From assembly GCF_006716425.1 (NCBI RefSeq), contig NZ_VFOZ01000003.1:62001-126000 (forward strand): 64,000 nt of DNA, read 5' to 3'. The notes beneath the pieces are model-generated. The model worked only from the letters and a program-made list of their open reading frames with translations, ran no database searches and was not told the DNA's origin. The stretch's first letter is position 1. Each line of letters opens with the position of its first letter. This stretch comes from Actinoallomurus bryophytorum. GTDB taxonomy: Bacteria; Actinomycetota; Actinomycetes; Streptosporangiales; Streptosporangiaceae. A program made the translations under genes and the position numbers. Positions 1 through 64,000 of this stretch are shown here, piece by piece.

Positions 1-1
1 G

Positions 2-1642
2 TTCATCGAGATCGTCCCCGAGCTGGAGGCCCCGGCCCATGCCACGGCGGCGGTCAAAGCCCTGGGCGGCGTCGCGGTCATGGGGTGCCAGGGCCAGACC
101 CAGACCGACCGGTTCTGCACCGATCCGGATGACCCGGCCAGCGCGCGGGCCCTCGCGTTCTGGAAGGACGCGATCGCGCAGCTTGCCGCGATCTCTCCCG
201 GACCCATCATCCACATCGGCGGGGACGAGGCCATCGGGATGCCCCACGAGGACTACAAGTGGTGGATCGGCCAGATGGAGAAGATCGTCGACGACAACGG
301 CAAGCGGGTGATGGGCTGGAACCCGGCGCTGGAGGGGTACGCGCCGAACTCCACCTCCATCAACCAGTACTGGTCCGACTACACCGGCGGTGGACCCCCT
401 CTCATCAAGCCCGAATGGTTCAACCAGGGCCGGAGCGTCATCGAGACCCCGGAATGGAACGCCTATCTCGACTTCGCCTATGACGGATCTCCCGGCAGAA
501 CGCCGGCGACGGAACTCCAGAAGGCCTACACGTGGGACCCGGAATGGGTCTACGAGAAGTACCGGTCGGTCTGGGCTCAACCCGCGTACGGCGGGCCGAA
601 GGCGGAAGACATCCTCGGTATCGAGGCGCCCATCTGGGGTGAGCAGATGCGCGGGCTGGCCACGAACGAGTTCATGGTCTTCCCGAGGATGGCCGGAATC
701 CTGGAAAAGGCCTGGTCTCCCAAAACGCTCACCCAGGACTACGACGCGTATCGGCAGCGGCTCAGCGTGGCCGGACCGCGGTGGGCGTTCGCGAACGTGA
801 ACTTCGGCTCCATATCCCAGGTCGACTGGAGCCCGGCGGCGATGGGGACGATCTCCCGTTTCGGCGTGGACAAGACCCTGGGCGACGCGCTCCTGGCGCG
901 TCTGAGCGCCGGCTCGATTCCGCCCGGTGAGTTCGCGGCCGTGATCGATTGGGGCGATGGATCTCCGACGGAGCCGGCCGTCATCGCGGGACGCGACTAC
1001 GTGGCGAGCCAGCGGCAGGGGAGAGGCCTGATGTCGGTCAGCGGGAGCCATTCCTATCCGGCGGACGGGGTCTACCACGGCACCGTCACCTACCGGCATC
1101 AGGACCAGACCTGGGCCGTGCCTTTCCTCGCGACCGGCGTCCCGTCCTGCACGAAGACGATCACCGGCACGCACAACGGCCCATTGACCGTCTCCTCGGG
1201 TGTCACGTGTCTCGATGACGCGACGATCACCGGGCCGGTGACCGTACGCACAGGTGCCGGGCTTTACGCGTCGGGGTCCGAAGTGCGTGGCCCGCTGACG
1301 GCGTCCGGGGCCACCGACGTGCTGCTGTGCGGCACCACGGTGTCCGGGCCGGCCACCGTGACCGGCGGGACGCGGGTCTGGCTCGGCAACCGCGACGGTG
1401 ACTGCGCGGCGGCGACGATCAAAGGCCCGGTGAACGTCACCGGCGTGACGGGTCAGGTCACGATCGACGGCACGACCGTGGGCGGCCCGCTCGCCGTGCG
1501 GGACAACACGGCGACGACGATCGTCGCCGGCAACCACATCGGCGGACCGCTGTCGTGCGCCGGGAACTCCCCGGCGCCGGGCGACGCGGGCCGGCCCAAT
1601 ACCGCGTCAGGCCCGAAGTCGGGACAGTGCGCCGGACTGTAG
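2..1642 (+). CDS. GH20 beta-N-acetylhexosaminidase, 5'-truncated, with PKD-like and beta-helix tail
   Basis: The gene begins before the window; 546 residues are visible. The fragment opens in the GH20 barrel (a PELEAPAHA-like strand, cf. PEIDMPGHA of the family) and carries the catalytic Asp-Glu pair in HIGGDE (fragment residues 75-76), followed by the MGWNPALEG and INQYWSD strands. GH20 enzymes remove terminal N-acetylhexosamine from chitin-type or glycoprotein glycans. After the barrel comes a PKD-like stretch (DWGDGSPTEP ... GSHSYPADG, residues about 315-370), then about 165 residues of short GP-T/V repeats (ITGPVTV, RGPLTAS, VSGPATV, KGPVNV) that look like a small parallel beta-helix. Family and tail imply secretion; the signal peptide would lie outside the window. 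The tail's role (adhesion or substrate binding) is inferred. Confidence 0.85.
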   Translation, partial: FIEIVPELEAPAHATAAVKALGGVAVMGCQGQTQTDRFCTDPDDPASARALAFWKDAIAQLAAISPGPIIHIGGDEAIGMPHEDYKWWIGQMEKIVDDNGKRVMGWNPALEGYAPNSTSINQYWSDYTGGGPPLIKPEWFNQGRSVIETPEWNAYLDFAYDGSPGRTPATELQKAYTWDPEWVYEKYRSVWAQPAYGGPKAEDILGIEAPIWGEQMRGLATNEFMVFPRMAGILEKAWSPKTLTQDYDAYRQRLSVAGPRWAFANVNFGSISQVDWSPAAMGTISRFGVDKTLGDALLARLSAGSIPPGEFAAVIDWGDGSPTEPAVIAGRDYVASQRQGRGLMSVSGSHSYPADGVYHGTVTYRHQDQTWAVPFLATGVPSCTKTITGTHNGPLTVSSGVTCLDDATITGPVTVRTGAGLYASGSEVRGPLTASGATDVLLCGTTVSGPATVTGGTRVWLGNRDGDCAAATIKGPVNVTGVTGQVTIDGTTVGGPLAVRDNTATTIVAGNHIGGPLSCAGNSPAPGDAGRPNTASGPKSGQCAGL

Positions 1643-1757
1643 ACGGACGGAATGCCCGACCGGCCGGGCACAGCCGTTCGGGTACGGGGTGGCCGCAGGC
1701 CGGCGCACGGCCCGGCCGTGTCAGGATCGGAGGTGTCACCGCACCAGGGAGGCCGAC

Positions 1758-2639
1758 ATGACCGATGGCACGCGCGGGGAGTTGTTCAGCGAGGAGCGCT
1801 CGGCCGACGTCGTGAGCGCCAGCTTCGACGGCACGCCCGATCCCCGGCTGCGGGAGGTGATGGGGTCGCTCGTACGCCACCTGCACGCGTTCGTGAAGGA
1901 CGTCGAGCTGACCGAGGACGAATGGAACGCCGCGATCGGGTTCCTCACCGCGACCGGGCACAAGTGCGACGACGTGCGCCAGGAGTTCGTCCTGCTCTCC
2001 GACGTGCTCGGCGTGTCCATGCTGGTAGAGACGATCAACCACCGGGCGAAAGGCGTCGGCACCGAGTCGACGGTGCTCGGGCCGTTCCACGTCGTCGAGT
2101 CGCCGCCGCGGCCGCTCGGCGCCGACATCTCACTCGACGGCAGGGGAGAGGCGTGCCTGGTCACCGGGCGTGTCACCGGCCCCGGCGGCGAGCCGGTCGC
2201 CGGCGCGACCGTCGACGTGTGGCAGGCGGACGCGGACGGCTTCTACGACGTGCAGAAGCCGGGCGAGGTGCCGCGGGCGAACCTCCGCGGCCTGTTCACC
2301 ACGGACACCGAGGGGACCTTCTGGTTCCGCACCATCGTGCCGCGCCACTACCCGATCCCCGACGACGGCCCGGTCGGTGCCCTGCTCGAGGCCACCGGCC
2401 GTCATCCGTACCGGCCCGCGCACATCCACTTCATCGTGCGGGCCCCCGGATACGCGCCGGTGACCACCCACGTGTTCGCGGCCGACAGCGCGTACCTCGA
2501 CTCCGACGCGGTCTTCGGGGTGAAGCCGAGCCTCGTACGGGAGTTCGCCGTGGTCGAGGATCCGGCACGCGCCGCCGAGCTGGGCCTGCCGGACCGGTTC
2601 CGTACCGTCGACTTCGAGATCGTGCTCCTCTCGGCCTAG
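1758..2639 (+). CDS. Intradiol ring-cleavage dioxygenase, hydroxyquinol 1,2-dioxygenase type
   Basis: A 293-residue non-haem Fe(III) enzyme. The N-terminal helical dimerisation domain covers about residues 20-110, the beta-sandwich catalytic domain the rest. Iron ligands are visible as Tyr163 (GFYDVQ), Tyr198 (RHYPIP), His222 and His224 (AHIHF). Length and ligand spacing are close to hydroxyquinol 1,2-dioxygenases, which open benzene-1,2,4-triols or catechols to (maleyl)muconates. The ATG at 1758 follows a GGGAGG ribosome site; an upstream in-frame start has none. No maleylacetate reductase or muconate cycloisomerase lies nearby, so it is a stand-alone ring-opening gene here. Its stop shares a CTAG with the stop of the convergent acetyltransferase gene. 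Catechol as the true substrate cannot be excluded. Confidence 0.88.
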
Positions 2640-3241
2640 GCGGCGAGGCGCGCGGCCAGCGCGGCCTTGACGGCCGGCCACTCGCCGGCGATCACGGAGA
2701 ACATGGCCGAGTCCCGCAACAGACCCTCCTCGCCGGGCGCCCATGACGGCGACCAGCTGCGCAGCACGCCCTCGAAGCGCGCGCCGAGCCGCTCGATCGC
2801 CCGACACGACCGCCCGTTACGCGCGTCGGTCTTGAGGTCGACGCGGACCACGCCCAGCGTCTCGAACGCGTACGTGAACAGCAGGAACTTCGCCTCGGCG
2901 TTGATCCCGCGGCCCTGCGCCGACGCGGCGAGCCAGGTCCAGCCCACCTCGATGGCGCGCAGATCGTCACTGCCGGGCCAGGTCCGCGGGTCCCACAACG
3001 CCGTGCACCCCACGGCCCTCCCGTCTCGCACCCGGACCTGCGCGAACGGGGTCAGCCCGTCGCGAGCGAGCTGCGCCGACACGTACGCCTTCACGTCGGC
3101 GGCCCGGGGGACCAGGGTGAAGCCGTAGGAGGAACGGTCCTCCTCCGTGGCCAGCGCCAGGTCCGGCACGTGGCTCATCGAGAGCGGCTCCAGCCGTACG
3201 AGCGATCCGTGCAGGACGGGAACATCGAGGCGCGTGCCCAT
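2636..3241 (-). CDS. GNAT N-acetyltransferase, RimJ/RimL type
   Basis: A 201-residue GNAT protein. It has the RimJ/RimL-style start ([20 protein letters not shown]), the acetyl-CoA loop region [16 protein letters not shown] near residues 106-121 and the C-terminal [17 protein letters not shown] motif. Proteins of this subgroup acetylate N-terminal amino groups of ribosomal proteins or small amines; the substrate is not predictable. The ATG has a GGAG ribosome site five bases upstream. The gene converges on the dioxygenase with a few bases of overlap at the stops, so no terminator separates them. Confidence 0.85.
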
Positions 3242-3360
3242 GGGTACTCCTCATCGTTCCTGGCGTTGGCACCTTGCCGCGGGGCAGGTTGCCGGACCGT
3301 CATCGGGCCAGGTCCCTCGGATCCTCTGGATGATTCGCCGTGGACTTTATCGCATGCCGG

Positions 3361-4329
3361 TCAGGCCTGCCCGGAGGTCAGGCGCGTCAGCAGCAACGCG
3401 TGGTCGGAGGCGGGAGCGTCGCGACGTGCCGGTGCGTCGTCGGTGACCGACGGAAGCGGCCGGGTGTGCACCATGTGCACCTCCTGGGTCTGGGCCAGGA
3501 GCGTCTGGCTGGCCAGGATGTGGTCGATCAGCTCGCCACGGCCGCGGTAGATCCGGGAGTACCGCTCGTCCTCCGGGATCCGCGGGGCCAGGTTCCACAG
3601 CCGCGACGCGTCTCCGCCGTCGGGCCGGTCGGCGCCGAGGGTGCCGAGCTCGCTACCGGGCGGGCCGAGCAGGATCTGGGTCGTGGCGGCCTGGGGCTCG
3701 TCGTTGAGGTCGCCGAGCACCATCACCGGCCGGGTACGCCCCTGCGCGTCGAGGAGCCGGTCCGCGAGCGCGCGTACGGTTACGGCCTCGGCGGTCCGGC
3801 GGTTGAGCGCGTAAGCGGCGTACCGGGCGCGTTCGCCTTCGTCCCTGGGCGCGAAGCGGCTGCTCTTCCCATCGGAGGGGAAGCTCAGCAGCTTCGACTT
3901 GAGATGGCAGGCGATGAGGATCAGCTCTTGCCCGGGCGCCTCGACGCGTACGGCCAGGGCACCCCGGCCCATGCGGGAGATGTGGGTCCCCGAGTCGTCG
4001 GTCTGCGTCGCCCCCAGTTGCCCGGGGAAGTCGGCCGCGTCGGCGAGCACCTCTATGGGCAGCCGGCTGAGGAAGCCGACGCGGATGGGATGCGCCGCCT
4101 CGAAGTGTTCGGAGGTGACGTGCCGCCACTCGCCGCCCAGCAGCGCGGCCAGGTCACCGAGGGCGTCCGGGTCGCCCACCTCCTGCACGGCGAGGACGTC
4201 CAGGCCTGCCTCGTCGATGGTGGTGGCGAGCCCGTGCAGCTTCTTGCGGTACACGGCCTCGCTGCCGGGACCGAAGTCGGCACCGGGCTTGAACAGGTTC
4301 TCCAGGTTCCAGGTCCCCACGACGGTCAT
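3361..4329 (-). CDS. Endonuclease/exonuclease/phosphatase (EEP) family protein
   Basis: A 322-residue EEP-fold metal-dependent phosphoesterase. Fold motifs occur in order: TWNLENLF at the start, the metal Glu in AVQEVGD (about residue 61), GDLNDEP in the middle and the C-terminal SDHALLL. The family includes DNases, inositol-phosphate phosphatases and sphingomyelinases; no signal peptide is seen, so a cytoplasmic role is likely and the substrate is unknown. The start was placed at ATG 4329, which has AGGGG upstream and begins directly at the fold; the longer in-frame form would add 30 unlikely residues. Monocistronic by spacing. Confidence 0.8.
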   Translation of the reverse strand: MTVVGTWNLENLFKPGADFGPGSEAVYRKKLHGLATTIDEAGLDVLAVQEVGDPDALGDLAALLGGEWRHVTSEHFEAAHPIRVGFLSRLPIEVLADAADFPGQLGATQTDDSGTHISRMGRGALAVRVEAPGQELILIACHLKSKLLSFPSDGKSSRFAPRDEGERARYAAYALNRRTAEAVTVRALADRLLDAQGRTRPVMVLGDLNDEPQAATTQILLGPPGSELGTLGADRPDGGDASRLWNLAPRIPEDERYSRIYRGRGELIDHILASQTLLAQTQEVHMVHTRPLPSVTDDAPARRDAPASDHALLLTRLTSGQA

Positions 4330-4479
4330 GTCCCGCCCCCTTGCCGGCCGGGCGCCGCCCCCCGCCGGCGCGCAGGGTCGGCCCAGGCCGTACCCCTGCG
4401 CTTCACGGTCGCAGATCAAATGGGGTTATAGGCGGATATGGCCGGGTCAGGCCTTCGGCCGGGCCGGCCGACCTCGCGG
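4330..4479. other. Intergenic region between EEP gene and repeat-protein gene
   Basis: No gene is seen. The segment holds GGCGGATATGGCC (4431-4443), which resembles the right arm of the dyads at 18517 and 21230, followed by a GC-rich stretch with several overlapping GGCC inverted repeats that could act as the terminator of the repeat-protein gene. None has a T-run. Confidence 0.3.
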
Positions 4480-6183
4480 TCAGTTGCGGCTGAGGCCGCG
4501 GGTGATGCTCGCCACCACCGCGATGGCCAGCAGCCAGCCGAAGATTCGCAGGGTCGTCGCGATCGCCAGTATGCCGCCCTGCGGATCCCACGCCTGTTCC
4601 TGGCCGAGGCCAGGGGCCGGCAGCATCAGGTCCAGCGCGTACAGGCCCGCGTGGAACACCGGATGATCCTGCGGTCTCGCGGGGGCGGGCTGGTGGAGAT
4701 GGAAGAACGCCCAGCCCACGATCAGCACGCCCACCAGCCATCCGACCGCGCGGCCGGGTGCGTAGCCGTAGCCCGCCAGTACGTCCTGGAACCAGCCCCA
4801 GGACCGTGCCCACCACGGCCGTTCGTTCGTCCGGGATCTCATCCGGGCCAGCAGGACACGCCGCGCCTGCTCGTCGTGGCCGAGCCGCCGGTAGTAGGCC
4901 GCGAGCTGCTCGTACGGCTGCGCGCGGTAGGCGTCCATCCGGCGCAGCCATTCCAGCCGCCGGCCGGCCGGAAGGTACGGGTCAAGGCCCTCGTAGGTGA
5001 AACCGTCCAGCACCAGCCGCCGCGGCCACGAGCCGGGGTCGTCGCACAGGACCCCGATGTTCGCCCGGTACATGCTGATGCCGCCCTCGGCCTGGAAGCC
5101 GTCCTGGCAGTACATCCCCTCCGTCACGGCCATCTGGTCGGCGGTCAGGGCGTTGCCGCCGGGGTTCGCCAGGTCCGCGCCGTCGAATCTGAGCCGGCCG
5201 CCGATGCGCACCCCCAGCAGGCGTATCTCGCCCTCGGCCCGGAAGCCGCCAGAGCAGAACATGGTCCCGGCGACGGTCATCCGGTCGGCGTTGAAGGCGT
5301 AGCCGCCGGGGTTGGCCAGGTCCGCGCCGTCCAGGTTGACCTGGCCGCCGACGTGAGCCCCCAGCAGGCGGACCTCACCCCGGGCCTGGAAGCCGTCACG
5401 GCAGAACAGGCTCCCGGCGAGCTTCAGCCCGTCGGCGTTCAGCGGGGAGCCGCCGGGATCGCTCAGGTGCGCGCCGTTCAGGTCGAGTACGCCGCCGATG
5501 CTCGCTCCCACCAGGCAGACCTCGCCCTGCGCCTCGAATCCGTCGCGGCAGATCATGTGCCCGGCGAGGGTCATGCCCTCGGCGCTCAGCGCCTTGCCAC
5601 CGGGGTTGGCCAGATGGGCGCCGCCCAGCTCGAACTGGCCGCCGATGCTCGCGCCCACGAGACGGATCTCGCCCTGGCCACGGAACCCGTCGCGGCAGAA
5701 CAGGTTGCGGCTGAGGGTCAGCCCGTCCGCGTCCAGGGCGTAGCCGGATCTGTCGGCCAGGTGCGCGCCGACCAGTCCGACGCTTCCCTCGATGTGCGCG
5801 CCGTTCAAGCTGAGACCGCGTACGTGGGAGCGGGTCAGGTCCAGACTGCGGGTCCTCGCCTCGGACAGGTCGAGCCCGTCGTCGAGCCGGCACCCTCGTA
5901 GCCGTACGGACTGCCTGATCTCCGCGTCCCGCAGGGCGAGCCTCCCGACGATCTGCGCGCCGGACAGCCGAAGCGCCGCGACCCGGCCGGCCACGGGCGA
6001 GAACGCGCCGCTGAGCAGCTCGGTGATCACCTCGGCGCGAACCTGCCGTGACGGACCCCAGTCGTCACCCGCGGACACCTCGTCGGGGTCGGAGTCCTCG
6101 CCGCCGAGTCGCACCGGCTCACCGCGCGGAAATGCCCGCCATACCTGGAGTTCCGCCGCCGAAAGCTCAGATCTCGCCACCAT
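4480..6183 (-). CDS. Membrane protein with tandem 49-residue pentapeptide-like repeats
   Basis: A protein of about 567 residues. After an N-terminal alpha region (LSAAELQVWRAFPRGE) it forms a right-handed beta-helix-like body. Its core is four consecutive units of exactly 49 residues plus a partial fifth, each reading roughly CRDGF-x-GE-x-RLxGAxIGG-x-LxGAxLxNPGGxALxADG. A helical segment follows, with EQLAAYYRRLGHDEQARRVL, then two C-terminal membrane helices (AVGWLVGVLIVGWAFFHL; LLAIAVVASITRGL) around a YALDLMLPAPGLG loop. Close relatives are often labelled membrane-associated oxidoreductase, but no redox motif is visible. ATG 6183 is preferred over a TTG at 6201; neither has a convincing ribosome site. 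Function unknown; the body suggests a surface for protein interaction, anchored at the membrane. Confidence 0.75.
   Translation of the reverse strand: MVARSELSAAELQVWRAFPRGEPVRLGGEDSDPDEVSAGDDWGPSRQVRAEVITELLSGAFSPVAGRVAALRLSGAQIVGRLALRDAEIRQSVRLRGCRLDDGLDLSEARTRSLDLTRSHVRGLSLNGAHIEGSVGLVGAHLADRSGYALDADGLTLSRNLFCRDGFRGQGEIRLVGASIGGQFELGGAHLANPGGKALSAEGMTLAGHMICRDGFEAQGEVCLVGASIGGVLDLNGAHLSDPGGSPLNADGLKLAGSLFCRDGFQARGEVRLLGAHVGGQVNLDGADLANPGGYAFNADRMTVAGTMFCSGGFRAEGEIRLLGVRIGGRLRFDGADLANPGGNALTADQMAVTEGMYCQDGFQAEGGISMYRANIGVLCDDPGSWPRRLVLDGFTYEGLDPYLPAGRRLEWLRRMDAYRAQPYEQLAAYYRRLGHDEQARRVLLARMRSRTNERPWWARSWGWFQDVLAGYGYAPGRAVGWLVGVLIVGWAFFHLHQPAPARPQDHPVFHAGLYALDLMLPAPGLGQEQAWDPQGGILAIATTLRIFGWLLAIAVVASITRGLSRN
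5110..5697 (-). repeat. Four tandem 147-bp coding repeats
   Basis: Exact 147-bp period, encoding four 49-residue units that each begin with Cys (CRDGF, CRDGF, CRDGF, CSGGF); a fifth, degenerate unit starts with CQDGF just downstream. Unit boundaries stay perfectly in phase with no indels, which suggests expansion by duplication followed by selection on fold. These sequences are candidates for recombination-driven copy-number change between strains. Confidence 0.8.
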
Positions 6184-6249
6184 GGGCACACACTGGCACA
6201 ACGCGACTCGACAGGGGGTCGTGCCGCGTCCGGTCGGCGGCAGGCGTGG

Positions 6250-7635
6250 TCAGCCGGCGAGAACGGCGCAGAGGCGGGCGAGGGCGCCGGTGTAGGAGTG
6301 ATCCGGAGGAGTCGCGTAGCCGACGACGAGCGCGGGCCGGTGTCCCTCCTCCGCGGCGCGGTACGTCCGTAGCCCCTCCAGGGCGAGACCGTGCCGGCCG
6401 GCACGGGCAACGACCTCGTCCTCGTCCGTACCGGGCGGGAGTTCGAGCAGGGCGTGCATCCCGGCGGCCACGCCGGTGACCCGTACGCGTGGCGCCTCGC
6501 GGCGCAGCGCGGTGACCAGCCGGTCCCGTCGGCGCCGGTACGCGAGGCGGCAGCGCCGCACGTGCCGGTCGTAGTCGCCGCAGGTGACGAACTCGGCCAG
6601 CGTGAGCTGCTCGAACGTGCTCGTGTGCCCGTCGGCGATCCGTTTGGCCTCGGCGACCTCGTCGACGAGGGCGGCGGGCAGTACGAGCCAGGCGAGCCGC
6701 AGGCCGGGCGCGAGGGTCTTGCTCGCGGTGCCCGCGTACACGACGTGCTCGGGGGCCAGGGCCTGCAGCGCGCCGACGGGCTGGCGGTCGTAGCGGAACT
6801 CCCCGTCGTAGTCGTCCTCGATGATCAGGCCGCCGGTGTCGTGGGCCCACTGGACGGCGCGGGTACGGCGGTGCGCCGCCAGCGGCATGCCGAGGGGGAA
6901 CTGATGGGCCGGGGTCAGCAGCATGGCGTCGGCCGCGGGGGCATCGACGACCGCGCCGTGATCGTCGACCGGCATCCGCCGGGGCCGCAGCCCGCCCGCG
7001 GCGATCACGTCGTGGTGCTGCCGGTGGCCGAGCGCCTCGATCCCGAGGGTGGTGGCACCGCGGGCGCGCAGCACCTGAACCAGCAGGGTCAGGGCCTGCG
7101 TGAAGCCCGCGCACACCACGACGCGTTCGGGGGCGGCGCGCACGCCACGGGCACGGGCGAGGTAGCCGGCCAGGGCCGTCCGCAACTCGGGCAGCCCGCG
7201 CGCATGGCCGTAGCCCAGGGTCTCGGCGGGTGCGGCGTTCAGCGCCCGTCGTGCCGCGGCCAGCCACGCGGTGCGGGGGAACAGCGACAAGGCGGGTGAC
7301 CCCGGCCGCAGGTCGTACCGGACCGGGGTCCTTCCGGGCCGGGCCGGTGGCGGCGCGGCCTCCTCGTCGGCGGGCCGTGCCGCGACCTGGGTGCCCGAAC
7401 CGGAACGGGCCGTCAGCCAGCCCTCGGCGACGAGCTGGCCGTAGGCGTCCGCGACGGTGTTGCGCGCGACTCCCAGGTCGGCGGCCAGCGCCCGCGAGGA
7501 GGGCAGGCGCACCCCCTCGGCGAGCCGTCCGGTGCGAACGGCCTGCCGCAACGCGGACTCCAGCGCGGCGCGCACCCGCGTGCCCGTCAGGTCCAGGTGA
7601 AGGTCCACGCCGGAAACGGCCCATGTTCTCGCCAT
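6250..7635 (-). CDS. MocR/PdxR-type regulator (GntR winged helix fused to aminotransferase)
   Basis: A 461-residue MocR regulator. Residues about 18-90 form the GntR winged helix (LPSSRALAADLGVARNTVADAY); residues about 108-460 are a fold-type I aminotransferase domain. The PLP Schiff-base lysine is K306 in TASKTLAPGLR and the cofactor-ring Asp lies in EDDYDGEF. Such proteins sense PLP or an amino compound and usually control the divergent neighbour. Here that neighbour, 47 bp away, is an AhpD-like gene, so it is the likely target. The intergenic region contains the palindrome ATGGACCAT (7640-7648) close to the regulator's start. Confidence 0.9.
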   Translation of the reverse strand: MARTWAVSGVDLHLDLTGTRVRAALESALRQAVRTGRLAEGVRLPSSRALAADLGVARNTVADAYGQLVAEGWLTARSGSGTQVAARPADEEAAPPPARPGRTPVRYDLRPGSPALSLFPRTAWLAAARRALNAAPAETLGYGHARGLPELRTALAGYLARARGVRAAPERVVVCAGFTQALTLLVQVLRARGATTLGIEALGHRQHHDVIAAGGLRPRRMPVDDHGAVVDAPAADAMLLTPAHQFPLGMPLAAHRRTRAVQWAHDTGGLIIEDDYDGEFRYDRQPVGALQALAPEHVVYAGTASKTLAPGLRLAWLVLPAALVDEVAEAKRIADGHTSTFEQLTLAEFVTCGDYDRHVRRCRLAYRRRRDRLVTALRREAPRVRVTGVAAGMHALLELPPGTDEDEVVARAGRHGLALEGLRTYRAAEEGHRPALVVGYATPPDHSYTGALARLCAVLAG

Positions 7636-7639
7636 GGAA

Positions 7640-7648
7640 ATGGACCAT
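7640..7648. promoter_or_regulatory. Possible MocR operator element
   Basis: ATGG-A-CCAT is a 9-bp palindrome four bases upstream of the MocR start, inside the 47-bp divergent promoter region. MocR proteins commonly bind TGGNCC/ATA-type elements, so this is a reasonable but short candidate. Confidence 0.3.
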
Positions 7649-7682
7649 ACTCTTGGGCTGATCCGGGCCTAGGTTCGATCAC

Positions 7683-8165
7683 ATGACAACGACGACACCG
7701 ATTCCCGTCCGGCTGGACTTCGACGCCCACGCCGCCCGGTTCTCCCGTGCCATGGGCGGGCTCGACCAGGCCGCCACCTCCGAACTCGACCGCGTGGACT
7801 TCGACCCCCGGCTGCGCGAGCTGGTACGGATCAGGGCCTCCCAGATCAACGGCTGCGCCTACTGCATCGACATGCACACCAAGGACGCACGGGCCATCGG
7901 CGAGACCGAACAGCGGCTCTACGCGCTTCCGGCGTGGCGCGAGACGCCGTACTTCACCGACCGCGAGCGCGCGGCGCTGGCGTTCGCCGAGTCGGTGACG
8001 CTGCTCGCCGGCGGCCACGTCCCCCAGGCCGACTACGACGCGGTGGCCGGGCAGTTCAAGCCGGACGAGATCGCGGCGCTGGTCGGCCTGATCGTCGCGA
8101 TCAACGCCTGGAACACCATCGGCGTCGCCACCCGCACCTGGGAGCCGGGGACGTACCAGCCCTGA
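7683..8165 (+). CDS. AhpD/carboxymuconolactone decarboxylase family protein
   Basis: A 160-residue helical protein of the AhpD-like alkylhydroperoxidase group. The active-site signature CAYCIDMHTKDA gives the redox Cys pair C58 and C61 with H65. Family members reduce peroxides through the CXXC pair, or act as decarboxylases when the Cys are lacking; the intact CXXC argues for the redox type. Transcribed divergently from the MocR regulator, a recurring pairing in actinomycetes, so expression is probably under MocR control. The next segment downstream is a gene relic. Confidence 0.88.
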   Translation: MTTTTPIPVRLDFDAHAARFSRAMGGLDQAATSELDRVDFDPRLRELVRIRASQINGCAYCIDMHTKDARAIGETEQRLYALPAWRETPYFTDRERAALAFAESVTLLAGGHVPQADYDAVAGQFKPDEIAALVGLIVAINAWNTIGVATRTWEPGTYQP

Positions 8166-8184
8166 TCGCCCTAGGGTGGCCTCG

Positions 8185-8320
8185 ATGACACGTACGGCCG
8201 TCTGCCGGCTCGCCCTCGCCGTCGGCGAGGTGGACGCCAACCGTGCCGCCGCCCGCGCCGCGATCGTGCGGGCCGCGCAACGACATCCACGCCGATCGGC
8301 GTACCGATCTCTACCGCTGA
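8185..8320 (+). pseudogene. Nitrilase-superfamily (C-N hydrolase) relic with internal deletion
   Basis: In frame 1 from ATG 8185 the start reads MTRTAVCRLALAVGEVDANR..., the first beta-strand and helix of a carbon-nitrogen hydrolase, lasting about 30 residues. In frame 2, from about 8270 to the TGA at 8318, the sequence reads GPRNDIHADRRTDLYR-stop, matching the typical extreme C-terminus of the same family (GPRNDVxADRRPxLY). The catalytic core of roughly 200 residues with Glu-Lys-Cys is absent and the two ends are out of frame, so a large internal deletion created this relic. The frame-1 reading runs on to a TAG at 8355 without family character. Confidence 0.62.
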
Positions 8321-8355
8321 GGCACCGGGCGGAGGACGCACCGAAGGGCGCATAG

Positions 8356-8642
8356 ATTTCGGCTGCGTTGCCCCGGATTAATGGTGTGCCGGACAACAAA
8401 TACCCTGGCCAGGGCATATGTCGGGGACAGCGGGCGGTTCGGCGCGGTCGCCGTTATCAAAACGTTACGCCTTGACTCCCTTGACTGAAGTCAGAATGAC
8501 CGCCACCTTCTTCGTGAGAGCGCTCTCAGAACAACCCGCCCGACGATCACCCGCACGCCCCGCCCGCCAGCGAGGCTCCGGCGGTTCCGCGGCCGCCGGA
8601 GTCGCGTGCCTCATCTCCCTACCCCCAGAAAGGGAGCCGTCA
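8356..8642 (+). promoter_or_regulatory. Promoter and leader region of the glucanase operon
   Basis: A 287-bp non-coding region before the GH64 gene. Two TTGACT hexamers (8472-8477, 8481-8486) could serve as -35 elements, though no strong -10 follows at 17 bp. A LacI-type palindrome lies at 8515-8528. The segment just before the ATG is GC-rich with AAAGGGAG as ribosome site. The part up to about 8400 shows nothing recognisable. Confidence 0.5.
8515..8528. promoter_or_regulatory. LacI/CebR-like operator
   Basis: TGAGAGCGCTCTCA is a perfect 14-bp palindrome with the central GAGCGCTC of LacI-family sugar-responsive operators; the CebR operator of streptomycetes is TGGGAGCGCTCCCA. Located 115 bp upstream of the glucanase start, it predicts repression relieved by a glucan-derived oligosaccharide. 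The regulator gene is not in the window. Confidence 0.7.
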
Positions 8643-10016
8643 ATGCAGTCCACCCTCCGCCACGTGGCGCGCCGCCGTGCGCCCGCTCATCTCATCGTGA
8701 TCGCGTCCGCCGCGATCATGCTTCTCGTCGGCTACCTCGTGGCCGGCACCCCGCTCAACGCCGGAGCCGCCGCGCCGAAGGCCGCCGCCTGCGGCGGGAG
8801 CAACCTCGCGCTGAACCACACGGTGACGGCCTCCTCCACCGAGAACGCCGGCACCCCCGCCTCGGCCGCCGTGGACGGCAACACCGGAACCCGCTGGTCC
8901 AGCGCCTTCAGCGACCCGCAGTGGCTGCAGGTCGACCTGGGCTCGTCACAGCAGATCTGCCAGGTGTCCCTCACCTGGGAGGCGGCGTACGCGACGGCCT
9001 TCCAGATCCAGGTCTCGGCCAACGGCAGCAGCTGGACGACCGTCTACAGCACCACGACCGGCACCGGCGGCGCCCAGACGCTCAGCGTCACCGGCACCGG
9101 CCGCTACGTCCGGATGAACGGCACCGCCCGCAGCACCCCGTACGGCTACTCGCTGTGGGAGTTCGCGGTGTACTCCGGGACCACCACGACGCCCCCGCCG
9201 ACCGACTCGTTCTGGGGCGACACCAGCACCATCCCCGCCGCGAACAACGTCCTCGAGCTGAAGATCCTCAACCGGACCAACGGGCACTACCCGGACAGCC
9301 AGGTCTACTGGAGCTTCAACGGCCAGACGCACTCGATCGCCGAACAGCCCTACTTCGACATGCCCGCCAACTCCGCCGGCCGGATGTACTTCTACCTGGG
9401 CTCGCCGACCGGCCAGTACAAGGACTTCATCGAGTTCACGGTCGGGCCGGACGTGTTCAACGGCAACACGACACGCGTCGACGGCTTCGGCCTCAAGCTG
9501 GCCCTGCGGCTGCACGCCCACGACGGGTACGACACGCAGGTCGGCGAGGACCAGGCCACGTTCGCCGAGGACCGCTCGGCGACGTTCCAGCGGTTCCAGG
9601 ACGAGGTGCCGACCGAGTTCAAGCACCTCGCCACCGTCCAGGCGCCCTACTACATCCCCGCGCCGGGCAGTGACAGCGCCTTCCGTACCGGCGGCCAGTA
9701 CGCGAACTACTTCACCAGCTACGCGCAGGCGAACGGCGTGAACGAGCCCACCTCCAACATCTTCGGATGCGCGGGCTCGCTGGCGGGCAACCCGAACATG
9801 TGCGCCGCCCTGAACCGGCACGTCGCGGGCCAGCCGCAGCAGTCCGACCCGAGCCAGTACTACAAGGCCGCGCCCGCCAACTACTACGCCAAGTTCTGGC
9901 ACGACCACGCGATCAACCACCTGGCCTACGGCTTCCCCTACGACGACGTCGCCGGCCAGTCCTCGTTCATCTCCCACGGCGACCCGCAGTACCTGCTCGT
10001 CGCCGTCGGCTGGTGA
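8643..10016 (+). CDS. Secreted GH64 endo-beta-1,3-glucanase with N-terminal discoidin module
   Basis: A 457-residue secreted protein. It has an N-terminal signal/membrane segment (residues 17-36), an F5/8 type C (discoidin, CBM32-like) domain at about 53-178, a TP-rich linker at 180-188 and a GH64 domain from about 195 to the end. The likely catalytic pair is E264 (FIEFTV) and D280 (RVDGFG); their 16-residue spacing equals that of characterised laminaripentaose-producing GH64 enzymes. GH64 enzymes release pentasaccharides from beta-1,3-glucan, e.g. fungal cell wall. ATG 8643 follows AAAGGGAG. Only 20 bp separate it from the GH16 gene, so the two form an operon, probably controlled by the palindrome at 8515. 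Confidence 0.88.
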   Translation: MQSTLRHVARRRAPAHLIVIASAAIMLLVGYLVAGTPLNAGAAAPKAAACGGSNLALNHTVTASSTENAGTPASAAVDGNTGTRWSSAFSDPQWLQVDLGSSQQICQVSLTWEAAYATAFQIQVSANGSSWTTVYSTTTGTGGAQTLSVTGTGRYVRMNGTARSTPYGYSLWEFAVYSGTTTTPPPTDSFWGDTSTIPAANNVLELKILNRTNGHYPDSQVYWSFNGQTHSIAEQPYFDMPANSAGRMYFYLGSPTGQYKDFIEFTVGPDVFNGNTTRVDGFGLKLALRLHAHDGYDTQVGEDQATFAEDRSATFQRFQDEVPTEFKHLATVQAPYYIPAPGSDSAFRTGGQYANYFTSYAQANGVNEPTSNIFGCAGSLAGNPNMCAALNRHVAGQPQQSDPSQYYKAAPANYYAKFWHDHAINHLAYGFPYDDVAGQSSFISHGDPQYLLVAVGW

Positions 10017-10036
10017 CCCCCCGAAAGGAGCAGCAC

Positions 10037-11383
10037 ATGTTCGCGACACGCACACACCGGCTCCGGGTGGCCACCGGCGCCCTCGTCCTCGCCGTCGGCA
10101 TGATCGCCCCGGCGACGACCGCCACCCAGACGGCCTCGGCCAGGCCCGCCACCGTACCGCCGCCGCCCTCGGGCTTCACCACGACCTGGAGCGACGACTT
10201 CACCGGTGGGAGCGGCACCGGGCTGAACACCGGGACCTGGAAGTACGACACCGGGCCCGGCAGCAGCTTCGGCACCGGTGAGATCGAGACGATGACCAAC
10301 AGCACGTCGAACGTCTACCAGGACGGCGCCGGGCATCTCGTTCTCAAGGCCCTCCACTCGGGTTCGGACCCGCGCGGGGGCTGGACCTCCGGCCGGGTCG
10401 AGACGCAGGCCGCCACGTTCGGCGCCCCCGCGGGCGGCGTCGTGATGATGCAGGCGTCGATCCAGCAGCCCAACGTCTCCACCGCCAACGGAGCGGGCTA
10501 CTGGCCGGCGTTCTGGATGCTCGGCTCGACGCTGCGCAGCGGGACGACGTGGCCGACCTCCGGTGAGGTCGACATCCTCGAGGACATCAACGGCCGCAGC
10601 TCGGTGTTCGGCACCCTGCACTGCGGCACCAACCCCGGCGGGCCCTGTAACGAGTCCACCGGAATCGGCAGCGGTGAACGCGCGTGCGGCGGCTGCCAGA
10701 CCGGCTATCACACCTACGCGGTGCAGATCGACCGGTCGGTCTCGCCCGAGCAGATCCGCTGGTACCTCGACGGCAACAACTACTTCACGCTCGCCGCGAA
10801 CCGGGTGGACGCCACCACCTGGGCGAACGCCGTCGACCATCCCTTCTTCATCATCTTCGACCTGGCGATGGGCGGAGGGTTCCCCGACGCGTTCGGCGGC
10901 GGTCCCAACTCCTCGACCGTCTCCGGCGCGTCGCTCAACGTCGACTACGTCGCCGTCTACAACAAGGCACCGGGCGGCGGAGGCGGTGGCGGCAGCGGGA
11001 CGAACCTGTCCCAGGGCCACCCGACCACCGCGTCCTCGACCGAGCAGCCCGGCACCGCCGCGGCCAACGCCACGGACGGCGACACCGGGTCACGCTGGTC
11101 GAGTGCGTTCAGCGACCCGCAGTGGCTCCAGGTCGACCTGGGCGCGGTGCACAACCTGTCCCACGTGCTGCTCAACTGGGAGGCGGCGTACGGCAAGGCG
11201 TTCCAGATCCAGACGTCCACCAACGGCACGAGCTGGACGAACGTGTACTCGACGACCACCGGCACCGGGGGAGTGCAGGACCTGAACGTCTCCGGGTCCG
11301 GCCGGTACGTGCGCGTGTACGGGACCCAGCGATCCACCCCGTACGGCTATTCGCTGTATGAGTTCCAGGTCTTCGGATCCTGA
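10037..11383 (+). CDS. Secreted GH16 endo-beta-1,3-glucanase with C-terminal discoidin module
   Basis: A 448-residue secreted enzyme. It has a signal peptide (VATGALVLAVGMIAPATTATQTASA, cleavage near residue 35), a GH16 jelly-roll domain at about 46-312, a Gly-rich linker (GGGGGGGSG) and an F5/8 type C domain at about 322-448. The GH16 catalytic signature GEVDILED gives E177 as nucleophile, D179 as helper and E182 as acid/base. The discoidin module is nearly the same as the one in the upstream GH64 protein but sits at the other end. GH16 plus GH64 gives two endo-acting activities on beta-1,3-glucan. GAAAGGAG precedes the ATG. A strong hairpin follows the stop. Confidence 0.9.
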   Translation: MFATRTHRLRVATGALVLAVGMIAPATTATQTASARPATVPPPPSGFTTTWSDDFTGGSGTGLNTGTWKYDTGPGSSFGTGEIETMTNSTSNVYQDGAGHLVLKALHSGSDPRGGWTSGRVETQAATFGAPAGGVVMMQASIQQPNVSTANGAGYWPAFWMLGSTLRSGTTWPTSGEVDILEDINGRSSVFGTLHCGTNPGGPCNESTGIGSGERACGGCQTGYHTYAVQIDRSVSPEQIRWYLDGNNYFTLAANRVDATTWANAVDHPFFIIFDLAMGGGFPDAFGGGPNSSTVSGASLNVDYVAVYNKAPGGGGGGGSGTNLSQGHPTTASSTEQPGTAAANATDGDTGSRWSSAFSDPQWLQVDLGAVHNLSHVLLNWEAAYGKAFQIQTSTNGTSWTNVYSTTTGTGGVQDLNVSGSGRYVRVYGTQRSTPYGYSLYEFQVFGS

Positions 11384-11388
11384 GCGAA

Positions 11389-11428
11389 CGTGGGCCGGGA
11401 CGCGACGCGTCCCGGCCCACGTGCGTTT

Positions 11429-11429
<1 letters not shown>
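11389..11429. terminator. Bidirectional terminator between glucanase operon and htpG
   Basis: A 15-bp perfect inverted repeat, arms 11389-11403 and 11407-11421, with a 3-nt loop, followed by TGCGTTTT on the plus strand. The T-run overlaps the htpG stop codon, so the hairpin can end both convergent units. Confidence 0.85.
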
Positions 11430-13315
<1,886 letters not shown>

Positions 13316-13411
13316 CGGATAACTCTGCTCCCTGCGTACGTTCGTTCTCGGTGTCCGTGGAGACCGGTCTAGGCAGGTTCTCAGCGTATCGAGACGGGCC
13401 CGATCCCCGCG

Positions 13412-15436
13412 TCAGCCGAGCAGTTTCGCGGGGGTGACGGGCAGGTCGCGTATGCGCCGCCCGGTCGCGTGGTGGACGGCGTTGGCGACGGCCGCGGCGG
13501 TGCCCACGATGCCGATCTCGCCGATCCCCTTGGAGCCCATCGGGTTGAGGTAGGGATCCTCCTCCTCGATCCACACCGCCTCGATGTCCCGTACGTCGGC
13601 GCACGCCGCGACGTGGTACTGCGCGAGGTCGTGGTTCAAGAAGCCGCCGGACTCCTCATCGACCACCGTCTCCTCCATGAGCGCCATTCCCAGGCCCATC
13701 GTCATGGCGCCGATGAACTGCGACCGCGCCAGCGTCTCGTCCAGGATCCGGCCGGCGGCGAACACGCCCAGCAGCCGCGGGACGCGTATCTCACCGGTGT
13801 CGATGTCCACGTGTACCTCCGCGAACTGGGCGCCGAACGCGTGACGGGAGAAGCCGGAGTCGGCCTCCACGTCCGCCGTGGTGTCGGCGGTACCCCGGTC
13901 ACCGTTCTTCAGCAACGCCTCGCACGCACGTACGACCGCCGATCCCCACGACGCGGTCCCCATGGAGCCGCCCGCGAGAGACGCCTTCGGCAGTGCGCTG
14001 TCGCCGACCTCGACCCTGACGCGTTCGGCCGGGGCGCCCAGGGCCTCCGCCGCGATGCGGGTGAGCACCGTACGTGCCCCGGTGCCGATGTCGGCGGCGG
14101 CGATCCGTACGAGGAACTGGTCGTCCTCGACCGTGGCGCTGGCGCTGGACGGCTGCCGGTTGGCCGGGTACGTGGACGAGGCCACGCCGGTGCCGGTCAG
14201 CCACCGCCCGTCGAGCCGGATCCCGGGCTCGGGGTCACGCCGCTCCCAGCCGAAGCGCCGGGCGCCCTCACGCAGGCAGGTGATGAGGTGGCGCGAGCTG
14301 AACGGCAGACCGGACTCGGGATCGGTCGCGGGTTCGTTCAGCACCCGCAGCATGATCGGATCGATTCCACCGGCGATCGCGAGCTCGTCCATGGCCGACT
14401 CGAGGGCGAACATCCCCGGGCACTCGCCGGGCGCGCGCATCCACGAGGGCGTGGGCACGTCGAGCCGGGCGAGCCGGTGCGCCGTACGGCGAGCGGCCGC
14501 CGCGTACATGACACGTGTGGGCAGGGCGGTCGGCTCGCCGAACTCGACCAGAGTCGAGGACTGCTCGACCACCTCGTGGCTGATCGCGGTCAGCCGGTTC
14601 TGCGCGTCGGCGCCGAGCCGGACCCGCTGGATCGTGGGGGTGCGATAGCCGGTGACGTCGAACATCTGCTGCCGGGTCAGCGCCACCTTCACCGGGCGGC
14701 CGGCGGCCCGCGCGGCGAGCGCCGCGAGGATGGCGTTCGGGCGGGTGGTGCCCTTGCACCCGAAACCCCCGCCGACGTGCGGGGCGACGACGCGGACCTG
14801 GTCCGGAGGCAGGCCCAGCACCTTCGCGATGCTGTCGCGGTCGGCGGTCGCGCCCTGCGTCGCGTCGTAGAGCGTCAGGCCGCCGTCCTCCTCCCAGACC
14901 GCCATCGTCGCGTGCGGCTCCATCGGGTTGTTGTGCATCGTGGGCGTCGTGTACGTGGCGTCCACGACCACGGCCGCGTCGGCCAGCGCGGCCTCGACGT
15001 CGCCCAGCTCGGAGACGGCGGGAAAGTCCGGAAGGACCGTCTTTGGCGTGTAGAGGCCGGGATGGTCCGCCCTCAGCAGTACGTCGTGCGGCTCGGCGTC
15101 GTAGGTGATGCGCACCGCGCGTTCGGCCGCGTCACGCGCCGTCTCCAGCGTGGTGGCGACCACCGCGGCCACGAGCTGGCCGTGGTAGGCGACCTGGTCG
15201 GTCTGGAAGAGCGCCAGCTCCGGGTCCTCGCGCGAGCCCAGCGGAGGCGGTTCGGCACTGGACAGCACCGCGAGCACGCCCGGCATGACGAGCGCCTCGC
15301 TCGCGTCGACCGACCGGATCCGCCCGCGGGCGATCGCCGACTGGATGGGATGGACGTACGCGACGTCGGCGGCCGGGTACTCATAGGCGTACCTCGCGCG
15401 CCCGGTGACCTTGTCGCCTCCTTCGACGCGGTTCAC
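13412..15436 (-). CDS. paoC: Molybdenum cofactor-binding subunit of PaoABC-type aldehyde oxidoreductase
   Basis: A 674-residue large subunit of a xanthine-oxidase-family enzyme. It begins with the usual NRVEGGDKVTGRARYAYEYP segment and contains the Moco-binding motifs GGFGCKG, the APGECPGMFALE region, GGSMGTASWG and the near-terminal GSKGIGEIGIVGTA that supplies the catalytic Glu. Substrates of this subgroup are aromatic or aliphatic aldehydes, oxidised to carboxylates with water as oxygen donor. The GTG start overlaps the stop of the FAD subunit (GTGA), so translation is coupled. At 674 residues it is somewhat shorter than E. coli PaoC (732). Xanthine or other heterocycles are less likely because of the FAD-subunit Cys insert. 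Confidence 0.88.
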   Translation of the reverse strand: MNRVEGGDKVTGRARYAYEYPAADVAYVHPIQSAIARGRIRSVDASEALVMPGVLAVLSSAEPPPLGSREDPELALFQTDQVAYHGQLVAAVVATTLETARDAAERAVRITYDAEPHDVLLRADHPGLYTPKTVLPDFPAVSELGDVEAALADAAVVVDATYTTPTMHNNPMEPHATMAVWEEDGGLTLYDATQGATADRDSIAKVLGLPPDQVRVVAPHVGGGFGCKGTTRPNAILAALAARAAGRPVKVALTRQQMFDVTGYRTPTIQRVRLGADAQNRLTAISHEVVEQSSTLVEFGEPTALPTRVMYAAAARRTAHRLARLDVPTPSWMRAPGECPGMFALESAMDELAIAGGIDPIMLRVLNEPATDPESGLPFSSRHLITCLREGARRFGWERRDPEPGIRLDGRWLTGTGVASSTYPANRQPSSASATVEDDQFLVRIAAADIGTGARTVLTRIAAEALGAPAERVRVEVGDSALPKASLAGGSMGTASWGSAVVRACEALLKNGDRGTADTTADVEADSGFSRHAFGAQFAEVHVDIDTGEIRVPRLLGVFAAGRILDETLARSQFIGAMTMGLGMALMEETVVDEESGGFLNHDLAQYHVAACADVRDIEAVWIEEEDPYLNPMGSKGIGEIGIVGTAAAVANAVHHATGRRIRDLPVTPAKLLG

Positions 15437-16401
15437 GTGACCAGCTCCTGCAGGGTGCGGACGATCAGATTGCGGGCCAGCGGGACCTTGTACGCGTTGC
15501 GCGGCAGCGGCCGCGCCCGGCTCAGCTCGGCCTCGGCGGCACGGGCGAACTCCTCCTCACCGGCACGTACGCCGCGGAGCTCCGCCTCGGCGATCTCGGC
15601 CCGCCACGGCGCGTGCGCGACGCCGCCGAGCGCCAGGCGGCAGTCGCGGACGACGCCGTCGGCGACCTCGAGCACGGCGGCGATGGAGACGAGGGCGAAC
15701 GCGAACGACGCGCGTTCTCGTACCTTGCGGTACTTCGAGGCGCCGGCGGGCGGGGGAGGCAGGTCCACGCCGGTGATCAGCTCACCCGGCCGCAGCACGG
15801 TGTCGCGGGACGGGTCGTCGCCGGGCAGCCGGTGCAGGCCGGGGATCGGCACCGTACGGTCGCCGTCCGGTCCGGTGACCCGGACCCGCGCGTCGAGGGC
15901 GGCGAGCGCCACCGCCATGTCGGACGGGTGCGTCGCCACGCACTGCCCGGAGTGGCCGAGCACCGCCAGGTTGCTGTGGTCGCCCTCGATCGCCGGGCAG
16001 CCCGAGGCGGGACGGCGCTTGTTGCACGGCTTGGAGACGTCCTGGAAGTAGGGGCAGCGGGTGCGCTGCAGCAGGTTGCCGCCGACCGTGGCCATGTTGC
16101 GGACCTGCCCGGACGCGCCGCTGAGCACGGCGCGGGCCAGCATCGGGTACCGCTCACGTACCACCGGGTGCGCGGCCAGGTCGCTGTTGCGCACCGCCGA
16201 GCCGATCCGCAGGCCGTCGCCGTCGCCGTCGATCGCGTCGTACGGGAGGCGCGCCACGTCCACGAGGGATTCGGGCTCGGCCACGCCGAGGCGCATCAGG
16301 TCCACGAGGTTGGTGCCGCCGCCGAGGTACATCGCGCCGGGCCCGAACCGCTCGACGGCGTCCCGCGCGTCACTGGCGCGGGCGTACGCGAAAGGTCTCA
16401 T
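15433..16401 (-). CDS. paoB: FAD-binding subunit of PaoABC-type aldehyde oxidoreductase, with [4Fe-4S] insert
   Basis: A 322-residue protein with the FAD motifs YLGGGTNLVDL (residues 25-35) and ATVGGNLLQRTRC. Directly after these lies a Cys-rich insert with C116, C126, C135 and, further on, C154; this is the arrangement that binds an extra [4Fe-4S] cluster in E. coli PaoB (YagS) and separates the group from ordinary CoxM/XdhB subunits. It passes electrons from the [2Fe-2S] subunit to FAD and an acceptor. The ATG at 16401 overlaps the upstream stop (ATGA); an upstream reading through the neighbouring gene is not coding. Confidence 0.88.
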   Translation of the reverse strand: MRPFAYARASDARDAVERFGPGAMYLGGGTNLVDLMRLGVAEPESLVDVARLPYDAIDGDGDGLRIGSAVRNSDLAAHPVVRERYPMLARAVLSGASGQVRNMATVGGNLLQRTRCPYFQDVSKPCNKRRPASGCPAIEGDHSNLAVLGHSGQCVATHPSDMAVALAALDARVRVTGPDGDRTVPIPGLHRLPGDDPSRDTVLRPGELITGVDLPPPPAGASKYRKVRERASFAFALVSIAAVLEVADGVVRDCRLALGGVAHAPWRAEIAEAELRGVRAGEEEFARAAEAELSRARPLPRNAYKVPLARNLIVRTLQELVT

Positions 16402-16889
16402 CGGCCGACCTCTTCGATCGCGGCGACGATGTTGACGTACGCACCGCAACGGCACAGGTTTCCGCTCATGCGTTCGCGGATCTCCTCCCGCGTCAGCGGT
16501 GGATCCGCGGTGAGATCGTCGGTGACGGCGCTCGGCCCGCGTTCGCCGAGCATCCCGGCCGCCGAGCAGAGCTGGCCCGGGGTGCAGTACCCGCACTGGA
16601 AGGCGTCGAGCTCCATGAACGCGGCCTGCAGGGGATGGGGCCGGCCGTCGTCGGCCAGTCCCTCGACCGTGGTGACCTCCGCGCCGTCGTGGGCGACGGC
16701 GAGCGCGAGACAGGCGTTGGACCGCCGGCCGTCGATCAGGACGGTGCACGCGCCGCACTGACCGTGGTCGCACCCTTTCTTGGTCCCGGTCAGGCCGAGG
16801 TGCTCGCGGAGCAGATCGAGCAGCGATGTGCGCGTGTCGATGCTCAGTGCGTATTCCGCGCCGTTGACCCGCAGTGATATCTCCGCCAT
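16398..16889 (-). CDS. paoA: [2Fe-2S] subunit of PaoABC-type aldehyde oxidoreductase
   Basis: A 163-residue protein with two [2Fe-2S] clusters. The plant-ferredoxin-like cluster uses C40, C45, C48 and C60 (GCDHGQCGACTVL...C). The second, in the helical domain, uses C99, C102, C146 and C148 (CGYC ... CRC). E. coli PaoA has a Tat leader; this protein has none, so the complex is probably cytoplasmic and should not need export. First gene of the three-gene unit; the 193-bp region before it is shared with the divergent amidase gene. Mo supply may come from the modA/molbindin genes 5 kb away. Confidence 0.93.
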   Translation of the reverse strand: MAEISLRVNGAEYALSIDTRTSLLDLLREHLGLTGTKKGCDHGQCGACTVLIDGRRSNACLALAVAHDGAEVTTVEGLADDGRPHPLQAAFMELDAFQCGYCTPGQLCSAAGMLGERGPSAVTDDLTADPPLTREEIRERMSGNLCRCGAYVNIVAAIEEVGR

Positions 16890-17082
16890 GCGAGGCGCCT
16901 ACCCGGGCTCCGGTCCGTTAACTCGCTCGCCAGGTCCAAGGCTCGTACCGGCATGCACCCCGCCGTGCGCCCATGCGGCATAAAACGGATATTCGACCGC
17001 ACGGACGTTCACGGCTCCTCCTGTGGGTACGTCATCCGAGCATGCAAGCCCGCAGACTCGCCCACACCGGCGACGATCGCCC
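16890..17082. other. Divergent promoter region, paoABC / amidase
   Basis: No gene. Contains the less GC-rich stretch GCATAAAACGGATATTCGAC (16977-16996), the most promoter-like part, but no clear -35/-10 pair or perfect dyad was recognised. Confidence 0.3.
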
Positions 17083-18501
17083 ATGACCGGCAAGCACACG
17101 GCCGAGGCCCTCGTCTACTCCGACGCGACCAGGCTGGCCGAGCTGATCCGCGAACGGGAGGTGTCGCCGGTCGAAGTGGTGCGGGCACACCTCGACCGCA
17201 TCGAGGCGGTCAACCCGCGGATCAACGCGATCGTCACGGTCGCGGGCCCGCTGGAAGCCGCACAGGCGGCCGAGAAGGCTCTGTCGTCGGGCGAGGAGCT
17301 CGGGCCGTTGCACGGAGTGCCGTTCACGGTGAAGGACTCCATCGATACCGCCGGGGTGCCCACCCAGCGCGGTTCGCCGATCTTCCGGGGCCGCGTTCCC
17401 GCCGTCGACGCGGCCGGGGTCGCGCGGATGAGGCGCGCCGGCGCGATCCTGCTCGCGAAGACGAATCTCCCCGAGTTCTCCTACTCGACCGAGACGGACA
17501 ACCTGCTCACGGGGCGGGCGAACAACCCGTGGGACCTCGACCGCACGCCCGGCGGGTCGAGCGGCGGCGAGTCGGCGGCGATCGCGGCGGGAATGTCACC
17601 GCTCGGCCTCGGCACCGACCTCGCGATCTCGGTACGCGGCCCTGCAGCGCACACCGGCATCGTCGCCCTCAAGCCCACGCACGGGCGCATCCCGATGACC
17701 GGAGTCTGGCCACGGGTGCCGCGCCGGTTCTGGCACATGGGCCCGATGGCGCGCAGCGTCCGCGACATCGCGCTCGCCTACTCGGTCCTTGCCGGGCCGG
17801 ACGGGGCCGACGGCTACGCCACCAGCCCGCCGAACCTCGACACCGGCGTCGGTTCCGCGCCGGGCCGCCGGCTTCGGGTGGGGTGGCTGGTCGAGCCCGG
17901 CTTCGGCCCGGTCGACCCGGAAGTCGCCGCGACCGTGCGGGCGGCCGCCGACGCGCTGACGCTCACCGGCGCGGTCGTGGAACCCGTCCGCATCCCGGCA
18001 CTCGAACGCGACTTCGCGCTCGACGTCTTCTACGCACTGCACGTGATGGAGATGAAGCCCGCCTTCGCCGAGGCGGCCGCCGGCCACGAGGACGAGATCT
18101 TCAAGATCGTCAAGGCGATGCTCAAGACGCCGGACACGCCGTACCGGGACTACGTCCTCGCCGAACAGGCGCGCGAGCGGCTCAAGGACGGCTTCGCCGA
18201 ATACTTCCGGAACCACGATGCGCTCCTCACGCCCGTGGTGCCCGTTCCGGCGCACGAACACCGTGCGAGGGAGTTCGTCGTCGACGGCCGGCCCGTGCCG
18301 GCCAGGTTCATCCAGGGCGCCACCGTGCCATTCAACGTGACCGGGCTCCCCGGCCTGTCGATCAGGTTCGGCACGAGCGGTGACGGGCTGCCCATCGGGG
18401 TGCAGCTCGTGTCCGGAAGGCTGGCCGAATCCACAGTGCTGTACCTGGCCGCGCAACTGGAGGCCATGAGCCCCGTACGTGACCTGCGTCCAAGCCTTTG
18501 A
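17083..18501 (+). CDS. Amidase-signature family amidase
   Basis: A 472-residue amidase. The Ser-cisSer-Lys catalytic set is visible: K84 in TVKDSID, the cis-Ser in GGSSGG (residues 158-162) and the nucleophile S183. The usual DxGGS nucleophile strand reads DLAIS here, so the two glycines next to the nucleophile are Ala-Ile; the serine itself is kept. Family members hydrolyse aliphatic or aromatic amides; the substrate is open. The ATG at 17083 was chosen because it starts the conserved N-terminal helix; an ATG 20 codons upstream gives a poor leader. Divergent from paoABC, so a shared aldehyde/amide catabolic role is possible but unproven. Confidence 0.88.
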   Translation: MTGKHTAEALVYSDATRLAELIREREVSPVEVVRAHLDRIEAVNPRINAIVTVAGPLEAAQAAEKALSSGEELGPLHGVPFTVKDSIDTAGVPTQRGSPIFRGRVPAVDAAGVARMRRAGAILLAKTNLPEFSYSTETDNLLTGRANNPWDLDRTPGGSSGGESAAIAAGMSPLGLGTDLAISVRGPAAHTGIVALKPTHGRIPMTGVWPRVPRRFWHMGPMARSVRDIALAYSVLAGPDGADGYATSPPNLDTGVGSAPGRRLRVGWLVEPGFGPVDPEVAATVRAAADALTLTGAVVEPVRIPALERDFALDVFYALHVMEMKPAFAEAAAGHEDEIFKIVKAMLKTPDTPYRDYVLAEQARERLKDGFAEYFRNHDALLTPVVPVPAHEHRAREFVVDGRPVPARFIQGATVPFNVTGLPGLSIRFGTSGDGLPIGVQLVSGRLAESTVLYLAAQLEAMSPVRDLRPSL

Positions 18502-18643
18502 CCCATCGCAGCTATATATCCGGAATAGACGGATAAGGCGCCACTTTACCTTTACCCACCGATGGCGGCTTCCTTTGATCTGCTTTTCGGCATTAAGGGT
18601 ATTCCGCCTTTATGTTGCTATTCGCGCGAGATGGAGCGTCAGA
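18502..18643 (+). other. Leader region before the NRAMP-oxdC pair
   Basis: No gene. Contains the dyad at 18517-18535 and, after it, a less GC-rich tract (ACTTTACCTTTACCC and TATGTTGCTATTCG) that probably holds the promoter. A GGAG ribosome site lies at 18633-18636. Confidence 0.4.
18517..18535. promoter_or_regulatory. Dyad TATCCG-N7-CGGATA upstream of NRAMP gene
   Basis: A perfect 6-bp inverted repeat with a 7-nt spacer. The surrounding sequence, ATATCCGGAATAG..GGATAAGGCG, matches the dyad at 21230-21250 at most positions, suggesting one regulator or one conserved element flanking the NRAMP-oxdC pair. Confidence 0.5.
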
Positions 18644-19924
18644 GTGAGCGGGCGCCTCACCCGTACACCACCGCCGCCCGACCGTGAGCTCGCCGCCCAG
18701 GAACGCCGTCCCGTTCCGGCGTCCCACGCCGCCCGGATACTCGGGCCCGCGTTCGTGGCCGCCATCGCCTATGTGGACCCCGGGAACGTCGCCACCAACC
18801 TCACGGCGGGGGCGACGACCGGCTATCTGCTCGTCTGGGTGGTCGTGGCCGCGAGCCTCGTCGCGATGCTGGTCCAGTTCCAGGCGGCGAAACTCGGCAT
18901 GGCCACCGGGAAGAGCCTGCCCCGGCTGTGCCGGGACCGGTTCCCGCGCTGGGGGACCCGGCTGGTGTGGTTCCAGGCCGAGGTGGTGGTGCTCGCCACC
19001 GACCTGGCCGAGTTCGTCGGCGCGGCGATAGGGATGCGGTTGCTGTTCGGGATGCCCGTGCTGGCCTCCGCGGTGCTGACCGCGGTCGTGTCGCTGCTCC
19101 TGCTGGAGCTGCGGCGCCGCGGACGCCGGCGCGGGTTCGAGCTGATGAGCGCGGCGGCGCTGGTTCTCGTGGGCGGCGGGATCGGCTACGACATCCTGTT
19201 CGTCGGGCACCAGTCCGCCGCCGGCCTCGCGTCGGGCCTGCTGCCCGGCCTGGCGGGGCAGGGGGCGCTGGTGCTCGCGATGGGAATCGTCGGCGCCACG
19301 GTCATGCCGCATGCGATCTACCTGCATTCGGCCCTCGTGCAGAGCGGCGGTATGCCGGTGGACTCGGCCTGGCGGCGGCCCCGCCTGGTCCGTCGCGCGC
19401 TGGCGCTGGACTGCGTGCTCGCGCTCGGCGCGGCCACGTTCGTCAACGTCTCGATGATCGCGCTCGGGGCCGGGCTCGGCCGTGCGACGGGCGGCGCCTG
19501 GACCGGCGACCTGGTCGCGGCGCACGGCGAGCTGGCGAGCCGGATCGGCGGGGGTGCCGCGCTGGCGTTCGCGATCGCGCTGCTGTCGTCCGGGGTGTCC
19601 TCGACCGGGATCGGAACGCTCGCCGGCGACGTCGTGATGCGCGGCTTCCTCGCCCGGCGGGTGCCCGTGCACGTGCGCCGGATCGTGACGATGGCGCCGG
19701 CCGTGCTCGCCCTGCTCTCCGGAGTGTCGCTGACCGGCCTGCTGATCGTCAGCCAGGTGGTCATCTCGCTGGGCGTACCGGTCGCGCTGTTCCTGCTCGT
19801 CCACTTTTGCCGGGACCGCTCGCTGATGGGGCCGCTCGTCAACGCCCCGCTCACCACGCGAGTCGCCGGCGTCTCGGCCGCCGTGGTCGCCGTCCTGGGC
19901 TGCTGCCTGCCGTTCACCCTCTGA
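18644..19924 (+). CDS. NRAMP-family divalent metal (Mn2+/Fe2+) transporter
   Basis: A protein of about 426 residues with eleven or so membrane helices. Both NRAMP metal-site signatures are present: DPGN in the first helix (YVDPGNVATN) and MPH in the sixth (VMPHAIYLHSAL). These side chains coordinate Mn2+ or Fe2+ during proton-coupled uptake. The GTG at 18644 has GGAG seven bases upstream and begins just before the cytoplasmic N-terminus; the longer reading would add a non-NRAMP Arg-rich leader. It is 24 bp ahead of a Mn-dependent oxalate decarboxylase gene, so Mn2+ is the favoured cargo and the pair is probably one transcript. It resembles MntH but is divergent. Confidence 0.88.
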   Translation: MSGRLTRTPPPPDRELAAQERRPVPASHAARILGPAFVAAIAYVDPGNVATNLTAGATTGYLLVWVVVAASLVAMLVQFQAAKLGMATGKSLPRLCRDRFPRWGTRLVWFQAEVVVLATDLAEFVGAAIGMRLLFGMPVLASAVLTAVVSLLLLELRRRGRRRGFELMSAAALVLVGGGIGYDILFVGHQSAAGLASGLLPGLAGQGALVLAMGIVGATVMPHAIYLHSALVQSGGMPVDSAWRRPRLVRRALALDCVLALGAATFVNVSMIALGAGLGRATGGAWTGDLVAAHGELASRIGGGAALAFAIALLSSGVSSTGIGTLAGDVVMRGFLARRVPVHVRRIVTMAPAVLALLSGVSLTGLLIVSQVVISLGVPVALFLLVHFCRDRSLMGPLVNAPLTTRVAGVSAAVVAVLGCCLPFTL

Positions 19925-19948
19925 CCCGCCTCACGAAAGGTGTCGCCG

Positions 19949-21127
19949 ATGAGACATTTCAACCCGATGAAACGGTCCGGATCGAAGGACGTTCCTCAAC
20001 CGCAGCGGAACGGCCAGGGCGGCATCGACACCGGCCCGCGCAACATCGAGCTGGACCGGCAGAATCCCGACATGCTCACGCCGCCACCCACGGACCACGG
20101 AACGCTGCCGAACCTGAAGTTCTCCTTCTCCACGGCCCATACGCGGATCGAGGAGGGCGGCTGGACGCGGGAGGTCACCCAGCGCGAGCTGCCCGTAGCC
20201 ACGACGCTGGCCGGCGTCGACATGAAGCTCAACCCCGGCGCCTATCGCGAGCTGCACTGGCACAAGGAGTCCGAGTGGGCCTACGTGCTGGAGGGGAGCT
20301 GCCGGATCGGCGTGGTGGACCAGGACGGCCGCAACTTCCTCGACGACGTCGAGGAGGGTGACCTCTGGTTCTTTCCCAAGGGTGTGCCGCACTACATCCA
20401 GGCGCTCGATGAGGGCGTGGAGTTCCTGCTCGTCTTCGACGACGGCGCCTTCTCGGAGAACTCCACATTCATGATCAGCGACTTCTTCGCCCACACGCCG
20501 AAGAACGTGCTCGCGAAGAACTTCGGCTGGACGCCCGAGCAGATGGCCGCCATGCCGGAGAAGGAGAAGTACATCTTCCAGGGCGAGGTTCCCCCGCCGC
20601 TGGACGACAGAGAGCGCGTCGTCAGCCCCACCGGCGACGTGCCCCGGACGTTCAAGCACCGGATGCTCGCCCAGACCCCGCTGCGGTTCGACGGGGGTAC
20701 GGTCCGGATCACCGACTCCACGAACTTCGCGGCGGCGAACACGATCTCGGCGGCCCTGGTGGAACTCGAACCGGGCGCGCTGCGTGAGCTGCACTGGCAT
20801 CCGACCGACGACGAGTGGCAGTACTACATCTCCGGGTTCGGCCGGATGGGAGTGTTCGCCGGTTCGGGGTTGAACCGGACGTTCGACTTCCATGCCGGGG
20901 ACGTCGGCTACGTACCCTTCGCGTACGGGCACTACGTCGAGAACCTCGGCACGGAGCCGCTGGTGTTCCTGGAGATGTTCCGCAACCCGCGCTACGAGGA
21001 CATCTCGGCGACGCAGTGGATGGCCAACACCCCGGCGCAGGTCAGCGCCGACACGCTCAACATGCCGCGCCGGATGATCGAGGACCTGCCGAAGGAGAAG
21101 CGCAGCGTCCTGCCGGCGACTCGTTAG
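19949..21127 (+). CDS. oxdC: Oxalate decarboxylase, bicupin
   Basis: A 392-residue bicupin. Mn ligands of both sites align residue for residue with Bacillus OxdC spacing: site 1 H103, H105, E109, H148; site 2 H282, H284, E289, H328. The active-site lid reads SENST (169-173) with E170, the proton donor that distinguishes decarboxylase from oxalate oxidase. The reaction is oxalate to formate plus CO2 with proton consumption, using Mn and O2. No signal peptide, so cytoplasmic. ATG 19949 follows GAAAGG; a GTG three codons upstream is possible. Its position behind an NRAMP transporter suggests coupled Mn supply. No formate dehydrogenase or oxalate transporter lies in the window. Confidence 0.95.
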   Translation: MRHFNPMKRSGSKDVPQPQRNGQGGIDTGPRNIELDRQNPDMLTPPPTDHGTLPNLKFSFSTAHTRIEEGGWTREVTQRELPVATTLAGVDMKLNPGAYRELHWHKESEWAYVLEGSCRIGVVDQDGRNFLDDVEEGDLWFFPKGVPHYIQALDEGVEFLLVFDDGAFSENSTFMISDFFAHTPKNVLAKNFGWTPEQMAAMPEKEKYIFQGEVPPPLDDRERVVSPTGDVPRTFKHRMLAQTPLRFDGGTVRITDSTNFAAANTISAALVELEPGALRELHWHPTDDEWQYYISGFGRMGVFAGSGLNRTFDFHAGDVGYVPFAYGHYVENLGTEPLVFLEMFRNPRYEDISATQWMANTPAQVSADTLNMPRRMIEDLPKEKRSVLPATR

Positions 21128-21314
21128 GGCGAGAGGCGGGGATCGTCACGGGGTCCCCGCCCGCGCTCGGCGGTCAGAAAGATCCGTACGGCGCCGCCAC
21201 GGTAAGCGCCGGCTATGCGCAGACGCTACATATCCGGAACAGCGGGATATGGCGGGTTTTGCCTCTAATGCGCGGGTAGGGCCGCGATGAAGCAACCGTA
21301 GAGAGGTGAGACGA
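21128..21314 (+). other. Intergenic region between oxdC and YegP-like gene
   Basis: No gene. Holds the dyad at 21230-21250. GAGAGGTGAG just before 21315 is the ribosome site of the next gene. No clear oxdC terminator was found apart from weak GC dyads. Confidence 0.35.
21230..21250. promoter_or_regulatory. Dyad ATATCC-N9-GGATAT upstream of YegP-like gene
   Basis: A perfect 6-bp inverted repeat with a 9-nt spacer, about 65 bp upstream of the small gene at 21315 and 100 bp downstream of oxdC. It shares the core ATATCCGGAAYAG..GGATAWGGCG with the dyad at 18517. An ECF-sigma reading (GGAAC then GTTTT) is possible but the spacing is not standard. Confidence 0.5.
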
Positions 21315-21500
21315 ATGGCCGGCAAGTTCGTCATGAAGAAAGGCAACAGCGGCAAGTTCCACTTCAACCTGGTCGCGTCGAACGGCCAGGTGATCGCGAG
21401 CAGCGAGAACTACGAGACCAAGTCCTCGGCCATGAACGGCATCGAATCCGTGAAGCGGCACGCCGCGGACGCCGAGATCGACGACCAGACGGCTTCCTAG
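21315..21500 (+). CDS. YegP/DUF1508 family small protein
   Basis: A 61-residue protein with a single YegP-like alpha-beta unit. Its features are KFVMKKGNSGKFHFNLVASNGQVIASSENYETKSS-type strands followed by the helix AMNGIESVKRHA. Many bacterial relatives carry two such units; this has one. The biochemical role is unknown; family members are often stress-associated. ATG 21315 with GAGAGGTGAG upstream is preferred over an earlier in-frame start. Monocistronic, likely driven from the region that holds the dyad. Confidence 0.85.
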   Translation: MAGKFVMKKGNSGKFHFNLVASNGQVIASSENYETKSSAMNGIESVKRHAADAEIDDQTAS

Positions 21501-21741
21501 GCATCAAGGGATCGGCGCCGGGACGCTCATCGCAGTGTCCTGGCGCCTTCGCGTCGGGTGATCTGTCGACTGCGGCGCCAGGTCCCGGCCGAGCCGACAG
21601 TCTTTATGGGCTTATTTCGATCTATTGAATAATCGGTAGAGAGAGTCATACCGCACGCGTTCGCCCGTGCACCCGTGCTCTGGGCCCCGGTGCCGGCGTG
21701 GGGCGAGGACCCGCTCCGGTGGATCCTCGCCCCCGCTCCGG
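21501..21741. other. Intergenic region downstream of YegP-like gene and modA
   Basis: No gene. A 57-bp AT-rich island (about 21599-21655, including CTTTATGGGCTTATTTC and CTATTGAATAATCGG) stands out sharply against the GC-rich background and could be a promoter or the remains of one, but no gene starts from it. The right end holds the modA terminator. Confidence 0.35.
21700..21733 (-). terminator. Hairpin downstream of modA
   Basis: 10-bp perfect arms (GGGGCGAGGA at 21700-21709, TCCTCGCCCC at 21724-21733) around a 14-nt loop, nine bases past the modA stop. There is no T-run, as is usual in actinomycetes. Confidence 0.6.
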
Positions 21742-22539
21742 TCAGGGGGACTCGAATCCCGCCTGGGTGAGGACGGACTTTCCCTGGTCGGAGAGGACGA
21801 GCTGGACGAACTGGCCGGCCAGGTCGGGCTGCGGGGCCTTGGCCAGGGTGGCGATGGGGTAGTCGTTGATCGCCTGGGCGGCCTCGGGGAAGTCGATGCC
21901 CTTCACCTTCCCGGCGGCGGACTTGACGTCGGTGCGGTAGACGAGAGCGGCGTCGGCCTCGTTGAGCTGCACCTTGGTGAGCGCCGCCTTGACGTCCTGC
22001 TCCTGCGAGACCGGCTTGACCTTGAGCTTGGCCGCCGCGAGGGCCTTGATGGCGGCGGCGCCGCACGGCACCTCGGGCGCGCACTCGACGACCTTCAGCT
22101 TGGGGTTGGCCAGGTCCTTGAACGCCTTGACCTTGCCGGGGTTGCTGGGCGGCACGGCGATCTCGAGCCGGTTGCGGACGAACACCTTCGGCTCGCCCGA
22201 GGCGTCCTTGGCGTCGGTCACCGTCTTCATCGTGGCGGGGCTGGCGGCGGCGAACACGTCCGCCGGAGCGCCCTGGGTGATCTGCTGGGCCAGCGCCGAG
22301 CTACCGCCGAAGTTGAACTTCACCTTCACACCGGGATGAGCGCTCTCGAAGGTCTTGCCCAAGGAGGTGAACGTCTCGGTCAGCGAAGCCGCGGCGAACA
22401 CGAAGACCGTCTTGCCGCTCTTCCCGGACGATCCGGACGAGTCCTTGTCGGTGCTGCCGCACCCGGCCGCCAGCGTGAGGCTCGCTCCGAGTGTGGCGGC
22501 GAGCAGTACCCGGAAGGGCCGGGGCAGACGTTCGATCAC
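21742..22539 (-). CDS. modA: Molybdate ABC transporter substrate-binding lipoprotein ModA
   Basis: A 265-residue lipoprotein. A basic N-terminus and hydrophobic segment end in the lipobox LAAGC with C27 as lipidation site, then a Ser/Gly linker and the ModA fold (FVFAAASLTETF, FNFGGSSALAQQI, GAPADVFAAAS). It captures molybdate or tungstate at the outer membrane face for import. GTG 22539 with AGGAG upstream was chosen; the longer reading adds a non-signal leader. No modB or modC follows: the next genes downstream are on the other strand. The permease and ATPase must be elsewhere or lost. A molbindin gene precedes it on the same strand. Confidence 0.92.
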   Translation of the reverse strand: MIERLPRPFRVLLAATLGASLTLAAGCGSTDKDSSGSSGKSGKTVFVFAAASLTETFTSLGKTFESAHPGVKVKFNFGGSSALAQQITQGAPADVFAAASPATMKTVTDAKDASGEPKVFVRNRLEIAVPPSNPGKVKAFKDLANPKLKVVECAPEVPCGAAAIKALAAAKLKVKPVSQEQDVKAALTKVQLNEADAALVYRTDVKSAAGKVKGIDFPEAAQAINDYPIATLAKAPQPDLAGQFVQLVLSDQGKSVLTQAGFESP

Positions 22540-22854
22540 CTTGGTTCTCCTCTTGCAGGTGCCCCGGGGAAGGGGCGGGGGGTGGGGTCCCTCCATGACG
22601 GCCCTGGTCACCGTGTCGCGGCCCGCGATCCCGACTCGCGGGCGGGACGACACAGGTCCCGTTCGGTGCCGTCACAGCGCCGAGTGCCGCGTCCGTACCG
22701 ACCCCTGGTACGGCGACGACCCCCCTGACCTCGCCGGGCCGGACAATCGCCATGTCGGCCACCGTACTATCGCATATTCCATGCTGGAAGTTACGTAGCC
22801 GGAGCACACGCCAGCCCTAAGAGGTTCTTACACCTGTATCTGCCCGTGGCCTCC
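22540..22854 (-). promoter_or_regulatory. 315-bp region between molbindin gene and modA
   Basis: No convincing gene. Two perfect dyads lie here: CCGTACC-N7-GGTACGG (22693-22713) and TTCCA-TGC-TGGAA (22777-22789). The second sits in the only AT-richer tract (TACTATCGCATATTCC), so it is the best candidate for the modA promoter/operator. I could not see a classical ModE box or a Moco riboswitch fold. Confidence 0.4.
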
Positions 22855-23067
22855 TCAGTCGGCGACCGCCAGCATCACATCCGAGGCTTTGATCATCGCG
22901 ACGACCTCGCTGCCCTCGGTGAGACCCAGCTCGCGAGCCGCCTCGACCGTGATCGCGGCGACCATCCGCACGCCACCGGCGTCCATCTCGACGTTCGCGG
23001 TGGCCTCACCCTCGGTGATGGCGGTGATCCTGGCCCGAAGCTGGTTCCGTGCGCTCAAACGCATCAT
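22855..23067 (-). CDS. Molbindin (single TOBE/Mop domain)
   Basis: A 70-residue protein that is one Mop/TOBE domain: LSARNQLRARITAI, a central GGVRMVAAITVEAARELGL and the ending GSEVVAMIKASDVMLAV. Such proteins assemble as hexamers and store or buffer molybdate in the cytoplasm. Two adjacent ATG codons (23065-23067 and 23062-23064) are equally possible starts behind AGGGGG. It is 315 bp upstream of modA on the same strand and is consistent with a small molybdate uptake-and-storage set serving the PaoABC enzyme nearby. Confidence 0.9.
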   Translation of the reverse strand: MMRLSARNQLRARITAITEGEATANVEMDAGGVRMVAAITVEAARELGLTEGSEVVAMIKASDVMLAVAD

Positions 23068-23156
23068 CTCTGCCCCCTGGTGACCGATGGTTCGCTCATC
23101 TGCGGACCTGCCCAGGATGCGGCGGTCTCATTCCCGCCGCGGCCGGCTCCCGGCCC

Positions 23157-23891
23157 CTACTCGTACACCTGCCCGCAGACGGCCAGCCGGGCGAGATCGC
23201 CCCAGTGAAGAGCGCCCAGGGCCCGTACGCCGTCGGCTTCGGCCGTCGGGAGGGTGGCCGGACCGGGTACGGCGACGCGGGTCCCGCCGGCCTCGTCCCA
23301 GCCGCCGAAGGCTCCCGCCGCGCCGCACTCCAGGTACCCCGCCGGGTCGAAGTTGTACCAGCGCTCGCCGGTCGCCCGTACGCTGCCGGCCGGGCGGGGG
23401 ACGTCGAGGCCGAAGGACGCGTCCGGGGGGAGCGGACCGGCGTCGGCGAGGTCCGCGAGGTCGGTGATCTGGGAGAGCACGATCCGCTCCCAGTCCGAGT
23501 ACGACGACGGCTCGGGCGCGTACTCATGCGGTGTCTCGCGCCACGCCGCGCGCATCGGCGGCGGTTCGACCGTGGCGGACGCGGCGATCATCGCGGCGAC
23601 CGTGTCGGGTTCCAGCCGTTCCCGGTCGGCGAGGAGGCGGCCCACCGACCACCAGGCGCGCAGGAACTCGCCGAGGGTGCGATCCGTCGCCTGCATCTCC
23701 CGGCCGCTGTCCACGAGCCGGAGGTAGAGGTCGCGCCCGGTCGCACAGACCGGACCGGGCGGGCCGGTCACCCGGTACGCGTGAGCCGTCGTGGCCCGCA
23801 ACACGAGCGCCCGCGCCAGGGCGCCGACGCGGTCGTCGTGGACGCTCACCAGGTCGCCGGTGCCGTCCTTCCGGATCTCCCATTCCGCCAT
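23157..23891 (-). CDS. Conserved hypothetical protein
   Basis: A 244-residue soluble protein that I do not recognise. It starts MAEWEIRKDGTGDLVSVHDD, is rich in Trp and Tyr (ERWYNFDPAGY, SSYSDWERIVLSQ) and has no signal peptide, membrane helix or known catalytic motif. The start was placed at ATG 23891, which begins a plausible beta-strand, rather than three codons upstream. It shares its strand with the molbindin gene 89 bp downstream, but there is no functional link in the sequence. Confidence 0.65.
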   Translation of the reverse strand: MAEWEIRKDGTGDLVSVHDDRVGALARALVLRATTAHAYRVTGPPGPVCATGRDLYLRLVDSGREMQATDRTLGEFLRAWWSVGRLLADRERLEPDTVAAMIAASATVEPPPMRAAWRETPHEYAPEPSSYSDWERIVLSQITDLADLADAGPLPPDASFGLDVPRPAGSVRATGERWYNFDPAGYLECGAAGAFGGWDEAGGTRVAVPGPATLPTAEADGVRALGALHWGDLARLAVCGQVYE

Positions 23892-23982
23892 GGTCGCCAC
23901 AGTAGACGCCAGTGATCATCCGCCGCGGGCCCACTCGCGGCGCGGGGCCGGAGTGTCGGGGGTGGGGTTTACGCTGAGCGCC

Positions 23983-24330
23983 GTGCGTGAGGAGAGTGTC
24001 GAGGAGCTCGGGCCGCAGGAGCGTCACGCCGATCTGGTCGACGAGCTGACCGGGGTTCCCGGGGTCGATCCGCCGCAGGGCGGCCGGGGGTTCGGCCGCA
24101 CCGCCCTGCGCTACGAGACCAAGATCTTCGCGATGCTCGTCCGCGGGCGGCTGGTGCTGAAGCTTCCGGCCGATCGCGTCGACGAGCTGGTCACCGGCGG
24201 TGACGGCGTGCACTTCGACGCGAACAAGGGCACTCCGATGAAGGAGTGGCTCAGCCTCGACCCGCGGTCGCGGCGCGACTGGCTGCCACTCGCCCAGGAG
24301 GCCCTGACCTTCGCGCGCTCGAGCCGCTGA
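23983..24330 (+). CDS. TfoX N-terminal-domain-like small protein
   Basis: A 115-residue protein starting at GTG 23983. The segment FGRTALRYETKIFAMLVRGRLVLKLP followed by a conserved KGTPMKEWLSL loop resembles the TfoX-N/MmcQ-like alpha-beta fold. This fold is found in competence regulators and in many uncharacterised small proteins. No partner gene is adjacent. Function unknown; not evidence for competence. Confidence 0.65.
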   Translation: MREESVEELGPQERHADLVDELTGVPGVDPPQGGRGFGRTALRYETKIFAMLVRGRLVLKLPADRVDELVTGGDGVHFDANKGTPMKEWLSLDPRSRRDWLPLAQEALTFARSSR

Positions 24331-24616
24331 GGCAGGGGCCGCAGGCCCGGGGTTCCCGCCCGGAAGGGCGCGGCCTGCTGACAGCCACCGGGGCGGCGTA
24401 CGAGCCCGGCGCGGTCGCCGTCTGCTCCCTCGGCGCGCGGAGCCGCATCGTCCACGTCGCCAAGGAATTGATTTACAACGTAAAGGCGGGCGCCTGTGTC
24501 CGACGCGGAGGTGGCCGGGCACGGCGTTCCCCGCCTCCCGCAAGGCGGCAAGGTCACGGACGCCGCCGACGGCGGTCGTACGGGCGTCTGACCGGCGGCG
24601 ACGGCGCCGGAGACGG
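24331..24616. other. Intergenic region with orphan dyad and possible 31-codon ORF
   Basis: A 286-bp stretch without a supported gene. TTTAC-AAC-GTAAA (24472-24484) is a perfect dyad in the AT-rich tract GGAATTGATTTACAACGTAA, typical of TetR-family operators. Just downstream a GTG at 24496 opens a 31-codon reading frame ending TGA at 24591 (starts MSDAEVAGHGV) that could be a small peptide or the remains of a gene. Confidence 0.35.
24472..24484. promoter_or_regulatory. Orphan TetR-like operator dyad
   Basis: Perfect 5-bp arms TTTAC and GTAAA with a 3-nt centre. It is not placed directly before any recognised gene start: the nearest plus-strand reading is the small ORF at 24496 and the nearest minus-strand gene lies beyond the region. 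Confidence 0.4.
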
Positions 24617-25648
24617 TCAGAGGGCTTCGGCGAGCCGGGTCAGGATGCGATCCGCCGGCTCGGCGGTCGCGTGGCGGTGGCCGGTCCCGGCCCACAGGTT
24701 GACCCGTTCGGGGTCGCCCGCGGCGGCCGCGGCCTTACGCATGGGGCTGGTCAGGTGGTGCAGGGCCGGATATCCGGCCGGCGCCTCGCCGGTGTACCGG
24801 TCGGTGAAGTCGTTGCGCAGGGCGCGCGCGGGGCGGCCGGTGAACGCCCGGGTCACGACGGTGCGGTCACGGTCCGGGTCGGCGAGAGCGGCCTGGTGCA
24901 CCGCCGAGGTACCGCTCTCGTCGGCGCGCAGCAGGACCGTGCCCACCATGGCGGCCATCGCTCCGGCGCGGATCACCGCCGCGACGTCGGCGGGCGTGGC
25001 GATTCCGCCGGCCGCGATGAGCGGCAGGGAGACCGCCGAGCGCACCTCGGTGACCAGGTCGGCGACGGGCGTCGGCGGCGGTACGCGCTCCGGTGTCAGG
25101 GTGCCCGAATGGCCACCCGCGGCCGACGCCTGCACGGCGAGCAGGTCGGCACCCGCGTCCGCCGCGATGCGGGCCTCCTCGGCGGAGGTGACCGTCTGGA
25201 CGACCACGGTGCCCGCGCTGCGCAGGGCGGCGACCACGGCCGGGTCCGGTACGCCGAAGGTGAAGCCGACGAGCGCCACCGGATCGGCGAGCAGGAGGTC
25301 GATCTTGTCGTGCCAGTGGTCGTCGTCCTCGACCGGGTCGCCACCGGTCAGGTCGAGGTCGTAACGGTCGCCCTCGGCCTGGATGGACCGTGCGTAGCGG
25401 CGGTAGGCCTCGGCGTCGACGGGTACCGGGTTGGGCGCGAACAGGTTGACGCCGAACGGCACGGCCTGCGCGCGTACGGCGGTGATGTGCCCGGCCAGTT
25501 CCTGCGGAGTCCTGTATCCGCCGGCGAGAAGGCCCAGACCGCCCGCGCGCGCGGCGGCGGTCACCAGCGCGGGTGTGGTCGGTCCGCCTGCCATCGGGGC
25601 GGCGATCAGCGGGATGGTGAGTCCGAGGCCGGACAACGGGGAACTCAT
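24617..25648 (-). CDS. Nitronate monooxygenase (2-nitropropane dioxygenase family)
   Basis: A 343-residue FMN-dependent TIM-barrel protein. Recognisable elements: PLIAAPMAGGPTTP at the start, FGVNLFAPN, the flavin-phosphate segments QASAAGGHSG and IAAGGIATPADVAA, and MVGTVLLRADES. The His in AAGGHSG corresponds to the catalytic base of the family. Members oxidise propionate 3-nitronate or related nitronates, detoxifying them. ATG 25648 with AGGAGACC upstream is a clear start. A possible small membrane protein gene lies directly upstream on the same strand. Confidence 0.9.
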   Translation of the reverse strand: MSSPLSGLGLTIPLIAAPMAGGPTTPALVTAAARAGGLGLLAGGYRTPQELAGHITAVRAQAVPFGVNLFAPNPVPVDAEAYRRYARSIQAEGDRYDLDLTGGDPVEDDDHWHDKIDLLLADPVALVGFTFGVPDPAVVAALRSAGTVVVQTVTSAEEARIAADAGADLLAVQASAAGGHSGTLTPERVPPPTPVADLVTEVRSAVSLPLIAAGGIATPADVAAVIRAGAMAAMVGTVLLRADESGTSAVHQAALADPDRDRTVVTRAFTGRPARALRNDFTDRYTGEAPAGYPALHHLTSPMRKAAAAAGDPERVNLWAGTGHRHATAEPADRILTRLAEAL

Positions 25649-25655
25649 GGTCTCC

Positions 25656-25877
25656 TCATGATGGTGGGTCGATGGGAGACCGGACGCGCAACGCGCCGGC
25701 CACCACCACGGCGGCCAGCACGATACCCGCTCCGACCAGCAGCGCTCGATCGTGGCCACGCGCCGGCGGCGACGTGACCGCCGGCGGGCCGAGGCTGCCC
25801 GGCACTGTGACCCGTTGGTCAGCCGCGCGACCGCGCGCGGAGAGCGCGGCCCGCGCCGATCGGCGGCGCGATGACAT
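25656..25877 (-). CDS. Possible small single-pass membrane protein
   Basis: A 73-codon reading frame ending seven bases before the nitronate monooxygenase start. Its C-terminal half contains a good membrane helix (ALLVGAGIVLAAVVVAGAL) with basic flanks, which is unusual for a chance frame. Start unclear: ATG 25877 or GTG 25805, neither with a good ribosome site. No family recognised. Confidence 0.3.
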   Translation of the reverse strand: MSSRRRSARAALSARGRAADQRVTVPGSLGPPAVTSPPARGHDRALLVGAGIVLAAVVVAGALRVRSPIDPPS

Positions 25878-25981
25878 CAGGCCACTGTGCCATGGGCGCT
25901 CCAGGGGGCGCCGGGACACGATTCACACGCCGGTGGGACGAGTACTCGCGGGCCGGTGGGGGGATGCGTGAGGATGGACGT

Positions 25982-26848
25982 ATGACCGTTCTCGGCGCCG
26001 TGTGCCTGCCCCAGCTACCACCGGAACGACTGCGTGACCTGGCCCGTACGGCGGACGCCGCGGGCCTGGACGAGCTGTGGCTGTGGGAGGACTGCTTCTG
26101 GGGCAGCGGCGTCGCGACCGCTGCCGCCGTGCTGGGCTGGACGGACCGGCTGCGGGTCGGCGTCGGCCTGCTGCCGGTGCCGCTGCGCAACGTCGCGCTG
26201 GCCGCGATGGAGATCGCCACACTGCACCGGCTGTTCCCCGGCCGGGTGAACATCGGCGTCGGGCACGGCGTGCAGGACTGGATGGAGCAGGTCGGCGCGC
26301 GGGTCGATTCGCCGGTGACGCTGCTGCGCGAGCACCTCATCGCGCTGCGCGCCCTGCTCGCCGGTGAGCAGGTCAGTGTGGACGGGCGATATGTCCGGCT
26401 CGACGCCGTCACCCTCGACCGGCCTCCCGCGACTCCGCCGGCCGTGCTCGCCGGGGCGACCGGGCCGCGGTCGCTGCGTCTCTGCGGCGAGGCCGCAGAC
26501 GGGACCATCCTCACCGCCAGTACGACGCCGGACGGGGTACGCGAGGCACGTCTGCTCGTGGAGGAGGGCCGCACGGCCGGGGGCCGCACCGACCCGCACT
26601 CGGTGACCGTCTACCTTCTCGCCGCGACCGGGCCGGGTGCGGACGAGCGGCTGGCCGCCGAGCTGCGGCGCACCGGAGACGATCCGGAGCTCGGCGTCGC
26701 CGGCGACGCGCGTACGGTCGCCGAGGCCGTCCAGCGGTGGGCGGAGGCCGGTGCCGACACCGTGGTCCTGCAGCCGACCCTCGACGAGCCCGATCCGGAG
26801 GGCTTCGTACGCTTCACGGCCGAGCAGGTCCGTCCGCTCGTGACGTGA
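25982..26848 (+). CDS. LLM-class (luciferase-like) flavin-dependent oxidoreductase
   Basis: A 288-residue luciferase-like TIM-barrel protein. It shows LARTADAAGLDELWLWEDCFWG near the start, LRVGVGLLPVPLRN and the family-typical GRVNIGVGHGVQDWMEQVG, LLREHLIALRALLAGE and C-terminal GADTVVLQPT segments. LLM enzymes use reduced F420 or FMN; the bias in actinomycetes is to F420, but the cofactor cannot be told here. ATG 25982 follows GAGGATGG. Divergent from the nitronate monooxygenase side; no operon partner. Confidence 0.88.
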   Translation: MTVLGAVCLPQLPPERLRDLARTADAAGLDELWLWEDCFWGSGVATAAAVLGWTDRLRVGVGLLPVPLRNVALAAMEIATLHRLFPGRVNIGVGHGVQDWMEQVGARVDSPVTLLREHLIALRALLAGEQVSVDGRYVRLDAVTLDRPPATPPAVLAGATGPRSLRLCGEAADGTILTASTTPDGVREARLLVEEGRTAGGRTDPHSVTVYLLAATGPGADERLAAELRRTGDDPELGVAGDARTVAEAVQRWAEAGADTVVLQPTLDEPDPEGFVRFTAEQVRPLVT

Positions 26849-26921
26849 GCCGGGCCGGGGCGGCCCGGTTCGGCTCGCACCCCCGCGCAGCGAGGTCCCG
26901 CACGCCGGGCGCGGTCCGGTT

Positions 26922-27365
26922 CTACTCGGCCCGTAGCTCTGTCAGCAGCCGCAGCAGCGTGGCGCGCAGGGTCTCCAGCTCCTCCGGGCTCGTCAGCTCC
27001 GCCCAGCGCTCCTCGACGCGCGTCGCGGTCGCGTGGGTGACCGGCTTGACGGACGCGCCACGCTCGGTGAGGAAGACCAGCCGTGAGCGGCGATCGTGCG
27101 GGTCCGGGCGGCGCTCGACATAGCCCATGCGCTCGAGCTGGTCGACCGCCTGGGCCATCGTCTGCTTGCGCACCCGGGCGAGCTCGGCGAGTCCCGAGAC
27201 GGTGATGCCCTCAGGCGGAACGAACGGGAACACGTTCGCGTGCGAGGGGCGGATGTCACCGAAGCCCGCCTCGCTCAACGTGGCGTCGATGTCCTGGGCA
27301 TAGTGCTGGTAGACGAGTCGCAGGAGAAGCCCGATCAGCGGGTGGTCGGGAAAGTTCGTTTCCAT
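26922..27365 (-). CDS. MarR-family transcriptional regulator
   Basis: A 147-residue MarR winged-helix protein: SGLAELARVRKQTMAQAVDQLERMGYVERRPDPHDRRSRLVFLTERG contains the recognition helix and the wing with the conserved DxRxR pattern. The N- and C-terminal helices form the dimer interface. A near-perfect operator lies three bases upstream of its start and a second half-site lies further on, so negative autoregulation and control of the divergent gene at 27441 are likely. Confidence 0.92.
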   Translation of the reverse strand: METNFPDHPLIGLLLRLVYQHYAQDIDATLSEAGFGDIRPSHANVFPFVPPEGITVSGLAELARVRKQTMAQAVDQLERMGYVERRPDPHDRRSRLVFLTERGASVKPVTHATATRVEERWAELTSPEELETLRATLLRLLTELRAE

Positions 27366-27368
27366 GGA

Positions 27369-27386
27369 TAGACAGGTGCCTGTCTA
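27369..27386. promoter_or_regulatory. MarR operator TAGACAGG-TG-CCTGTCTA
   Basis: A perfect 8-bp inverted repeat with a 2-nt centre. A second half-site (ACCTGTCTATC, 27410-27420) lies 25 bp on, before the divergent gene. The pattern is what a MarR dimer would need to repress both directions. Confidence 0.75.
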
Positions 27387-27440
27387 CTTGCGTACATTAG
27401 TGGTCAGTTACCTGTCTATCTTAGGGGAACGGAGCCTGAC

Positions 27441-27887
27441 ATGCCCACACCACCGGCCTCCTTCGGCCAGACCCTGGCCAACGCCGAGCAGATCCTGACG
27501 GTCGTGCTGAGCCGCCACCTCGCCGAGCGCGGGACGACACCCGAGACCTGGTACGCCCTGCAGGTGATCGCCACGTACGGGCCAGGGCTGGCCCGCCAGG
27601 AGCTGCGCGAACGGCTCGAGGGCTCGCGGACCCTGGACCCCGAGTCGGTACGCGAACTGCTCGCCCGGCTCGAGGCCGACGACCTGATCCGCGGCGACGC
27701 GGAGGTCGACCTGACCGCCGAGGGGCAGGCCCTGCACCGTGGCCTGCGCGAACACATCGCCGTCCCGACGGCCCGGCTGCTGGGCCGGTTCCCCGCCGAC
27801 GACATCGAGACGACCATCCGCACGCTGCAGGCGATCACCGAACGGGCGACGGAGGAGCTCGCCGCCGACGAGCAGCCGGCGAACTGA
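27441..27887 (+). CDS. MarR-like winged-helix protein
   Basis: A 148-residue protein with a degenerate MarR-type fold. A helical start (SFGQTLANAEQILTVVLSRHLAERG) is followed by TPETWYALQVIATYGPGLARQELRERLEG, VRELLARLEADDLIRGDAEVDLTAEGQALHRGLRE as helix-turn-helix and short wing, and a dimerising C-terminal helix. The wing lacks the usual DxRxR. It is divergent from a canonical MarR gene and shares its operator region. It could be a target regulator or an accessory sensor. Confidence 0.75.
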   Translation: MPTPPASFGQTLANAEQILTVVLSRHLAERGTTPETWYALQVIATYGPGLARQELRERLEGSRTLDPESVRELLARLEADDLIRGDAEVDLTAEGQALHRGLREHIAVPTARLLGRFPADDIETTIRTLQAITERATEELAADEQPAN

Positions 27888-27899
27888 CGACGGAAGAGG

Positions 27900-28541
27900 C
27901 TAGGGGGTCGGGCGGGCCTGGCAGATCAGCCAGTCCGGGGCCACCCGCTCGATGCCGACCTGCCAACCCAGGTCCCCGAGGCGGGCGGTGAGCTCGCCGG
28001 GACCGCGGGGAAGCTTGATGAGGCGGTGGCGGCTCCCGTCCTCCAGACGTCGCTCGACGACCTCGGCCGACCCCGCGACGTAGGTCTCCTCGTCGGCGGC
28101 GGTGGGCTGGTCGTCAACGACGATCACCCGTCCGTCCTCGCTGAGCGCCGCGCGGACGACCGACCAGAAGCGGTCGAACGCGGACGTCGGCACATGCGAA
28201 AGCCAGAACGCGAAGAACACGGTGTCGAAGCGCCGCGGCGGCGTCCAGTCGAGCACGTCCGCGACCAGGAAGGTGGCGCCCGGTGCCCGGCGCCGTGCCA
28301 GGGTGACCATCTCCGGGGCGGAATCGATCACGGTCAGGGTACGGGCGTGGACTGCCAGGTGCCGGGTCCACATCCCTGTACCGCAGGCGATCTCCAGCAC
28401 GTCTCCGGACGGGCGCAGCCGGTCGACCAACGCTCCGATCCGGTCACCGGCGTCCGGCAGGGCGCCGTACGCGGTGGCGTCGTACTCGCCTGCCCTGCGG
28501 CGGTAGTACGCGACCTGTTCATCCCAGCGGCGGTCGGACAT
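27900..28541 (-). CDS. Class I SAM-dependent methyltransferase
   Basis: A 213-residue Rossmann-fold methyltransferase. SAM motif I is VLEIACGTGMWTRHLA (about residues 48-63), followed by the acidic motif VIDSAPEMVTLARRR, motif III-like FLVADVLDW and FDTVFFAFWLSHVP. Substrate unknown. The ATG at 28541 lies inside the 3' end of the ABC exporter gene (23-base overlap), so both are translated from one message. The arrangement suggests that the exporter ships a methylated product, but no biosynthetic core gene is adjacent. Confidence 0.88.
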   Translation of the reverse strand: MSDRRWDEQVAYYRRRAGEYDATAYGALPDAGDRIGALVDRLRPSGDVLEIACGTGMWTRHLAVHARTLTVIDSAPEMVTLARRRAPGATFLVADVLDWTPPRRFDTVFFAFWLSHVPTSAFDRFWSVVRAALSEDGRVIVVDDQPTAADEETYVAGSAEVVERRLEDGSRHRLIKLPRGPGELTARLGDLGWQVGIERVAPDWLICQARPTP

Positions 28542-30519
28542 GTTCCCCGGTATCCGTGCCGCCGGAGGCCGGTACCGGGGTGTCGTACGCGGCGGCCTGC
28601 AGGAGGTACAGGTCGCGGTACGTGCCCTCGCGCGCCATGAGCTCCTCGTGGGTGCCGCTGGCGGTGAGCTCGCCGTGATCGAGGACATGGATGACGTCGG
28701 CGTGGCGGATGTTGGCGAGCCGGTGGGTGATCAGGACGACCGTACGGTCGCGCATGTGCCGGCGGATGGCCTCGAAGAGCGTGTGTTCCGCCCGTGCGTC
28801 CAGGTTCGAGGACGGCTCGTCGCAGATGATCAGCGGCGCGTCGCGGTAGAAGCCGCGTGACACGGCGACGCGCTGCCACTGCCCGCCGGAGAGCTGGTGG
28901 GAGTCCTTGAACCTGCGGTCCAGCATCGTGTCCCAGCCGCGCGGCAGGTCGGCGACGACCTCGTCGGTGCCGGCCGAGCCGGCCGCCCGGTGGAGGCGGT
29001 CGGGGTCGTCCTCGTCGGCCAGCACGACGTTGACCCGCGCGGTCATCGGCCAGTGCGCGTGGTCCTGGGCGATCACGGCGACCTGGGAGCGTACGGCCTG
29101 GGCGTCGGTGGTCGCGAGGTCGACGCCGTCCCAGCGGATGCACCCGGAGTCGGGGGTGTACAGGTGGGCGAGCAGCTTGGCCAGCGTGCTCTTTCCCGAG
29201 CCGTTCTCCCCGACGAGCGCCACGATCTGACCGGCCGCCAGGGTGAGCGACACGTCCCGCAGGGCGGGCTGGTCGCCGCCCGGATAGGTGAACGACACCT
29301 TCTCCACGGCGATCGTGGCGAAGACGCCGGGGACCTCGGCCTCCGCCGGCGGCGGCAGATGGGTACGGGCGGTCTCCAGGAACGTCAGGTAGTCGGTGAG
29401 GTACAGCCCCTCCTCGTAGCAGCTGTTCACCGCGTGGATCAGGTTCGACAGGGCGGTCCGGCTGGTCCGGATGGCGAGCACGGCGGTCCCGGCCACGGCG
29501 AGCGGTAGCCAGGACGCCGCCAGCAGCAGGCCGAGTGCGAGGTAGACGAGCCCGCTGGCCGTACCCGAACCGGCGTCCCCGGCGAGCCGTGTCACCACGT
29601 TCTTACGGGCGAGGACGAGCTGGGCGTCCCGGTAGATGCCGGCCACTCGCTGGTACTGCGCAAGCAGGAAGTCCTGCATGGTGTACGAGCGCAGGTCGCC
29701 GGCGAACCACTGGTTGCTGAGCAGGTTGCCGAGGATCGAGGAGTGGTATCTCGGGCCGATGGTGGCCAGCATCATCAGGTAGCGCGAGCGCGCGACGCGT
29801 ATCGCCGCCCAGGCCTCCGGCAGAGCCGTCACGAACAGCAGGGGGAGGAGGAGGGGATGCAGCGTCGTGATCGCGATCCCGGCGGCGACGAAGGACGTCG
29901 CACCGGTGACGATGTCGACCGTGTCGGAGACCACCTGCTGCGCGGCCGAGGAGCCGGGTCCCTCGGCGCGCGACAGGGCCTCGTAGAACTCCGAGTCGTC
30001 GTAGCTGGAGAGGTCGATGCGGCTGGTGACCTCGTACAGCTCCATCTCGACCTGCTGCTGGACCCGCGGCTCCAGTCTCGCCTGCGCCCAGCCGGCGGCG
30101 GCCGACAGCAGCGACTGCGCGACGCCCGCTCCGCCGACCAGGAGGAGCGAGGGGAGCGCCGCACGCACCCGATCCGGGGTGGGGCCCGCCGCGAGCAGGG
30201 CTTCGAGCACTCCCGTCGTGGCGAGCAGGCCCAGGGCCGTGAAGACGCCGGACAACAGGTTCAGCGCCATGGTCGTGACGGTGTCGGCGGGACCGGCGCG
30301 CCATGCCAGCCGCAGCGCGTGGTGGATCAGCGCGGGCAGGCGCCGGGCGACGACCGTGAAACGCGCCGTCGCGGCCGCCTCGGCATAGTCGTACCAGCGC
30401 ATGTTCAGCGCCGGGAGCCCGTCGTCCCCCGACTCGGCGGTCGACTCGGCGTCGGCCGGATCGGCGTCGGCCGGATCGGCGTCGGCCGGATCGGCCGGTG
30501 GCGGCGGCGTATCGTCCAT
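28519..30519 (-). CDS. ABC exporter, fused membrane and ATPase domains
   Basis: A 666-residue half-transporter. An acidic N-terminal tail (residues 1-35) with the repeated unit PADAD precedes a six-helix membrane domain (about 75-360) and a nucleotide-binding domain: Walker A GENGSGKST (437-445), signature LSGGQWQRV, Walker B LIICDEPSS and the switch His in LITHR. It functions as a dimer at the cytoplasmic membrane. The fold is that of lipid, peptide or drug exporters; the substrate is not predictable. Overlaps a methyltransferase gene downstream. Confidence 0.9.
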   Translation of the reverse strand: MDDTPPPPADPADADPADADPADAESTAESGDDGLPALNMRWYDYAEAAATARFTVVARRLPALIHHALRLAWRAGPADTVTTMALNLLSGVFTALGLLATTGVLEALLAAGPTPDRVRAALPSLLLVGGAGVAQSLLSAAAGWAQARLEPRVQQQVEMELYEVTSRIDLSSYDDSEFYEALSRAEGPGSSAAQQVVSDTVDIVTGATSFVAAGIAITTLHPLLLPLLFVTALPEAWAAIRVARSRYLMMLATIGPRYHSSILGNLLSNQWFAGDLRSYTMQDFLLAQYQRVAGIYRDAQLVLARKNVVTRLAGDAGSGTASGLVYLALGLLLAASWLPLAVAGTAVLAIRTSRTALSNLIHAVNSCYEEGLYLTDYLTFLETARTHLPPPAEAEVPGVFATIAVEKVSFTYPGGDQPALRDVSLTLAAGQIVALVGENGSGKSTLAKLLAHLYTPDSGCIRWDGVDLATTDAQAVRSQVAVIAQDHAHWPMTARVNVVLADEDDPDRLHRAAGSAGTDEVVADLPRGWDTMLDRRFKDSHQLSGGQWQRVAVSRGFYRDAPLIICDEPSSNLDARAEHTLFEAIRRHMRDRTVVLITHRLANIRHADVIHVLDHGELTASGTHEELMAREGTYRDLYLLQAAAYDTPVPASGGTDTGEHVRPPLG
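30447..30491. repeat. Three 15-bp tandem repeats in the ABC exporter gene
   Basis: CGGCGTCGGCCGGAT repeated three times exactly (30447-30461, 30462-30476, 30477-30491), coding for three ADADP-type units of the acidic tail. In-frame unit length and perfect identity mark it as a slippage-prone minisatellite. Confidence 0.85.
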
Positions 30520-30660
30520 CGGCTCTCCCCACCCCTGTCTCCGACCTCATGATGTGCGCCGGTTCGTCCGGCCGCTGTGTCGCCTGACACGGTCCGGACT
30601 GTGGGGTGAAGTCCGCGTGACATGAGCCCGCGGGGCGGAGTTGCGCCCTAGTATCGGCGG
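30520..30660. other. Divergent region, ABC exporter / beta-helix lipoprotein
   Basis: No gene. CCTGACACGGTCCGGACTGTGG (30576-30597) contains overlapping inverted repeats around GTCCGGAC; no convincing promoter hexamers were identified. Confidence 0.25.
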
Positions 30661-31836
30661 ATGCGTGACAAGCGTGGTGTTTTGGTGCTTATGGGAGTGT
30701 TGCTCGCTTCTGTGCTGAGCGGATGTGGCTCGTCCCATCACCCCTCGGCGGACGCCGGTCCGTCGCAGAGCCCGCTCGCCCTCTCCCCGCCGATCTCGCC
30801 GACACCCAGCCCGTCGCCGTCGAAGAAGAAGCCCAGGCCCAAGCCGTTCCGGCAGGGCAACCCGGACGGCCACGCCGCGGTTCCGGCCGCCGCACGCGCG
30901 GTCGACACCTCGCACGCGACCAGAGTGATCGGGAAGGGCACGCCGGGCAGCTGTACGTCGAGCGCGGTCGTGTCCGCCGTCGCCGCCGGCGGCGTCATCC
31001 GGTTCTCCTGCGGTCCCAAGCCGGTGACCATCACGATGGGGGCGACCGCGAAGATCAGGAACGCCCACGGTCCCCGCATCGTCCTGGACGGCGGCGGCAA
31101 GGTCACGCTCAGCGGCGGCGGCCGGCGCCGGATCCTCTACATGAACACCTGCGACCCGGCGCAGGGCTACACCACCTCCCACTGCCAGGACCAGGCCACG
31201 CCCGAGCTCACCGTGCAGAACCTGACGTTCGCCGACGGCAACTCGACCGGGAACAAGACCGAGGGCGGAGGCGGCGGCGCCATCTTCGTACGCGGCGGGC
31301 GCTTCAAGGTGGTCAACTCGCGCTTCGTCCGCAACCGCTGCGACCGTACGGGGCCCGACCTCGGCGGTGCCGCCATCCGCGTACTGAGCCAGTACCACAA
31401 CCTGCCGGTGTACGTGGTGAGCAGCACTTTCGGCGGCGCCTCCGGCCAGGGCGGCTCGTGTTCCAACGGCGGCGCGCTGAGCAGCATCGGCGTCTCGTGG
31501 ACCGTGCTCAACAGCGTCATGTCCTACAACTCCGCGGTCGGCGACGGCGCCAACCCCGCACGCGGCGGCACGCCCGGCGGTGGCAGCGGGGGAGCCGTCT
31601 ACAACGACGGCAACCGCTTCACGCTGCGGATCGCCGGCACGGTCATCGCGAACAACCACGCCCGCGAGGGCGGCGGAGCGGTCTTCTTCGTCAGCAACGA
31701 CCGCACCGGCACGATGCGCATCGAGGGCTCGTCGCTGCGCCACAACCCCAGCGCGGGCTTTGAGACCCGCGGCTATCCGGGCATCTTCTTCCTCGGCGCG
31801 CACCACCCTGCCGTGACCGGCTCCCACCTCGGCTGA
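30661..31836 (+). CDS. Lipoprotein with right-handed parallel beta-helix
   Basis: A 391-residue lipoprotein. The signal ends in the lipobox VLSGC (C22), followed by a Ser/Pro-rich linker with a KKKPRPK patch and then a beta-helix domain from about residue 95. The helix shows repeated rungs: HGPRIVLDGGGKVTLSGGG, LTVQNLTFADGNS, FKVVNSRFVRN, YVVSSTFGG, WTVLNSVMSYNS, IAGTVIANNHA. Such domains are found in polysaccharide lyases and surface polysaccharide binders; no catalytic set is recognisable. Exposed on the cell surface. Monocistronic. Confidence 0.8.
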   Translation: MRDKRGVLVLMGVLLASVLSGCGSSHHPSADAGPSQSPLALSPPISPTPSPSPSKKKPRPKPFRQGNPDGHAAVPAAARAVDTSHATRVIGKGTPGSCTSSAVVSAVAAGGVIRFSCGPKPVTITMGATAKIRNAHGPRIVLDGGGKVTLSGGGRRRILYMNTCDPAQGYTTSHCQDQATPELTVQNLTFADGNSTGNKTEGGGGGAIFVRGGRFKVVNSRFVRNRCDRTGPDLGGAAIRVLSQYHNLPVYVVSSTFGGASGQGGSCSNGGALSSIGVSWTVLNSVMSYNSAVGDGANPARGGTPGGGSGGAVYNDGNRFTLRIAGTVIANNHAREGGGAVFFVSNDRTGTMRIEGSSLRHNPSAGFETRGYPGIFFLGAHHPAVTGSHLG

Positions 31837-31913
31837 ACGACCGGAATGCACCGCACGGTGCTGGGTAGGGCTCGCTTCGTAGTGCCAACGGACACGACGG
31901 CGAAGGAGGCGTC

Positions 31914-32243
31914 ATGCCGCAGGGTCAGTGGAGCAGGAAACGAGAGCGGCAGTACGAGCACATCAAGGCCTCGGCCAAGGAACGCGGCACGAGCGAGGAC
32001 CGCGCCGAGGAGATCGCCGCCCGCACCGTCAACAAGAACCGCGCGCGGGCCGGGGAGTCCAAGCAGGCGAGTAAGAGTTCGCTCCGCGACATGTCGCCCC
32101 AGGAGCGTGGCGGCAAGAGGTCGGGGCGCCCCGGTCCACGAGGCCGGACCAAGGACCAGTTGTACGCCGAGGCACAGCGCCGGGGCATCAAGGGCCGCTC
32201 GCAGATGAACAAGAAAGAACTGCTCGACGCCCTCGACCGGTAA
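31914..32243 (+). CDS. Rho-N/SAP-like motif protein (plasmid-stabilisation-like annotation group)
   Basis: A 109-residue, very basic protein. The N-terminal half is a charged helical region (WSRKRERQYEHIKASAKERG, RAEEIAARTVNKNRARAGE). The C-terminal 35 residues, TKDQLYAEAQRRGIKGRSQMNKKELLDAL, form a Rho-N/SAP-like helix-extended loop-helix that often binds nucleic acid. Relatives are frequently labelled plasmid stabilisation protein without experimental support. GAAGGAGG precedes the ATG. The preceding gap carries a GCACCG-CA-CGGTGC palindrome (31848-31861). Confidence 0.8.
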   Translation: MPQGQWSRKRERQYEHIKASAKERGTSEDRAEEIAARTVNKNRARAGESKQASKSSLRDMSPQERGGKRSGRPGPRGRTKDQLYAEAQRRGIKGRSQMNKKELLDALDR

Positions 32244-32318
32244 CGCCGGACAGGCCGGCCATCCCGCGCCCGGCGACCCGGCGAGCGACGATCTCCAACG
32301 GCCGGTCCGGGCGTCCGG

Positions 32319-34478
32319 TCAGCCGGGCCGGTCCGACTCCGTCTCCTCCGGCTCGGGCGGTGCCGTCTCCTCCGGCTCGGACTGCTCCGGGTCCTCGGGC
32401 GCGGACTCCGACGGTGGCGGTGGCCTGTCCGCGGCGGTCTGCCCCGCAGGGGCGTCCCCGGGGTGCGGGAGCGCGGGTGGCTCGGACGGAGGCCCGTAGC
32501 CGCCGGGTGGTAGCGGTGGCGGGCCGTACGGCGCGGGCTGTCCCTGGGGCCCGTAGCCGGGCGGTGGAGGACCATAGCCAGGCGGTGGAGGACCATACAG
32601 GCCGACAGGCCCCGGCGGCGGACCGTACGGAGCCGGAGCTCCGGACGGCGGCGGGCCGTACGGGCCCGGAGTTCCCGGCGGCGGGCCGTACGGGCCTTGC
32701 GGCGGGCCATAGGGACCCGGCTGGGCGGGATACCCCGGCGGCGGACCGTAGCCGCGACCGGCCCACTGCTGCGGCCCCGAAGCGGCTCCCCAGATGGGCG
32801 CCCCGGCCGGCGCGTCGTCGCCGGCCTCGCCGGCGGGCCCCGTCGTGATCACGAGCCGGTCGAGGTAGAGGACCTGCAGCGCGCCCAGGGCCAGGAAGAA
32901 CACGACGACCAGGATGATCGGTGTCGCGATGCCGGACCCCGTCCCGCCCAGGCCGGCGCCGTACTGCGCAATCTGCCGGAACACCGCCATCGGCGCGGTC
33001 TGCATCTCCCCCGAGGTGCTCACCAGCGTCGGCCACAGCAGCCCGTGCGCGCCGAACAGCACGGTCACGCCGCCCATGAACGCGGCGAGCGGAAGCGCGG
33101 GCAGCGCGACCAGCCGGACGAACGCCGGCGCGCCCCGCGCCTGCTCCGCACGCCACAGTGCCGCGCGGGTCCGGCAGAAGATCGTGAGCACGAGGAGCGA
33201 CGGCACGCTGAGCAGGAGCGGTGGCAGCAGTCCGGCGAAGTGGTTGATCGCTCCCAGGCGCCGCGCGTTCTCGTAGTCGACGATGCTCAGGGGGCCGATG
33301 CCGACGAAGAGCCACGGCGCGAAGGGCAGGAGCAGCCATTCGCTGCGCCGGCCGAGCGGGCGCAGGCCGCCGATCCCGAGCGCGCCCAGGTACGCTGCGC
33401 CGACCGAGACGATCGCGCTGAGTACCGGCGGTATCCAGGTGTTGGTGTAGAGGCGCCCGGTGGGCGTGCGCGGGCCCACCGGCAGAGCGTGCCCGCCTGA
33501 GGACAGGCTCGAGAGCCACGGCCACGAGCACACCACGGCGATCGCCAGAACCAGGGCCAGCACCACCACACCGACCGCCACGCGGCCTCCGTCAGGGGAC
33601 GGGGACGGCTCGTCCGGCTGCTGCGGCGCGCTCGCCGGCCTGAGCTCGATCCGCACACCCGTACGCACCGCGACGATCGTGGCCAGCACGCCGAGCACGC
33701 CGAGGAGCAGGCCGGTCACCGTCGCGACGGCGGCGCCGCCGCCGAAGTCGGCGTAGAAGTAGGCGGCCCGGTACTCCAGCATCGCGAGGGTGGGCTGCCT
33801 GCCGGACGCCATCATCACGTCGAGGGAGAACACCTGGAGCGCGACCGCGAACGCCGCCAGCACGGTGATCGATCCGACCGCGACCATGACCGGCGTCAGC
33901 GGGCGGCCCTCCGAACGGCCGCGCATGACCGGCAGGAAGACCAGCAGTGCCAGGCCGCACAGGAGGCCGAACGTCGCCGCGGCGGTGATGAGGGGAAGCG
34001 TCGGGGACGCCGCCCCGCCCCGGCCCAGCCGGCCGAACGCCGTCGCGATCCCGCCGTCGCGCTGCCCCGCGATCCATCCCGCGGCGATGGCGACCGGGGA
34101 GAACACCACGAGCGGCAGCGACAGCAGGATCCGGCCCACGCGGCGTGGCCAGGTTCCCGCGCGTTCGAGCGCGGCGGCGAGCGCCGGCCCGACGACCAGC
34201 AGCACGACCAGCGGGATGATGGCGAACGAGGCCGAGAAGAAGAGCGCCTTCCAGAAGGTCGCGCTGCCGAGCAGTTCGGTGTAGTTGCGCAGGCCCGCGG
34301 AGCGGGCGGGCAGGCCGATGCCGCCACCCCTCTGCAGGCTCCGCACGATCGTCTGTCCGGTCGGTACGACGAGCGTGACCAGGGCGGTCAACGCCGCCGG
34401 AACCAGGAGGAGCATGCCCGTGCCGCGGCCGGCGGTGCCCGGCCTCGTAGGGGGATACGCCGGGGGGTGAGGGGTCAT
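32319..34478 (-). CDS. Fused sugar ABC permease-like membrane protein with proline-rich tail
   Basis: A 719-residue membrane protein. Two successive modules resemble MalF- and MalG-type permeases (first from LLLVPAALTALVTLVVP, second from about residue 325 on), giving at least a dozen helices. A 150-residue cytoplasmic tail follows, made of YGPPPG-type repeats and an acidic end (PEDPEQSEPEETAPPEPEE). Start ATG 34478 was chosen by the start of the proline-rich N-terminal tail. No binding protein or ATPase gene is adjacent, so transport is uncertain; it may be a degenerate permease scaffold. A clear EAA loop for the ATPase is not obvious to me. Confidence 0.7.
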   Translation of the reverse strand: MTPHPPAYPPTRPGTAGRGTGMLLLVPAALTALVTLVVPTGQTIVRSLQRGGGIGLPARSAGLRNYTELLGSATFWKALFFSASFAIIPLVVLLVVGPALAAALERAGTWPRRVGRILLSLPLVVFSPVAIAAGWIAGQRDGGIATAFGRLGRGGAASPTLPLITAAATFGLLCGLALLVFLPVMRGRSEGRPLTPVMVAVGSITVLAAFAVALQVFSLDVMMASGRQPTLAMLEYRAAYFYADFGGGAAVATVTGLLLGVLGVLATIVAVRTGVRIELRPASAPQQPDEPSPSPDGGRVAVGVVVLALVLAIAVVCSWPWLSSLSSGGHALPVGPRTPTGRLYTNTWIPPVLSAIVSVGAAYLGALGIGGLRPLGRRSEWLLLPFAPWLFVGIGPLSIVDYENARRLGAINHFAGLLPPLLLSVPSLLVLTIFCRTRAALWRAEQARGAPAFVRLVALPALPLAAFMGGVTVLFGAHGLLWPTLVSTSGEMQTAPMAVFRQIAQYGAGLGGTGSGIATPIILVVVFFLALGALQVLYLDRLVITTGPAGEAGDDAPAGAPIWGAASGPQQWAGRGYGPPPGYPAQPGPYGPPQGPYGPPPGTPGPYGPPPSGAPAPYGPPPGPVGLYGPPPPGYGPPPPGYGPQGQPAPYGPPPLPPGGYGPPSEPPALPHPGDAPAGQTAADRPPPPSESAPEDPEQSEPEETAPPEPEETESDRPG

Positions 34479-34594
34479 GTCCGCTCCGCGAGTGCCGTTC
34501 GCCGCCGACCCGATGATCAGCCAATGCCGACGGTAGCGCCGCACGGTGCCGTTGTCGCTCGATGAGAGCGTCCGAGATGAGGTGATCCGCTATC

Positions 34595-35578
34595 GTGCGC
34601 ACCGTGCGCGCGGTGGTGACGGGGGCGGCCGGGTTCGTCGGGAGCCAGGTGGCGGAGGCGATGGCCCGCGCCGGGCACGAGGTCGTCGCCGTGGACGCGC
34701 TCGAACGCTCGGCCTCGCCCGCCGCGGCGCGAGCGAACTGGTCGACGCTGGCCGGCCGCGGTGAGATCACGCGGACCGCGTGCGACCTGGCCACCGGTGA
34801 CCTCGAACCGCTCGCCGAGGCGGACGTGGTCGTGCACCTGGCCGGGCGGCCCGGCGTACGCAGCTCGTGGGGCGCGGGCCGCGCCGACACGGAGCGCGAC
34901 AACGTGACCGCCACCCGGCGGCTGCTCGCGGCCTGCGAGGCCGCCACGGAGCGCCCGCGCGTCGTCGTCGCGTCCAGTTCGTCGGTGTACGGCTCGGCGG
35001 GCGTACGTCCGCACACCGAGCGAGACCCCCTGCGCCCCGCCAGCCCGTACGCGGCGAGCAAGGCGGAGGTCGAACGCCTCACCGCACAGGCCGCGGGGCG
35101 CGGGCTGCCCGCCGTCGTGCTGCGCTTCTTCTCGGTCTACGGCCCCCGGCAGCGGCCCGACATGGCGTTCCACCGGTTCATCGAGGCCGGGCTGCGCGGT
35201 CGCCCGCTCCCCGTCCTCGGGGACGGCGGGCAGTCGCGCGCCTTCACGCACGTATCCGACGTCGTGGCCGCCACGCTCGCCGCGGCCACCACCGACCTGC
35301 CGTACGGCACCGTGCTCAACATCGGGCACCCCGAACACGTGCCGGTGCGGGAGGCGATCGCGGTGCTGGCCGGGCTGCTCGGCGTACGGCCCCGCGTCCG
35401 CCACCACGCCGCCGTGGCCGGGGACGCGGCACGTACCTGGGCGGACAGCGGCGAGGCCGCGCGCCTGCTCGGCTGGTCGGCCGGGGTGGACCTGGCCGCC
35501 GGTCTCGCGGACCAGCTCGCCTGGCACCGCGCCGGCCGGACGCGACCGGCACCCGCACGCGCCGGACAGCCGGCATGA
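34595..35578 (+). CDS. NAD-dependent epimerase/dehydratase (nucleotide sugar)
   Basis: A 327-residue extended SDR. The nucleotide-binding motif is TGAAGFVGSQ near residue 9, the catalytic YxxxK is YAASK with a preceding Ser cluster (ASSSSVYG), and the FFSVYGPRQRPDMAFHRFI segment is typical of UDP-glucose 4-epimerase-like enzymes. It would epimerise or dehydrate a nucleotide sugar for the glycosyltransferases that follow. GTG start; its stop overlaps the next ATG (ATGA). First gene of a six-gene unit. Confidence 0.9.
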   Translation: MRTVRAVVTGAAGFVGSQVAEAMARAGHEVVAVDALERSASPAAARANWSTLAGRGEITRTACDLATGDLEPLAEADVVVHLAGRPGVRSSWGAGRADTERDNVTATRRLLAACEAATERPRVVVASSSSVYGSAGVRPHTERDPLRPASPYAASKAEVERLTAQAAGRGLPAVVLRFFSVYGPRQRPDMAFHRFIEAGLRGRPLPVLGDGGQSRAFTHVSDVVAATLAAATTDLPYGTVLNIGHPEHVPVREAIAVLAGLLGVRPRVRHHAAVAGDAARTWADSGEAARLLGWSAGVDLAAGLADQLAWHRAGRTRPAPARAGQPA

Positions 35579-36798
35579 CCGGAGAAGCCCCCGAGACCCA
35601 GGCGTCCCCTGCGGGGCCGCCGGAAGTACGCGCGGCCTACTTCGCGTTCGACCGTTTCCCCTCCACCAAGGGCTCGGCGGTGCACATCGGCCAGATGGCG
35701 GCCGAGCTCTTCGAGCGCTTCGGCGGCGGCCTGCTCGGCGTACTGGGCGGAGGGAACCTGCCGCGCTACCAGTGGGAGCCGGGTTCCGGCATCCGGATCG
35801 CGCGCTTCGGCGAGCGGATCCCGAACCTCATCGACCGGGCCGAGGCGTACTCCGCGTGGGTCGCCGCGCACGTCGCCCCGCACGTGGAGACCCTGCGGGT
35901 CTGTCACGTCCGCGACCCGTGGAGCGCGCTGCCGGTCGTGACGGCGCCGGGCCGGCGCTACCCCGTGGTGTACGAGGTCAACGGCCTGCCATCGGTCGAG
36001 CTGGGCCACACGTGGCCGCTGGCGGCCCCGGCCACGCTCGCCAGGATCGCCGAGCTGGAGGACTTCTGCCTGGAGCGGGCGGACGTGGTGGTGGTGCCGT
36101 CGGGTGTGATCGGGACCGCGCTCCGCCGCCGTGGCGTGCCGGGCGAGCGGATCGAGCTGGTGCCGAACGGCGCCGACGTGCCGCCCGAGCGGCCGCGGCC
36201 GGACGACGCGCCGGAGTCCTACCTCGTCTACGCCGGGGCGCTGCAGCCGTGGCAGGGGCTCGACGTGCTGCTCCGCGCCTTCGCCCGGCTGGCGGACCTG
36301 ACCGGCCTGAGGCTGGTCATCCTCTCCTCCGTGCCGGAACGCCGCGCACGGGCGCTGCGGCGCCTGGCCGAGCGCCTCGGCGTCGAGGACCGCGTGGTCT
36401 GGAGGTTCACGCTGCCGCACGCCGAGGTGGCCGCCTGGCTGGCCGGCGCGGCCGTCTCGGTGGCGCCGCTGACGGGTTGTGCGCGCAACGTCGACCAGGG
36501 CTGCGCGCCGCTGAAGATCCTGGAGTCGATGGCCGCCGGCACGCCGGTCGTGGCCTCCGGCCTGCCCGCCGTACGCGAGCTGATGGCCGACGGTGTGCAC
36601 GGCCGGCTCGTCGCCCCGGACCGGCCCGCCGAGCTCGCGCGCGCCATCCGCGTACTCCTGGAGTATCCGGACGCGGCGCGGGCGATGGGGGAGCGCGGGC
36701 GGCGGCGCGTACGCGAGGAGTTCGCCTGGGCCGCGACGCGGGCGAGAATGGCCACAATTTATCGCTCTATCACCTCCAATTCGGGGATAACACGTTGA
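35575..36798 (+). CDS. Glycosyltransferase family 4 protein
   Basis: A 407-residue GT-B glycosyltransferase. The N-terminal acceptor domain starts AAYFAFDRFPSTKGSAVHIGQMAAEL; the C-terminal donor domain has LVPNGADVPPERP, YLVYAGALQPWQGLDVLLRAFARL and the GT4 signature LKILESMAAGTPVVASGLPAVREL with the EX7E-type glutamates. Likely substrate is a nucleotide sugar from the epimerase. The extreme C-terminus (TIYRSITSNSGITR) is coded with much lower GC than the rest. Overlaps the epimerase stop by four bases. Confidence 0.9.
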   Translation: MTGEAPETQASPAGPPEVRAAYFAFDRFPSTKGSAVHIGQMAAELFERFGGGLLGVLGGGNLPRYQWEPGSGIRIARFGERIPNLIDRAEAYSAWVAAHVAPHVETLRVCHVRDPWSALPVVTAPGRRYPVVYEVNGLPSVELGHTWPLAAPATLARIAELEDFCLERADVVVVPSGVIGTALRRRGVPGERIELVPNGADVPPERPRPDDAPESYLVYAGALQPWQGLDVLLRAFARLADLTGLRLVILSSVPERRARALRRLAERLGVEDRVVWRFTLPHAEVAAWLAGAAVSVAPLTGCARNVDQGCAPLKILESMAAGTPVVASGLPAVRELMADGVHGRLVAPDRPAELARAIRVLLEYPDAARAMGERGRRRVREEFAWAATRARMATIYRSITSNSGITR

Positions 36799-36811
36799 TA
36801 GTGTCCGCCCC

Positions 36812-37537
36812 ATGTTCTGGCGGAACACGCGCGAAGCGATCGGCCGCTTCCACCCCGTACACCAGCAGCTGACCACCGAGCGCACGGTGTCGCTGTCGTC
36901 CCGCGCGGGGGAGTGGGCGAGTGTTCTCGCCAGCCTTTCCCAGCACGAGGCGACGGTGAAGCGCCGGAAATGGCGGCTCCCCGCGAGGGCGACCACCGTC
37001 ATGGTGCCGCTCATTCACGTGCTGTCCGAAGACGCCGGCCCCGAAGGCGCGGTCGCGATCGCCGCGGACTTTCGCGGCCCGGACACGCCCGGCAAGACCG
37101 GCCCGAGGCGGGAGGTCCCCGCCGGAGGCCGCGTCCGCAAGATCACCGAATGGTTCGTGCTGGATCCCTGGCTTCAGGCACGTGCGGAGCTGAAGGACGG
37201 CAGCGTCCTGGAGATCAAGGTCACCGACCGGATCCGCCACCGGAAGCTCCACGTGGTCAACGCGCGCAACAAGCACAAGTGGAAGACGAAGAAGAAGGCC
37301 GTGCAGCGCATCGACGTCAAGCGCACGCTGCCCCGTGGTGCCGGCGTACGCCGGCCGGACGCGGCTCCGCCGGGCTGGATCGGGGTGCGCCGCAAGGACG
37401 GCAAGCGGACCGTGCTCAGTGCCATCGCCAAGCTCGGCCGGGTGCCCGGGGAGCAGGAGCAGTTCCCGGTGATCCTCACCGTGGTGACCGAGCTCTTCCG
37501 CTGGACCGCGCCGGCGTCTCCACGGAGGAGCGCGTGA
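36812..37537 (+). CDS. Uncharacterised basic protein inside the glycan locus
   Basis: A 241-residue soluble protein that I cannot place in a family. The first third is neutral, the rest strongly basic (KITEWF, RIRHRKLHVVNARNKHKWKTKKKAVQRIDVKRTLPRG); it ends with ILTVVTELFRWTAP. A beta-rich core around residues 60-190 is suggested by alternating hydrophobics. No signal peptide or membrane helix. It lies between glycosyltransferases and its stop overlaps the next GTG, so a role in the same glycan or its attachment is inferred only from position. Confidence 0.7.
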   Translation: MFWRNTREAIGRFHPVHQQLTTERTVSLSSRAGEWASVLASLSQHEATVKRRKWRLPARATTVMVPLIHVLSEDAGPEGAVAIAADFRGPDTPGKTGPRREVPAGGRVRKITEWFVLDPWLQARAELKDGSVLEIKVTDRIRHRKLHVVNARNKHKWKTKKKAVQRIDVKRTLPRGAGVRRPDAAPPGWIGVRRKDGKRTVLSAIAKLGRVPGEQEQFPVILTVVTELFRWTAPASPRRSA

Positions 37538-37881
37538 ACCCCTGCGGAGCGACCACGGGATTCTTCGTCCTCGGCCGCTGCGGCCGGGCGGCGGTGACGG
37601 TGTGCCGATGCGGCCGCCAGATCTGCGCCGAGCACGCCGACCAGCAGGGTCTGTGCCCGGAGTGCTCCGGCGCCCAGGGCTACGCCGACCCGTACCGGCC
37701 CGGCTGGGCGCGCGGGTTCCGCCGCTCCTACTACCAGCGCAGTTCCTATGACTACGGGGACCCGAACCTGTACACCGGCTACGACATCTACGACCGGAGC
37801 GGGTTCGACCAGGGCGACGACTTCGCCATCGGCGGTGATGTGGACCCGGACTCGGGTGACGGCGGCTGGACCGACAGCTGA
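37534..37881 (+). CDS. Small protein with N-terminal Cys/His zinc-binding motif
   Basis: A 115-residue protein starting with GTG that overlaps the upstream stop (GTGA). The first 50 residues carry the pattern C-x8-CG, CRCGRQICAEH and CPEC, which suggests a zinc-binding treble-clef or B-box-like knuckle. The rest is Tyr/Asp/Gly-rich and probably disordered (SYYQRSSYDYGDPNLYTGYDIY). Its stop shares bases with the next ATG (TGATG). No family recognised; likely an adaptor that pairs with the preceding protein. Confidence 0.65.
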   Translation: MNPCGATTGFFVLGRCGRAAVTVCRCGRQICAEHADQQGLCPECSGAQGYADPYRPGWARGFRRSYYQRSSYDYGDPNLYTGYDIYDRSGFDQGDDFAIGGDVDPDSGDGGWTDS

Positions 37882-38978
37882 TGCGTGTCCTGTGGCTCAC
37901 CGAGCACTATCCGCCGAGCCGTGGCGGCATGGCCGAGTCCTGCGACCGCATCGTACGGGGCCTGCGCGGCGCCGAGGTGGAGGTCGACGTCGCCCACCTG
38001 ACCCGGCGGGACCGGCAGTGGTGGGCCGAACGGGAGTACGGCGGCCGGCTGCTGACCGCGCCGCTCGATGACAATCCCGAGCACGCGCTGCGCCGCCTCT
38101 GGACCGAGCTCACCGGTGAGACCTACACCCACGTCGTCGCGTTCGGCGGCACCTACGCCATGCTGGGCGCGCCCGTACTGGCCGCCTGGCTCGGCGTGCC
38201 TCTCGTCACCTGCCTGCGCGGCAACGACTTCGACACCGGGGTGTTCTCGCTGCGCCGGCGCGAGGCGCTGCTGGCGGCCCTGCGTGCCTCCGCACGCGTG
38301 TGCGTCGTGGCCCGGTCGCACGGCCCGCTCGTGGCCGCCCTGGTCCCGGAGGCGCCGGTGACCTGGGTGACGAACGGCATCGACACGGCGAACTGGGAGA
38401 TCCTCCCGTCCGAGCGGTCCCGCGCGGACGCGTGGCGGGCGTCGTCCGTCTCTCCGGGGCGGCGCGTGCTCGGCCTCATCGGCCAGCTCAAGAACAAGAA
38501 GGGCGTCGGGTTCCTGCTGGACGCCCTGCTCGCGTCCGGCCACGCGGAGGAGTTCCACCTGCTGCTGGTCGGCGAGGTGGAGGACGGCGTCGGGGAACGC
38601 CTGGAGCGCCTCGCGTGGACGCGCATGCCGTTCCTCGAACGCTACGACCTGCCCGCCGTCTACGCGGCCTGCGACCTCGTCGCGCTCCCCTCCTTCTACG
38701 ACGGCCTGCCCAACGTCGCACTGGAGGCCGCGGCGCTGGGCGTACCTCTGCTCGCCTCGGACGCGGGCGGCCTCGCCGACCTGGCCGACGACGAGATCGG
38801 GTTCACCTTCCCCGCCGGTGACCCGTACGCCTGCCGCGCGGCGCTCGACCGCGCGGCACGGGCGACCGGCGAGGAGCTGGCGAAGCTGGGCGCCGCCGCG
38901 GGCGAGCGGGTGCGCCGTGACTTCACCCCGGAGGCGGAGACCGCCGGCTACCTGACCGTCCTGCGGGAGACCGGCTGA
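37881..38978 (+). CDS. Glycosyltransferase family 4 protein
   Basis: A 365-residue GT-B enzyme beginning LWLTEHYPPSRGGMAESCDRIVRGL, the usual GT4 start with a Gly-rich loop. Donor-domain features: VTNGIDTANWE, LIGQLKNKKGVGFLLDALL, VYAACDLVALPSFYDGLPNVALEAAALGVPLLASDAGGL with the EX7E motif region. It is translationally coupled to the zinc-knuckle gene. Sugar and acceptor unknown. Confidence 0.9.
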   Translation: MRVLWLTEHYPPSRGGMAESCDRIVRGLRGAEVEVDVAHLTRRDRQWWAEREYGGRLLTAPLDDNPEHALRRLWTELTGETYTHVVAFGGTYAMLGAPVLAAWLGVPLVTCLRGNDFDTGVFSLRRREALLAALRASARVCVVARSHGPLVAALVPEAPVTWVTNGIDTANWEILPSERSRADAWRASSVSPGRRVLGLIGQLKNKKGVGFLLDALLASGHAEEFHLLLVGEVEDGVGERLERLAWTRMPFLERYDLPAVYAACDLVALPSFYDGLPNVALEAAALGVPLLASDAGGLADLADDEIGFTFPAGDPYACRAALDRAARATGEELAKLGAAAGERVRRDFTPEAETAGYLTVLRETG

Positions 38979-38984
38979 GCCGCG

Positions 38985-39827
38985 GTGATCGTCTGTTACG
39001 CCAACGGCGGCGGTCTGGGGCATCTCACCCGCATTCGCGCGTACCTGCACACGAGGCGGCGGGATGAGCCGGCCACCATCCTGACCGGCTCGCCGTTCGC
39101 CGCCGACCCGCGCGTGACCGGCGGACACCCGGTCCTGTCCGCGCCCGCCGGGCTCGACCACGACGGGCTCCGCCGCTGGATCGGCGCGGTCCTGGCCGAC
39201 CTCGAACCCGCCGAACTGGTCGTGGACGCCTTCCCGGCCGGCCTGGCCGGCGAGCTGACCGCGCGGAGCGTCCCGGCCGGCACCCGGGTCGTGCACCTGG
39301 CCCGGCTGCTCCGCTGGGACGTCTACCGGCCGCTGCTGCCCTCCGTGCCACCGCGCTTCGCCGAGACGTTCCTGGTCGAGCCGGTGACGGCCGGGCACGA
39401 GGCGTACCTCGCCTCGGTGTCCGCGTCGGTCACCGCGCTGGAGCTGACCGAGCCACCGGATGCGTCGACGGGCGTGGAGGGCTGGCTGATCGTGCACTCG
39501 GGGCCGGACCCGGAGACCATGGAACTGGTCGAGTACGCGCGGGAGATGGCCGGGCTGGAGGGCCTGCGGCCACGGCTCACCCTGGTGTCGCCGAGCCGCC
39601 CGGACGCGCTGCCGCCCGACGTCGCGCATCTCGACGTCTATCCGGCGTGGCCGCTCTTTCCCAACGCCGGGCGTGTCATCACCGCTGCCGGCTGCAACAT
39701 CGTCCGTCAGCTCGCCCCCCTGCGGGAACGGCATCGGATGATGCCGTTCCCACGTCGCTTCGACGACCAGTTCGCCCGCGCGGCGCGTGTACGGGCGGGC
39801 ACGGTCCATAGGGGAACGATCGGGTGA
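38985..39827 (+). CDS. GT-B glycosyltransferase-like protein (MurG/UGT-like)
   Basis: A 280-residue protein starting with GTG. It opens with VCYANGGGLGHLTRIRAYL, the Gly-rich acceptor loop plus His typical of MurG/GT28-like enzymes. It has the domain switch near LIVHSGPDPETMELVEYAR and a short donor-side end with VITAAGCNIVRQLA. At 280 residues it is shorter than most GT28 proteins (about 350), so part of the donor domain may be reduced. Last gene of the glycan unit; a stable hairpin follows. Confidence 0.78.
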   Translation: MIVCYANGGGLGHLTRIRAYLHTRRRDEPATILTGSPFAADPRVTGGHPVLSAPAGLDHDGLRRWIGAVLADLEPAELVVDAFPAGLAGELTARSVPAGTRVVHLARLLRWDVYRPLLPSVPPRFAETFLVEPVTAGHEAYLASVSASVTALELTEPPDASTGVEGWLIVHSGPDPETMELVEYAREMAGLEGLRPRLTLVSPSRPDALPPDVAHLDVYPAWPLFPNAGRVITAAGCNIVRQLAPLRERHRMMPFPRRFDDQFARAARVRAGTVHRGTIG

Positions 39828-39841
39828 CGGACGGGGCATCC

Positions 39842-39877
39842 GTGCCCACCACGGAATCCTCGGTCCGTGGTCGGCAC
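39842..39877 (+). terminator. Hairpin after the glycan locus
   Basis: Paired arms GTGCC-c-ACCACGGA and TCCGTGGT-c-GGCAC (13 pairs, one C-C mismatch) around an 8-nt loop, 14 bases past the last stop of the locus. No T-run. Confidence 0.6.
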
Positions 39878-39978
39878 CGATGTCCGGTGGCCGGGCCTGA
39901 CGCAGGGTGATTCCAGCGACAAATGTTCGCTGCGGCCGAACGGCACGGTCGGTTCACCCATTCGGGGAGAGAGGTCAC

Positions 39979-40437
39979 ATGACCACATGGAAGACCATCG
40001 GGGCATTGTCCCTGGCAACCGTCCTGGCCACTGCGGTCGGCATTCCAAGCGCGTACGCCGCCACGGGGACGGTCTTCGCCGACGACCAATACTTCGACTC
40101 GCCCCAGACCCAATGGTCCGTCGTGGCCCCGATGCGCGTCGGTGACTGCAGCATGTTCGGCAACCTCTATCTCAGCAGGCCCGATCCCACCGGTTTCACC
40201 AAGGTCCGGTTTGTTTTCACCACCTCGACCAGCCGCACGAGCAAATTCGACCAGTGGCACAGCTCGTGGAGGTTCCTCGACTCCGCCGGTGGGCAGGTCG
40301 GCGCGCTGGACACCATCGACGGCCTGCGAATGCCGATCGTCAATCACAACTACTGGGGCGAGATAAACACCGGCATCTCGATGACTCCTCATCAGTGGGC
40401 CAGCATCACGCGGGTCGCCTGGACCGGTGAGTGTTAG
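39979..40437 (+). CDS. Small secreted protein, unknown family
   Basis: A 152-residue exported protein. Signal peptide ends with SAYA (residue 27). The mature part is about 125 residues with two Cys (in GDCSMFG and at the very end, TGEC) that can form one disulfide, and a beta-sandwich-like distribution of aromatics (FVFTTSTSRTSKFDQWHSSWRF). GGGGAGAGAGG before the ATG is a strong ribosome site. It lies 49 bp upstream of another secreted protein gene and may share its transcript. Confidence 0.75.
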   Translation: MTTWKTIGALSLATVLATAVGIPSAYAATGTVFADDQYFDSPQTQWSVVAPMRVGDCSMFGNLYLSRPDPTGFTKVRFVFTTSTSRTSKFDQWHSSWRFLDSAGGQVGALDTIDGLRMPIVNHNYWGEINTGISMTPHQWASITRVAWTGEC

Positions 40438-40486
40438 TCATGCCGCTCGCGAACGCTGTGACTTCGGGCAAGGAGAGGAATGGGAA

Positions 40487-41368
40487 ATGAACATCCGACG
40501 ACCAGCCATGATGATGGCGGTGGCCGTATTGGGGGTGCTCTCCGTCGCGACCCCCGCGACCGCCACGGCCGGCACCTTCGGTGCGCTGGTGCCGAGCACC
40601 TTCACGCAGGTCTACAGTCCTCCGAGGACCATTCCGGCAACAGGACCCGTGAGCGTCACCGCCCAGTGCCCGGCCGGGACGGAGGCCGTCTCCGTGGGCG
40701 GCCTGGCCGACACGCTGGACAGCATCACTCCCGGGCCTGGCCACGACAGTGGCGTGGCGACCTCACACGCCTCCAACGGCAACCTGGGTTCCGCGATAGT
40801 CGCCCAGGCCACCTGCGCGCCGACCGCGCAGTTCGCCGGCACGACGGCCTTCACCCATGAGCAGAGCGTCCACTCCACAACGGGAGAGTGGACGGCGACG
40901 GTGACCTGTCCTGCCGGAATGCGCGCGTTCGGAGGAGGCGGGTACTTCAGGGCGGGCAACGGCACCATCAGTACGAGCGAGTTCTTCATGAGCGCCAACA
41001 CCCTTACCGCCAACGGGAGGAGCTGGCTGGTCAGCGCGCTGGACAAGACTTTCACCGACACACTGGTCGTCACCACCCGGTGCGCACCCCAGTCGAGCTC
41101 CACCCGCCTGGTGGAGGAGATCTATCCCATCGTCCCGGTAGCCGGGGCGACCGGCGGAAAGACCAGTGGCTACGCCCACTGCCCGGCGGGCTTCCTGCCG
41201 ATCTCCGGGGGAGCACAGGTCACGACGGACAATCCCCCCTCGGCGGCCCAGCCGCAACTCACCACCTCGGTGCTGGTGGACAACGGCCAGATCGGGTGGT
41301 TCGCGAGCGGCGGTTACAACGCGGGCGAACACGCGCAGCTACACGTCATCGCACTGTGCGGCTCCTGA
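40487..41368 (+). CDS. Secreted protein with three CPAG repeats
   Basis: A 293-residue exported protein. Signal peptide ends around ATPATATA (residue 28). The mature chain is built of three modules of about 85 residues, each opening with a C-P-A-G motif before a Gly pair (AQCPAGTEAVSVGG, VTCPAGMRAFGGGG, AHCPAGFLPISGGA) and each followed by a second Cys (ATCAP, TRCAP, ALCGS), so three likely intramodule disulfides. Function unknown; the fold is probably a beta-sandwich repeat. AAGGAGAGG precedes the ATG. A clean hairpin terminates the unit. Confidence 0.78.
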   Translation: MNIRRPAMMMAVAVLGVLSVATPATATAGTFGALVPSTFTQVYSPPRTIPATGPVSVTAQCPAGTEAVSVGGLADTLDSITPGPGHDSGVATSHASNGNLGSAIVAQATCAPTAQFAGTTAFTHEQSVHSTTGEWTATVTCPAGMRAFGGGGYFRAGNGTISTSEFFMSANTLTANGRSWLVSALDKTFTDTLVVTTRCAPQSSSTRLVEEIYPIVPVAGATGGKTSGYAHCPAGFLPISGGAQVTTDNPPSAAQPQLTTSVLVDNGQIGWFASGGYNAGEHAQLHVIALCGS

Positions 41369-41408
41369 CCGGCCCCCTGCCGAGCCCGGGTTTCGCCTGG
41401 TAGGACAC

Positions 41409-41435
41409 GTAGGCCCCCGTGAATCGGGGGCCTAC
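41409..41435 (+). terminator. Terminator hairpin after the CPAG-repeat gene
   Basis: 11-bp perfect arms (GTAGGCCCCCG at 41409-41419, CGGGGGCCTAC at 41425-41435) with a 5-nt loop. Confidence 0.8.
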
Positions 41436-41546
41436 GCGCGGCTGCACGCCGAACCGCTCGTACTCGGGGTGAACATCATGTTCGAGGGTGACACCGTCCA
41501 CTCCCGATCCGGGCACTGATGACCATGTGGGGGCAGACTGGCCGGT

Positions 41547-42575
41547 ATGGATTCTGCGAACGGCGTGACCGCGGATGAGCTGGCCCGGCGCCTGTCGGCG
41601 CGGCCGAGGGTACGCCTCGCGCGGCTGCCGACGCCGTTGCACCCGGCTCGCCGGTTCTCCGCCGAGGTCGGCGCCGAGGTCTGGCTCAAGCGCGACGACC
41701 TGACCGGGGTCGCGCTCGGCGGCAACAAGATCCGGAAGCTGGAGTTCCTGCTCGGCGAGGCGCGTGAGGCCGGAGCGGACTGCCTGATCACGATGGGCGC
41801 GGCACAGTCCAACCACGCGCGTACGGTGGCCGCGGGCGCGGCGATGAGCGGCCTGCCGTGTCACCTGGTCCTCGGCGGCGACCGCCCGGACCGGCCGACC
41901 GGCAACGTCCTGCTGAGCACGCTGCTGGGCGCCGAGCTGCATTTCACCGGCCTGACCGGCTGGGACGACCTGGCGCGGGTCGCGGAGGATCTGCGTGCGA
42001 CGCTTGCCGCCGACGGCCACCGGCCGTACGTCATCCCGGTCGGCGGTTCGACGCCGTACGGCGCGCTCGGCTTCGCCGCCGCGTACCTGGAGCTGCTCGA
42101 ACAGGCCGCCGCCGAGGGGATCGAGCCCGGTGTGATCGTGCACGCGACGGCGTCGGGCGGCACGCAGTCCGGACTGCACGCGGCACACCGGCTGCTGTTC
42201 CCCGGCGGGGACGGCGGCCCGGCCGTGTGCGGCGTCGTGGCGTCCGGCACGGCCGGCGAGCTGATGCCGGAGGTGGCGGCCCTCGCCGGGGGAGTCGCGG
42301 ACCTGCTCGGCGGCCCGCACGACATCGGCTCGCCGTACGGCATCGACGGTTTCCTCGGCGAGGGCTACGGCGTCTCGACACCCGGCGGCGAGGCGGCCCT
42401 GCGGTTGCTGCTGCGCACCGAGGGCGTACTGACCGACCCGGTGTACACGGCGAAGGCGCTGCACGCGGTCGTCGAACGCGGCGCCGAACTCGCCGGCGGC
42501 AGGCCGCTGGTCTTCTGGCACACCGGCGGCACCCCGGCCGTCTTCTCCGACGAGCATTCCCTGGTCAGCTGGTAG
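41547..42575 (+). CDS. ACC deaminase/D-cysteine desulfhydrase family PLP enzyme
   Basis: A 342-residue fold-type II PLP enzyme. The Schiff-base lysine is K61 in GGNKIRKLE, and GAAQSNHAR is the family Ser-Asn-His loop. The enzymes deaminate 1-aminocyclopropane-1-carboxylate or desulfhydrate D-cysteine; the two cannot be separated safely here, and D-cysteine desulfhydrase is the more common function in such sequences. Monocistronic or weakly linked to the following AraC gene, 30 bp away. Confidence 0.88.
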   Translation: MDSANGVTADELARRLSARPRVRLARLPTPLHPARRFSAEVGAEVWLKRDDLTGVALGGNKIRKLEFLLGEAREAGADCLITMGAAQSNHARTVAAGAAMSGLPCHLVLGGDRPDRPTGNVLLSTLLGAELHFTGLTGWDDLARVAEDLRATLAADGHRPYVIPVGGSTPYGALGFAAAYLELLEQAAAEGIEPGVIVHATASGGTQSGLHAAHRLLFPGGDGGPAVCGVVASGTAGELMPEVAALAGGVADLLGGPHDIGSPYGIDGFLGEGYGVSTPGGEAALRLLLRTEGVLTDPVYTAKALHAVVERGAELAGGRPLVFWHTGGTPAVFSDEHSLVSW

Positions 42576-42605
42576 AACGCCGCGGCGGCGTGGGATGCTG
42601 CCGGG

Positions 42606-43031
42606 GTGATGACCGCGGATCTCGCCGCGCTGCGCCGGGCGCGCGACACGATGGACCGTGACTACGCACGGCCGCTCGACGTGCCCGCGCTGGCGCGTGC
42701 CGCCCACATGTCGGCGGGCCACTTCTCCCGCAGCTTCCGCGCCGCCTTCGGCGAGACGCCCTACAGCTACCTGATGACCCGCCGCATCGAGCGGGCCAAG
42801 GCGCTGCTGCGCCGCGGCGACCTGACCGTGACGGAGGTCTGCTTCGAGGTGGGCTGCTCGTCGCTGGGGTCGTTCAGCTCGCGGTTCACCGAACTGGTCG
42901 GGGAGAGCCCGAGCGCGTACCGCGCCCGGCGCCACGACCAGAGCGCGGCCATCCCGGCGTGCTTCGCCAAGATCTTCACCCGACCGGTCAGAAACGGAGA
43001 AGCCGGACACGCCGCCGGCCCCGTAGCCTGA
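42606..43031 (+). CDS. AraC-family DNA-binding regulator without sensor domain
   Basis: A 141-residue protein consisting of the two AraC helix-turn-helix units: DVPALARAAHMSAGHFSRSFRAAFGETPYSYLMTRRI and DLTVTEVCFEVGCSSLGSFSSRFTELVGESPSAYR. There is no N-terminal sensing domain, so it either binds DNA constitutively or needs a partner. Start GTG 42606 or the next codon ATG 42609. It is five bases ahead of a VOC/glyoxalase gene, a recurring pair in actinomycetes, and most likely controls it. Confidence 0.9.
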   Translation: MMTADLAALRRARDTMDRDYARPLDVPALARAAHMSAGHFSRSFRAAFGETPYSYLMTRRIERAKALLRRGDLTVTEVCFEVGCSSLGSFSSRFTELVGESPSAYRARRHDQSAAIPACFAKIFTRPVRNGEAGHAAGPVA

Positions 43032-43036
43032 CCTGC

Positions 43037-43447
43037 ATGGACCTCAAACTCTCACACTGCGTCGTCCCCGTCGACGATCACGACAAGGCGCTGCACTTCT
43101 ACCGCGACGTGCTCGGCCTCGAAGTACGCAACGACGTCTCCTTCGAGGGAATGCGTTGGGTCACCGTCGGCCCGGCCGCCCAGCCCGAGGTGGAGATCGT
43201 CCTCGAACCACCGGGCGCGAACCCGAACGCCTCACCGGCCGACCGGCAGGTGATCACCGAACTGATGGCCAAGGGCCTGATGGGCCGCCTCGTCTTCGCG
43301 ACCGACGACTGCGACGCCACCTTCGAGAAGATCCAGGCCTCAGGCGCGGAGGTGGTCCAGGAGCCGATCGACCAGCCGTACGGCGTCCGTGACTGTGGCT
43401 TCCGCGACCCGGCCGGAAACCTGCTGCGCTTCACCCAGCCCCGGTAG
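43037..43447 (+). CDS. VOC-family protein (glyoxalase/bleomycin-resistance-like)
   Basis: A 136-residue VOC protein: SHCVVPVDDHDKALHFYRDVLGLE forms the first beta-alpha-beta unit and a second ends with DCGFRDPAGNLLRF. The metal-ligand pattern (His near residue 7, Glu in the EIVLEP strand, terminal acidic residue) is present in part. Possible roles are glyoxalase, dioxygenase or drug binding; not decidable here. Follows the AraC gene with no room for a promoter. Confidence 0.85.
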   Translation: MDLKLSHCVVPVDDHDKALHFYRDVLGLEVRNDVSFEGMRWVTVGPAAQPEVEIVLEPPGANPNASPADRQVITELMAKGLMGRLVFATDDCDATFEKIQASGAEVVQEPIDQPYGVRDCGFRDPAGNLLRFTQPR

Positions 43448-43498
43448 GCCTTTCGCCGCAGGCCGTGCAGGCGCCGGGTATGGGTGATAATCGCTGAG

Positions 43499-46400
43499 GT
43501 GCGGTTCGGTGTTCTGGGCACGGTAGAGGTGTGGTCCGCCGATGGCGGGCCGCTTTCCGTCGGCGGACCACAGGTGCGCTCACTGCTGGCGATGCTGCTG
43601 CTCGAAGCCGGACGCGGGGTGGGCGTACGGCGGCTCGTCGAGGGCCTGTACGGCGGGCACACTCCACGCGATTCCGGGCATGCCCTGCAGTCGCAGGTCT
43701 CCCGGCTGCGTCGCGGGCTCCGGGCGGCGGGCGGCGCTGAGGACCTCGTAAGGTTCGGTCCTTCCGGGTACCGGCTGGTGGTCGATCCCGACGACGTCGA
43801 CGTTCACCGGTTCGAGCGGCTCGCGGGGGAGGGGCGGCGTGCGCTCGCCGCCGGAGACCACCTCCACGCCGCCCGCCTGCTGAACGAGGCGCTCGCCTTG
43901 TGGCGGGGGCCCGCGCTCGCCGACGTCACGAACGCGCCCTTCGCCGAGGCGCAGGCCGCCCGGCTGGAGGAGCTGCGGCTGGCCACGATCGAGGATCGCG
44001 CCGAGGTGCGCCTGGTGCGGGGCGACCACCGCGACCTGGTGGCCGAGTTGCGCGAGGTCGTGGCGGCGCATCCCCTGCGGGAACGGCTGCGCGGGCAGCT
44101 CATGCGGGCCCTGTACGGGAGCGGCCGGCAGGCCGAGGCGATCGAGGTGTTCGAGGACGCGCGGCGGACGCTGGCCGACGAGCTCGGCCTGGATCCCTCC
44201 CCGGAGCTCGGGAGCGTGCACCGGGCGGTGCTGCAGGCCGAGCGCTCGCTCGCAGAGGTGCCACGCGCCGGGATTCCCGCTCAGTTCACCAGTTTCGTCG
44301 GGCGCGAGGGTGAGCTCAAGCGGGTCGGTGATCTGCTCCGCGAGGCGCGGCTGATCACGCTCACCGGGCCGGGCGGGGTCGGAAAGACCCGGCTCGCGAT
44401 CGAGGTGGCGGGGCGCGAGGCGGACGAGATCTGCTTCGTCGACCTCGCGCCGATAGCCGACGGGGCCGCCGCCCCGCAAGCGTTGATCAACGCGCTGGGT
44501 TTCCGTGAGGGAGGGCTGGTGCCGGCGCTGTCCGGCCCGCTCGACCCCACCGACCGGCTGGTCACGGGGCTGGCCGGCCGGCGGATCCTGCTCATCCTGG
44601 ACAACTGCGAGCACGTCGCGCGCGATGTCGCCCGGCTGGCCCGTCGGCTGCTGACGGCCTGCCGTGGCCTGCGCATCCTCATCACCAGCCGCGAGAGGCT
44701 GGACATCACCGGTGAGACGCTGTACCCGGTCCGTCCGCTGGCGTTTCCCCCGCCGGAAACGGCCGATCTCGACATGCCCGGTCACCCGGCGGTGCGGCTG
44801 TTCGCCGACCGGGCCGCGGCCGTACGGCCGGAGTTCACGGTCGACGGCGCCACCATGGGCGCGGTGCTGCGGATTTGCCGGGCGCTCGACGGGCTGCCCC
44901 TGGCGATCGAGCTCGCGGCCGCGAGGCTGCGATCGCTGACGATCGAGGAGATCGCGGCTCGGTTGGACGACCGGTTCGGGCTGCTGTCTCGCGGCGACCG
45001 GTCGGCGGCGCCCCGCCATCAGACCCTTCACTCCGTCGTCGCCTGGAGCTGGGACCTGCTCAGCAGGTCCGAGCAGGCGCTGGCCGCGCGACTGACGGTC
45101 TTCAGCGACGGCGCCACCCTTCCGGCCGTCGCCGAGATCTGCGTGCCGCCTGATGATGAGGTCGTCGACCTGCTCGCCGACCTCATCGACAAATCCCTGG
45201 TCGAGATCGACGGGGGGCGGTACCGCATGCTGGAGACCGTACGGGAGTTCTGTGCCGGACGGCTGGCCGGGACCGGCGAGGGGAAACGGCTGAGGGCGGC
45301 TCACGCGGCGTACTTCCTGGGCCTGGCCCAGACCGCCGACGCTCACCTGCGCGGCCCTGACCAGTTGGAGTGGCTGGCCGTGCTGGACGCCGAGCGGGGC
45401 AACCTCCATGCCGCACTGCGCTGGGCCGTGCGCGCCGACCCGGCGCTCGCACTCAGGCTGCTCGCCGCCCTGTCGTGGCACGGTCAGCTGCGGGGGCTGA
45501 GCGGCGAGCGGGCATCGCTGGCCGCGGAGCTGCTCGAGGTGATCGGTGCCGAGCCGCCCGCCGGGCTCGACGAGGAGTACACGTTGTGCGTCGCGCACGC
45601 CGCGTCGTCCGACAACGGCCTCGACCGGCGGCTGCGAGTCCGGCTGGAGAGCCTCAGGCCGTCCGTCGCCGGAGGCCGCCTGCGGCACCCGTCCCTATCC
45701 GTGCTCCGGCTCATGGTGATCGGGCCCGGCGGCACCGGCCTTGCCGAGACGGCCCCGGCCGATCCCTGGGCGCGGGCCTTCTCCGGTTTGGAGCGCGGTG
45801 TCAAGGGGCTGCTCGACGCGGATCCCGGCGAGGCCGCACAGGCGTTCGAGGCGTCGCTCGACGGGTTCCGCGCGGTCGGCGACCGCTGGGGCGCCGCCGC
45901 CGCACTGGACCAGCTGGCCATGCTCGCGGACTGGCGGGTGGACGTCGCGAGGTTCGCGACGCTGATGGCAGAGGCCATCGACCTGGCCGGACGGCTGGGC
46001 GCGGTGGAGGACATGACGAGGTTCCTCGTACGGAACGCGGACGGGCTGATCACCGCCGGCCGGCTCGCCGCCGCGCGCGCGGACCACGAGCGCGTCGCCG
46101 AGTTCGCCCGCAGGACCGGCATGCTCGAGACACGGGCCGGCGCGCAGCGAGGGCTCGGTGAGATCGCGCACCTGAACGGTGACCTGACCGCCGCCCGCGA
46201 GCTGTACGAGCTGGCATTGCGGGGGTGTGAGCGGGAGTCGATCAGCGCCGGGTTCACCCGCTGGCGGATCCTCATCGGGCTGGGGCGGATCGCGCAGGAC
46301 GGCCACGACGCCGACCTGGCTCGGTCCCGCTACCGGCAGGCCCTCGCCGTCGCGCTCGGCCACCGCAACTTCCCCGCCGCCGCCGTCGCGGTCGAGGGCA

Positions 46401-46633
46401 TGGCCGGGGTGGCCCTGCTCGACGACGCCGGCGAACGGGCCGCGTTGCTGCTCGGCGCGAGCGTCGCGGTCCGCGGCATACCGATGCCCGCCGACCCCGA
46501 GGTGGCCCGGGTGGCCGCCGGGGCGAAAGATCTGGTCGGTGCGCAGACCTACGCGTCGGCCTTCGCACGGGGCACGACCATGACCCGCGACCAGGCGCTG
46601 GCCCTTCTCGGAGTGGCGCCGCCGGACGCGTGA
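43499..46633 (+). CDS. AfsR/SARP-family transcriptional regulator
   Basis: A protein of about 1044 residues. Residues 1-95 form the OmpR-type winged helix of SARPs (FGVLGTVEVWSADGGPLSVGGPQVRSLLAMLLL), 96-255 the BTAD helices, then an NB-ARC/STAND NTPase with P-loop GPGGVGKT (290-297), LLILDNCEHV as Walker B and TSRERL sensor, and a C-terminal TPR-like region. It acts as an ATP-dependent switch that activates promoters with 11-bp-spaced direct repeats. Start GTG 43499 matches the family (MRFGVLG); GTG 43484 is an alternative. Three such repeats lie just after the gene, before the SDR operon, which is therefore its probable target. Confidence 0.88.
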   Translation: MRFGVLGTVEVWSADGGPLSVGGPQVRSLLAMLLLEAGRGVGVRRLVEGLYGGHTPRDSGHALQSQVSRLRRGLRAAGGAEDLVRFGPSGYRLVVDPDDVDVHRFERLAGEGRRALAAGDHLHAARLLNEALALWRGPALADVTNAPFAEAQAARLEELRLATIEDRAEVRLVRGDHRDLVAELREVVAAHPLRERLRGQLMRALYGSGRQAEAIEVFEDARRTLADELGLDPSPELGSVHRAVLQAERSLAEVPRAGIPAQFTSFVGREGELKRVGDLLREARLITLTGPGGVGKTRLAIEVAGREADEICFVDLAPIADGAAAPQALINALGFREGGLVPALSGPLDPTDRLVTGLAGRRILLILDNCEHVARDVARLARRLLTACRGLRILITSRERLDITGETLYPVRPLAFPPPETADLDMPGHPAVRLFADRAAAVRPEFTVDGATMGAVLRICRALDGLPLAIELAAARLRSLTIEEIAARLDDRFGLLSRGDRSAAPRHQTLHSVVAWSWDLLSRSEQALAARLTVFSDGATLPAVAEICVPPDDEVVDLLADLIDKSLVEIDGGRYRMLETVREFCAGRLAGTGEGKRLRAAHAAYFLGLAQTADAHLRGPDQLEWLAVLDAERGNLHAALRWAVRADPALALRLLAALSWHGQLRGLSGERASLAAELLEVIGAEPPAGLDEEYTLCVAHAASSDNGLDRRLRVRLESLRPSVAGGRLRHPSLSVLRLMVIGPGGTGLAETAPADPWARAFSGLERGVKGLLDADPGEAAQAFEASLDGFRAVGDRWGAAAALDQLAMLADWRVDVARFATLMAEAIDLAGRLGAVEDMTRFLVRNADGLITAGRLAAARADHERVAEFARRTGMLETRAGAQRGLGEIAHLNGDLTAARELYELALRGCERESISAGFTRWRILIGLGRIAQDGHDADLARSRYRQALAVALGHRNFPAAAVAVEGMAGVALLDDAGERAALLLGASVAVRGIPMPADPEVARVAAGAKDLVGAQTYASAFARGTTMTRDQALALLGVAPPDA

Positions 46634-46659
46634 CCGGCCACTGTCAGAGCGCCCCGGGC

Positions 46660-46692
46660 CGGTGAGCGGCCGGTGAGCGGTTGGTGAGCGGT
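46660..46692 (+). promoter_or_regulatory. Three 11-bp direct repeats, SARP-type operator
   Basis: CGGTGAGCGGC / CGGTGAGCGGT / TGGTGAGCGGT, exact 11-bp period, sharing GGTGAGC. SARP binding sites are heptamer direct repeats on one DNA face at 11-bp spacing, a few bases upstream of the -10 element. Here CAGGCT (46699-46704), a plausible -10, follows the last heptamer after 9 nt, and the SDR ATG lies 38 bp further. Confidence 0.7.
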
Positions 46693-46742
46693 CCCCTGCA
46701 GGCTGGAGGCCGTCACGTACCCGATCACCGACAGGAACCCCT

Positions 46743-47531
46743 ATGGCCGAACTGACTGGCAAGACCGCGCTGGTGACCGGCGCATCGCGCGGAATGGGAC
46801 GAGGCATCGCCCAGCGGCTGGCCGCCGACGGCGCGCTGGTGGCCGTGCACTACCGCGGCGACAGCGACGCCGCCGAGGAGACGGTCTCCACGATCGAGCA
46901 GGCCGGCGGGACGGCCTTCCCGGTGCGCGCCGAGCTCGGCCTGGACGGCGACGTTGAGACGGTGGTCACCGGGCTGAGGGCCGGGCTGCGCGGGCAGCCG
47001 CTGGACATCCTGGTCAACAACGCCGCGTGCGGCAATCTGGACACCCTGTTCGCCGGCGCGATCGGACAGGTGACCCCGCGGCAGTTCGACGAGGTCTTCG
47101 CGGTCAACGTGAAGGCTCCGTTCTTCCTCATCCAGGCACTGCTGCCGCTGATGCGCGACGGCGGGCGCGTCATCAACATCTCCTCCCTCAGCGCCCGGGT
47201 CGCGGTGCCCCAGCAGATCGCCTACGCGATGACCAAGGGCGCCGTGGAGACCATGAGCCGGACGCTGGCGAAGGAACTCGGCACGCGAGGCATCACGGTG
47301 AACACCGTGGCGCCGGGCGCGACCGACACCGGCATCAACGAGTTCCTGCACGCTCCCGTGATCAGAGCCGGCATGACGGCCATCACCGCCCTCGGCCGGA
47401 TCGGCCGGCCGGACGACATCGCCGACGCCGTCGCTTTCCTTGCCTCGGAGGACGCCCGCTGGATCACGGCCAACACCCTCGACGCCAGCGGCGGCATGTT
47501 CCTCGGCCCTCCCTCCGCGCCGGTCGGGTGA
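46743..47531 (+). CDS. SDR-family oxidoreductase
   Basis: A 262-residue classical short-chain dehydrogenase: TGASRGMGRGIA cofactor loop, NNAA, the catalytic Ser in NISSLSA and YAMTK as YxxxK, with the PGATDTGIN strand before the substrate loop. FabG-like, so a 3-ketoacyl or ketone/alcohol substrate is likely, with NADPH favoured by the Arg after the Gly-rich loop. Located just after the SARP-type repeats; first gene of a set with a DUF998 and a hydrolase gene. Confidence 0.9.
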   Translation: MAELTGKTALVTGASRGMGRGIAQRLAADGALVAVHYRGDSDAAEETVSTIEQAGGTAFPVRAELGLDGDVETVVTGLRAGLRGQPLDILVNNAACGNLDTLFAGAIGQVTPRQFDEVFAVNVKAPFFLIQALLPLMRDGGRVINISSLSARVAVPQQIAYAMTKGAVETMSRTLAKELGTRGITVNTVAPGATDTGINEFLHAPVIRAGMTAITALGRIGRPDDIADAVAFLASEDARWITANTLDASGGMFLGPPSAPVG

Positions 47532-47690
47532 GCCGCCCGCCCAGGGAGCGGATCCCGGCTGCGGGCGGCCGGCGTCGGGCACCCGCCGGCGTCGTACCGA
47601 GAAGTCCGTCACCGCCCAGGCCGCCGGAAACCCCGCCGGCCGCGCAAAGCCGACCGCGATCTTCAGCCACCTGAAACCAGGGATCCGACG

Positions 47691-48401
47691 ATGACTCAGC
47701 CGACCGTCACACCGACCGGCAGCCATGGCGCGTGCTCGCCCGCCATCCGCCTCACCAGGTCACTCCTGGGCTACGGGATGATCGCGGGCCCGTTCTACCT
47801 GGTCATCTCGGTGACCGAGGGGTTGCTGCGCCCGGGCTTCGACTTCACCCGCCACGACTGGAGCCTGCTCAGCAACGGCTCCTACGGCTGGGTTCACATC
47901 ACCGACTTCCTCCTCACCGGGTTGATGACGATCGCGTGTGCCGTCGGGGTCCGGCGATCCCTGCGGCACGGGACGGCCGCGCGATGGGCGCCGAGGCTGA
48001 TCGGTGCCTATGGCGCCGGCCTGGTCGGCGGCGGTGTCTTCACCGCCGACCCCGCTTCCGGATTCCCGCCGGGGACCCCCGCCGACGCCCACACCGTCAG
48101 CTGGCACGGCCTGCTGCACCTGGCCTGCGGCGGAGTCGGGTTCCTGTGCCTCATCACCGCCTGCCTGGTCATCGCGCGCCGGTTCGGCACCGAAGGGCGG
48201 CGCCGCTGGGCCCTGTACTCCCGCGCCACGGGCGTGCTCTTCCTGGCCGGGTTCGTCTGCGTCGCCTCGGGGGCGAACGCGCCCTGGGCGACGCTGGCAT
48301 TCACGGCGGCCATCGTCATCGCCTGGGCGTGGGTGAGCGCCGTCAGTCTCCACCTGTACCGGCGAGCCCACGCCACCGACGACCCCGCAGGTGATCTGTA
48401 A
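47691..48401 (+). CDS. DUF998-family membrane protein
   Basis: A 236-residue protein with six predicted membrane helices: LGYGMIAGPFYLVISVTEG, ITDFLLTGLMTIACAVGV, LIGAYGAGLVGGGVFTADP, GLLHLACGGVGFLCLITACL and two more. The conserved GVFTADP and HGLLHL elements are typical of DUF998. Function unknown. It is 159 bp after the SDR gene and 51 bp before the hydrolase gene, so possibly co-transcribed with both. Confidence 0.85.
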   Translation: MTQPTVTPTGSHGACSPAIRLTRSLLGYGMIAGPFYLVISVTEGLLRPGFDFTRHDWSLLSNGSYGWVHITDFLLTGLMTIACAVGVRRSLRHGTAARWAPRLIGAYGAGLVGGGVFTADPASGFPPGTPADAHTVSWHGLLHLACGGVGFLCLITACLVIARRFGTEGRRRWALYSRATGVLFLAGFVCVASGANAPWATLAFTAAIVIAWAWVSAVSLHLYRRAHATDDPAGDL

Positions 48402-48452
48402 CCGCGGACACCACGGCGGCGCACCCATCTCCGATCTCCAGGAAAGGCAACG

Positions 48453-49229
48453 ATGAACCAGATCATCTCCAAGGACGGCACCCCCATCGCCTACGACCGC
48501 GCGGGCTCGGGCCCGGCGGTCATCGTGATCGGCGGCGGGCCGGTCGACCGGTCGGCCAACGACTCGCTGGCCGAACTGCTGGCAGAAGACTTCACCGTCT
48601 ACAACTACGACCGGCGTGGCCGGGGCGAGAGCGGGGACACCGCCCCCTACTCCACCGACCGCGAGTACGAGGACCTCGAAGCCCTGATCACCGAAGCGGG
48701 CGGCTCGGCGATGGCCTACGGCACCTCCGGCGGCGGGATGATCGCCATCGAGGCCGCGGCCCGTGGTCTGCCCATCACCAGGCTCGCGCTGTGGGAGGTC
48801 CCCTATGTCCTGCCCGGCGCCCGGCCGGCCATCCCCGCCGGCTATCGCGACGAGCAGTACGCCGCGCTCGCGGAGGGCCGCCACGGTGACATGCTCGAAC
48901 GGTTCTTCCTCGACGCGGCACTCATGCCGGCCGAGTTCGTCGCGGGCATGAAGGCCGGCCCGTTCTGGGAAGCGATGTTCCCCATGGCTCCCGTCCTGGC
49001 CTACGACGCCGACATCGCCGGGGACTTTTCCGTGCCGGACGCCCGGCTGGCCGCCATCAGCGCGCCCGCGATCGTCGTCGACGGCGCCACGACCCCGTGG
49101 ATCAGCGCCGCCGCCGAGGCGATCGCCGCCGCGCTGCCCGATCCGCTACGCCGTACTCTTTCCGGCCAGCCGCACAACGTCGACCCGGCGACCATCGTCC
49201 CCGTCATCACCGAATTCTTCACCGGCTGA
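48453..49229 (+). CDS. Alpha/beta-hydrolase
   Basis: A 258-residue alpha/beta-hydrolase: oxyanion strand VIVIGGGPV, DRRGRGES, nucleophile elbow YGTSGGG with S92, an acidic residue in VVDGATTPW and the catalytic His in SGQPHNVDP. Lacks a signal peptide. Substrate unknown; ester or lactone hydrolysis is likely. CAGGAAAGG is the ribosome site. Together with the SDR and DUF998 genes it forms the presumed AfsR-like target unit. Confidence 0.88.
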   Translation: MNQIISKDGTPIAYDRAGSGPAVIVIGGGPVDRSANDSLAELLAEDFTVYNYDRRGRGESGDTAPYSTDREYEDLEALITEAGGSAMAYGTSGGGMIAIEAAARGLPITRLALWEVPYVLPGARPAIPAGYRDEQYAALAEGRHGDMLERFFLDAALMPAEFVAGMKAGPFWEAMFPMAPVLAYDADIAGDFSVPDARLAAISAPAIVVDGATTPWISAAAEAIAAALPDPLRRTLSGQPHNVDPATIVPVITEFFTG

Positions 49230-49307
49230 GATCTTTCCGCGGACTCGAGGGGGCGCCATCGGCTGGTGATCAAGTCATCCGGAGATGTCCAGATCGTGGA
49301 CGGAGTG

Positions 49308-49337
49308 TTGACGTCTGTCCGATTTTGGATCCAAAAT
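49308..49337 (+). promoter_or_regulatory. Operon promoter with GntR-type palindromic operator over the -10
   Basis: TTGACG (49308-49313) as -35, an 18-bp spacer and CAAAAT (49332-49337) as -10. The perfect 16-bp palindrome ATTTTGGATCCAAAAT (49322-49337) covers the -10. FadR/FCD-type GntR regulators bind short palindromes of the TTGGATCCAA kind, and the last gene of this operon encodes such a regulator. This makes autorepression the simplest model. Confidence 0.75.
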
Positions 49338-49373
49338 TGCGGCTCCGCGTAGCACCCGTCGCGAGGAGACGCC

Positions 49374-50606
49374 GTGACCCCCTCGTCCGCCTACTCGTTC
49401 CTCAGCCATCTGGAGTGTTCCCGGACCGGCGAGCGCTACGACGCCGACGCCGTTCAGGGCACGTCCTCCGCCGGTGCGCCGCTGCTGGCCCGGTACGACC
49501 TGGAGCGCGTACGTGACACGGTGACCCCTCGGGACATCGCCGGGCGTGTGCCCGATCTCTGGCGCTACCACGAGGTGCTCCCGGTACGCGACGAGCGGCA
49601 CGTCGTCAGCCTCGGTGAGGGGATGACGCCGCTGCTGCCGATGCGCGCGTACGGCCGCCGCGCCGGCCTGACACGGCTGCTCATGAAGGACGAGGGCCTC
49701 GTGCCCACGGGCACCTTCAAGGCCCGCGGCGCCGCGGTCGGCGTGTCGCGTGCCGCCGAGCTGGGCGTCAAGGGCGTGGCCATGCCGACCAACGGCAACG
49801 CGGGTGCCGCGTGGGCGCTGTACGCGGCGCGGGCCGGGATGGGGAGCCTGATCGCCATGCCGGACGACGCGCCCCCGATCACGATGGCCGAGTGCCAGAT
49901 CGCCGGGGCGGAGCTGTACCGGGTCGACGGCCTCATCGGCGACGCGGGGAAACTGGTCGGCGCCGCCGTGGGGGAGCGGGCCGGCTACCAGGAGGTCTCC
50001 ACGCTCAAGGAGCCCTACCGCCTCGAAGGCAAGAAGACCATGGGCTACGAGATCGCCGAGCAGCTCGGCTGGCGGATGCCCGACGTCATCCTGTACCCCA
50101 CCGGCGGCGGCGTCGGCATCATCGGCATCCACAAGGCGCTGCGCGAGATGCGGGAGCTGGGCTGGGTCGAGGGCGACCTGCCCCGGCTGATCGCCGTCCA
50201 GGCCACCGGCTGCGCGCCGATCGTCCGGGCGTTCGAGAAGGGCGCCAGGGAGAGCGAGCCGTTCGCGAACGCCCGTACCGTCGCCTTCGGCATCACCGTG
50301 CCCAAGGCGCTGGGCGACTTCCTCGTGCTGGACGCGGTCTATGAGACCGGTGGCACCGCGATCGCGGTCACCGACGAGCAGCTCCTGGCCGCGCAGGCCG
50401 AGCTCGCCGAGCTGGAGGGCGCCTTCATCTGCCCCGAGGGCGCGGCCTGCTTCGCCGCGCTCGAGCCGCTGCGGGAGTCGGGCCGGATCGGCGCGGACGA
50501 GGAGGTCGTCGTCCTCAACACCGGCACGGGCGTGAAGTACCCCGAGACCGTACGGGTCGACGTGCCGCTGCTCGCCAAAGACGGCCGCATCCCGGGCCGG
50601 GGCTGA
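49374..50606 (+). CDS. Threonine synthase-like PLP enzyme
   Basis: A 410-residue fold-type II PLP enzyme. It has the N-terminal threonine-synthase signature (LECSRTGERYDAD, truncated zinc-less head), the Schiff-base lysine K116 in TGTFKARG, the phosphate-binding loop PTGGGVGIIGI and a C-terminal ECPEGAA-type segment (FICPEGAAC). As part of a catabolic operon with an amide hydrolase and a peptide-type importer, a lyase role (threonine/serine dehydratase-like or homoserine-phosphate lyase) is as likely as threonine biosynthesis; the housekeeping gene would normally lie with hom and thrB. First gene behind the operator. Confidence 0.82.
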   Translation: MTPSSAYSFLSHLECSRTGERYDADAVQGTSSAGAPLLARYDLERVRDTVTPRDIAGRVPDLWRYHEVLPVRDERHVVSLGEGMTPLLPMRAYGRRAGLTRLLMKDEGLVPTGTFKARGAAVGVSRAAELGVKGVAMPTNGNAGAAWALYAARAGMGSLIAMPDDAPPITMAECQIAGAELYRVDGLIGDAGKLVGAAVGERAGYQEVSTLKEPYRLEGKKTMGYEIAEQLGWRMPDVILYPTGGGVGIIGIHKALREMRELGWVEGDLPRLIAVQATGCAPIVRAFEKGARESEPFANARTVAFGITVPKALGDFLVLDAVYETGGTAIAVTDEQLLAAQAELAELEGAFICPEGAACFAALEPLRESGRIGADEEVVVLNTGTGVKYPETVRVDVPLLAKDGRIPGRG

Positions 50607-50610
50607 GAAA

Positions 50611-52158
50611 TTGGATCCGGTCGAGCGCGACCATCCGGGCGGGCGCCGCCGCACCGTCCTCGCCTGCCTGGCGGCCCTCGCCACGCTGGCCACCGCGGCA
50701 TGCGGCATCCACCCGGCCACCGCGGGGCGGGACCCCGGCACCCTCGTCATCGACACCGCGAACTACCCGTCCACCCTGGACCCCGGCAAGCAGTACGACG
50801 CCGACACCTACGCGGTGTACCGCAACATCTTCGACCAGCTCCTGCGCCGGAACCCCAGGACCCAGGCCCTGGTGCCCTGGATCGCCACCTCCTGGCGGCA
50901 GACCGACGCGACGACCTGGCGGTTCGCGATCCGCCGCGACGTGAGGTTCAGCGACGGCAGCCCGCTGACCGCCGTGGACGCGGCCTTCAGCATCAACCGG
51001 ATCCTGGACAAGAAGTTCGCCAGCCAGCAGTTCGCGAACTTCTCGATGATCAGCAAGGCCACCACCGACGGCGCCGACCTGGTCATCCACACCGCACGGC
51101 CCGCGCCGACCCTGCTGACGTACCTGACGACCCTGTCGGTGGTCCCGCAGCACTACGTGGAGAAGGCCGGTGAGCAGAAGTTCGCCGCCAAGCCGGTCGG
51201 CTCCGGCCCGTACATGCTCGAGTCGGCCACCGCGGGCTCCCAGGTCGCGCTGAAGGCCAACCCGCTCTGGTGGGGCCCGCGTACGAGCGTGCGCGCGGCG
51301 GTGTTCCGCGCGGTGCCGAGCGTCGCGAGCCGCGTCGTCGACCTGCAGTCGCGCAAGGCGGACCTGGCCACCACGCTCACGCCCGACGCCGCCGACCAGA
51401 TCAAGCGCGACCCCAAGCTCGCCGTCCTGTCCACGCCCACCGAGCGGATCGCCTACCTGGCCTTCAACACGATCAAGGGTGGCCCGGCGAACGACCCGCG
51501 CGTGCGGCAGGCCATCGCCGCCGCGATCGACTACAACGCGCTGATCAAGAACCTGCAGCGCGGCTACGCCAAGCCGATCAACTCGCTGCTCACCCCGCTG
51601 GCGTTCGGCTACGACAAGGCGCTGCCGGACGACCGGTACGACCCGGCCACCGCACGGCGACTGGTCGCCCAGGCGGGCGCCAAGGGCAGGACGGTCGTGA
51701 TGGACACCTCCCCGTCGTTCAACCCGCAGATCGTGCAGGCGATCCAGGCCGACCTGGCCGCCGTCGGCCTCAAGGTCCAGATCCGCAGCACCGACCAGCC
51801 GACGTACCTGAAGAAGGTCCAGGACCCCGGCCACAACTGGGGCTCGCTGCGCTTCGGCCGCTGGTCGTGCGCCTGCCTGGACGCCGACGGCGTGATCTAC
51901 CCGCTGTTCCACACCGGCGGGATCTGGAGCTCATATACGAACCCGGCCTTCGACAGGCTCGTCGAGCAGGCCCGAACGGTGATCGACCCCAAGCGGCGGA
52001 CCGCGCTCTACGACGAGGCGTTCCGGATCCTGGCCCGCGACCTGCCCGGCCTGGGCCTGTTCCAGGACTACGCGATCTACGGCGCGAACTCCCGCGTCAG
52101 CTGGACCCCGGACGCTCAGGAGAGCTTCTACCTCGACGCGATGAAGGTGCGCAGATGA
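50611..52158 (+). CDS. Oligopeptide-type ABC transporter substrate-binding lipoprotein
   Basis: A 515-residue SBP family 5 protein. The signal ends in the lipobox TAAC (about residue 30). The DppA/OppA fold follows: LVIDTANYPSTLDPGKQYDAD, WRFAIRRDVRFSDGSPLTAVDAAFSINRIL, VGSGPYMLE and YLAFNTIKGGPANDPRVRQAIAAAID. It delivers a peptide, nickel or peptide-like amide to the permeases that follow. The best start is TTG 50611, four bases after the upstream stop; its ribosome site is weak. The TTGGATCC at the start resembles half of the operon operator. Confidence 0.9.
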   Translation: MDPVERDHPGGRRRTVLACLAALATLATAACGIHPATAGRDPGTLVIDTANYPSTLDPGKQYDADTYAVYRNIFDQLLRRNPRTQALVPWIATSWRQTDATTWRFAIRRDVRFSDGSPLTAVDAAFSINRILDKKFASQQFANFSMISKATTDGADLVIHTARPAPTLLTYLTTLSVVPQHYVEKAGEQKFAAKPVGSGPYMLESATAGSQVALKANPLWWGPRTSVRAAVFRAVPSVASRVVDLQSRKADLATTLTPDAADQIKRDPKLAVLSTPTERIAYLAFNTIKGGPANDPRVRQAIAAAIDYNALIKNLQRGYAKPINSLLTPLAFGYDKALPDDRYDPATARRLVAQAGAKGRTVVMDTSPSFNPQIVQAIQADLAAVGLKVQIRSTDQPTYLKKVQDPGHNWGSLRFGRWSCACLDADGVIYPLFHTGGIWSSYTNPAFDRLVEQARTVIDPKRRTALYDEAFRILARDLPGLGLFQDYAIYGANSRVSWTPDAQESFYLDAMKVRR

Positions 52159-53129
52159 CGGCCGTCCTTCCGCGGCGGCGGCTCGCCGCCCTCCCCGCGA
52201 CACCGCGCTACCTCGCCGGCCGGATCGGGCAGGCGCTGCTCGCCCTGTTCGGCGTGGTCACGATCGTGTTCTTCGCGCTGCGGCTGTCCGGCGACCCGGC
52301 GCGGCTGCTGGTGCCCGAGGGCGCCACGGCCGCCGACATCGAGCGGGTACGCGACCGGCTCGGGCTGAACGACTCGCTCTGGCACCAGTACACGACCTTC
52401 CTCGGGCACGCCGTACGCGGCGACCTGGGCTACTCCTACGTGCAGAACCGTCCCGCGACCGCCCTGCTCGCCGAGCGGATCCCCTACACCGCGAACCTGG
52501 CGGTCGCCGCGCTGGTCCTGTCGCTGCTCTTCGGCGTCACGGTCGGCGCGGTCACCGCGCTGAGACGCGGCCGCTGGCAGGAGCGCGTGCTGATGCCGAT
52601 CGTGCTGGCCGGGCAGGCGATGCCGGCGTTCTGGACCGGCCTGCTGCTCGTCCTGGCGTTCTCGGTCGGCCTGCGGTGGCTGCCCTCCACCGGGTACGAC
52701 GGCCCGCTCTCGCTGATCCTGCCCAGCGTCACGCTCGCCTCGCTCTCGGCCGCCGCCATCGCGCGGGTGACCCGCGGGGCGATGCTCGAACAGCTCGCCC
52801 AGGACTACGTGCGCACGGCACGTGCGAAGGGTGCCGGGACCTGGCGGCTGGTCACCCGCCACCTCGCCCGCAACACCGCGATCCCGGTGCTCACCGTCGC
52901 CGCCCTGGAGCTGGCGAACCTCCTCGGCGGCGCGGTCGTCACCGAGGTCATCTTCGCCTGGCCGGGACTCGGCCAGCTCACCGTGCAGTCCGTGGCCGCG
53001 CGCGACTTCCCGGTGGTGCAGGCGATCGTCCTGCTCGCCTCCGCCGTGTACGTCGTGGTGAACCTGGCCACCGACCTGCTGTACGGCGTCATCGACCGGC
53101 GCGTGTCCACCCGAGGAGATAGCGCATGA
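52155..53129 (+). CDS. ABC transporter permease, DppB type
   Basis: A 324-residue membrane protein with six helices, first at ALLALFGVVTIVFFALRLSGDPA, and the EAA loop around LAQDYVRTARAKGAGTWRLVTRHLARN. DppB-type permeases pair with a DppC-type partner in di- and oligopeptide import. Its ATG overlaps the binding-protein stop (ATGA) and its own stop overlaps the next ATG, so the set is translated as one unit. Confidence 0.93.
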   Translation: MTAVLPRRRLAALPATPRYLAGRIGQALLALFGVVTIVFFALRLSGDPARLLVPEGATAADIERVRDRLGLNDSLWHQYTTFLGHAVRGDLGYSYVQNRPATALLAERIPYTANLAVAALVLSLLFGVTVGAVTALRRGRWQERVLMPIVLAGQAMPAFWTGLLLVLAFSVGLRWLPSTGYDGPLSLILPSVTLASLSAAAIARVTRGAMLEQLAQDYVRTARAKGAGTWRLVTRHLARNTAIPVLTVAALELANLLGGAVVTEVIFAWPGLGQLTVQSVAARDFPVVQAIVLLASAVYVVVNLATDLLYGVIDRRVSTRGDSA

Positions 53130-53989
53130 ACGCCAGGTCACGCCTCACCGTCCCCCTCGTGGTGATCGGCCTCTACCTGGTCGTGGCGGTCTTCGCGCCG
53201 CTGCTCGCCCCGCATGATCCGAACGCCGTGACGCTCGCGCAGCGGCTGCTGCCGCCCCAGGCGCACCACCTCATGGGCACCGACGCGCTGGGCCGCGACG
53301 TGCTGTCCCGCACCATGTACGGCACACGCGTGTCGCTGCTCGTCGCCGCCGCGGCGGTCGTGGTCGCGGGTGTCGTGGGCGTCGCCCTCGGGCTGGTCGC
53401 GGGCTGGCGGGGCGGCTGGCTCGGCGCCGTGATCATGCGCGTCGTCGACATCGTGCTTTCCGTCCCGTTCTTCCTGCTGGCCATCCTCGTCGTCGCGGTG
53501 CTGGGGCCCAGCCTGGTCAACGTCGTGGTCTGCCTGGCGATGGTGCGCTGGCCGAGGTACGCGCGGGTGGCCTACTCGACGACGCTGCAGACCCGGGGCC
53601 GCGGCTTCGTCCGCGCCGCCACCGCGACCGGGGCGCCGGGCCGGTGGATCGTGGTCCGCCACGTGCTGCCCGAGGTGCTGCCCGTGGCGATCGTGGTGGG
53701 CACGCTGGAGTTCGGCCTGATGGTGGTCTACGAGGCGTCACTGTCCTTCCTCGGCCTGGGTGTGCAGCCGCCGACCGCCTCCTGGGGCTCGATCCTGTCC
53801 GACGGGCAGCAGTACATCGCCACGGCCTGGTGGCTGGCCACGTTCCCCGGCATCGCGCTGTTCGTCCTCGTGCTCGCGGTGAACCTGCTGGGCGACGCCG
53901 CGCGCGACCGGCTGGACCCGGAGAAACGCGCGGCCGTCTCACGCCGCCGGCTGCTACGGCGAACCAGGACCGCGGAGGTGACGGCATGA
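53126..53989 (+). CDS. ABC transporter permease, DppC type
   Basis: A 287-residue membrane protein. It has the characteristic HDPNAV loop after helix one, HLMGTDALGRDVLSRTMYGTRVSL and the EAA loop RGFVRAATATGAPGRWIVVRHVLPE, and ends with LGLGVQPPTASWGSIL. Partner of the DppB-type permease; its stop overlaps the start of the SDR gene by four bases. Confidence 0.93.
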   Translation: MNARSRLTVPLVVIGLYLVVAVFAPLLAPHDPNAVTLAQRLLPPQAHHLMGTDALGRDVLSRTMYGTRVSLLVAAAAVVVAGVVGVALGLVAGWRGGWLGAVIMRVVDIVLSVPFFLLAILVVAVLGPSLVNVVVCLAMVRWPRYARVAYSTTLQTRGRGFVRAATATGAPGRWIVVRHVLPEVLPVAIVVGTLEFGLMVVYEASLSFLGLGVQPPTASWGSILSDGQQYIATAWWLATFPGIALFVLVLAVNLLGDAARDRLDPEKRAAVSRRRLLRRTRTAEVTA

Positions 53990-54765
53990 GTTTGGACTAC
54001 GGGGAGGAGTTCGCCGGCAGGCGGGTGCTCATCACCGGCGCGGCGGGGCTGATCGGACGGTGGACCGCCGAGGCCTTCCACGCGTGCGGCGCCGAGCTGC
54101 TGCTGTCCGACGCCCGCGCCGAGCCCCTGGCCGAGCTGGGGGAGACCCTCGGCGCGCACACGGCCGTCGCCGACCTGAGCACCGCCGACGGGGTGGAGCG
54201 CCTGCTCGCGGCGGTGGACGGCCGCTGGCCCACGGCCGACATCCTCATCAACAACGCCGGTGTCTACCCGCGCACGCCACTGGCGACGACCGAGCGGGCC
54301 GCCGTGGAGCGGATCCTCGACGTCAACGTCGTCGCGCCGTACCAGCTCGCGCGGCACGTCATCGCGACGATGACCCGTACGGGCGTCCGCGGCTGCGTGG
54401 TCAACATCGGCTCGGGGGCGGCCCGGCGCACGACACGCACGGGTGGCGTCTACGCCGCGAGCAAGGCCGCGCTGGAGATGCTCACCCGCTGGCTCGCCAT
54501 GGAGGCGGCCGAGGCGGGGATCCGGGTGAACACGGTCGGCCCCGGCTTCGCGCCCGGCAGTGAGGTCAGCGCCCTGCCCGGCGAGCACGTCGCCAAGATG
54601 CGCGCGGCGATCCCGCTGGGCCGTACGTCCGGGCCGCACGACGCGCCGGCGGCGATCCTGTGGCTGTGCTCCGGCGCGGCCTCGTTCGTCACCGGCACCA
54701 CGCTCGACGTCGACGGTGGCCGCACCGCCGGCGACTTCACCCCGACCGGAGTGAGCGCGACATGA
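53986..54765 (+). CDS. SDR-family oxidoreductase in the import operon
   Basis: A 259-residue classical SDR: TGAAGLIGRWTAEAF cofactor loop, NNAG, a Ser in NIGSGAAR and YAASK, and a C-terminal PGFAPGSE loop. It interrupts the transporter genes (between permeases and ATPases), so it probably acts on the imported compound or its hydrolysis product. The acid after the loop (LLSDAR) suggests NAD preference. ATGA overlaps on both sides. Confidence 0.88.
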   Translation: MSLDYGEEFAGRRVLITGAAGLIGRWTAEAFHACGAELLLSDARAEPLAELGETLGAHTAVADLSTADGVERLLAAVDGRWPTADILINNAGVYPRTPLATTERAAVERILDVNVVAPYQLARHVIATMTRTGVRGCVVNIGSGAARRTTRTGGVYAASKAALEMLTRWLAMEAAEAGIRVNTVGPGFAPGSEVSALPGEHVAKMRAAIPLGRTSGPHDAPAAILWLCSGAASFVTGTTLDVDGGRTAGDFTPTGVSAT

Positions 54766-55607
54766 CCTATCCATGGCCGGGAGGCACGCGGGCCGCGGTG
54801 TGCCTCACGCTGGACTTCGACGGCGAGTCGCCGTACCTGTGGCGCAGCCGGCAGACCCGCGGCCCGGCCGTCGGCGAGCTCGAACAGCGCCGCTACGGCC
54901 CGCGCCGCGGCATCGAGAACCTCCTGGCCATGATGGACGGGCTGGGACTGCGGGCGACGGTGTTCGTGCCGGGCTGGATCGCGGCCGAGTACCCCGGACA
55001 GGTCGCCGAGGTCCACCGGCGGGGACACGAGCTCGCGCTGCACGGCTGGTGCCACGAGCCGCCCACGAGTCTCACCGCCGACGAGCTGCGCGCGACCCTC
55101 GACCGGGCCGCGCGTACCCTCGCCGGGATCAGCGGCGAACGCCCCGCCGGCTACCGCTCCCCGAGCTGGGACATGACCGCGGAGGTGTTCCCCGTCCTGC
55201 GCTCGCTGGGCATCGGCTACGACAGCTCCCTGATGGGCGACGACCGGCCGTACGAGGTGGACGGCGTCGTCGAGGTCCCGGTCGACTGGGCGACCGACGA
55301 CGCCCCGTACTACCGCTACGTCGGCGGCGACCCGCGGCCCCCGACGCCGACCGGCCCGATCCGTGACGCCTGGGCCGCGGAGATCGCCGCCGCCAAGAGG
55401 TACGGCACGCTCTGCATGCTCACCGTCCACCCCTGGCTGTCCGGCCGTCCCGCACGTGTCGCGGTGCTGGAGGAACTACTCGCGCCGGTCGTCGCCGATC
55501 CCGAGGTGTGCGTTCCGACAGTGCGGGAGCTGGCCGAACACCACCGCACCACGACCGGCGGACGCGCGGTCCCGCTCGAGCGGCTGGGCAGGCCCGCCCA
55601 TGACTGA
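54762..55607 (+). CDS. Cytoplasmic polysaccharide-deacetylase-fold amidohydrolase
   Basis: A 281-residue NodB-fold protein without a signal peptide. Metal motif 1 is LTLDFDGES (Asp-containing), motif 2 is HELALHGWCHE, and motif 3 is RSPSWDMT; late VHPWL carries the catalytic His. This subgroup, with a cytosolic location and a HGWxHE pattern, includes cyclic imide hydrolases and HpPgdA-like enzymes rather than chitin deacetylases. In this operon it is likely to open a cyclic imide or remove an acyl group from an imported small molecule. It overlaps the next gene by eight bases. Confidence 0.85.
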   Translation: MTYPWPGGTRAAVCLTLDFDGESPYLWRSRQTRGPAVGELEQRRYGPRRGIENLLAMMDGLGLRATVFVPGWIAAEYPGQVAEVHRRGHELALHGWCHEPPTSLTADELRATLDRAARTLAGISGERPAGYRSPSWDMTAEVFPVLRSLGIGYDSSLMGDDRPYEVDGVVEVPVDWATDDAPYYRYVGGDPRPPTPTGPIRDAWAAEIAAAKRYGTLCMLTVHPWLSGRPARVAVLEELLAPVVADPEVCVPTVRELAEHHRTTTGGRAVPLERLGRPAHD

Positions 55608-56562
55608 GACGGCGTTCCTGAAGCTCAGCGACGTGCGGGTCGACTTCGGCGCCGGCCGCGAGGCGGTGCGTGGCGTCGACCTGACGGCGGACCGCGGCGA
55701 GACGGTCGCGCTCGTCGGGGAGTCCGGCTGCGGAAAGAGCCTCACCGCGCTCGCGCTCCTGGGCCTGCTGCCCGAGGGCGCGAACGCCTCCGGGTCGGCC
55801 GTGCTCGACGGCACCGAGCTGATCGGCAGGGACGAACGCGCCCTGCGCCGGATCCGCGGCGCCCGCGCCGGGATGGTGTTCCAGGACCCGATGAGCTCGC
55901 TCAACCCGACCACCCAGGTGGGCACGCAGATCGCCGAGGTGCTGGCGATCCACACGCGCATGGGCCGCTCCGAGCGGACGCGTCGTGCGGTCGAGCTGAT
56001 GGAGTCGGTGGGCATCCCGGATGCCGCGGCGCGCGCGAAGCAGATGCCGCACCAGCTGTCCGGCGGGATGCGCCAGCGCGTGATGATCTCGATCGCGCTG
56101 GCCGGAGAGCCGGACCTGCTGATCGCGGACGAGCCGACCACGGCGCTCGACGTGACCGTGCAGGCGCAGGTGCTCGCCCTGCTGCGCGAACGCGCCCGCG
56201 ACACGGTCCTGCTGTTCATCACCCACGACATGGGCGTGGTCGCCGAGATCGCCGACCGGGTCGCGGTGATGTACGCCGGCCGGGTCGTCGAGACCGGTCC
56301 GGTCCGCACTCTGCTGGACTCTCCCCGGCACCCGTACACGGCCGCGCTGCTGCGGTCGGTGCCCGACCCCGACCGCCCGATCGCCGGCGAGCTGCCGACC
56401 ATCCCCGGCCAGGTCCCCGCCGTCGGCGAGTACGTCGAGGGCTGCCCGTTCCGGCCGCGCTGCGTGCACGCGAGCGACCGGTGCCTGACCGGACCCGACC
56501 TGACCCCCGCCGGTGACGGCTCCGTCGCCTGCTGGCACCCGATTACGGAGGCCGCGTCATGA
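55600..56562 (+). CDS. ABC transporter ATPase, DppD type
   Basis: A 320-residue ATPase: Walker A GESGCGKS, Q-loop FQDPMSSLNP, signature LSGGMRQRV, Walker B LLIADEPTTALD and switch ITHDMG. The C-terminal oligopeptide/dipeptide domain contains GCPFRPRCVHASDRC, the Cys cluster typical of this family. Works with the DppF-type ATPase that follows. Confidence 0.94.
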   Translation: MTETAFLKLSDVRVDFGAGREAVRGVDLTADRGETVALVGESGCGKSLTALALLGLLPEGANASGSAVLDGTELIGRDERALRRIRGARAGMVFQDPMSSLNPTTQVGTQIAEVLAIHTRMGRSERTRRAVELMESVGIPDAAARAKQMPHQLSGGMRQRVMISIALAGEPDLLIADEPTTALDVTVQAQVLALLRERARDTVLLFITHDMGVVAEIADRVAVMYAGRVVETGPVRTLLDSPRHPYTAALLRSVPDPDRPIAGELPTIPGQVPAVGEYVEGCPFRPRCVHASDRCLTGPDLTPAGDGSVACWHPITEAAS

Positions 56563-57527
56563 CAGATGATCTTGTGGTGGCCGAGGGGCTGGTCAAGCGC
56601 TATCCCGTCCGTGGGCGCGGCGTGCTCACCGCCGTGGACGGCGTGGGCCTGCGCATCGAACGCGGCACCACGCTCGCGCTGGTCGGAGAGTCGGGCTGCG
56701 GCAAGTCCACCACCGGCCGCCTCCTCCTCGCGCTGGAGCGCCCCGACGAGGGCAGGGTCAGCGTGGCGGGCCGGCAGGCGTACGAGCTGGGCCGCCGTGA
56801 GCTGCGGACGCTGCGCCGCGCGATGCAGCCGGTGTTCCAGGACCCGTACGACTCGCTCAACGCCCGGATGACCGTCGAGCGGATCGTCGCCGAGCCGCTG
56901 CGGGTGCACCACACCGGCGGGGACACGCGCGCCAGGGTGCGTGAGCTGCTGGAGACGGTGACGCTCGCCCCCTCCCTCGCGGACCGCTACCCGCACGAGC
57001 TGTCGGGCGGGCAGCGCCAGCGGGTGGCGATCGCCCGCGCGATCGCGCTCGACCCGGAGTTCGTCGTCTGCGACGAGCCCGTCTCCGCGCTGGACGTCTC
57101 CGTGCAGGCGCAGGTGGTCAACCTGCTGCGGAGGCTCCAGGACGAGCGCGGCATCACCTACCTGTTCATCAGCCACGACCTGGCCCTGGTGCGCCATCTC
57201 GCCCAGCGGGTCGCGGTGATGTACCTCGGCCGGATCGTCGAGGAGGGCACGGCCGCTGAGCTGTTCGCCGACCCGCGCCACCCCTACACCCAGCTCCTGC
57301 TGGCCGCCGCCCCGCGCCCGCGCGTGCGCGACCGGCCCGCGGCGGTCACCGCGCTCGGCGAGCCGCCCAGTGCCCTCGGCGGGCACACGGGCTGCGCCTT
57401 CGCCCCGCGCTGCCCGCTCGCGACCGACCGATGCCGTACCGAGGACCCGGCGCTGCGGGCACTGCCGGGCGCCGGGAGGAAGGCCGCCTGCCACTACGCC
57501 GAGACGGCCCAGGCCGGTGCCGCATGA
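56559..57527 (+). CDS. ABC transporter ATPase, DppF type
   Basis: A 322-residue ATPase: Walker A GESGCGKST, FQDPYDSLNARM, signature LSGGQRQRV, Walker B VCDEPVSALD, ISHDL, and a C-terminal CAFAPRCPLATDRC cluster. Completes the five-component importer. Its stop overlaps the penicillin-acylase start (ATGA). Confidence 0.94.
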   Translation: MTDDLVVAEGLVKRYPVRGRGVLTAVDGVGLRIERGTTLALVGESGCGKSTTGRLLLALERPDEGRVSVAGRQAYELGRRELRTLRRAMQPVFQDPYDSLNARMTVERIVAEPLRVHHTGGDTRARVRELLETVTLAPSLADRYPHELSGGQRQRVAIARAIALDPEFVVCDEPVSALDVSVQAQVVNLLRRLQDERGITYLFISHDLALVRHLAQRVAVMYLGRIVEEGTAAELFADPRHPYTQLLLAAAPRPRVRDRPAAVTALGEPPSALGGHTGCAFAPRCPLATDRCRTEDPALRALPGAGRKAACHYAETAQAGAA

Positions 57528-59740
57528 GCCTCCCGGAGGGCGTGACGATCACCCGGGACGAGTACGGCGTTCCCTCCGTCGAGGCGGAGACCGAGACGCT
57601 CGCCTGGTTCGGGCTGGGGTGGGCGGCCGCCGAGGACCGCCTGTGGCAGCTGGAGTACGACCGCCGGCGCGCGCGGGGGAGATGGGCGCAGGTCGTCGGC
57701 CCGTCCGCGCTCCCGTCCGACCGGCTGGCGCGCCGGCTCCGCCTGGCCGACGCCGCCGAGCGGGACCTGGCGGCGATGGATCCGGTGACGGCGGCGGCCT
57801 TCCAGAGCTACGCCGACGGGGTGAACGCCTTCGTGGGGGAGTCCGGCCTGCCGCCGGAGTACGAGGTCGGCGGAGTCGCCTGGGAGGAGTGGAGCCCGCG
57901 GGACTCCGTGCTGGCGTTCAAGATCCGGCATGTGCTGATGGGCGCCTGGCAGTACAAGATCGCCCGAGCGGTGCTGCGCGCCCGGTTCGGCGCGGACGTG
58001 GCGGACGCCCTGGACCCGCGCCCGCTCCCCGGCATGCGGGTGACCGTGCCCCCGCTGGGACGCATCCCGCGCGAGGACCCGCGTGCCGCGCTGGTCGAGC
58101 GGGCACGCGAGGACGTCGAGGACGCCGCCGGGCACCTGGGCTTCCTCGCGGAGGTGGAGGCCGGATCCAACGCGTGGGCGATCGGACCCGGCCGTACGAG
58201 CTCCGGGAAGCCGTTGCTGGTCAACGACTCCCACCGCGGCCTCGACACCCCGAACACCTACTGGCAGGCCCATCTGAGCTGCCCGGAGTTCACCGTGTCG
58301 GGCGCCACGTTCCCCGGCCTCCCCGGCTTCCCGCACTTCGGCCACAACGGCCGCGTCGGCTGGGCGATCACCAACGCCGCGGGCGACGCGCAGGACCTGT
58401 ACGTCGAGCACTTCCGTGCCGGAGGCACGGAGGTGCGCACGGCCACCGGCTGGGAGCCCGTGGTGCCGCGCGAGGAGCGCATCGCCGTACGGGGCGGTGA
58501 CGAGCACACCGAACTCTGCTGGCAGACCCCGAACGGCCCGGTCGTGCACGGCGACCCGGCCGGTGGCGCGGCACTGTCGCTGCGCTGGACCGCCGCGGAC
58601 CGCGCCTGCGAGCAGTTCGGCGTGCTCCGGCGGATGCTCGTGGCCGGTGACGTCCGCGCCCTGCTGGACGGGCAGGAGGGCTGGGTCGACCCGCTGAACA
58701 ACCTGGTCGCCGCCGACGTCGACGGGCACCTGGGCTACCTGCTGCGCGGCGAGCTGCCCGCGCGCGCGAGCCTGGCGCCGGCGCAGGTCCCGGTGCCCGG
58801 GTGGGAGAGCGGGTACGCCTGGCGCGGACGGGTGCCGTTCGCGTCGATGCCGAGGTTCGAGGACCCGCCCGAGGGCGTCATCGTGACCGCCAACAACACG
58901 GTGACGGCGGCCGAGTACCCGTTCGTCTCCCACTCGATGAACGACTGCTACCGGGTCGAGCGGATCCACGAGCTGGCCGCGTCGGCGGAGGCCGCGGGCG
59001 CCGCCGACATGGTCGGCTGGCAGGGCGACACGGTGTCCGTGGCGGCCCGCCGCTGGGCCGGGCTGCTCGCGGGCCGCGGCCCGTACACCGGTGCCGCCGA
59101 GCGCGCCCGTTCGGTGATCGCCGCCGGTGGCGGCGACCTGAGCGCCGAGAGCGGCGTCGGCCTGGTGCATGCCTGCTTCCGCCGGGCCCTGGCGCCGCGT
59201 GTCCTCGACGCCGAGGTCGGCGCCGCCGCGCGATCCTGGCTGATGGACACCGGCCTGCCCGGCGTACCGGTGCTCCTGCGGCGCTGGTTCGCCGCGCTCA
59301 CCTGGCCGGGAGAGGACGGCACCTGGCCGGCGGCCGCCCTCGGTGACGGCCTGCTGGCCGGCGCGCTCGAGGCGGCCTGGCACCAGGCGTGCGGCGACGG
59401 CGACGCACCGCAGCCCTGGGGGCAGGCGCACCGTACGGCCGCGCGCCATCCGCTGCACCCGGTGGCCGGCGCCCGTCTCGACCCGCCGGACGCGGGGATC
59501 GGCGGGGACAACGAGACGATCCAGAACGGCGCGTACGGCTGGGCGGAGGGCACGTCGTTCGCCATCACCAACCTGTCGGTGTACCGGCAGGTGCTGGACT
59601 TCGCCGACCTGGACGGGTCGGGCTGGGTCATCCCGGGCGGTGCGTCCGGCCGTCCCGGCGACCCGCACCACGCGGACCAGCTCGAACCCTGGAGCCGGCA
59701 CCGCCTGGTGCCGATGCGCCGGGGAGCGCGCCGTGACTGA
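57524..59740 (+). CDS. Penicillin acylase-family Ntn hydrolase, no signal peptide
   Basis: A 738-residue precursor. The alpha-like region (ITRDEYGVPSVEAETETLAWFGLGWAAAEDRLWQLE) leads to the autoprocessing site before S215 in the SNAWAIGPGRT motif, which becomes the N-terminal nucleophile. NDSHRG and FPHFGHNGRVGWAITNA are family hallmarks. Unlike most members it has no export signal, so it should mature in the cytoplasm on an imported substrate. The family cleaves N-acyl amino groups (beta-lactam side chains, acyl-homoserine lactones, N-acyl amino acids). Oligopeptide-type import plus this enzyme suggests hydrolysis of an N-acylated amino compound. Confidence 0.9.
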   Translation: MSLPEGVTITRDEYGVPSVEAETETLAWFGLGWAAAEDRLWQLEYDRRRARGRWAQVVGPSALPSDRLARRLRLADAAERDLAAMDPVTAAAFQSYADGVNAFVGESGLPPEYEVGGVAWEEWSPRDSVLAFKIRHVLMGAWQYKIARAVLRARFGADVADALDPRPLPGMRVTVPPLGRIPREDPRAALVERAREDVEDAAGHLGFLAEVEAGSNAWAIGPGRTSSGKPLLVNDSHRGLDTPNTYWQAHLSCPEFTVSGATFPGLPGFPHFGHNGRVGWAITNAAGDAQDLYVEHFRAGGTEVRTATGWEPVVPREERIAVRGGDEHTELCWQTPNGPVVHGDPAGGAALSLRWTAADRACEQFGVLRRMLVAGDVRALLDGQEGWVDPLNNLVAADVDGHLGYLLRGELPARASLAPAQVPVPGWESGYAWRGRVPFASMPRFEDPPEGVIVTANNTVTAAEYPFVSHSMNDCYRVERIHELAASAEAAGAADMVGWQGDTVSVAARRWAGLLAGRGPYTGAAERARSVIAAGGGDLSAESGVGLVHACFRRALAPRVLDAEVGAAARSWLMDTGLPGVPVLLRRWFAALTWPGEDGTWPAAALGDGLLAGALEAAWHQACGDGDAPQPWGQAHRTAARHPLHPVAGARLDPPDAGIGGDNETIQNGAYGWAEGTSFAITNLSVYRQVLDFADLDGSGWVIPGGASGRPGDPHHADQLEPWSRHRLVPMRRGARRD

Positions 59741-60422
59741 CCCCGCCACGGAGCTGGGCAGCCTGGTCCGCTCCGCGTACGAGGCGGTGCGCGAGGCCGT
59801 ACTGGAGCGGCGGCTGCTGCCCGGCGAGCGGGTGACGGTGCGGCCGTTCGCCGAACGCCTCGGCATCTCGCCGACCCCGGTCAAGGCGGCGCTGGCGATC
59901 CTCGAACGCGAGGGGTTCCTCGTCGCGCGCAAGCACTCGGGGTACTTCGTCGCCGAGTTAACGGCCGGCGACATGCGCGACATCTACGAGCTGCGATCCG
60001 CGATCGACGCCCTCGCCGCCCGCGACATCGCGCGGACGAGACCGGCCGCGCTACTGGCACGGCTCGGCGAGCTGGTCGAAGGTCAGCGCGCCGCGCTCGC
60101 GGCCGGGGACGTGGAGGCCTACGCGGAGCTGGACCGGGAGTTCCACGGGCTCATCTGGCAGGGCTCGGCCAACCGGCGGCTGACGGCCGTCGCGGACCTG
60201 CTGGGCGCCCAGCTGCGGCTCGGCCACAACCTGACCATCGCGGTGCCGGGGCGCCCGCAGGCGGGCCTGGAGGAGCACGGCGAGATCATGGACGCGCTGC
60301 TCGCCGGTGACACCGCGGCGGCCGAGCAGGCGACCCGCCGTCACGTCGCCCAGGTCATCCGCGCGCTGGAGAGGGTTCTGCCGCGGCGGAGCACCCTGCC
60401 CCACGAGGAGGCGGGTGCCTGA
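59733..60422 (+). CDS. GntR-family regulator with FCD domain
   Basis: A 229-residue FadR-subfamily regulator. The winged helix spans about residues 15-75 (VTVRPFAERLGISPTPVKAALAILEREGFL), the all-helical FCD ligand-binding domain the rest, with the metal/ligand helix AELDREFHGLIW and the His-containing EEHGEIMDALLAGD and RRHVAQVI. It senses a carboxylate in related proteins. GTG 59733 with GGGGAG upstream; overlaps the acylase stop. As the last gene of the operon it probably binds the palindrome at 49322 and is relieved by the pathway substrate. Confidence 0.92.
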   Translation: MTDPATELGSLVRSAYEAVREAVLERRLLPGERVTVRPFAERLGISPTPVKAALAILEREGFLVARKHSGYFVAELTAGDMRDIYELRSAIDALAARDIARTRPAALLARLGELVEGQRAALAAGDVEAYAELDREFHGLIWQGSANRRLTAVADLLGAQLRLGHNLTIAVPGRPQAGLEEHGEIMDALLAGDTAAAEQATRRHVAQVIRALERVLPRRSTLPHEEAGA

Positions 60423-60436
60423 TCCCGGCACCCGCC
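60410..60436. terminator. Hairpin terminating the catabolic operon
   Basis: Perfect 10-bp arms (GGCGGGTGCC at 60410-60419, GGCACCCGCC at 60427-60436) around a 7-nt loop, beginning within the GntR gene's last codons. It also lies just beyond the stop of the convergent aldo/keto reductase gene. Confidence 0.75.
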
Positions 60437-60442
60437 CCGCTG

Positions 60443-61450
60443 CTACCAGGCGAAGGCCTCCGGCGAGGGCCCCGGGCCCGGGAAGATCTCATCCAGGGAG
60501 GTCAGGAACTCCTCCGGCAGGTCCAGCCCGAGCGCGCGTACCGCCGAGTCGAGCTGCGCCCGCGTGCGCGGACCCACGATCGGACCGGTCACGCCGGGCC
60601 GGCTGAGCAGCCAGGCGAGGCCCACGTCGCCGGCCTCCATGCCGTACTTCTCACAGAGGTCCTCATACACCTGGATCCGCGCCCGCTGCTCCGGGTCGGC
60701 GAGCGCCGCCGCCGCGCGTCCACCCTTCGAACGCCCGCGGTCGCCGTCCCGCTCCTTGCGGATCACCCCGCCGAGCAGCCCGCCGTGCAGCGGCGACCAC
60801 GGGATCACCCCGAGGCCGTACGCCTCCGCCGCCGGGATGACCTCCATCTCCGCGCGGCGCTCCATCAGGTTGTACAGGCACTGCTCGCTGACCAGCCCGA
60901 GGGAGGAACGCCGCGCCGCCGCCTCGTTGGCCGCGGCGATGTGCCAGCCCGCGAAGTTGGAGGAGCCGACGTAGAGGACCTTGCCCTGCTGGACCAGGAC
61001 GTCCATCGCCTGCCAGATCTCGTCCCAGGGGGTCGCCCGGTCGACGTGGTGGAACTGGTAGACGTCGATGTAGTCGGTGCCGAGCCGCTTCAGCGAGGCC
61101 TCGACGGACCGGCGGATGTTGACCGCGGACAGCTTGTGGTGGTTGGGCCAGACGTCGCCGTCGCCCGAGGCCATGTTGGCGTTGACCTTCGTCGCCAGCA
61201 CGGTCTTGTCGCGGCGGCCACCGCCCTGGGCGAACCAGGTACCGATGATCTCCTCGGTACGGCCCTTGTAACTGTGCTCCGCGCCGAAGCCGTAGGCGTT
61301 GGCGGTGTCGAAGAAGTTGATCCCCACGTCGTGCGCGGCGTCCATGATCGCGTGGCTGTCGGGTTCGTCGGTCTGCGGACCGAAGTTCATGGTGCCGAGC
61401 ACCAGACGGCTCACGCTGAGCCCCGTACGTCCTAGCTGCACATAGTCCAT
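60443..61450 (-). CDS. Aldo/keto reductase
   Basis: A 335-residue TIM-barrel AKR. The catalytic tetrad is visible: Asp and Tyr in FDTANAYGFG, Lys in LATKVN and His in YQFHHVD. The NADPH site is reached by SRPGVTGPIVGPRTRAQL near the C-terminus. Substrate unknown. It converges on the catabolic operon and shares its terminator; no co-directional neighbour. Confidence 0.92.
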   Translation of the reverse strand: MDYVQLGRTGLSVSRLVLGTMNFGPQTDEPDSHAIMDAAHDVGINFFDTANAYGFGAEHSYKGRTEEIIGTWFAQGGGRRDKTVLATKVNANMASGDGDVWPNHHKLSAVNIRRSVEASLKRLGTDYIDVYQFHHVDRATPWDEIWQAMDVLVQQGKVLYVGSSNFAGWHIAAANEAAARRSSLGLVSEQCLYNLMERRAEMEVIPAAEAYGLGVIPWSPLHGGLLGGVIRKERDGDRGRSKGGRAAAALADPEQRARIQVYEDLCEKYGMEAGDVGLAWLLSRPGVTGPIVGPRTRAQLDSAVRALGLDLPEEFLTSLDEIFPGPGPSPEAFAW

Positions 61451-61582
61451 GGATCGAGCTAACCAGTTGAAGTGCGCTCAAAGTCAAACCGGCGCCCCGC
61501 CTGGCGGGGCGCCTGAGTTGGCGAGTCCACGGACTGACGCGGCTGGACGAACCGGCCGAACTCACCAGGTAAGCCGGCCGGA

Positions 61583-61623
61583 GGCCGATCCTTTGCGCGA
61601 TGCGCAGGACGCAAGGATCGGCC
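61583..61623. terminator. Hairpin downstream of the gene remnant
   Basis: Arms GGCCGATCCTTTGCG and CGCAAGGATCGGCC pair over 14 bp with one bulged T around a 12-nt loop. It would terminate the minus-strand remnant and looks like its surviving original terminator. Confidence 0.6.
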
Positions 61624-61650
61624 CCCGGTGTTCTTGGCGGTCGCGACGTG

Positions 61651-61908
61651 TCACCAGGCGTGAGCGGTGCAGACCTCGCCCTGGTTCGGGATCGCCAGAC
61701 ACGCTGCCCACGGTCCCCCGAAGTCGCCGACGGTGACGGTGTTGTAGTCACCGCTCGCGGGGAGGGTGCGCAGACCGGTGATGGTGTCGGCGCCGCTCCG
61801 GAGGAAGAGCTGGGCGACGCGCCTCCCGCGCCACCCTCCGGCGCCGACAGCGGCGCCCCCGGGGCGAACCGAGGTCGACGCGTTCGCCCGTCGACCCGAT
61901 GTAAGCAA
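61651..61908 (-). pseudogene. C-terminal remnant of a probable secreted protein
   Basis: The last 50 or so codons (FLRSGADTITGLRTLP, GDYNTVTVGDFGGPWAAC, PNQGEVCTAHAW-stop) look like real protein, with two Cys and the aromatic-rich pattern of an exported domain. The first 30 codons (Arg/Gly-rich) look like chance translation, there is no ribosome site, and no signal peptide. A terminator-like hairpin follows. Probably the 3' end of a gene whose front was deleted. Confidence 0.4.
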
Positions 61909-61973
61909 CGGGCGGCTTCAGACCTGCTTCGGCTCCGCTTCATCGACCGGTCCACCGTGGTGAGAAACGGAGA

Positions 61974-62930
61974 TCATGATTCGCGTTCGACCTGCTCGGG
62001 CAGCTTGTCGGGGCGAAGGCCGCGCCAGCTCGGGTGGCGCAGATGACCGTCCTCGGTCCACTCGGCGAACGCGACCTCACCGACGGTCTCCGGTTCGACC
62101 CAGCGCGCGCTGCGTGCGACCACCGTGGGGACGGTCGTGTCGAACGGGTCGCCGTCGCGCTCCAGCGGCGCGAGCCGTTCGGCCAGGTCGCGCAGGACCG
62201 CCTGGGTGAAGCCGGTGCCCACGTTGCCGACGTAACGCAGGCCGTGCTCGTCGTACACGCCGAGGACCAGAGAGCCGATCATGTCCGCCCGGCGGCCCTC
62301 GCCAGGCGTCCAGCCGGCCACGATGACCTCCTGGTGACGGACGTTCTTGACCTTGATCCACGGTCCGCGCCTGCCGGGCAGGTAATGGGAGGTCAGCGGC
62401 TTGCCGACGACGCCCTCGAGACCCTGGTCGATGCTGGCGGCCCGTACGGCCTCGCCGCAGCCCCGCCACCACGGCGGCGTGAACGCGGGGCCGGTGTCCA
62501 GGCCCAGACCGGCGAGCGCCTCGCGCCGCGCCGGGTACGGCTCCGGCAGGAACGACCGGCCGTCCAGGTGCAGCAGGTCGAACACGTAGTAGCGGACCGG
62601 CACCGAGGAGATCAGCCGCGCGGAGGGGCGCTGCACGTGCATACGGGACTGCAGCAACCCGAAGTCGGGGCGGCCCTCCCGCAGGGCGACGATCTCGCCG
62701 TCGAGGATCACCGGCGCGTCCACCATGCCGCCGAGCGCGGCGAGCTCGGGGTACGAGCCGGCCATGTCCTTGTCATTGCGCGAAATCAGCGCGACGCCGC
62801 CGTCCTCCACGTACGCGACGGCGCGCACGCCGTCCCACTTCAGCTCCCAGCCGTAGGCGTCGTCATCGGCCGGCAGGGCGTGGCGCAGCACGGCCATCAT
62901 GGGCCTGACCAGCCGCGGTAGCTCACTCAT
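61974..62930 (-). CDS. ATP-dependent DNA ligase, LigD-type ligase domain only
   Basis: A 318-residue nucleotidyltransferase ligase. Motif I has the AMP-accepting lysine K31 (ELKWDGVR), motif III RYYVFDLLHLDG, motif IV EGVVGKP, motif V WIKVK. The OB-fold domain follows (VIVAGWTPGEGRRADMIGSLVLGVYD). It matches the ligase module of LigD, without the polymerase and nuclease modules and without Ku nearby, so it is a stand-alone actinomycete LigC/D-like ligase that may serve repair. Start ATG 62930 was chosen at SELPRLVRPMMA. Confidence 0.9.
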   Translation of the reverse strand: MSELPRLVRPMMAVLRHALPADDDAYGWELKWDGVRAVAYVEDGGVALISRNDKDMAGSYPELAALGGMVDAPVILDGEIVALREGRPDFGLLQSRMHVQRPSARLISSVPVRYYVFDLLHLDGRSFLPEPYPARREALAGLGLDTGPAFTPPWWRGCGEAVRAASIDQGLEGVVGKPLTSHYLPGRRGPWIKVKNVRHQEVIVAGWTPGEGRRADMIGSLVLGVYDEHGLRYVGNVGTGFTQAVLRDLAERLAPLERDGDPFDTTVPTVVARSARWVEPETVGEVAFAEWTEDGHLRHPSWRGLRPDKLPEQVERES

Positions 62931-62975
62931 CGAAAGTCCCCCCGACGGTGACCTACCCAGTGAGGCCGGCACGGG

Positions 62976-64000
62976 TCAGGCCGGCGCCTCCTCCGGGCGG
63001 ACGGCGGGAGACGGGGCGCTCAGCCGCCGGCCGGTCCACAGGTACGCCGCGCCGCCGAGCATGCCGGCCGCCACGGCCATGAGCAGGATGCGGTAGTCCA
63101 CCACCGAGACCAGCAGGGCGCCGGTCGCGATCGAGACCGTCTGCGGCCCGCTGACGAGCGTCTCCGCCGTCATCGAGACCTGGGCGACCAGCGGGGCAGG
63201 CGTGCGCCGCTGCAGCGCGGTGGTGAATCCGACGACGATGACGGCCAGGCCCACGCCCGCGACGGCCTTGCCGGCCAGGACCGCCGCCAGCCGGGGGAGG
63301 ACGCACAGGGCATCGCCCAGCCCGAACGCCGCCAGCCCGATCGCGGTGGCGGCGTTCTCACCCCGGCCACCGATCAGCCGGGCGGCCAGCAGGCCGCCGG
63401 CGACGCATCCCACGCCCTGCGCCGAGGCGAGCACGCCGAGGAACGCCGGCGGACGGTGCAGGCCGTGGTCGAGGACGGAGAAGAAGACCGACTCGTTGAA
63501 CCCCACGACGAGGAACGCGACGGCGCCCGCGATCATCATGCGGCGCAGGGCCGCGTCCCCGCGAATGTGGGTCAGGCCCGCGGTGAGCTGCCGGCGCCAG
63601 GGCTGCCGGACGTTCACCGGCGTCTCTTCGCGGAGCCGCATCCGCGCGATGGCCAGGGCCGCGGCGAGGAACGTCACCGCGTCGACCAGGGCGACGGCCG
63701 CGCCGCCGGCGGCCGCGAACAGCGCCGCGCCCGCGAGCGGGCCGCCGAGGCGCAGCCCCTCCCTGACCGTCTGGATCGCGCCGTTGGCCGTGGCCAGCAG
63801 CCCGTCCGCGAGCAGCTCCTTCAGCAGGCCGTTCAGCGCGGCCGCGTTGGCCACCGACGACACCCCGTTGAGCGTGGCGACCGCGTAGACGATCCACACG
63901 TCCCCAGCCGTACGGACCGCGAACAGCGGAAGCATCATCAGCACCGAGCAGAGGTTGACGACCACGAGGAACGGGCGGCGCCGGAATCGGTCCACCAGCC
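62976..64000 (-). CDS. MFS transporter, 5'-truncated by window end
   Basis: At least 340 residues visible; the 5' end lies beyond base 64000. The first visible residues, DRFRRRPFLVVVNLCSVLMM, are the cytoplasmic loop after the second helix (motif A, DRxxRR), so two helices are missing. About ten helices remain, with the central loop ARMRLREETPVNVRQPWRRQL. It resembles MFS drug/siderophore exporters of the enterobactin-exporter EntS type. The C-terminal tail is Pro/Ala-rich. Confidence 0.85.
   Translation of the reverse strand, partial: LVDRFRRRPFLVVVNLCSVLMMLPLFAVRTAGDVWIVYAVATLNGVSSVANAAALNGLLKELLADGLLATANGAIQTVREGLRLGGPLAGAALFAAAGGAAVALVDAVTFLAAALAIARMRLREETPVNVRQPWRRQLTAGLTHIRGDAALRRMMIAGAVAFLVVGFNESVFFSVLDHGLHRPPAFLGVLASAQGVGCVAGGLLAARLIGGRGENAATAIGLAAFGLGDALCVLPRLAAVLAGKAVAGVGLAVIVVGFTTALQRRTPAPLVAQVSMTAETLVSGPQTVSIATGALLVSVVDYRILLMAVAAGMLGGAAYLWTGRRLSAPSPAVRPEEAPA

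Follow-up and report, generated by a model that had tools for sequence, protein, structure and literature searches.

A putative amide-catabolic operon of Actinoallomurus bryophytorum and its relatives with exchangeable amide hydrolases

An operon that joins a complete importer to several hydrolases raises the question of which compound it takes up and how this compound is broken down. Such a gene set is present in the 9.47-Mb genome of the soil actinomycete Actinoallomurus bryophytorum, in the analyzed stretch of 64,000 nucleotides (G000:C3:62001-126000, hereafter the window). We describe the structure and control region of this locus, its occurrence in other genomes and the families of its proteins, and propose a tentative catabolic role.

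Operon structure and control region

The ten genes are arranged in tandem on the plus strand and span positions 49374-60422 (Table 1). Eight of the nine junctions are overlaps of 4 or 8 bp, the first one is a 4-bp gap, and the GC3 values of all ten coding sequences lie between 0.92 and 0.97. These data confirm the initial annotation in its description of a ten-gene, one-strand unit with overlaps of 4-8 bases. The upstream neighbor is an alpha/beta hydrolase gene that ends at 49229; the downstream neighbor (60443-61450) is a convergent gene, aldo/keto reductase-like by eye.

Table 1. Genes and candidate control elements of the operon, in window coordinates.
Feature	Position	Strand	Evidence
Promoter-like site TTGACG-18-CAAAAT	49308-49337	+	Promoter scan; TTGACG kept before the L051 and L114 operons
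Operator-like 16-bp perfect palindrome ATTTTGGATCCAAAAT	49322-49337		Overlaps the promoter-like site
PLP enzyme, threonine-synthase-like, fold-type II, PRK08197 subfamily	49374-50606	+	NF006050, 634.6 bits (cut-off 303)
Solute-binding protein SBP_bac_5 (SBP5), lipoprotein by eye	50611-52158	+	PF00496, 269 bits
Permease, OppB type	52155-53129	+	PF00528, PF19300
Permease, OppC type	53126-53989	+	PF00528, PF12911
Short-chain dehydrogenase/reductase (SDR)	53986-54765	+	PF13561
NodB-fold hydrolase, PuuE/HpPgdA group	54762-55607	+	Predicted structure and metal-site residues
ATPase, OppD type	55600-56562	+	PF00005, PF08352
ATPase, OppF type	56559-57527	+	PF00005, PF08352
Penicillin-acylase-type (PGA) Ntn hydrolase, Penicil_amidase	57524-59740	+	PF01804, 555.6 bits
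GntR/FCD regulator, putative autorepressor	59733-60422	+	PF07729, PF00392
GC-rich hairpin, possible terminator without a T run	60410-60436	+	Perfect 10-bp stem

A scan of positions 47000-62500 (15.5 kb) for sigma-70-type sites returned the promoter-like site upstream of the PLP gene as its single match, with 0.3 matches expected by chance, which agrees with the single promoter proposed initially. The palindrome that overlaps this site has no second copy within two mismatches anywhere in the genome, and a palindrome site was recovered in none of 100 shuffles of the window. In A. iriomotensis (L051) and in genome G557 (L114), an identical palindrome occupies the equivalent position upstream of the PLP gene; the TTGACG hexamer, a block around TGTCC and the likely ribosome-binding site are kept as well, the remainder being variable. 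Among eight genomes of the genus Actinoallomurus, in which the presence of the operon was judged by its acylase, the acylase was matched in three (E ≤ 1e-150), and the same three contain the palindrome once each; it is absent within one mismatch from all five genomes lacking the acylase, one of which is 87% complete. The SDR was matched at E ≤ 1e-120 in the same three genomes, and at 1e-61 to 1e-65 in G555 and G195. The operon of G002, a genome of another family of the same order, has TTGACA in front of it and then GATTGG-N8-CCAATC, an imperfect inverted repeat. We infer that the palindrome is a putative binding site of the GntR/FCD regulator encoded by the operon.

At the other end, the gntR stop codon lies within the loop of the GC-rich hairpin, and a 41-nt stretch with this hairpin has a predicted energy of -26.3 kcal/mol. 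Of the strong terminator claimed initially, the strong GC stem stands, but it lacks a following T run and is absent from the output of the terminator scan. The boundaries given in the initial annotation coincide with the -35 hexamer (49308) and the end of the hairpin stem (60436).

Occurrence in actinobacteria and on alphaproteobacterial plasmids

The search for the same gene order in other genomes, as suggested initially, identified collinear operons in three of them. All ten genes are collinear in A. iriomotensis (NZ_BSTJ01000005), with 82-96% identity; genome G553 gives the same identities and was counted together with it as one. The ten genes are also found in order in G557, the identities for this genome and A. 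iriomotensis together being 81-96%. In G002, nine genes are collinear at about 50-70% identity, except for a 107-residue piece of one permease aligned at 42%, and the PLP gene is missing. Since the gene order is conserved in these genomes, the refuting possibility that related loci lack the enzymes or have them scattered largely fails, and the view of the importer, the enzymes and their own regulator as one unit is supported by both gene content and conserved order.

A search with the acylase in 200 genomes of the order, with at most five candidates scored per genome in the first pass, gave matches at E ≤ 1e-60 in 38 genomes including the source genome; the best other match is in G002 (58%) and the next in G109 (41%), whose neighborhood (L048) contains the PGA gene and weak ATPase matches alone. 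The NodB-fold protein was matched at the same threshold in 31 of 394 genomes of the class, again including the source genome, and 27 neighborhoods were taken from 26 of the 30 other genomes (left out were G240, G318, G502, G536 and the second places in G548 and G475; L098 and L104 are short contigs). The operon is found in none of these 27 neighborhoods, nor is a PGA gene or one of the gamma-glutamyltransferase (GGT) family (E ≤ 1e-12). One of them (L109) has an importer set, about 5.6 kb from the NodB gene and with 32-44% identity, and single weak importer matches occur in L099, L103, L104 and L107. Four of the 27 (L097, L103, L112, L119) share a cluster of Lrp/AsnC, NodB, transporter, SDR and ApbA/PanE-like genes, assigned by Pfam for AsnC (L119) and ApbA (L103) and by eye for the remainder.

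A search of a plasmid collection with the NodB-fold protein uncovered alphaproteobacterial operons with the order GntR-SBP-B-C-SDR-NodB-GGT-D-F. It yielded 214 records; seven neighborhoods were read among the best 25 of 214, and more were reached through the SDR list. The SDR search gave 21 records at E ≤ 1e-40, of which 18 were taken (H55, H64 and H69 were omitted, their species being already represented). A NodB gene stands beside the SDR relative in all 18 neighborhoods, and importer genes of the operon's type are present in 15. The complete GGT-type order is found in eight of them (L053, L056, L057, L130, L133, L134, L135, L141); in L142 and L145 the SBP gene follows the ATPase genes, L054 is truncated by the start of the record, and L058 consists of two divergent halves. 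The Neorhizobium operons (L143, L144, L146) have the order NodB-SBP-B-C-SDR-D-F, with a PGA gene directly after D-F in the two from Neorhizobium galegae (L144, L146); L143 has the importer and no detected Ntn hydrolase. SDR and NodB genes stand alone in L055 and L131, and Rhizobium etli Mim1 (L132) has a PGA gene, two SDR genes and a NodB gene, without an importer. Pfam matches identify the PGA of L144 and the GGT of L053; in the other loci these genes were assigned from sequence similarity or from the annotation of the record. RidA-family genes follow the ATPase genes in L054, L133 and L135. The link between SDR and NodB is one-sided: SDR relatives stand beside NodB genes, while NodB relatives often occur without the rest (as in L060). 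A locus of Variovorax (L059) contains PGA, importer and GntR genes, with no SDR or NodB gene annotated.

Enzymes and importer

The SDR retains an intact N-S-Y-K tetrad (N114, S143, Y156, K160), invariant in the SDR alignment. In the NodB-fold protein, the putative metal-site residues D18, D20, H94, H98 and H223 are invariant in alignments of 9 and 19 sequences, and correspond by alignment to D12, D14, H86, H90 and H247 of HpPgdA. The HpPgdA study PMC3084791 describes this metal site, infers a small-molecule substrate and reports inactivity on allantoin and the other compounds tested. The structural model of the window protein is far closer in fold to the PuuE/HpPgdA small-molecule group than to CE4 polysaccharide deacetylases. 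It is a putative cyclic-imide- or lactam-type C-N hydrolase.

The nearest solved relative of the acylase is the glutaryl-7-ACA acylase 4hsr (295 bits, alignment from S215), with 35sz and D-succinylase (7eby) also among the closest; PvdQ reaches only 34 bits. The predicted self-cleavage site is G214|S215, with S215 aligned to residue 1 of the solved beta chains; G214-S215 is common to the 12 correctly read acylase rows, and H237 and N457 are also conserved. A PvdQ-type acylase acting on acyl-homoserine lactones (AHL) was considered and rejected at 38 bits against a profile cut-off of 950. Classical penicillin G acylase is exported and has a signal peptide. The window enzyme and its counterparts in L051 and L047 have about 8-10 residues ahead of the first conserved strand and by eye no signal peptide, as initially stated, which suggests a cytoplasmic location. 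A tree built from 26 PGA rows places the window enzyme together with those of the other Actinoallomurus genomes and G002 (support 100/100) and the N. galegae and R. etli enzymes in another clade; the set carries a long-branch warning. A single clade of window and Neorhizobium enzymes was rejected (p 9e-50), a question framed after the first tree.

The GGT-type enzymes of the alphaproteobacterial operons keep the catalytic threonine (T334) in all five aligned rows. In Escherichia coli GGT, where the catalytic residue is likewise a threonine, the glutamyl group is bound by R114, D433, S462 and S463. When L056 is set against 2e0w, the corresponding motifs are changed in all five rows: DFR to DFN, MDDF to MMWF or LMWF, and RPLSSM to RPLANM. 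Lacking the glutamyl-binding residues, these enzymes therefore probably cleave an amide other than ordinary gamma-glutamyl compounds. The two PGA clades and the GGT family thus suggest three separate recruitments for the Ntn step.

The PLP enzyme exceeds the cut-off of its threonine synthase profile more than twofold, and its motifs TNGNAGA, STLKEPYR and PTGGGVGI stand against STGNTAA, NSVNRYR and PVGNAGNI in another ThrC-like protein of the same genome, which we take to be the biosynthetic one. The gene is missing from the G002 operon, the best PRK08197 match anywhere in G002 being 274 bits (cut-off 303), and was undetected in all 18 plasmid stretches (E ≤ 1e-10). It is an accessory, lineage-specific addition outside the core, and the enzyme is probably a catabolic lyase. 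The proposal that PLP enzyme and SDR process the product is thus modified: the former is not part of the core, whereas the SDR recurs. The contexts of PLP genes on plasmids (21 records, five looked at) are diverse and gave no lead to the substrate.

The importer itself is ordinary. It is of the oligopeptide type, with an SBP_bac_5 protein, two BPD permeases and two ATPases with oligo_HPY domains. None of the curated NCBIfam models for a particular substrate (Dpp, Opp, Gsi, Nik) is matched above its cut-off: the SBP scores at best 163 bits against a cut-off of 600, and the permeases and ATPases stay below the cut-offs of the models listed (for the ATPases, the best 25 matches). In a tree with seven other SBPs of the same genome and one of Variovorax, built without the fragment L134 and the distant L145b, the SBPs of all these operons are grouped with support of 83/98, which is not strong; adding L145b leaves this branch unresolved. 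Solved relatives include dipeptide-, murein-peptide- and oligopeptide-binding proteins, and stronger matches are 5u4o, AapF and agrocinopine-type proteins. The SBP relatives, AapF and AccA among them, were set aside as a guide to the ligand, similarity within SBP5 being too broad, and HEHEAA as a possible ligand found no lead in the open-licence literature.

Proposed pathway, alternatives and related systems

A possible model is provided by nicotinate breakdown in Aspergillus nidulans. According to the consulted excerpt of PMC9304392, the SDR HxnW converts 5,6-dihydroxypiperidin-2-one to an imide, the proposed role of HxnM, a cyclic imidase with HpPgdA as its nearest structural homologue, is to open this imide to alpha-hydroxyglutaramate, and the amidase HxnN removes the nitrogen; the HxnM reaction was proposed from accumulated metabolites rather than from purified enzyme. 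The window operon likewise brings together an SDR, a NodB-type hydrolase and an amide hydrolase; no FAAH-like amidase is found among the ten proteins, and the amide hydrolase is of the Ntn type.

On the strength of this analogy, and of an importer encoded in the same operon, we tentatively propose, at somewhat less than even confidence, a substrate-inducible catabolic operon for uptake of a compound, oxidation and opening of its ring, and cleavage of the amide. Such a scheme would accommodate the observed gene content, overlaps, conserved order, unique conserved palindrome and intact catalytic residues. The GntR/FCD protein would repress the operon at the palindrome until the substrate or a product binds it. 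The Opp-type ABC importer would take up a small amide-bearing compound, cyclic or amide-linked; the SDR would oxidize a ring alcohol or hemiaminal to the carbonyl and so produce an imide-like ring; hydrolysis of its C-N bond by the NodB-fold enzyme would yield a half-amide; and the self-processing Ntn hydrolase, which belongs to the PGA type here and, in alphaproteobacteria, to the GGT type or to a second PGA type, would cleave the remaining amide to acid and amine. The order SDR, imidase, amidase is borrowed from the fungal pathway. In Actinoallomurus, the PLP lyase may act afterwards on the amino product, and the RidA-family products of three plasmid operons would suit imine or enamine products.

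Other substrates have to be weighed against this scheme. In scavenging of peptides or cell-wall fragments, an acylated or cyclic peptide or a muropeptide would be imported, deacetylated by the NodB-fold enzyme and cleaved at an amide by the acylase, the PLP enzyme degrading the amino acid. The Opp-type importer and the PRK08197-type PLP enzyme are consistent with this, as are the peptide binders among the solved SBP relatives, though 5u4o, AapF and agrocinopine-type proteins score higher, and the HpPgdA-like genes that lie near polyamine importer and D-Ala-D-Ala peptidase genes, as noted in PMC3084791. We consider it unlikely, however, given that the ten genes include no peptidase, the NodB model groups with cyclic-amide hydrolases, deacetylation leaves the SDR relatives beside NodB in 18 of 18 stretches unexplained, and the enzymes in the GGT slot lack the gamma-glutamyl pocket. 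Degradation of an N-acyl amino acid or AHL by the acylase, with the PLP enzyme handling the freed amino acid, is improbable: the penicillin-acylase family does include AHL acylases, and the PvdQ profile gives a weak match, but the nearest solved relatives are 4hsr (295 bits), 35sz and D-succinylase, with PvdQ at 34 bits, the enzyme has no signal peptide by eye, and the SDR and the NodB-fold protein are left without a role.

Detoxification or salvage of a natural product, such as a beta-lactam or glutarimide antibiotic, would fit a cephalosporin-type acylase as the best structural relative and a cyclic-imide-type hydrolase able to open a glutarimide. A complete importer with an operon-specific regulator points towards use of the compound and away from defence, the ten genes include none for resistance or efflux, and the presence of relatives on many plasmids of rhizobia suggests a compound that is common in soil or plants, so that we assign this reading a low probability. 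Finally, the genes could be unrelated neighbors, including a biosynthetic threonine synthase, as the name of PRK08197 and the variable presence of the PLP gene might be read. This is very improbable, because the set is collinear in other genomes; the overlapping genes, the shared operator and the presence elsewhere in the genome of another ThrC-like gene that has the usual motifs also argue against it. The preferred reading remains the importer-fed sequence of SDR oxidation, imide opening and amide cleavage, for which the initial idea of two hydrolases opening or deacylating an amide is plausible; among the substrates then suggested, cyclic imides gain some support, whereas N-acyl compounds of the AHL kind gain none.

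The operon is one form of a recurring family in which the amide hydrolase is exchangeable, and for this reason it is more interesting than first stated. It is not categorically new: all of its proteins fall into known families, and its importer is of an ordinary kind. The initial statement that no described pathway has this set agrees with the open-licence literature, where we found no description of it, but the set also occurs in other genomes; on imidases, this literature provided just the Aspergillus analogy and HpPgdA. The plasmid operons with a different last hydrolase, which belong to plant-associated bacteria, hint at an undescribed catabolic pathway. In its widest form, which we regard as rather doubtful, a recurrent bacterial pathway would use Opp-type ABC importers to bring in ready-made small cyclic hemiaminals, lactams or imides and break them down by SDR, NodB-fold and cytoplasmic Ntn enzymes, three lineages having independently filled the Ntn step, two of PGA type and one of GGT type that lacks the glutamyl pocket. 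If true, it would define a new cytoplasmic role for these three lineages. Penicillin acylases and homologues of GGT are common, and many carry an annotation that is no more than a name; an operon in which Ntn hydrolases of different lineages substitute for each other next to the same set of importer, SDR and NodB genes offers a testable natural role for them. Small-molecule chemistry is likewise indicated for proteins annotated as polysaccharide deacetylases, and the operon shows which "threonine synthase" and "gamma-glutamyltransferase" labels deserve doubt.

Among the closest known systems is the HxnW-HxnM-HxnN set, whose three enzymes, an SDR, a cyclic imidase and an amide hydrolase, work one after another on a cyclic amide with a six-membered ring. 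That system is fungal, has no ABC importer and uses in HxnN a FAAH-like amidase of another family than the Ntn hydrolase, whereas the window operon is bacterial, has its own importer and lacks ring hydroxylases. The window NodB-fold protein shares fold and metal-site residues with the group of HpPgdA, PuuE and cyclic imide hydrolase, and like them has by eye no signal peptide; its identity is 25% to HpPgdA (3qbu), 20% to PuuE (3cl6) and 36% to 3rxz. The acylase, for which 4hsr and 7eby are among the nearest solved PGA-type relatives and which has the same self-cleavage site as 4hsr, differs from both in residing in an importer operon. The GGT-type plasmid operons share with the window operon the collinear SBP-B-C-SDR-NodB...D-F genes and a GntR regulator, but have the GGT gene between the NodB and ATPase genes, the regulator first, no detected PLP gene and, in some, a RidA gene. 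The N. galegae operon (L144, L146) shares the order SBP-B-C-SDR-D-F-PGA; it differs by an IclR-type gene alongside (Pfam, L144), by a NodB gene that comes first and belongs to another subclade, and by a PGA of the other clade.

Genes flanking the operon and a paralogue

The operon is followed by a convergent gene (window positions 60443-61450) that by eye resembles aldo/keto reductases, and the Actinoallomurus iriomotensis operon is likewise trailed by a similar gene (L051:13012-14001). Elsewhere in the A. bryophytorum genome, a third threonine-synthase-like paralogue (L049:9674-10918) adjoins a gene judged by eye to be GroEL-type chaperonin-like.

Proteobacterial plasmid loci

Three alphaproteobacterial operons with a GGT-family hydrolase in place of the penicillin acylase carry a RidA-family gene. 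Motifs resembling CTGAGATGTTAG recur upstream of the GntR gene in alphaproteobacterial operons; they are possible operators that differ from the 16-bp palindromic operator-like site of the window. Two rhizobial plasmids encode second-clade penicillin-acylase-type enzymes.

Features of the alphaproteobacterial plasmid stretches
Feature	Coordinates	Context
RidA-family gene	L054:5160-5555	immediately past importer ATPase genes
RidA-family gene	L133:14238-14636	same
RidA-family gene	L135:14256-14657	same
CTGAGATGTTAG-like motif	L056:3995-4004	5' of GntR gene
CTGAGATGTTAG-like motif	L057:3955-3964	same
CTGAGATGTTAG-like motifs (two)	L133:4592-4601, 4827-4836	same
CTGAGATGTTAG-like motif	L134:4832-4841	same
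CTGAGATGTTAG-like motif	L135:4800-4809	same
Second-clade acylase, Neorhizobium galegae	L144:11786-14140	linked SDR and NodB genes
Second-clade acylase, Rhizobium etli Mim1	L132:3516-5852	same

A Variovorax plasmid locus (L059:4779-16957) contains a penicillin acylase gene (36% identity) together with genes for an importer of the oligopeptide type, a GntR protein, an amidase and a transketolase; neither SDR nor NodB is among its annotated genes.

An actinobacterial NodB-SDR cluster

Four actinobacterial NodB neighbourhoods (L097, L103, L112 and L119, approximately 8300-13500) share the gene order Lrp/AsnC, NodB, transporter, SDR and ApbA/PanE-like reductase, assigned by Pfam for AsnC in L119 and ApbA in L103, and by eye for the other genes. 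This cluster perhaps represents a related pathway with a different importer.
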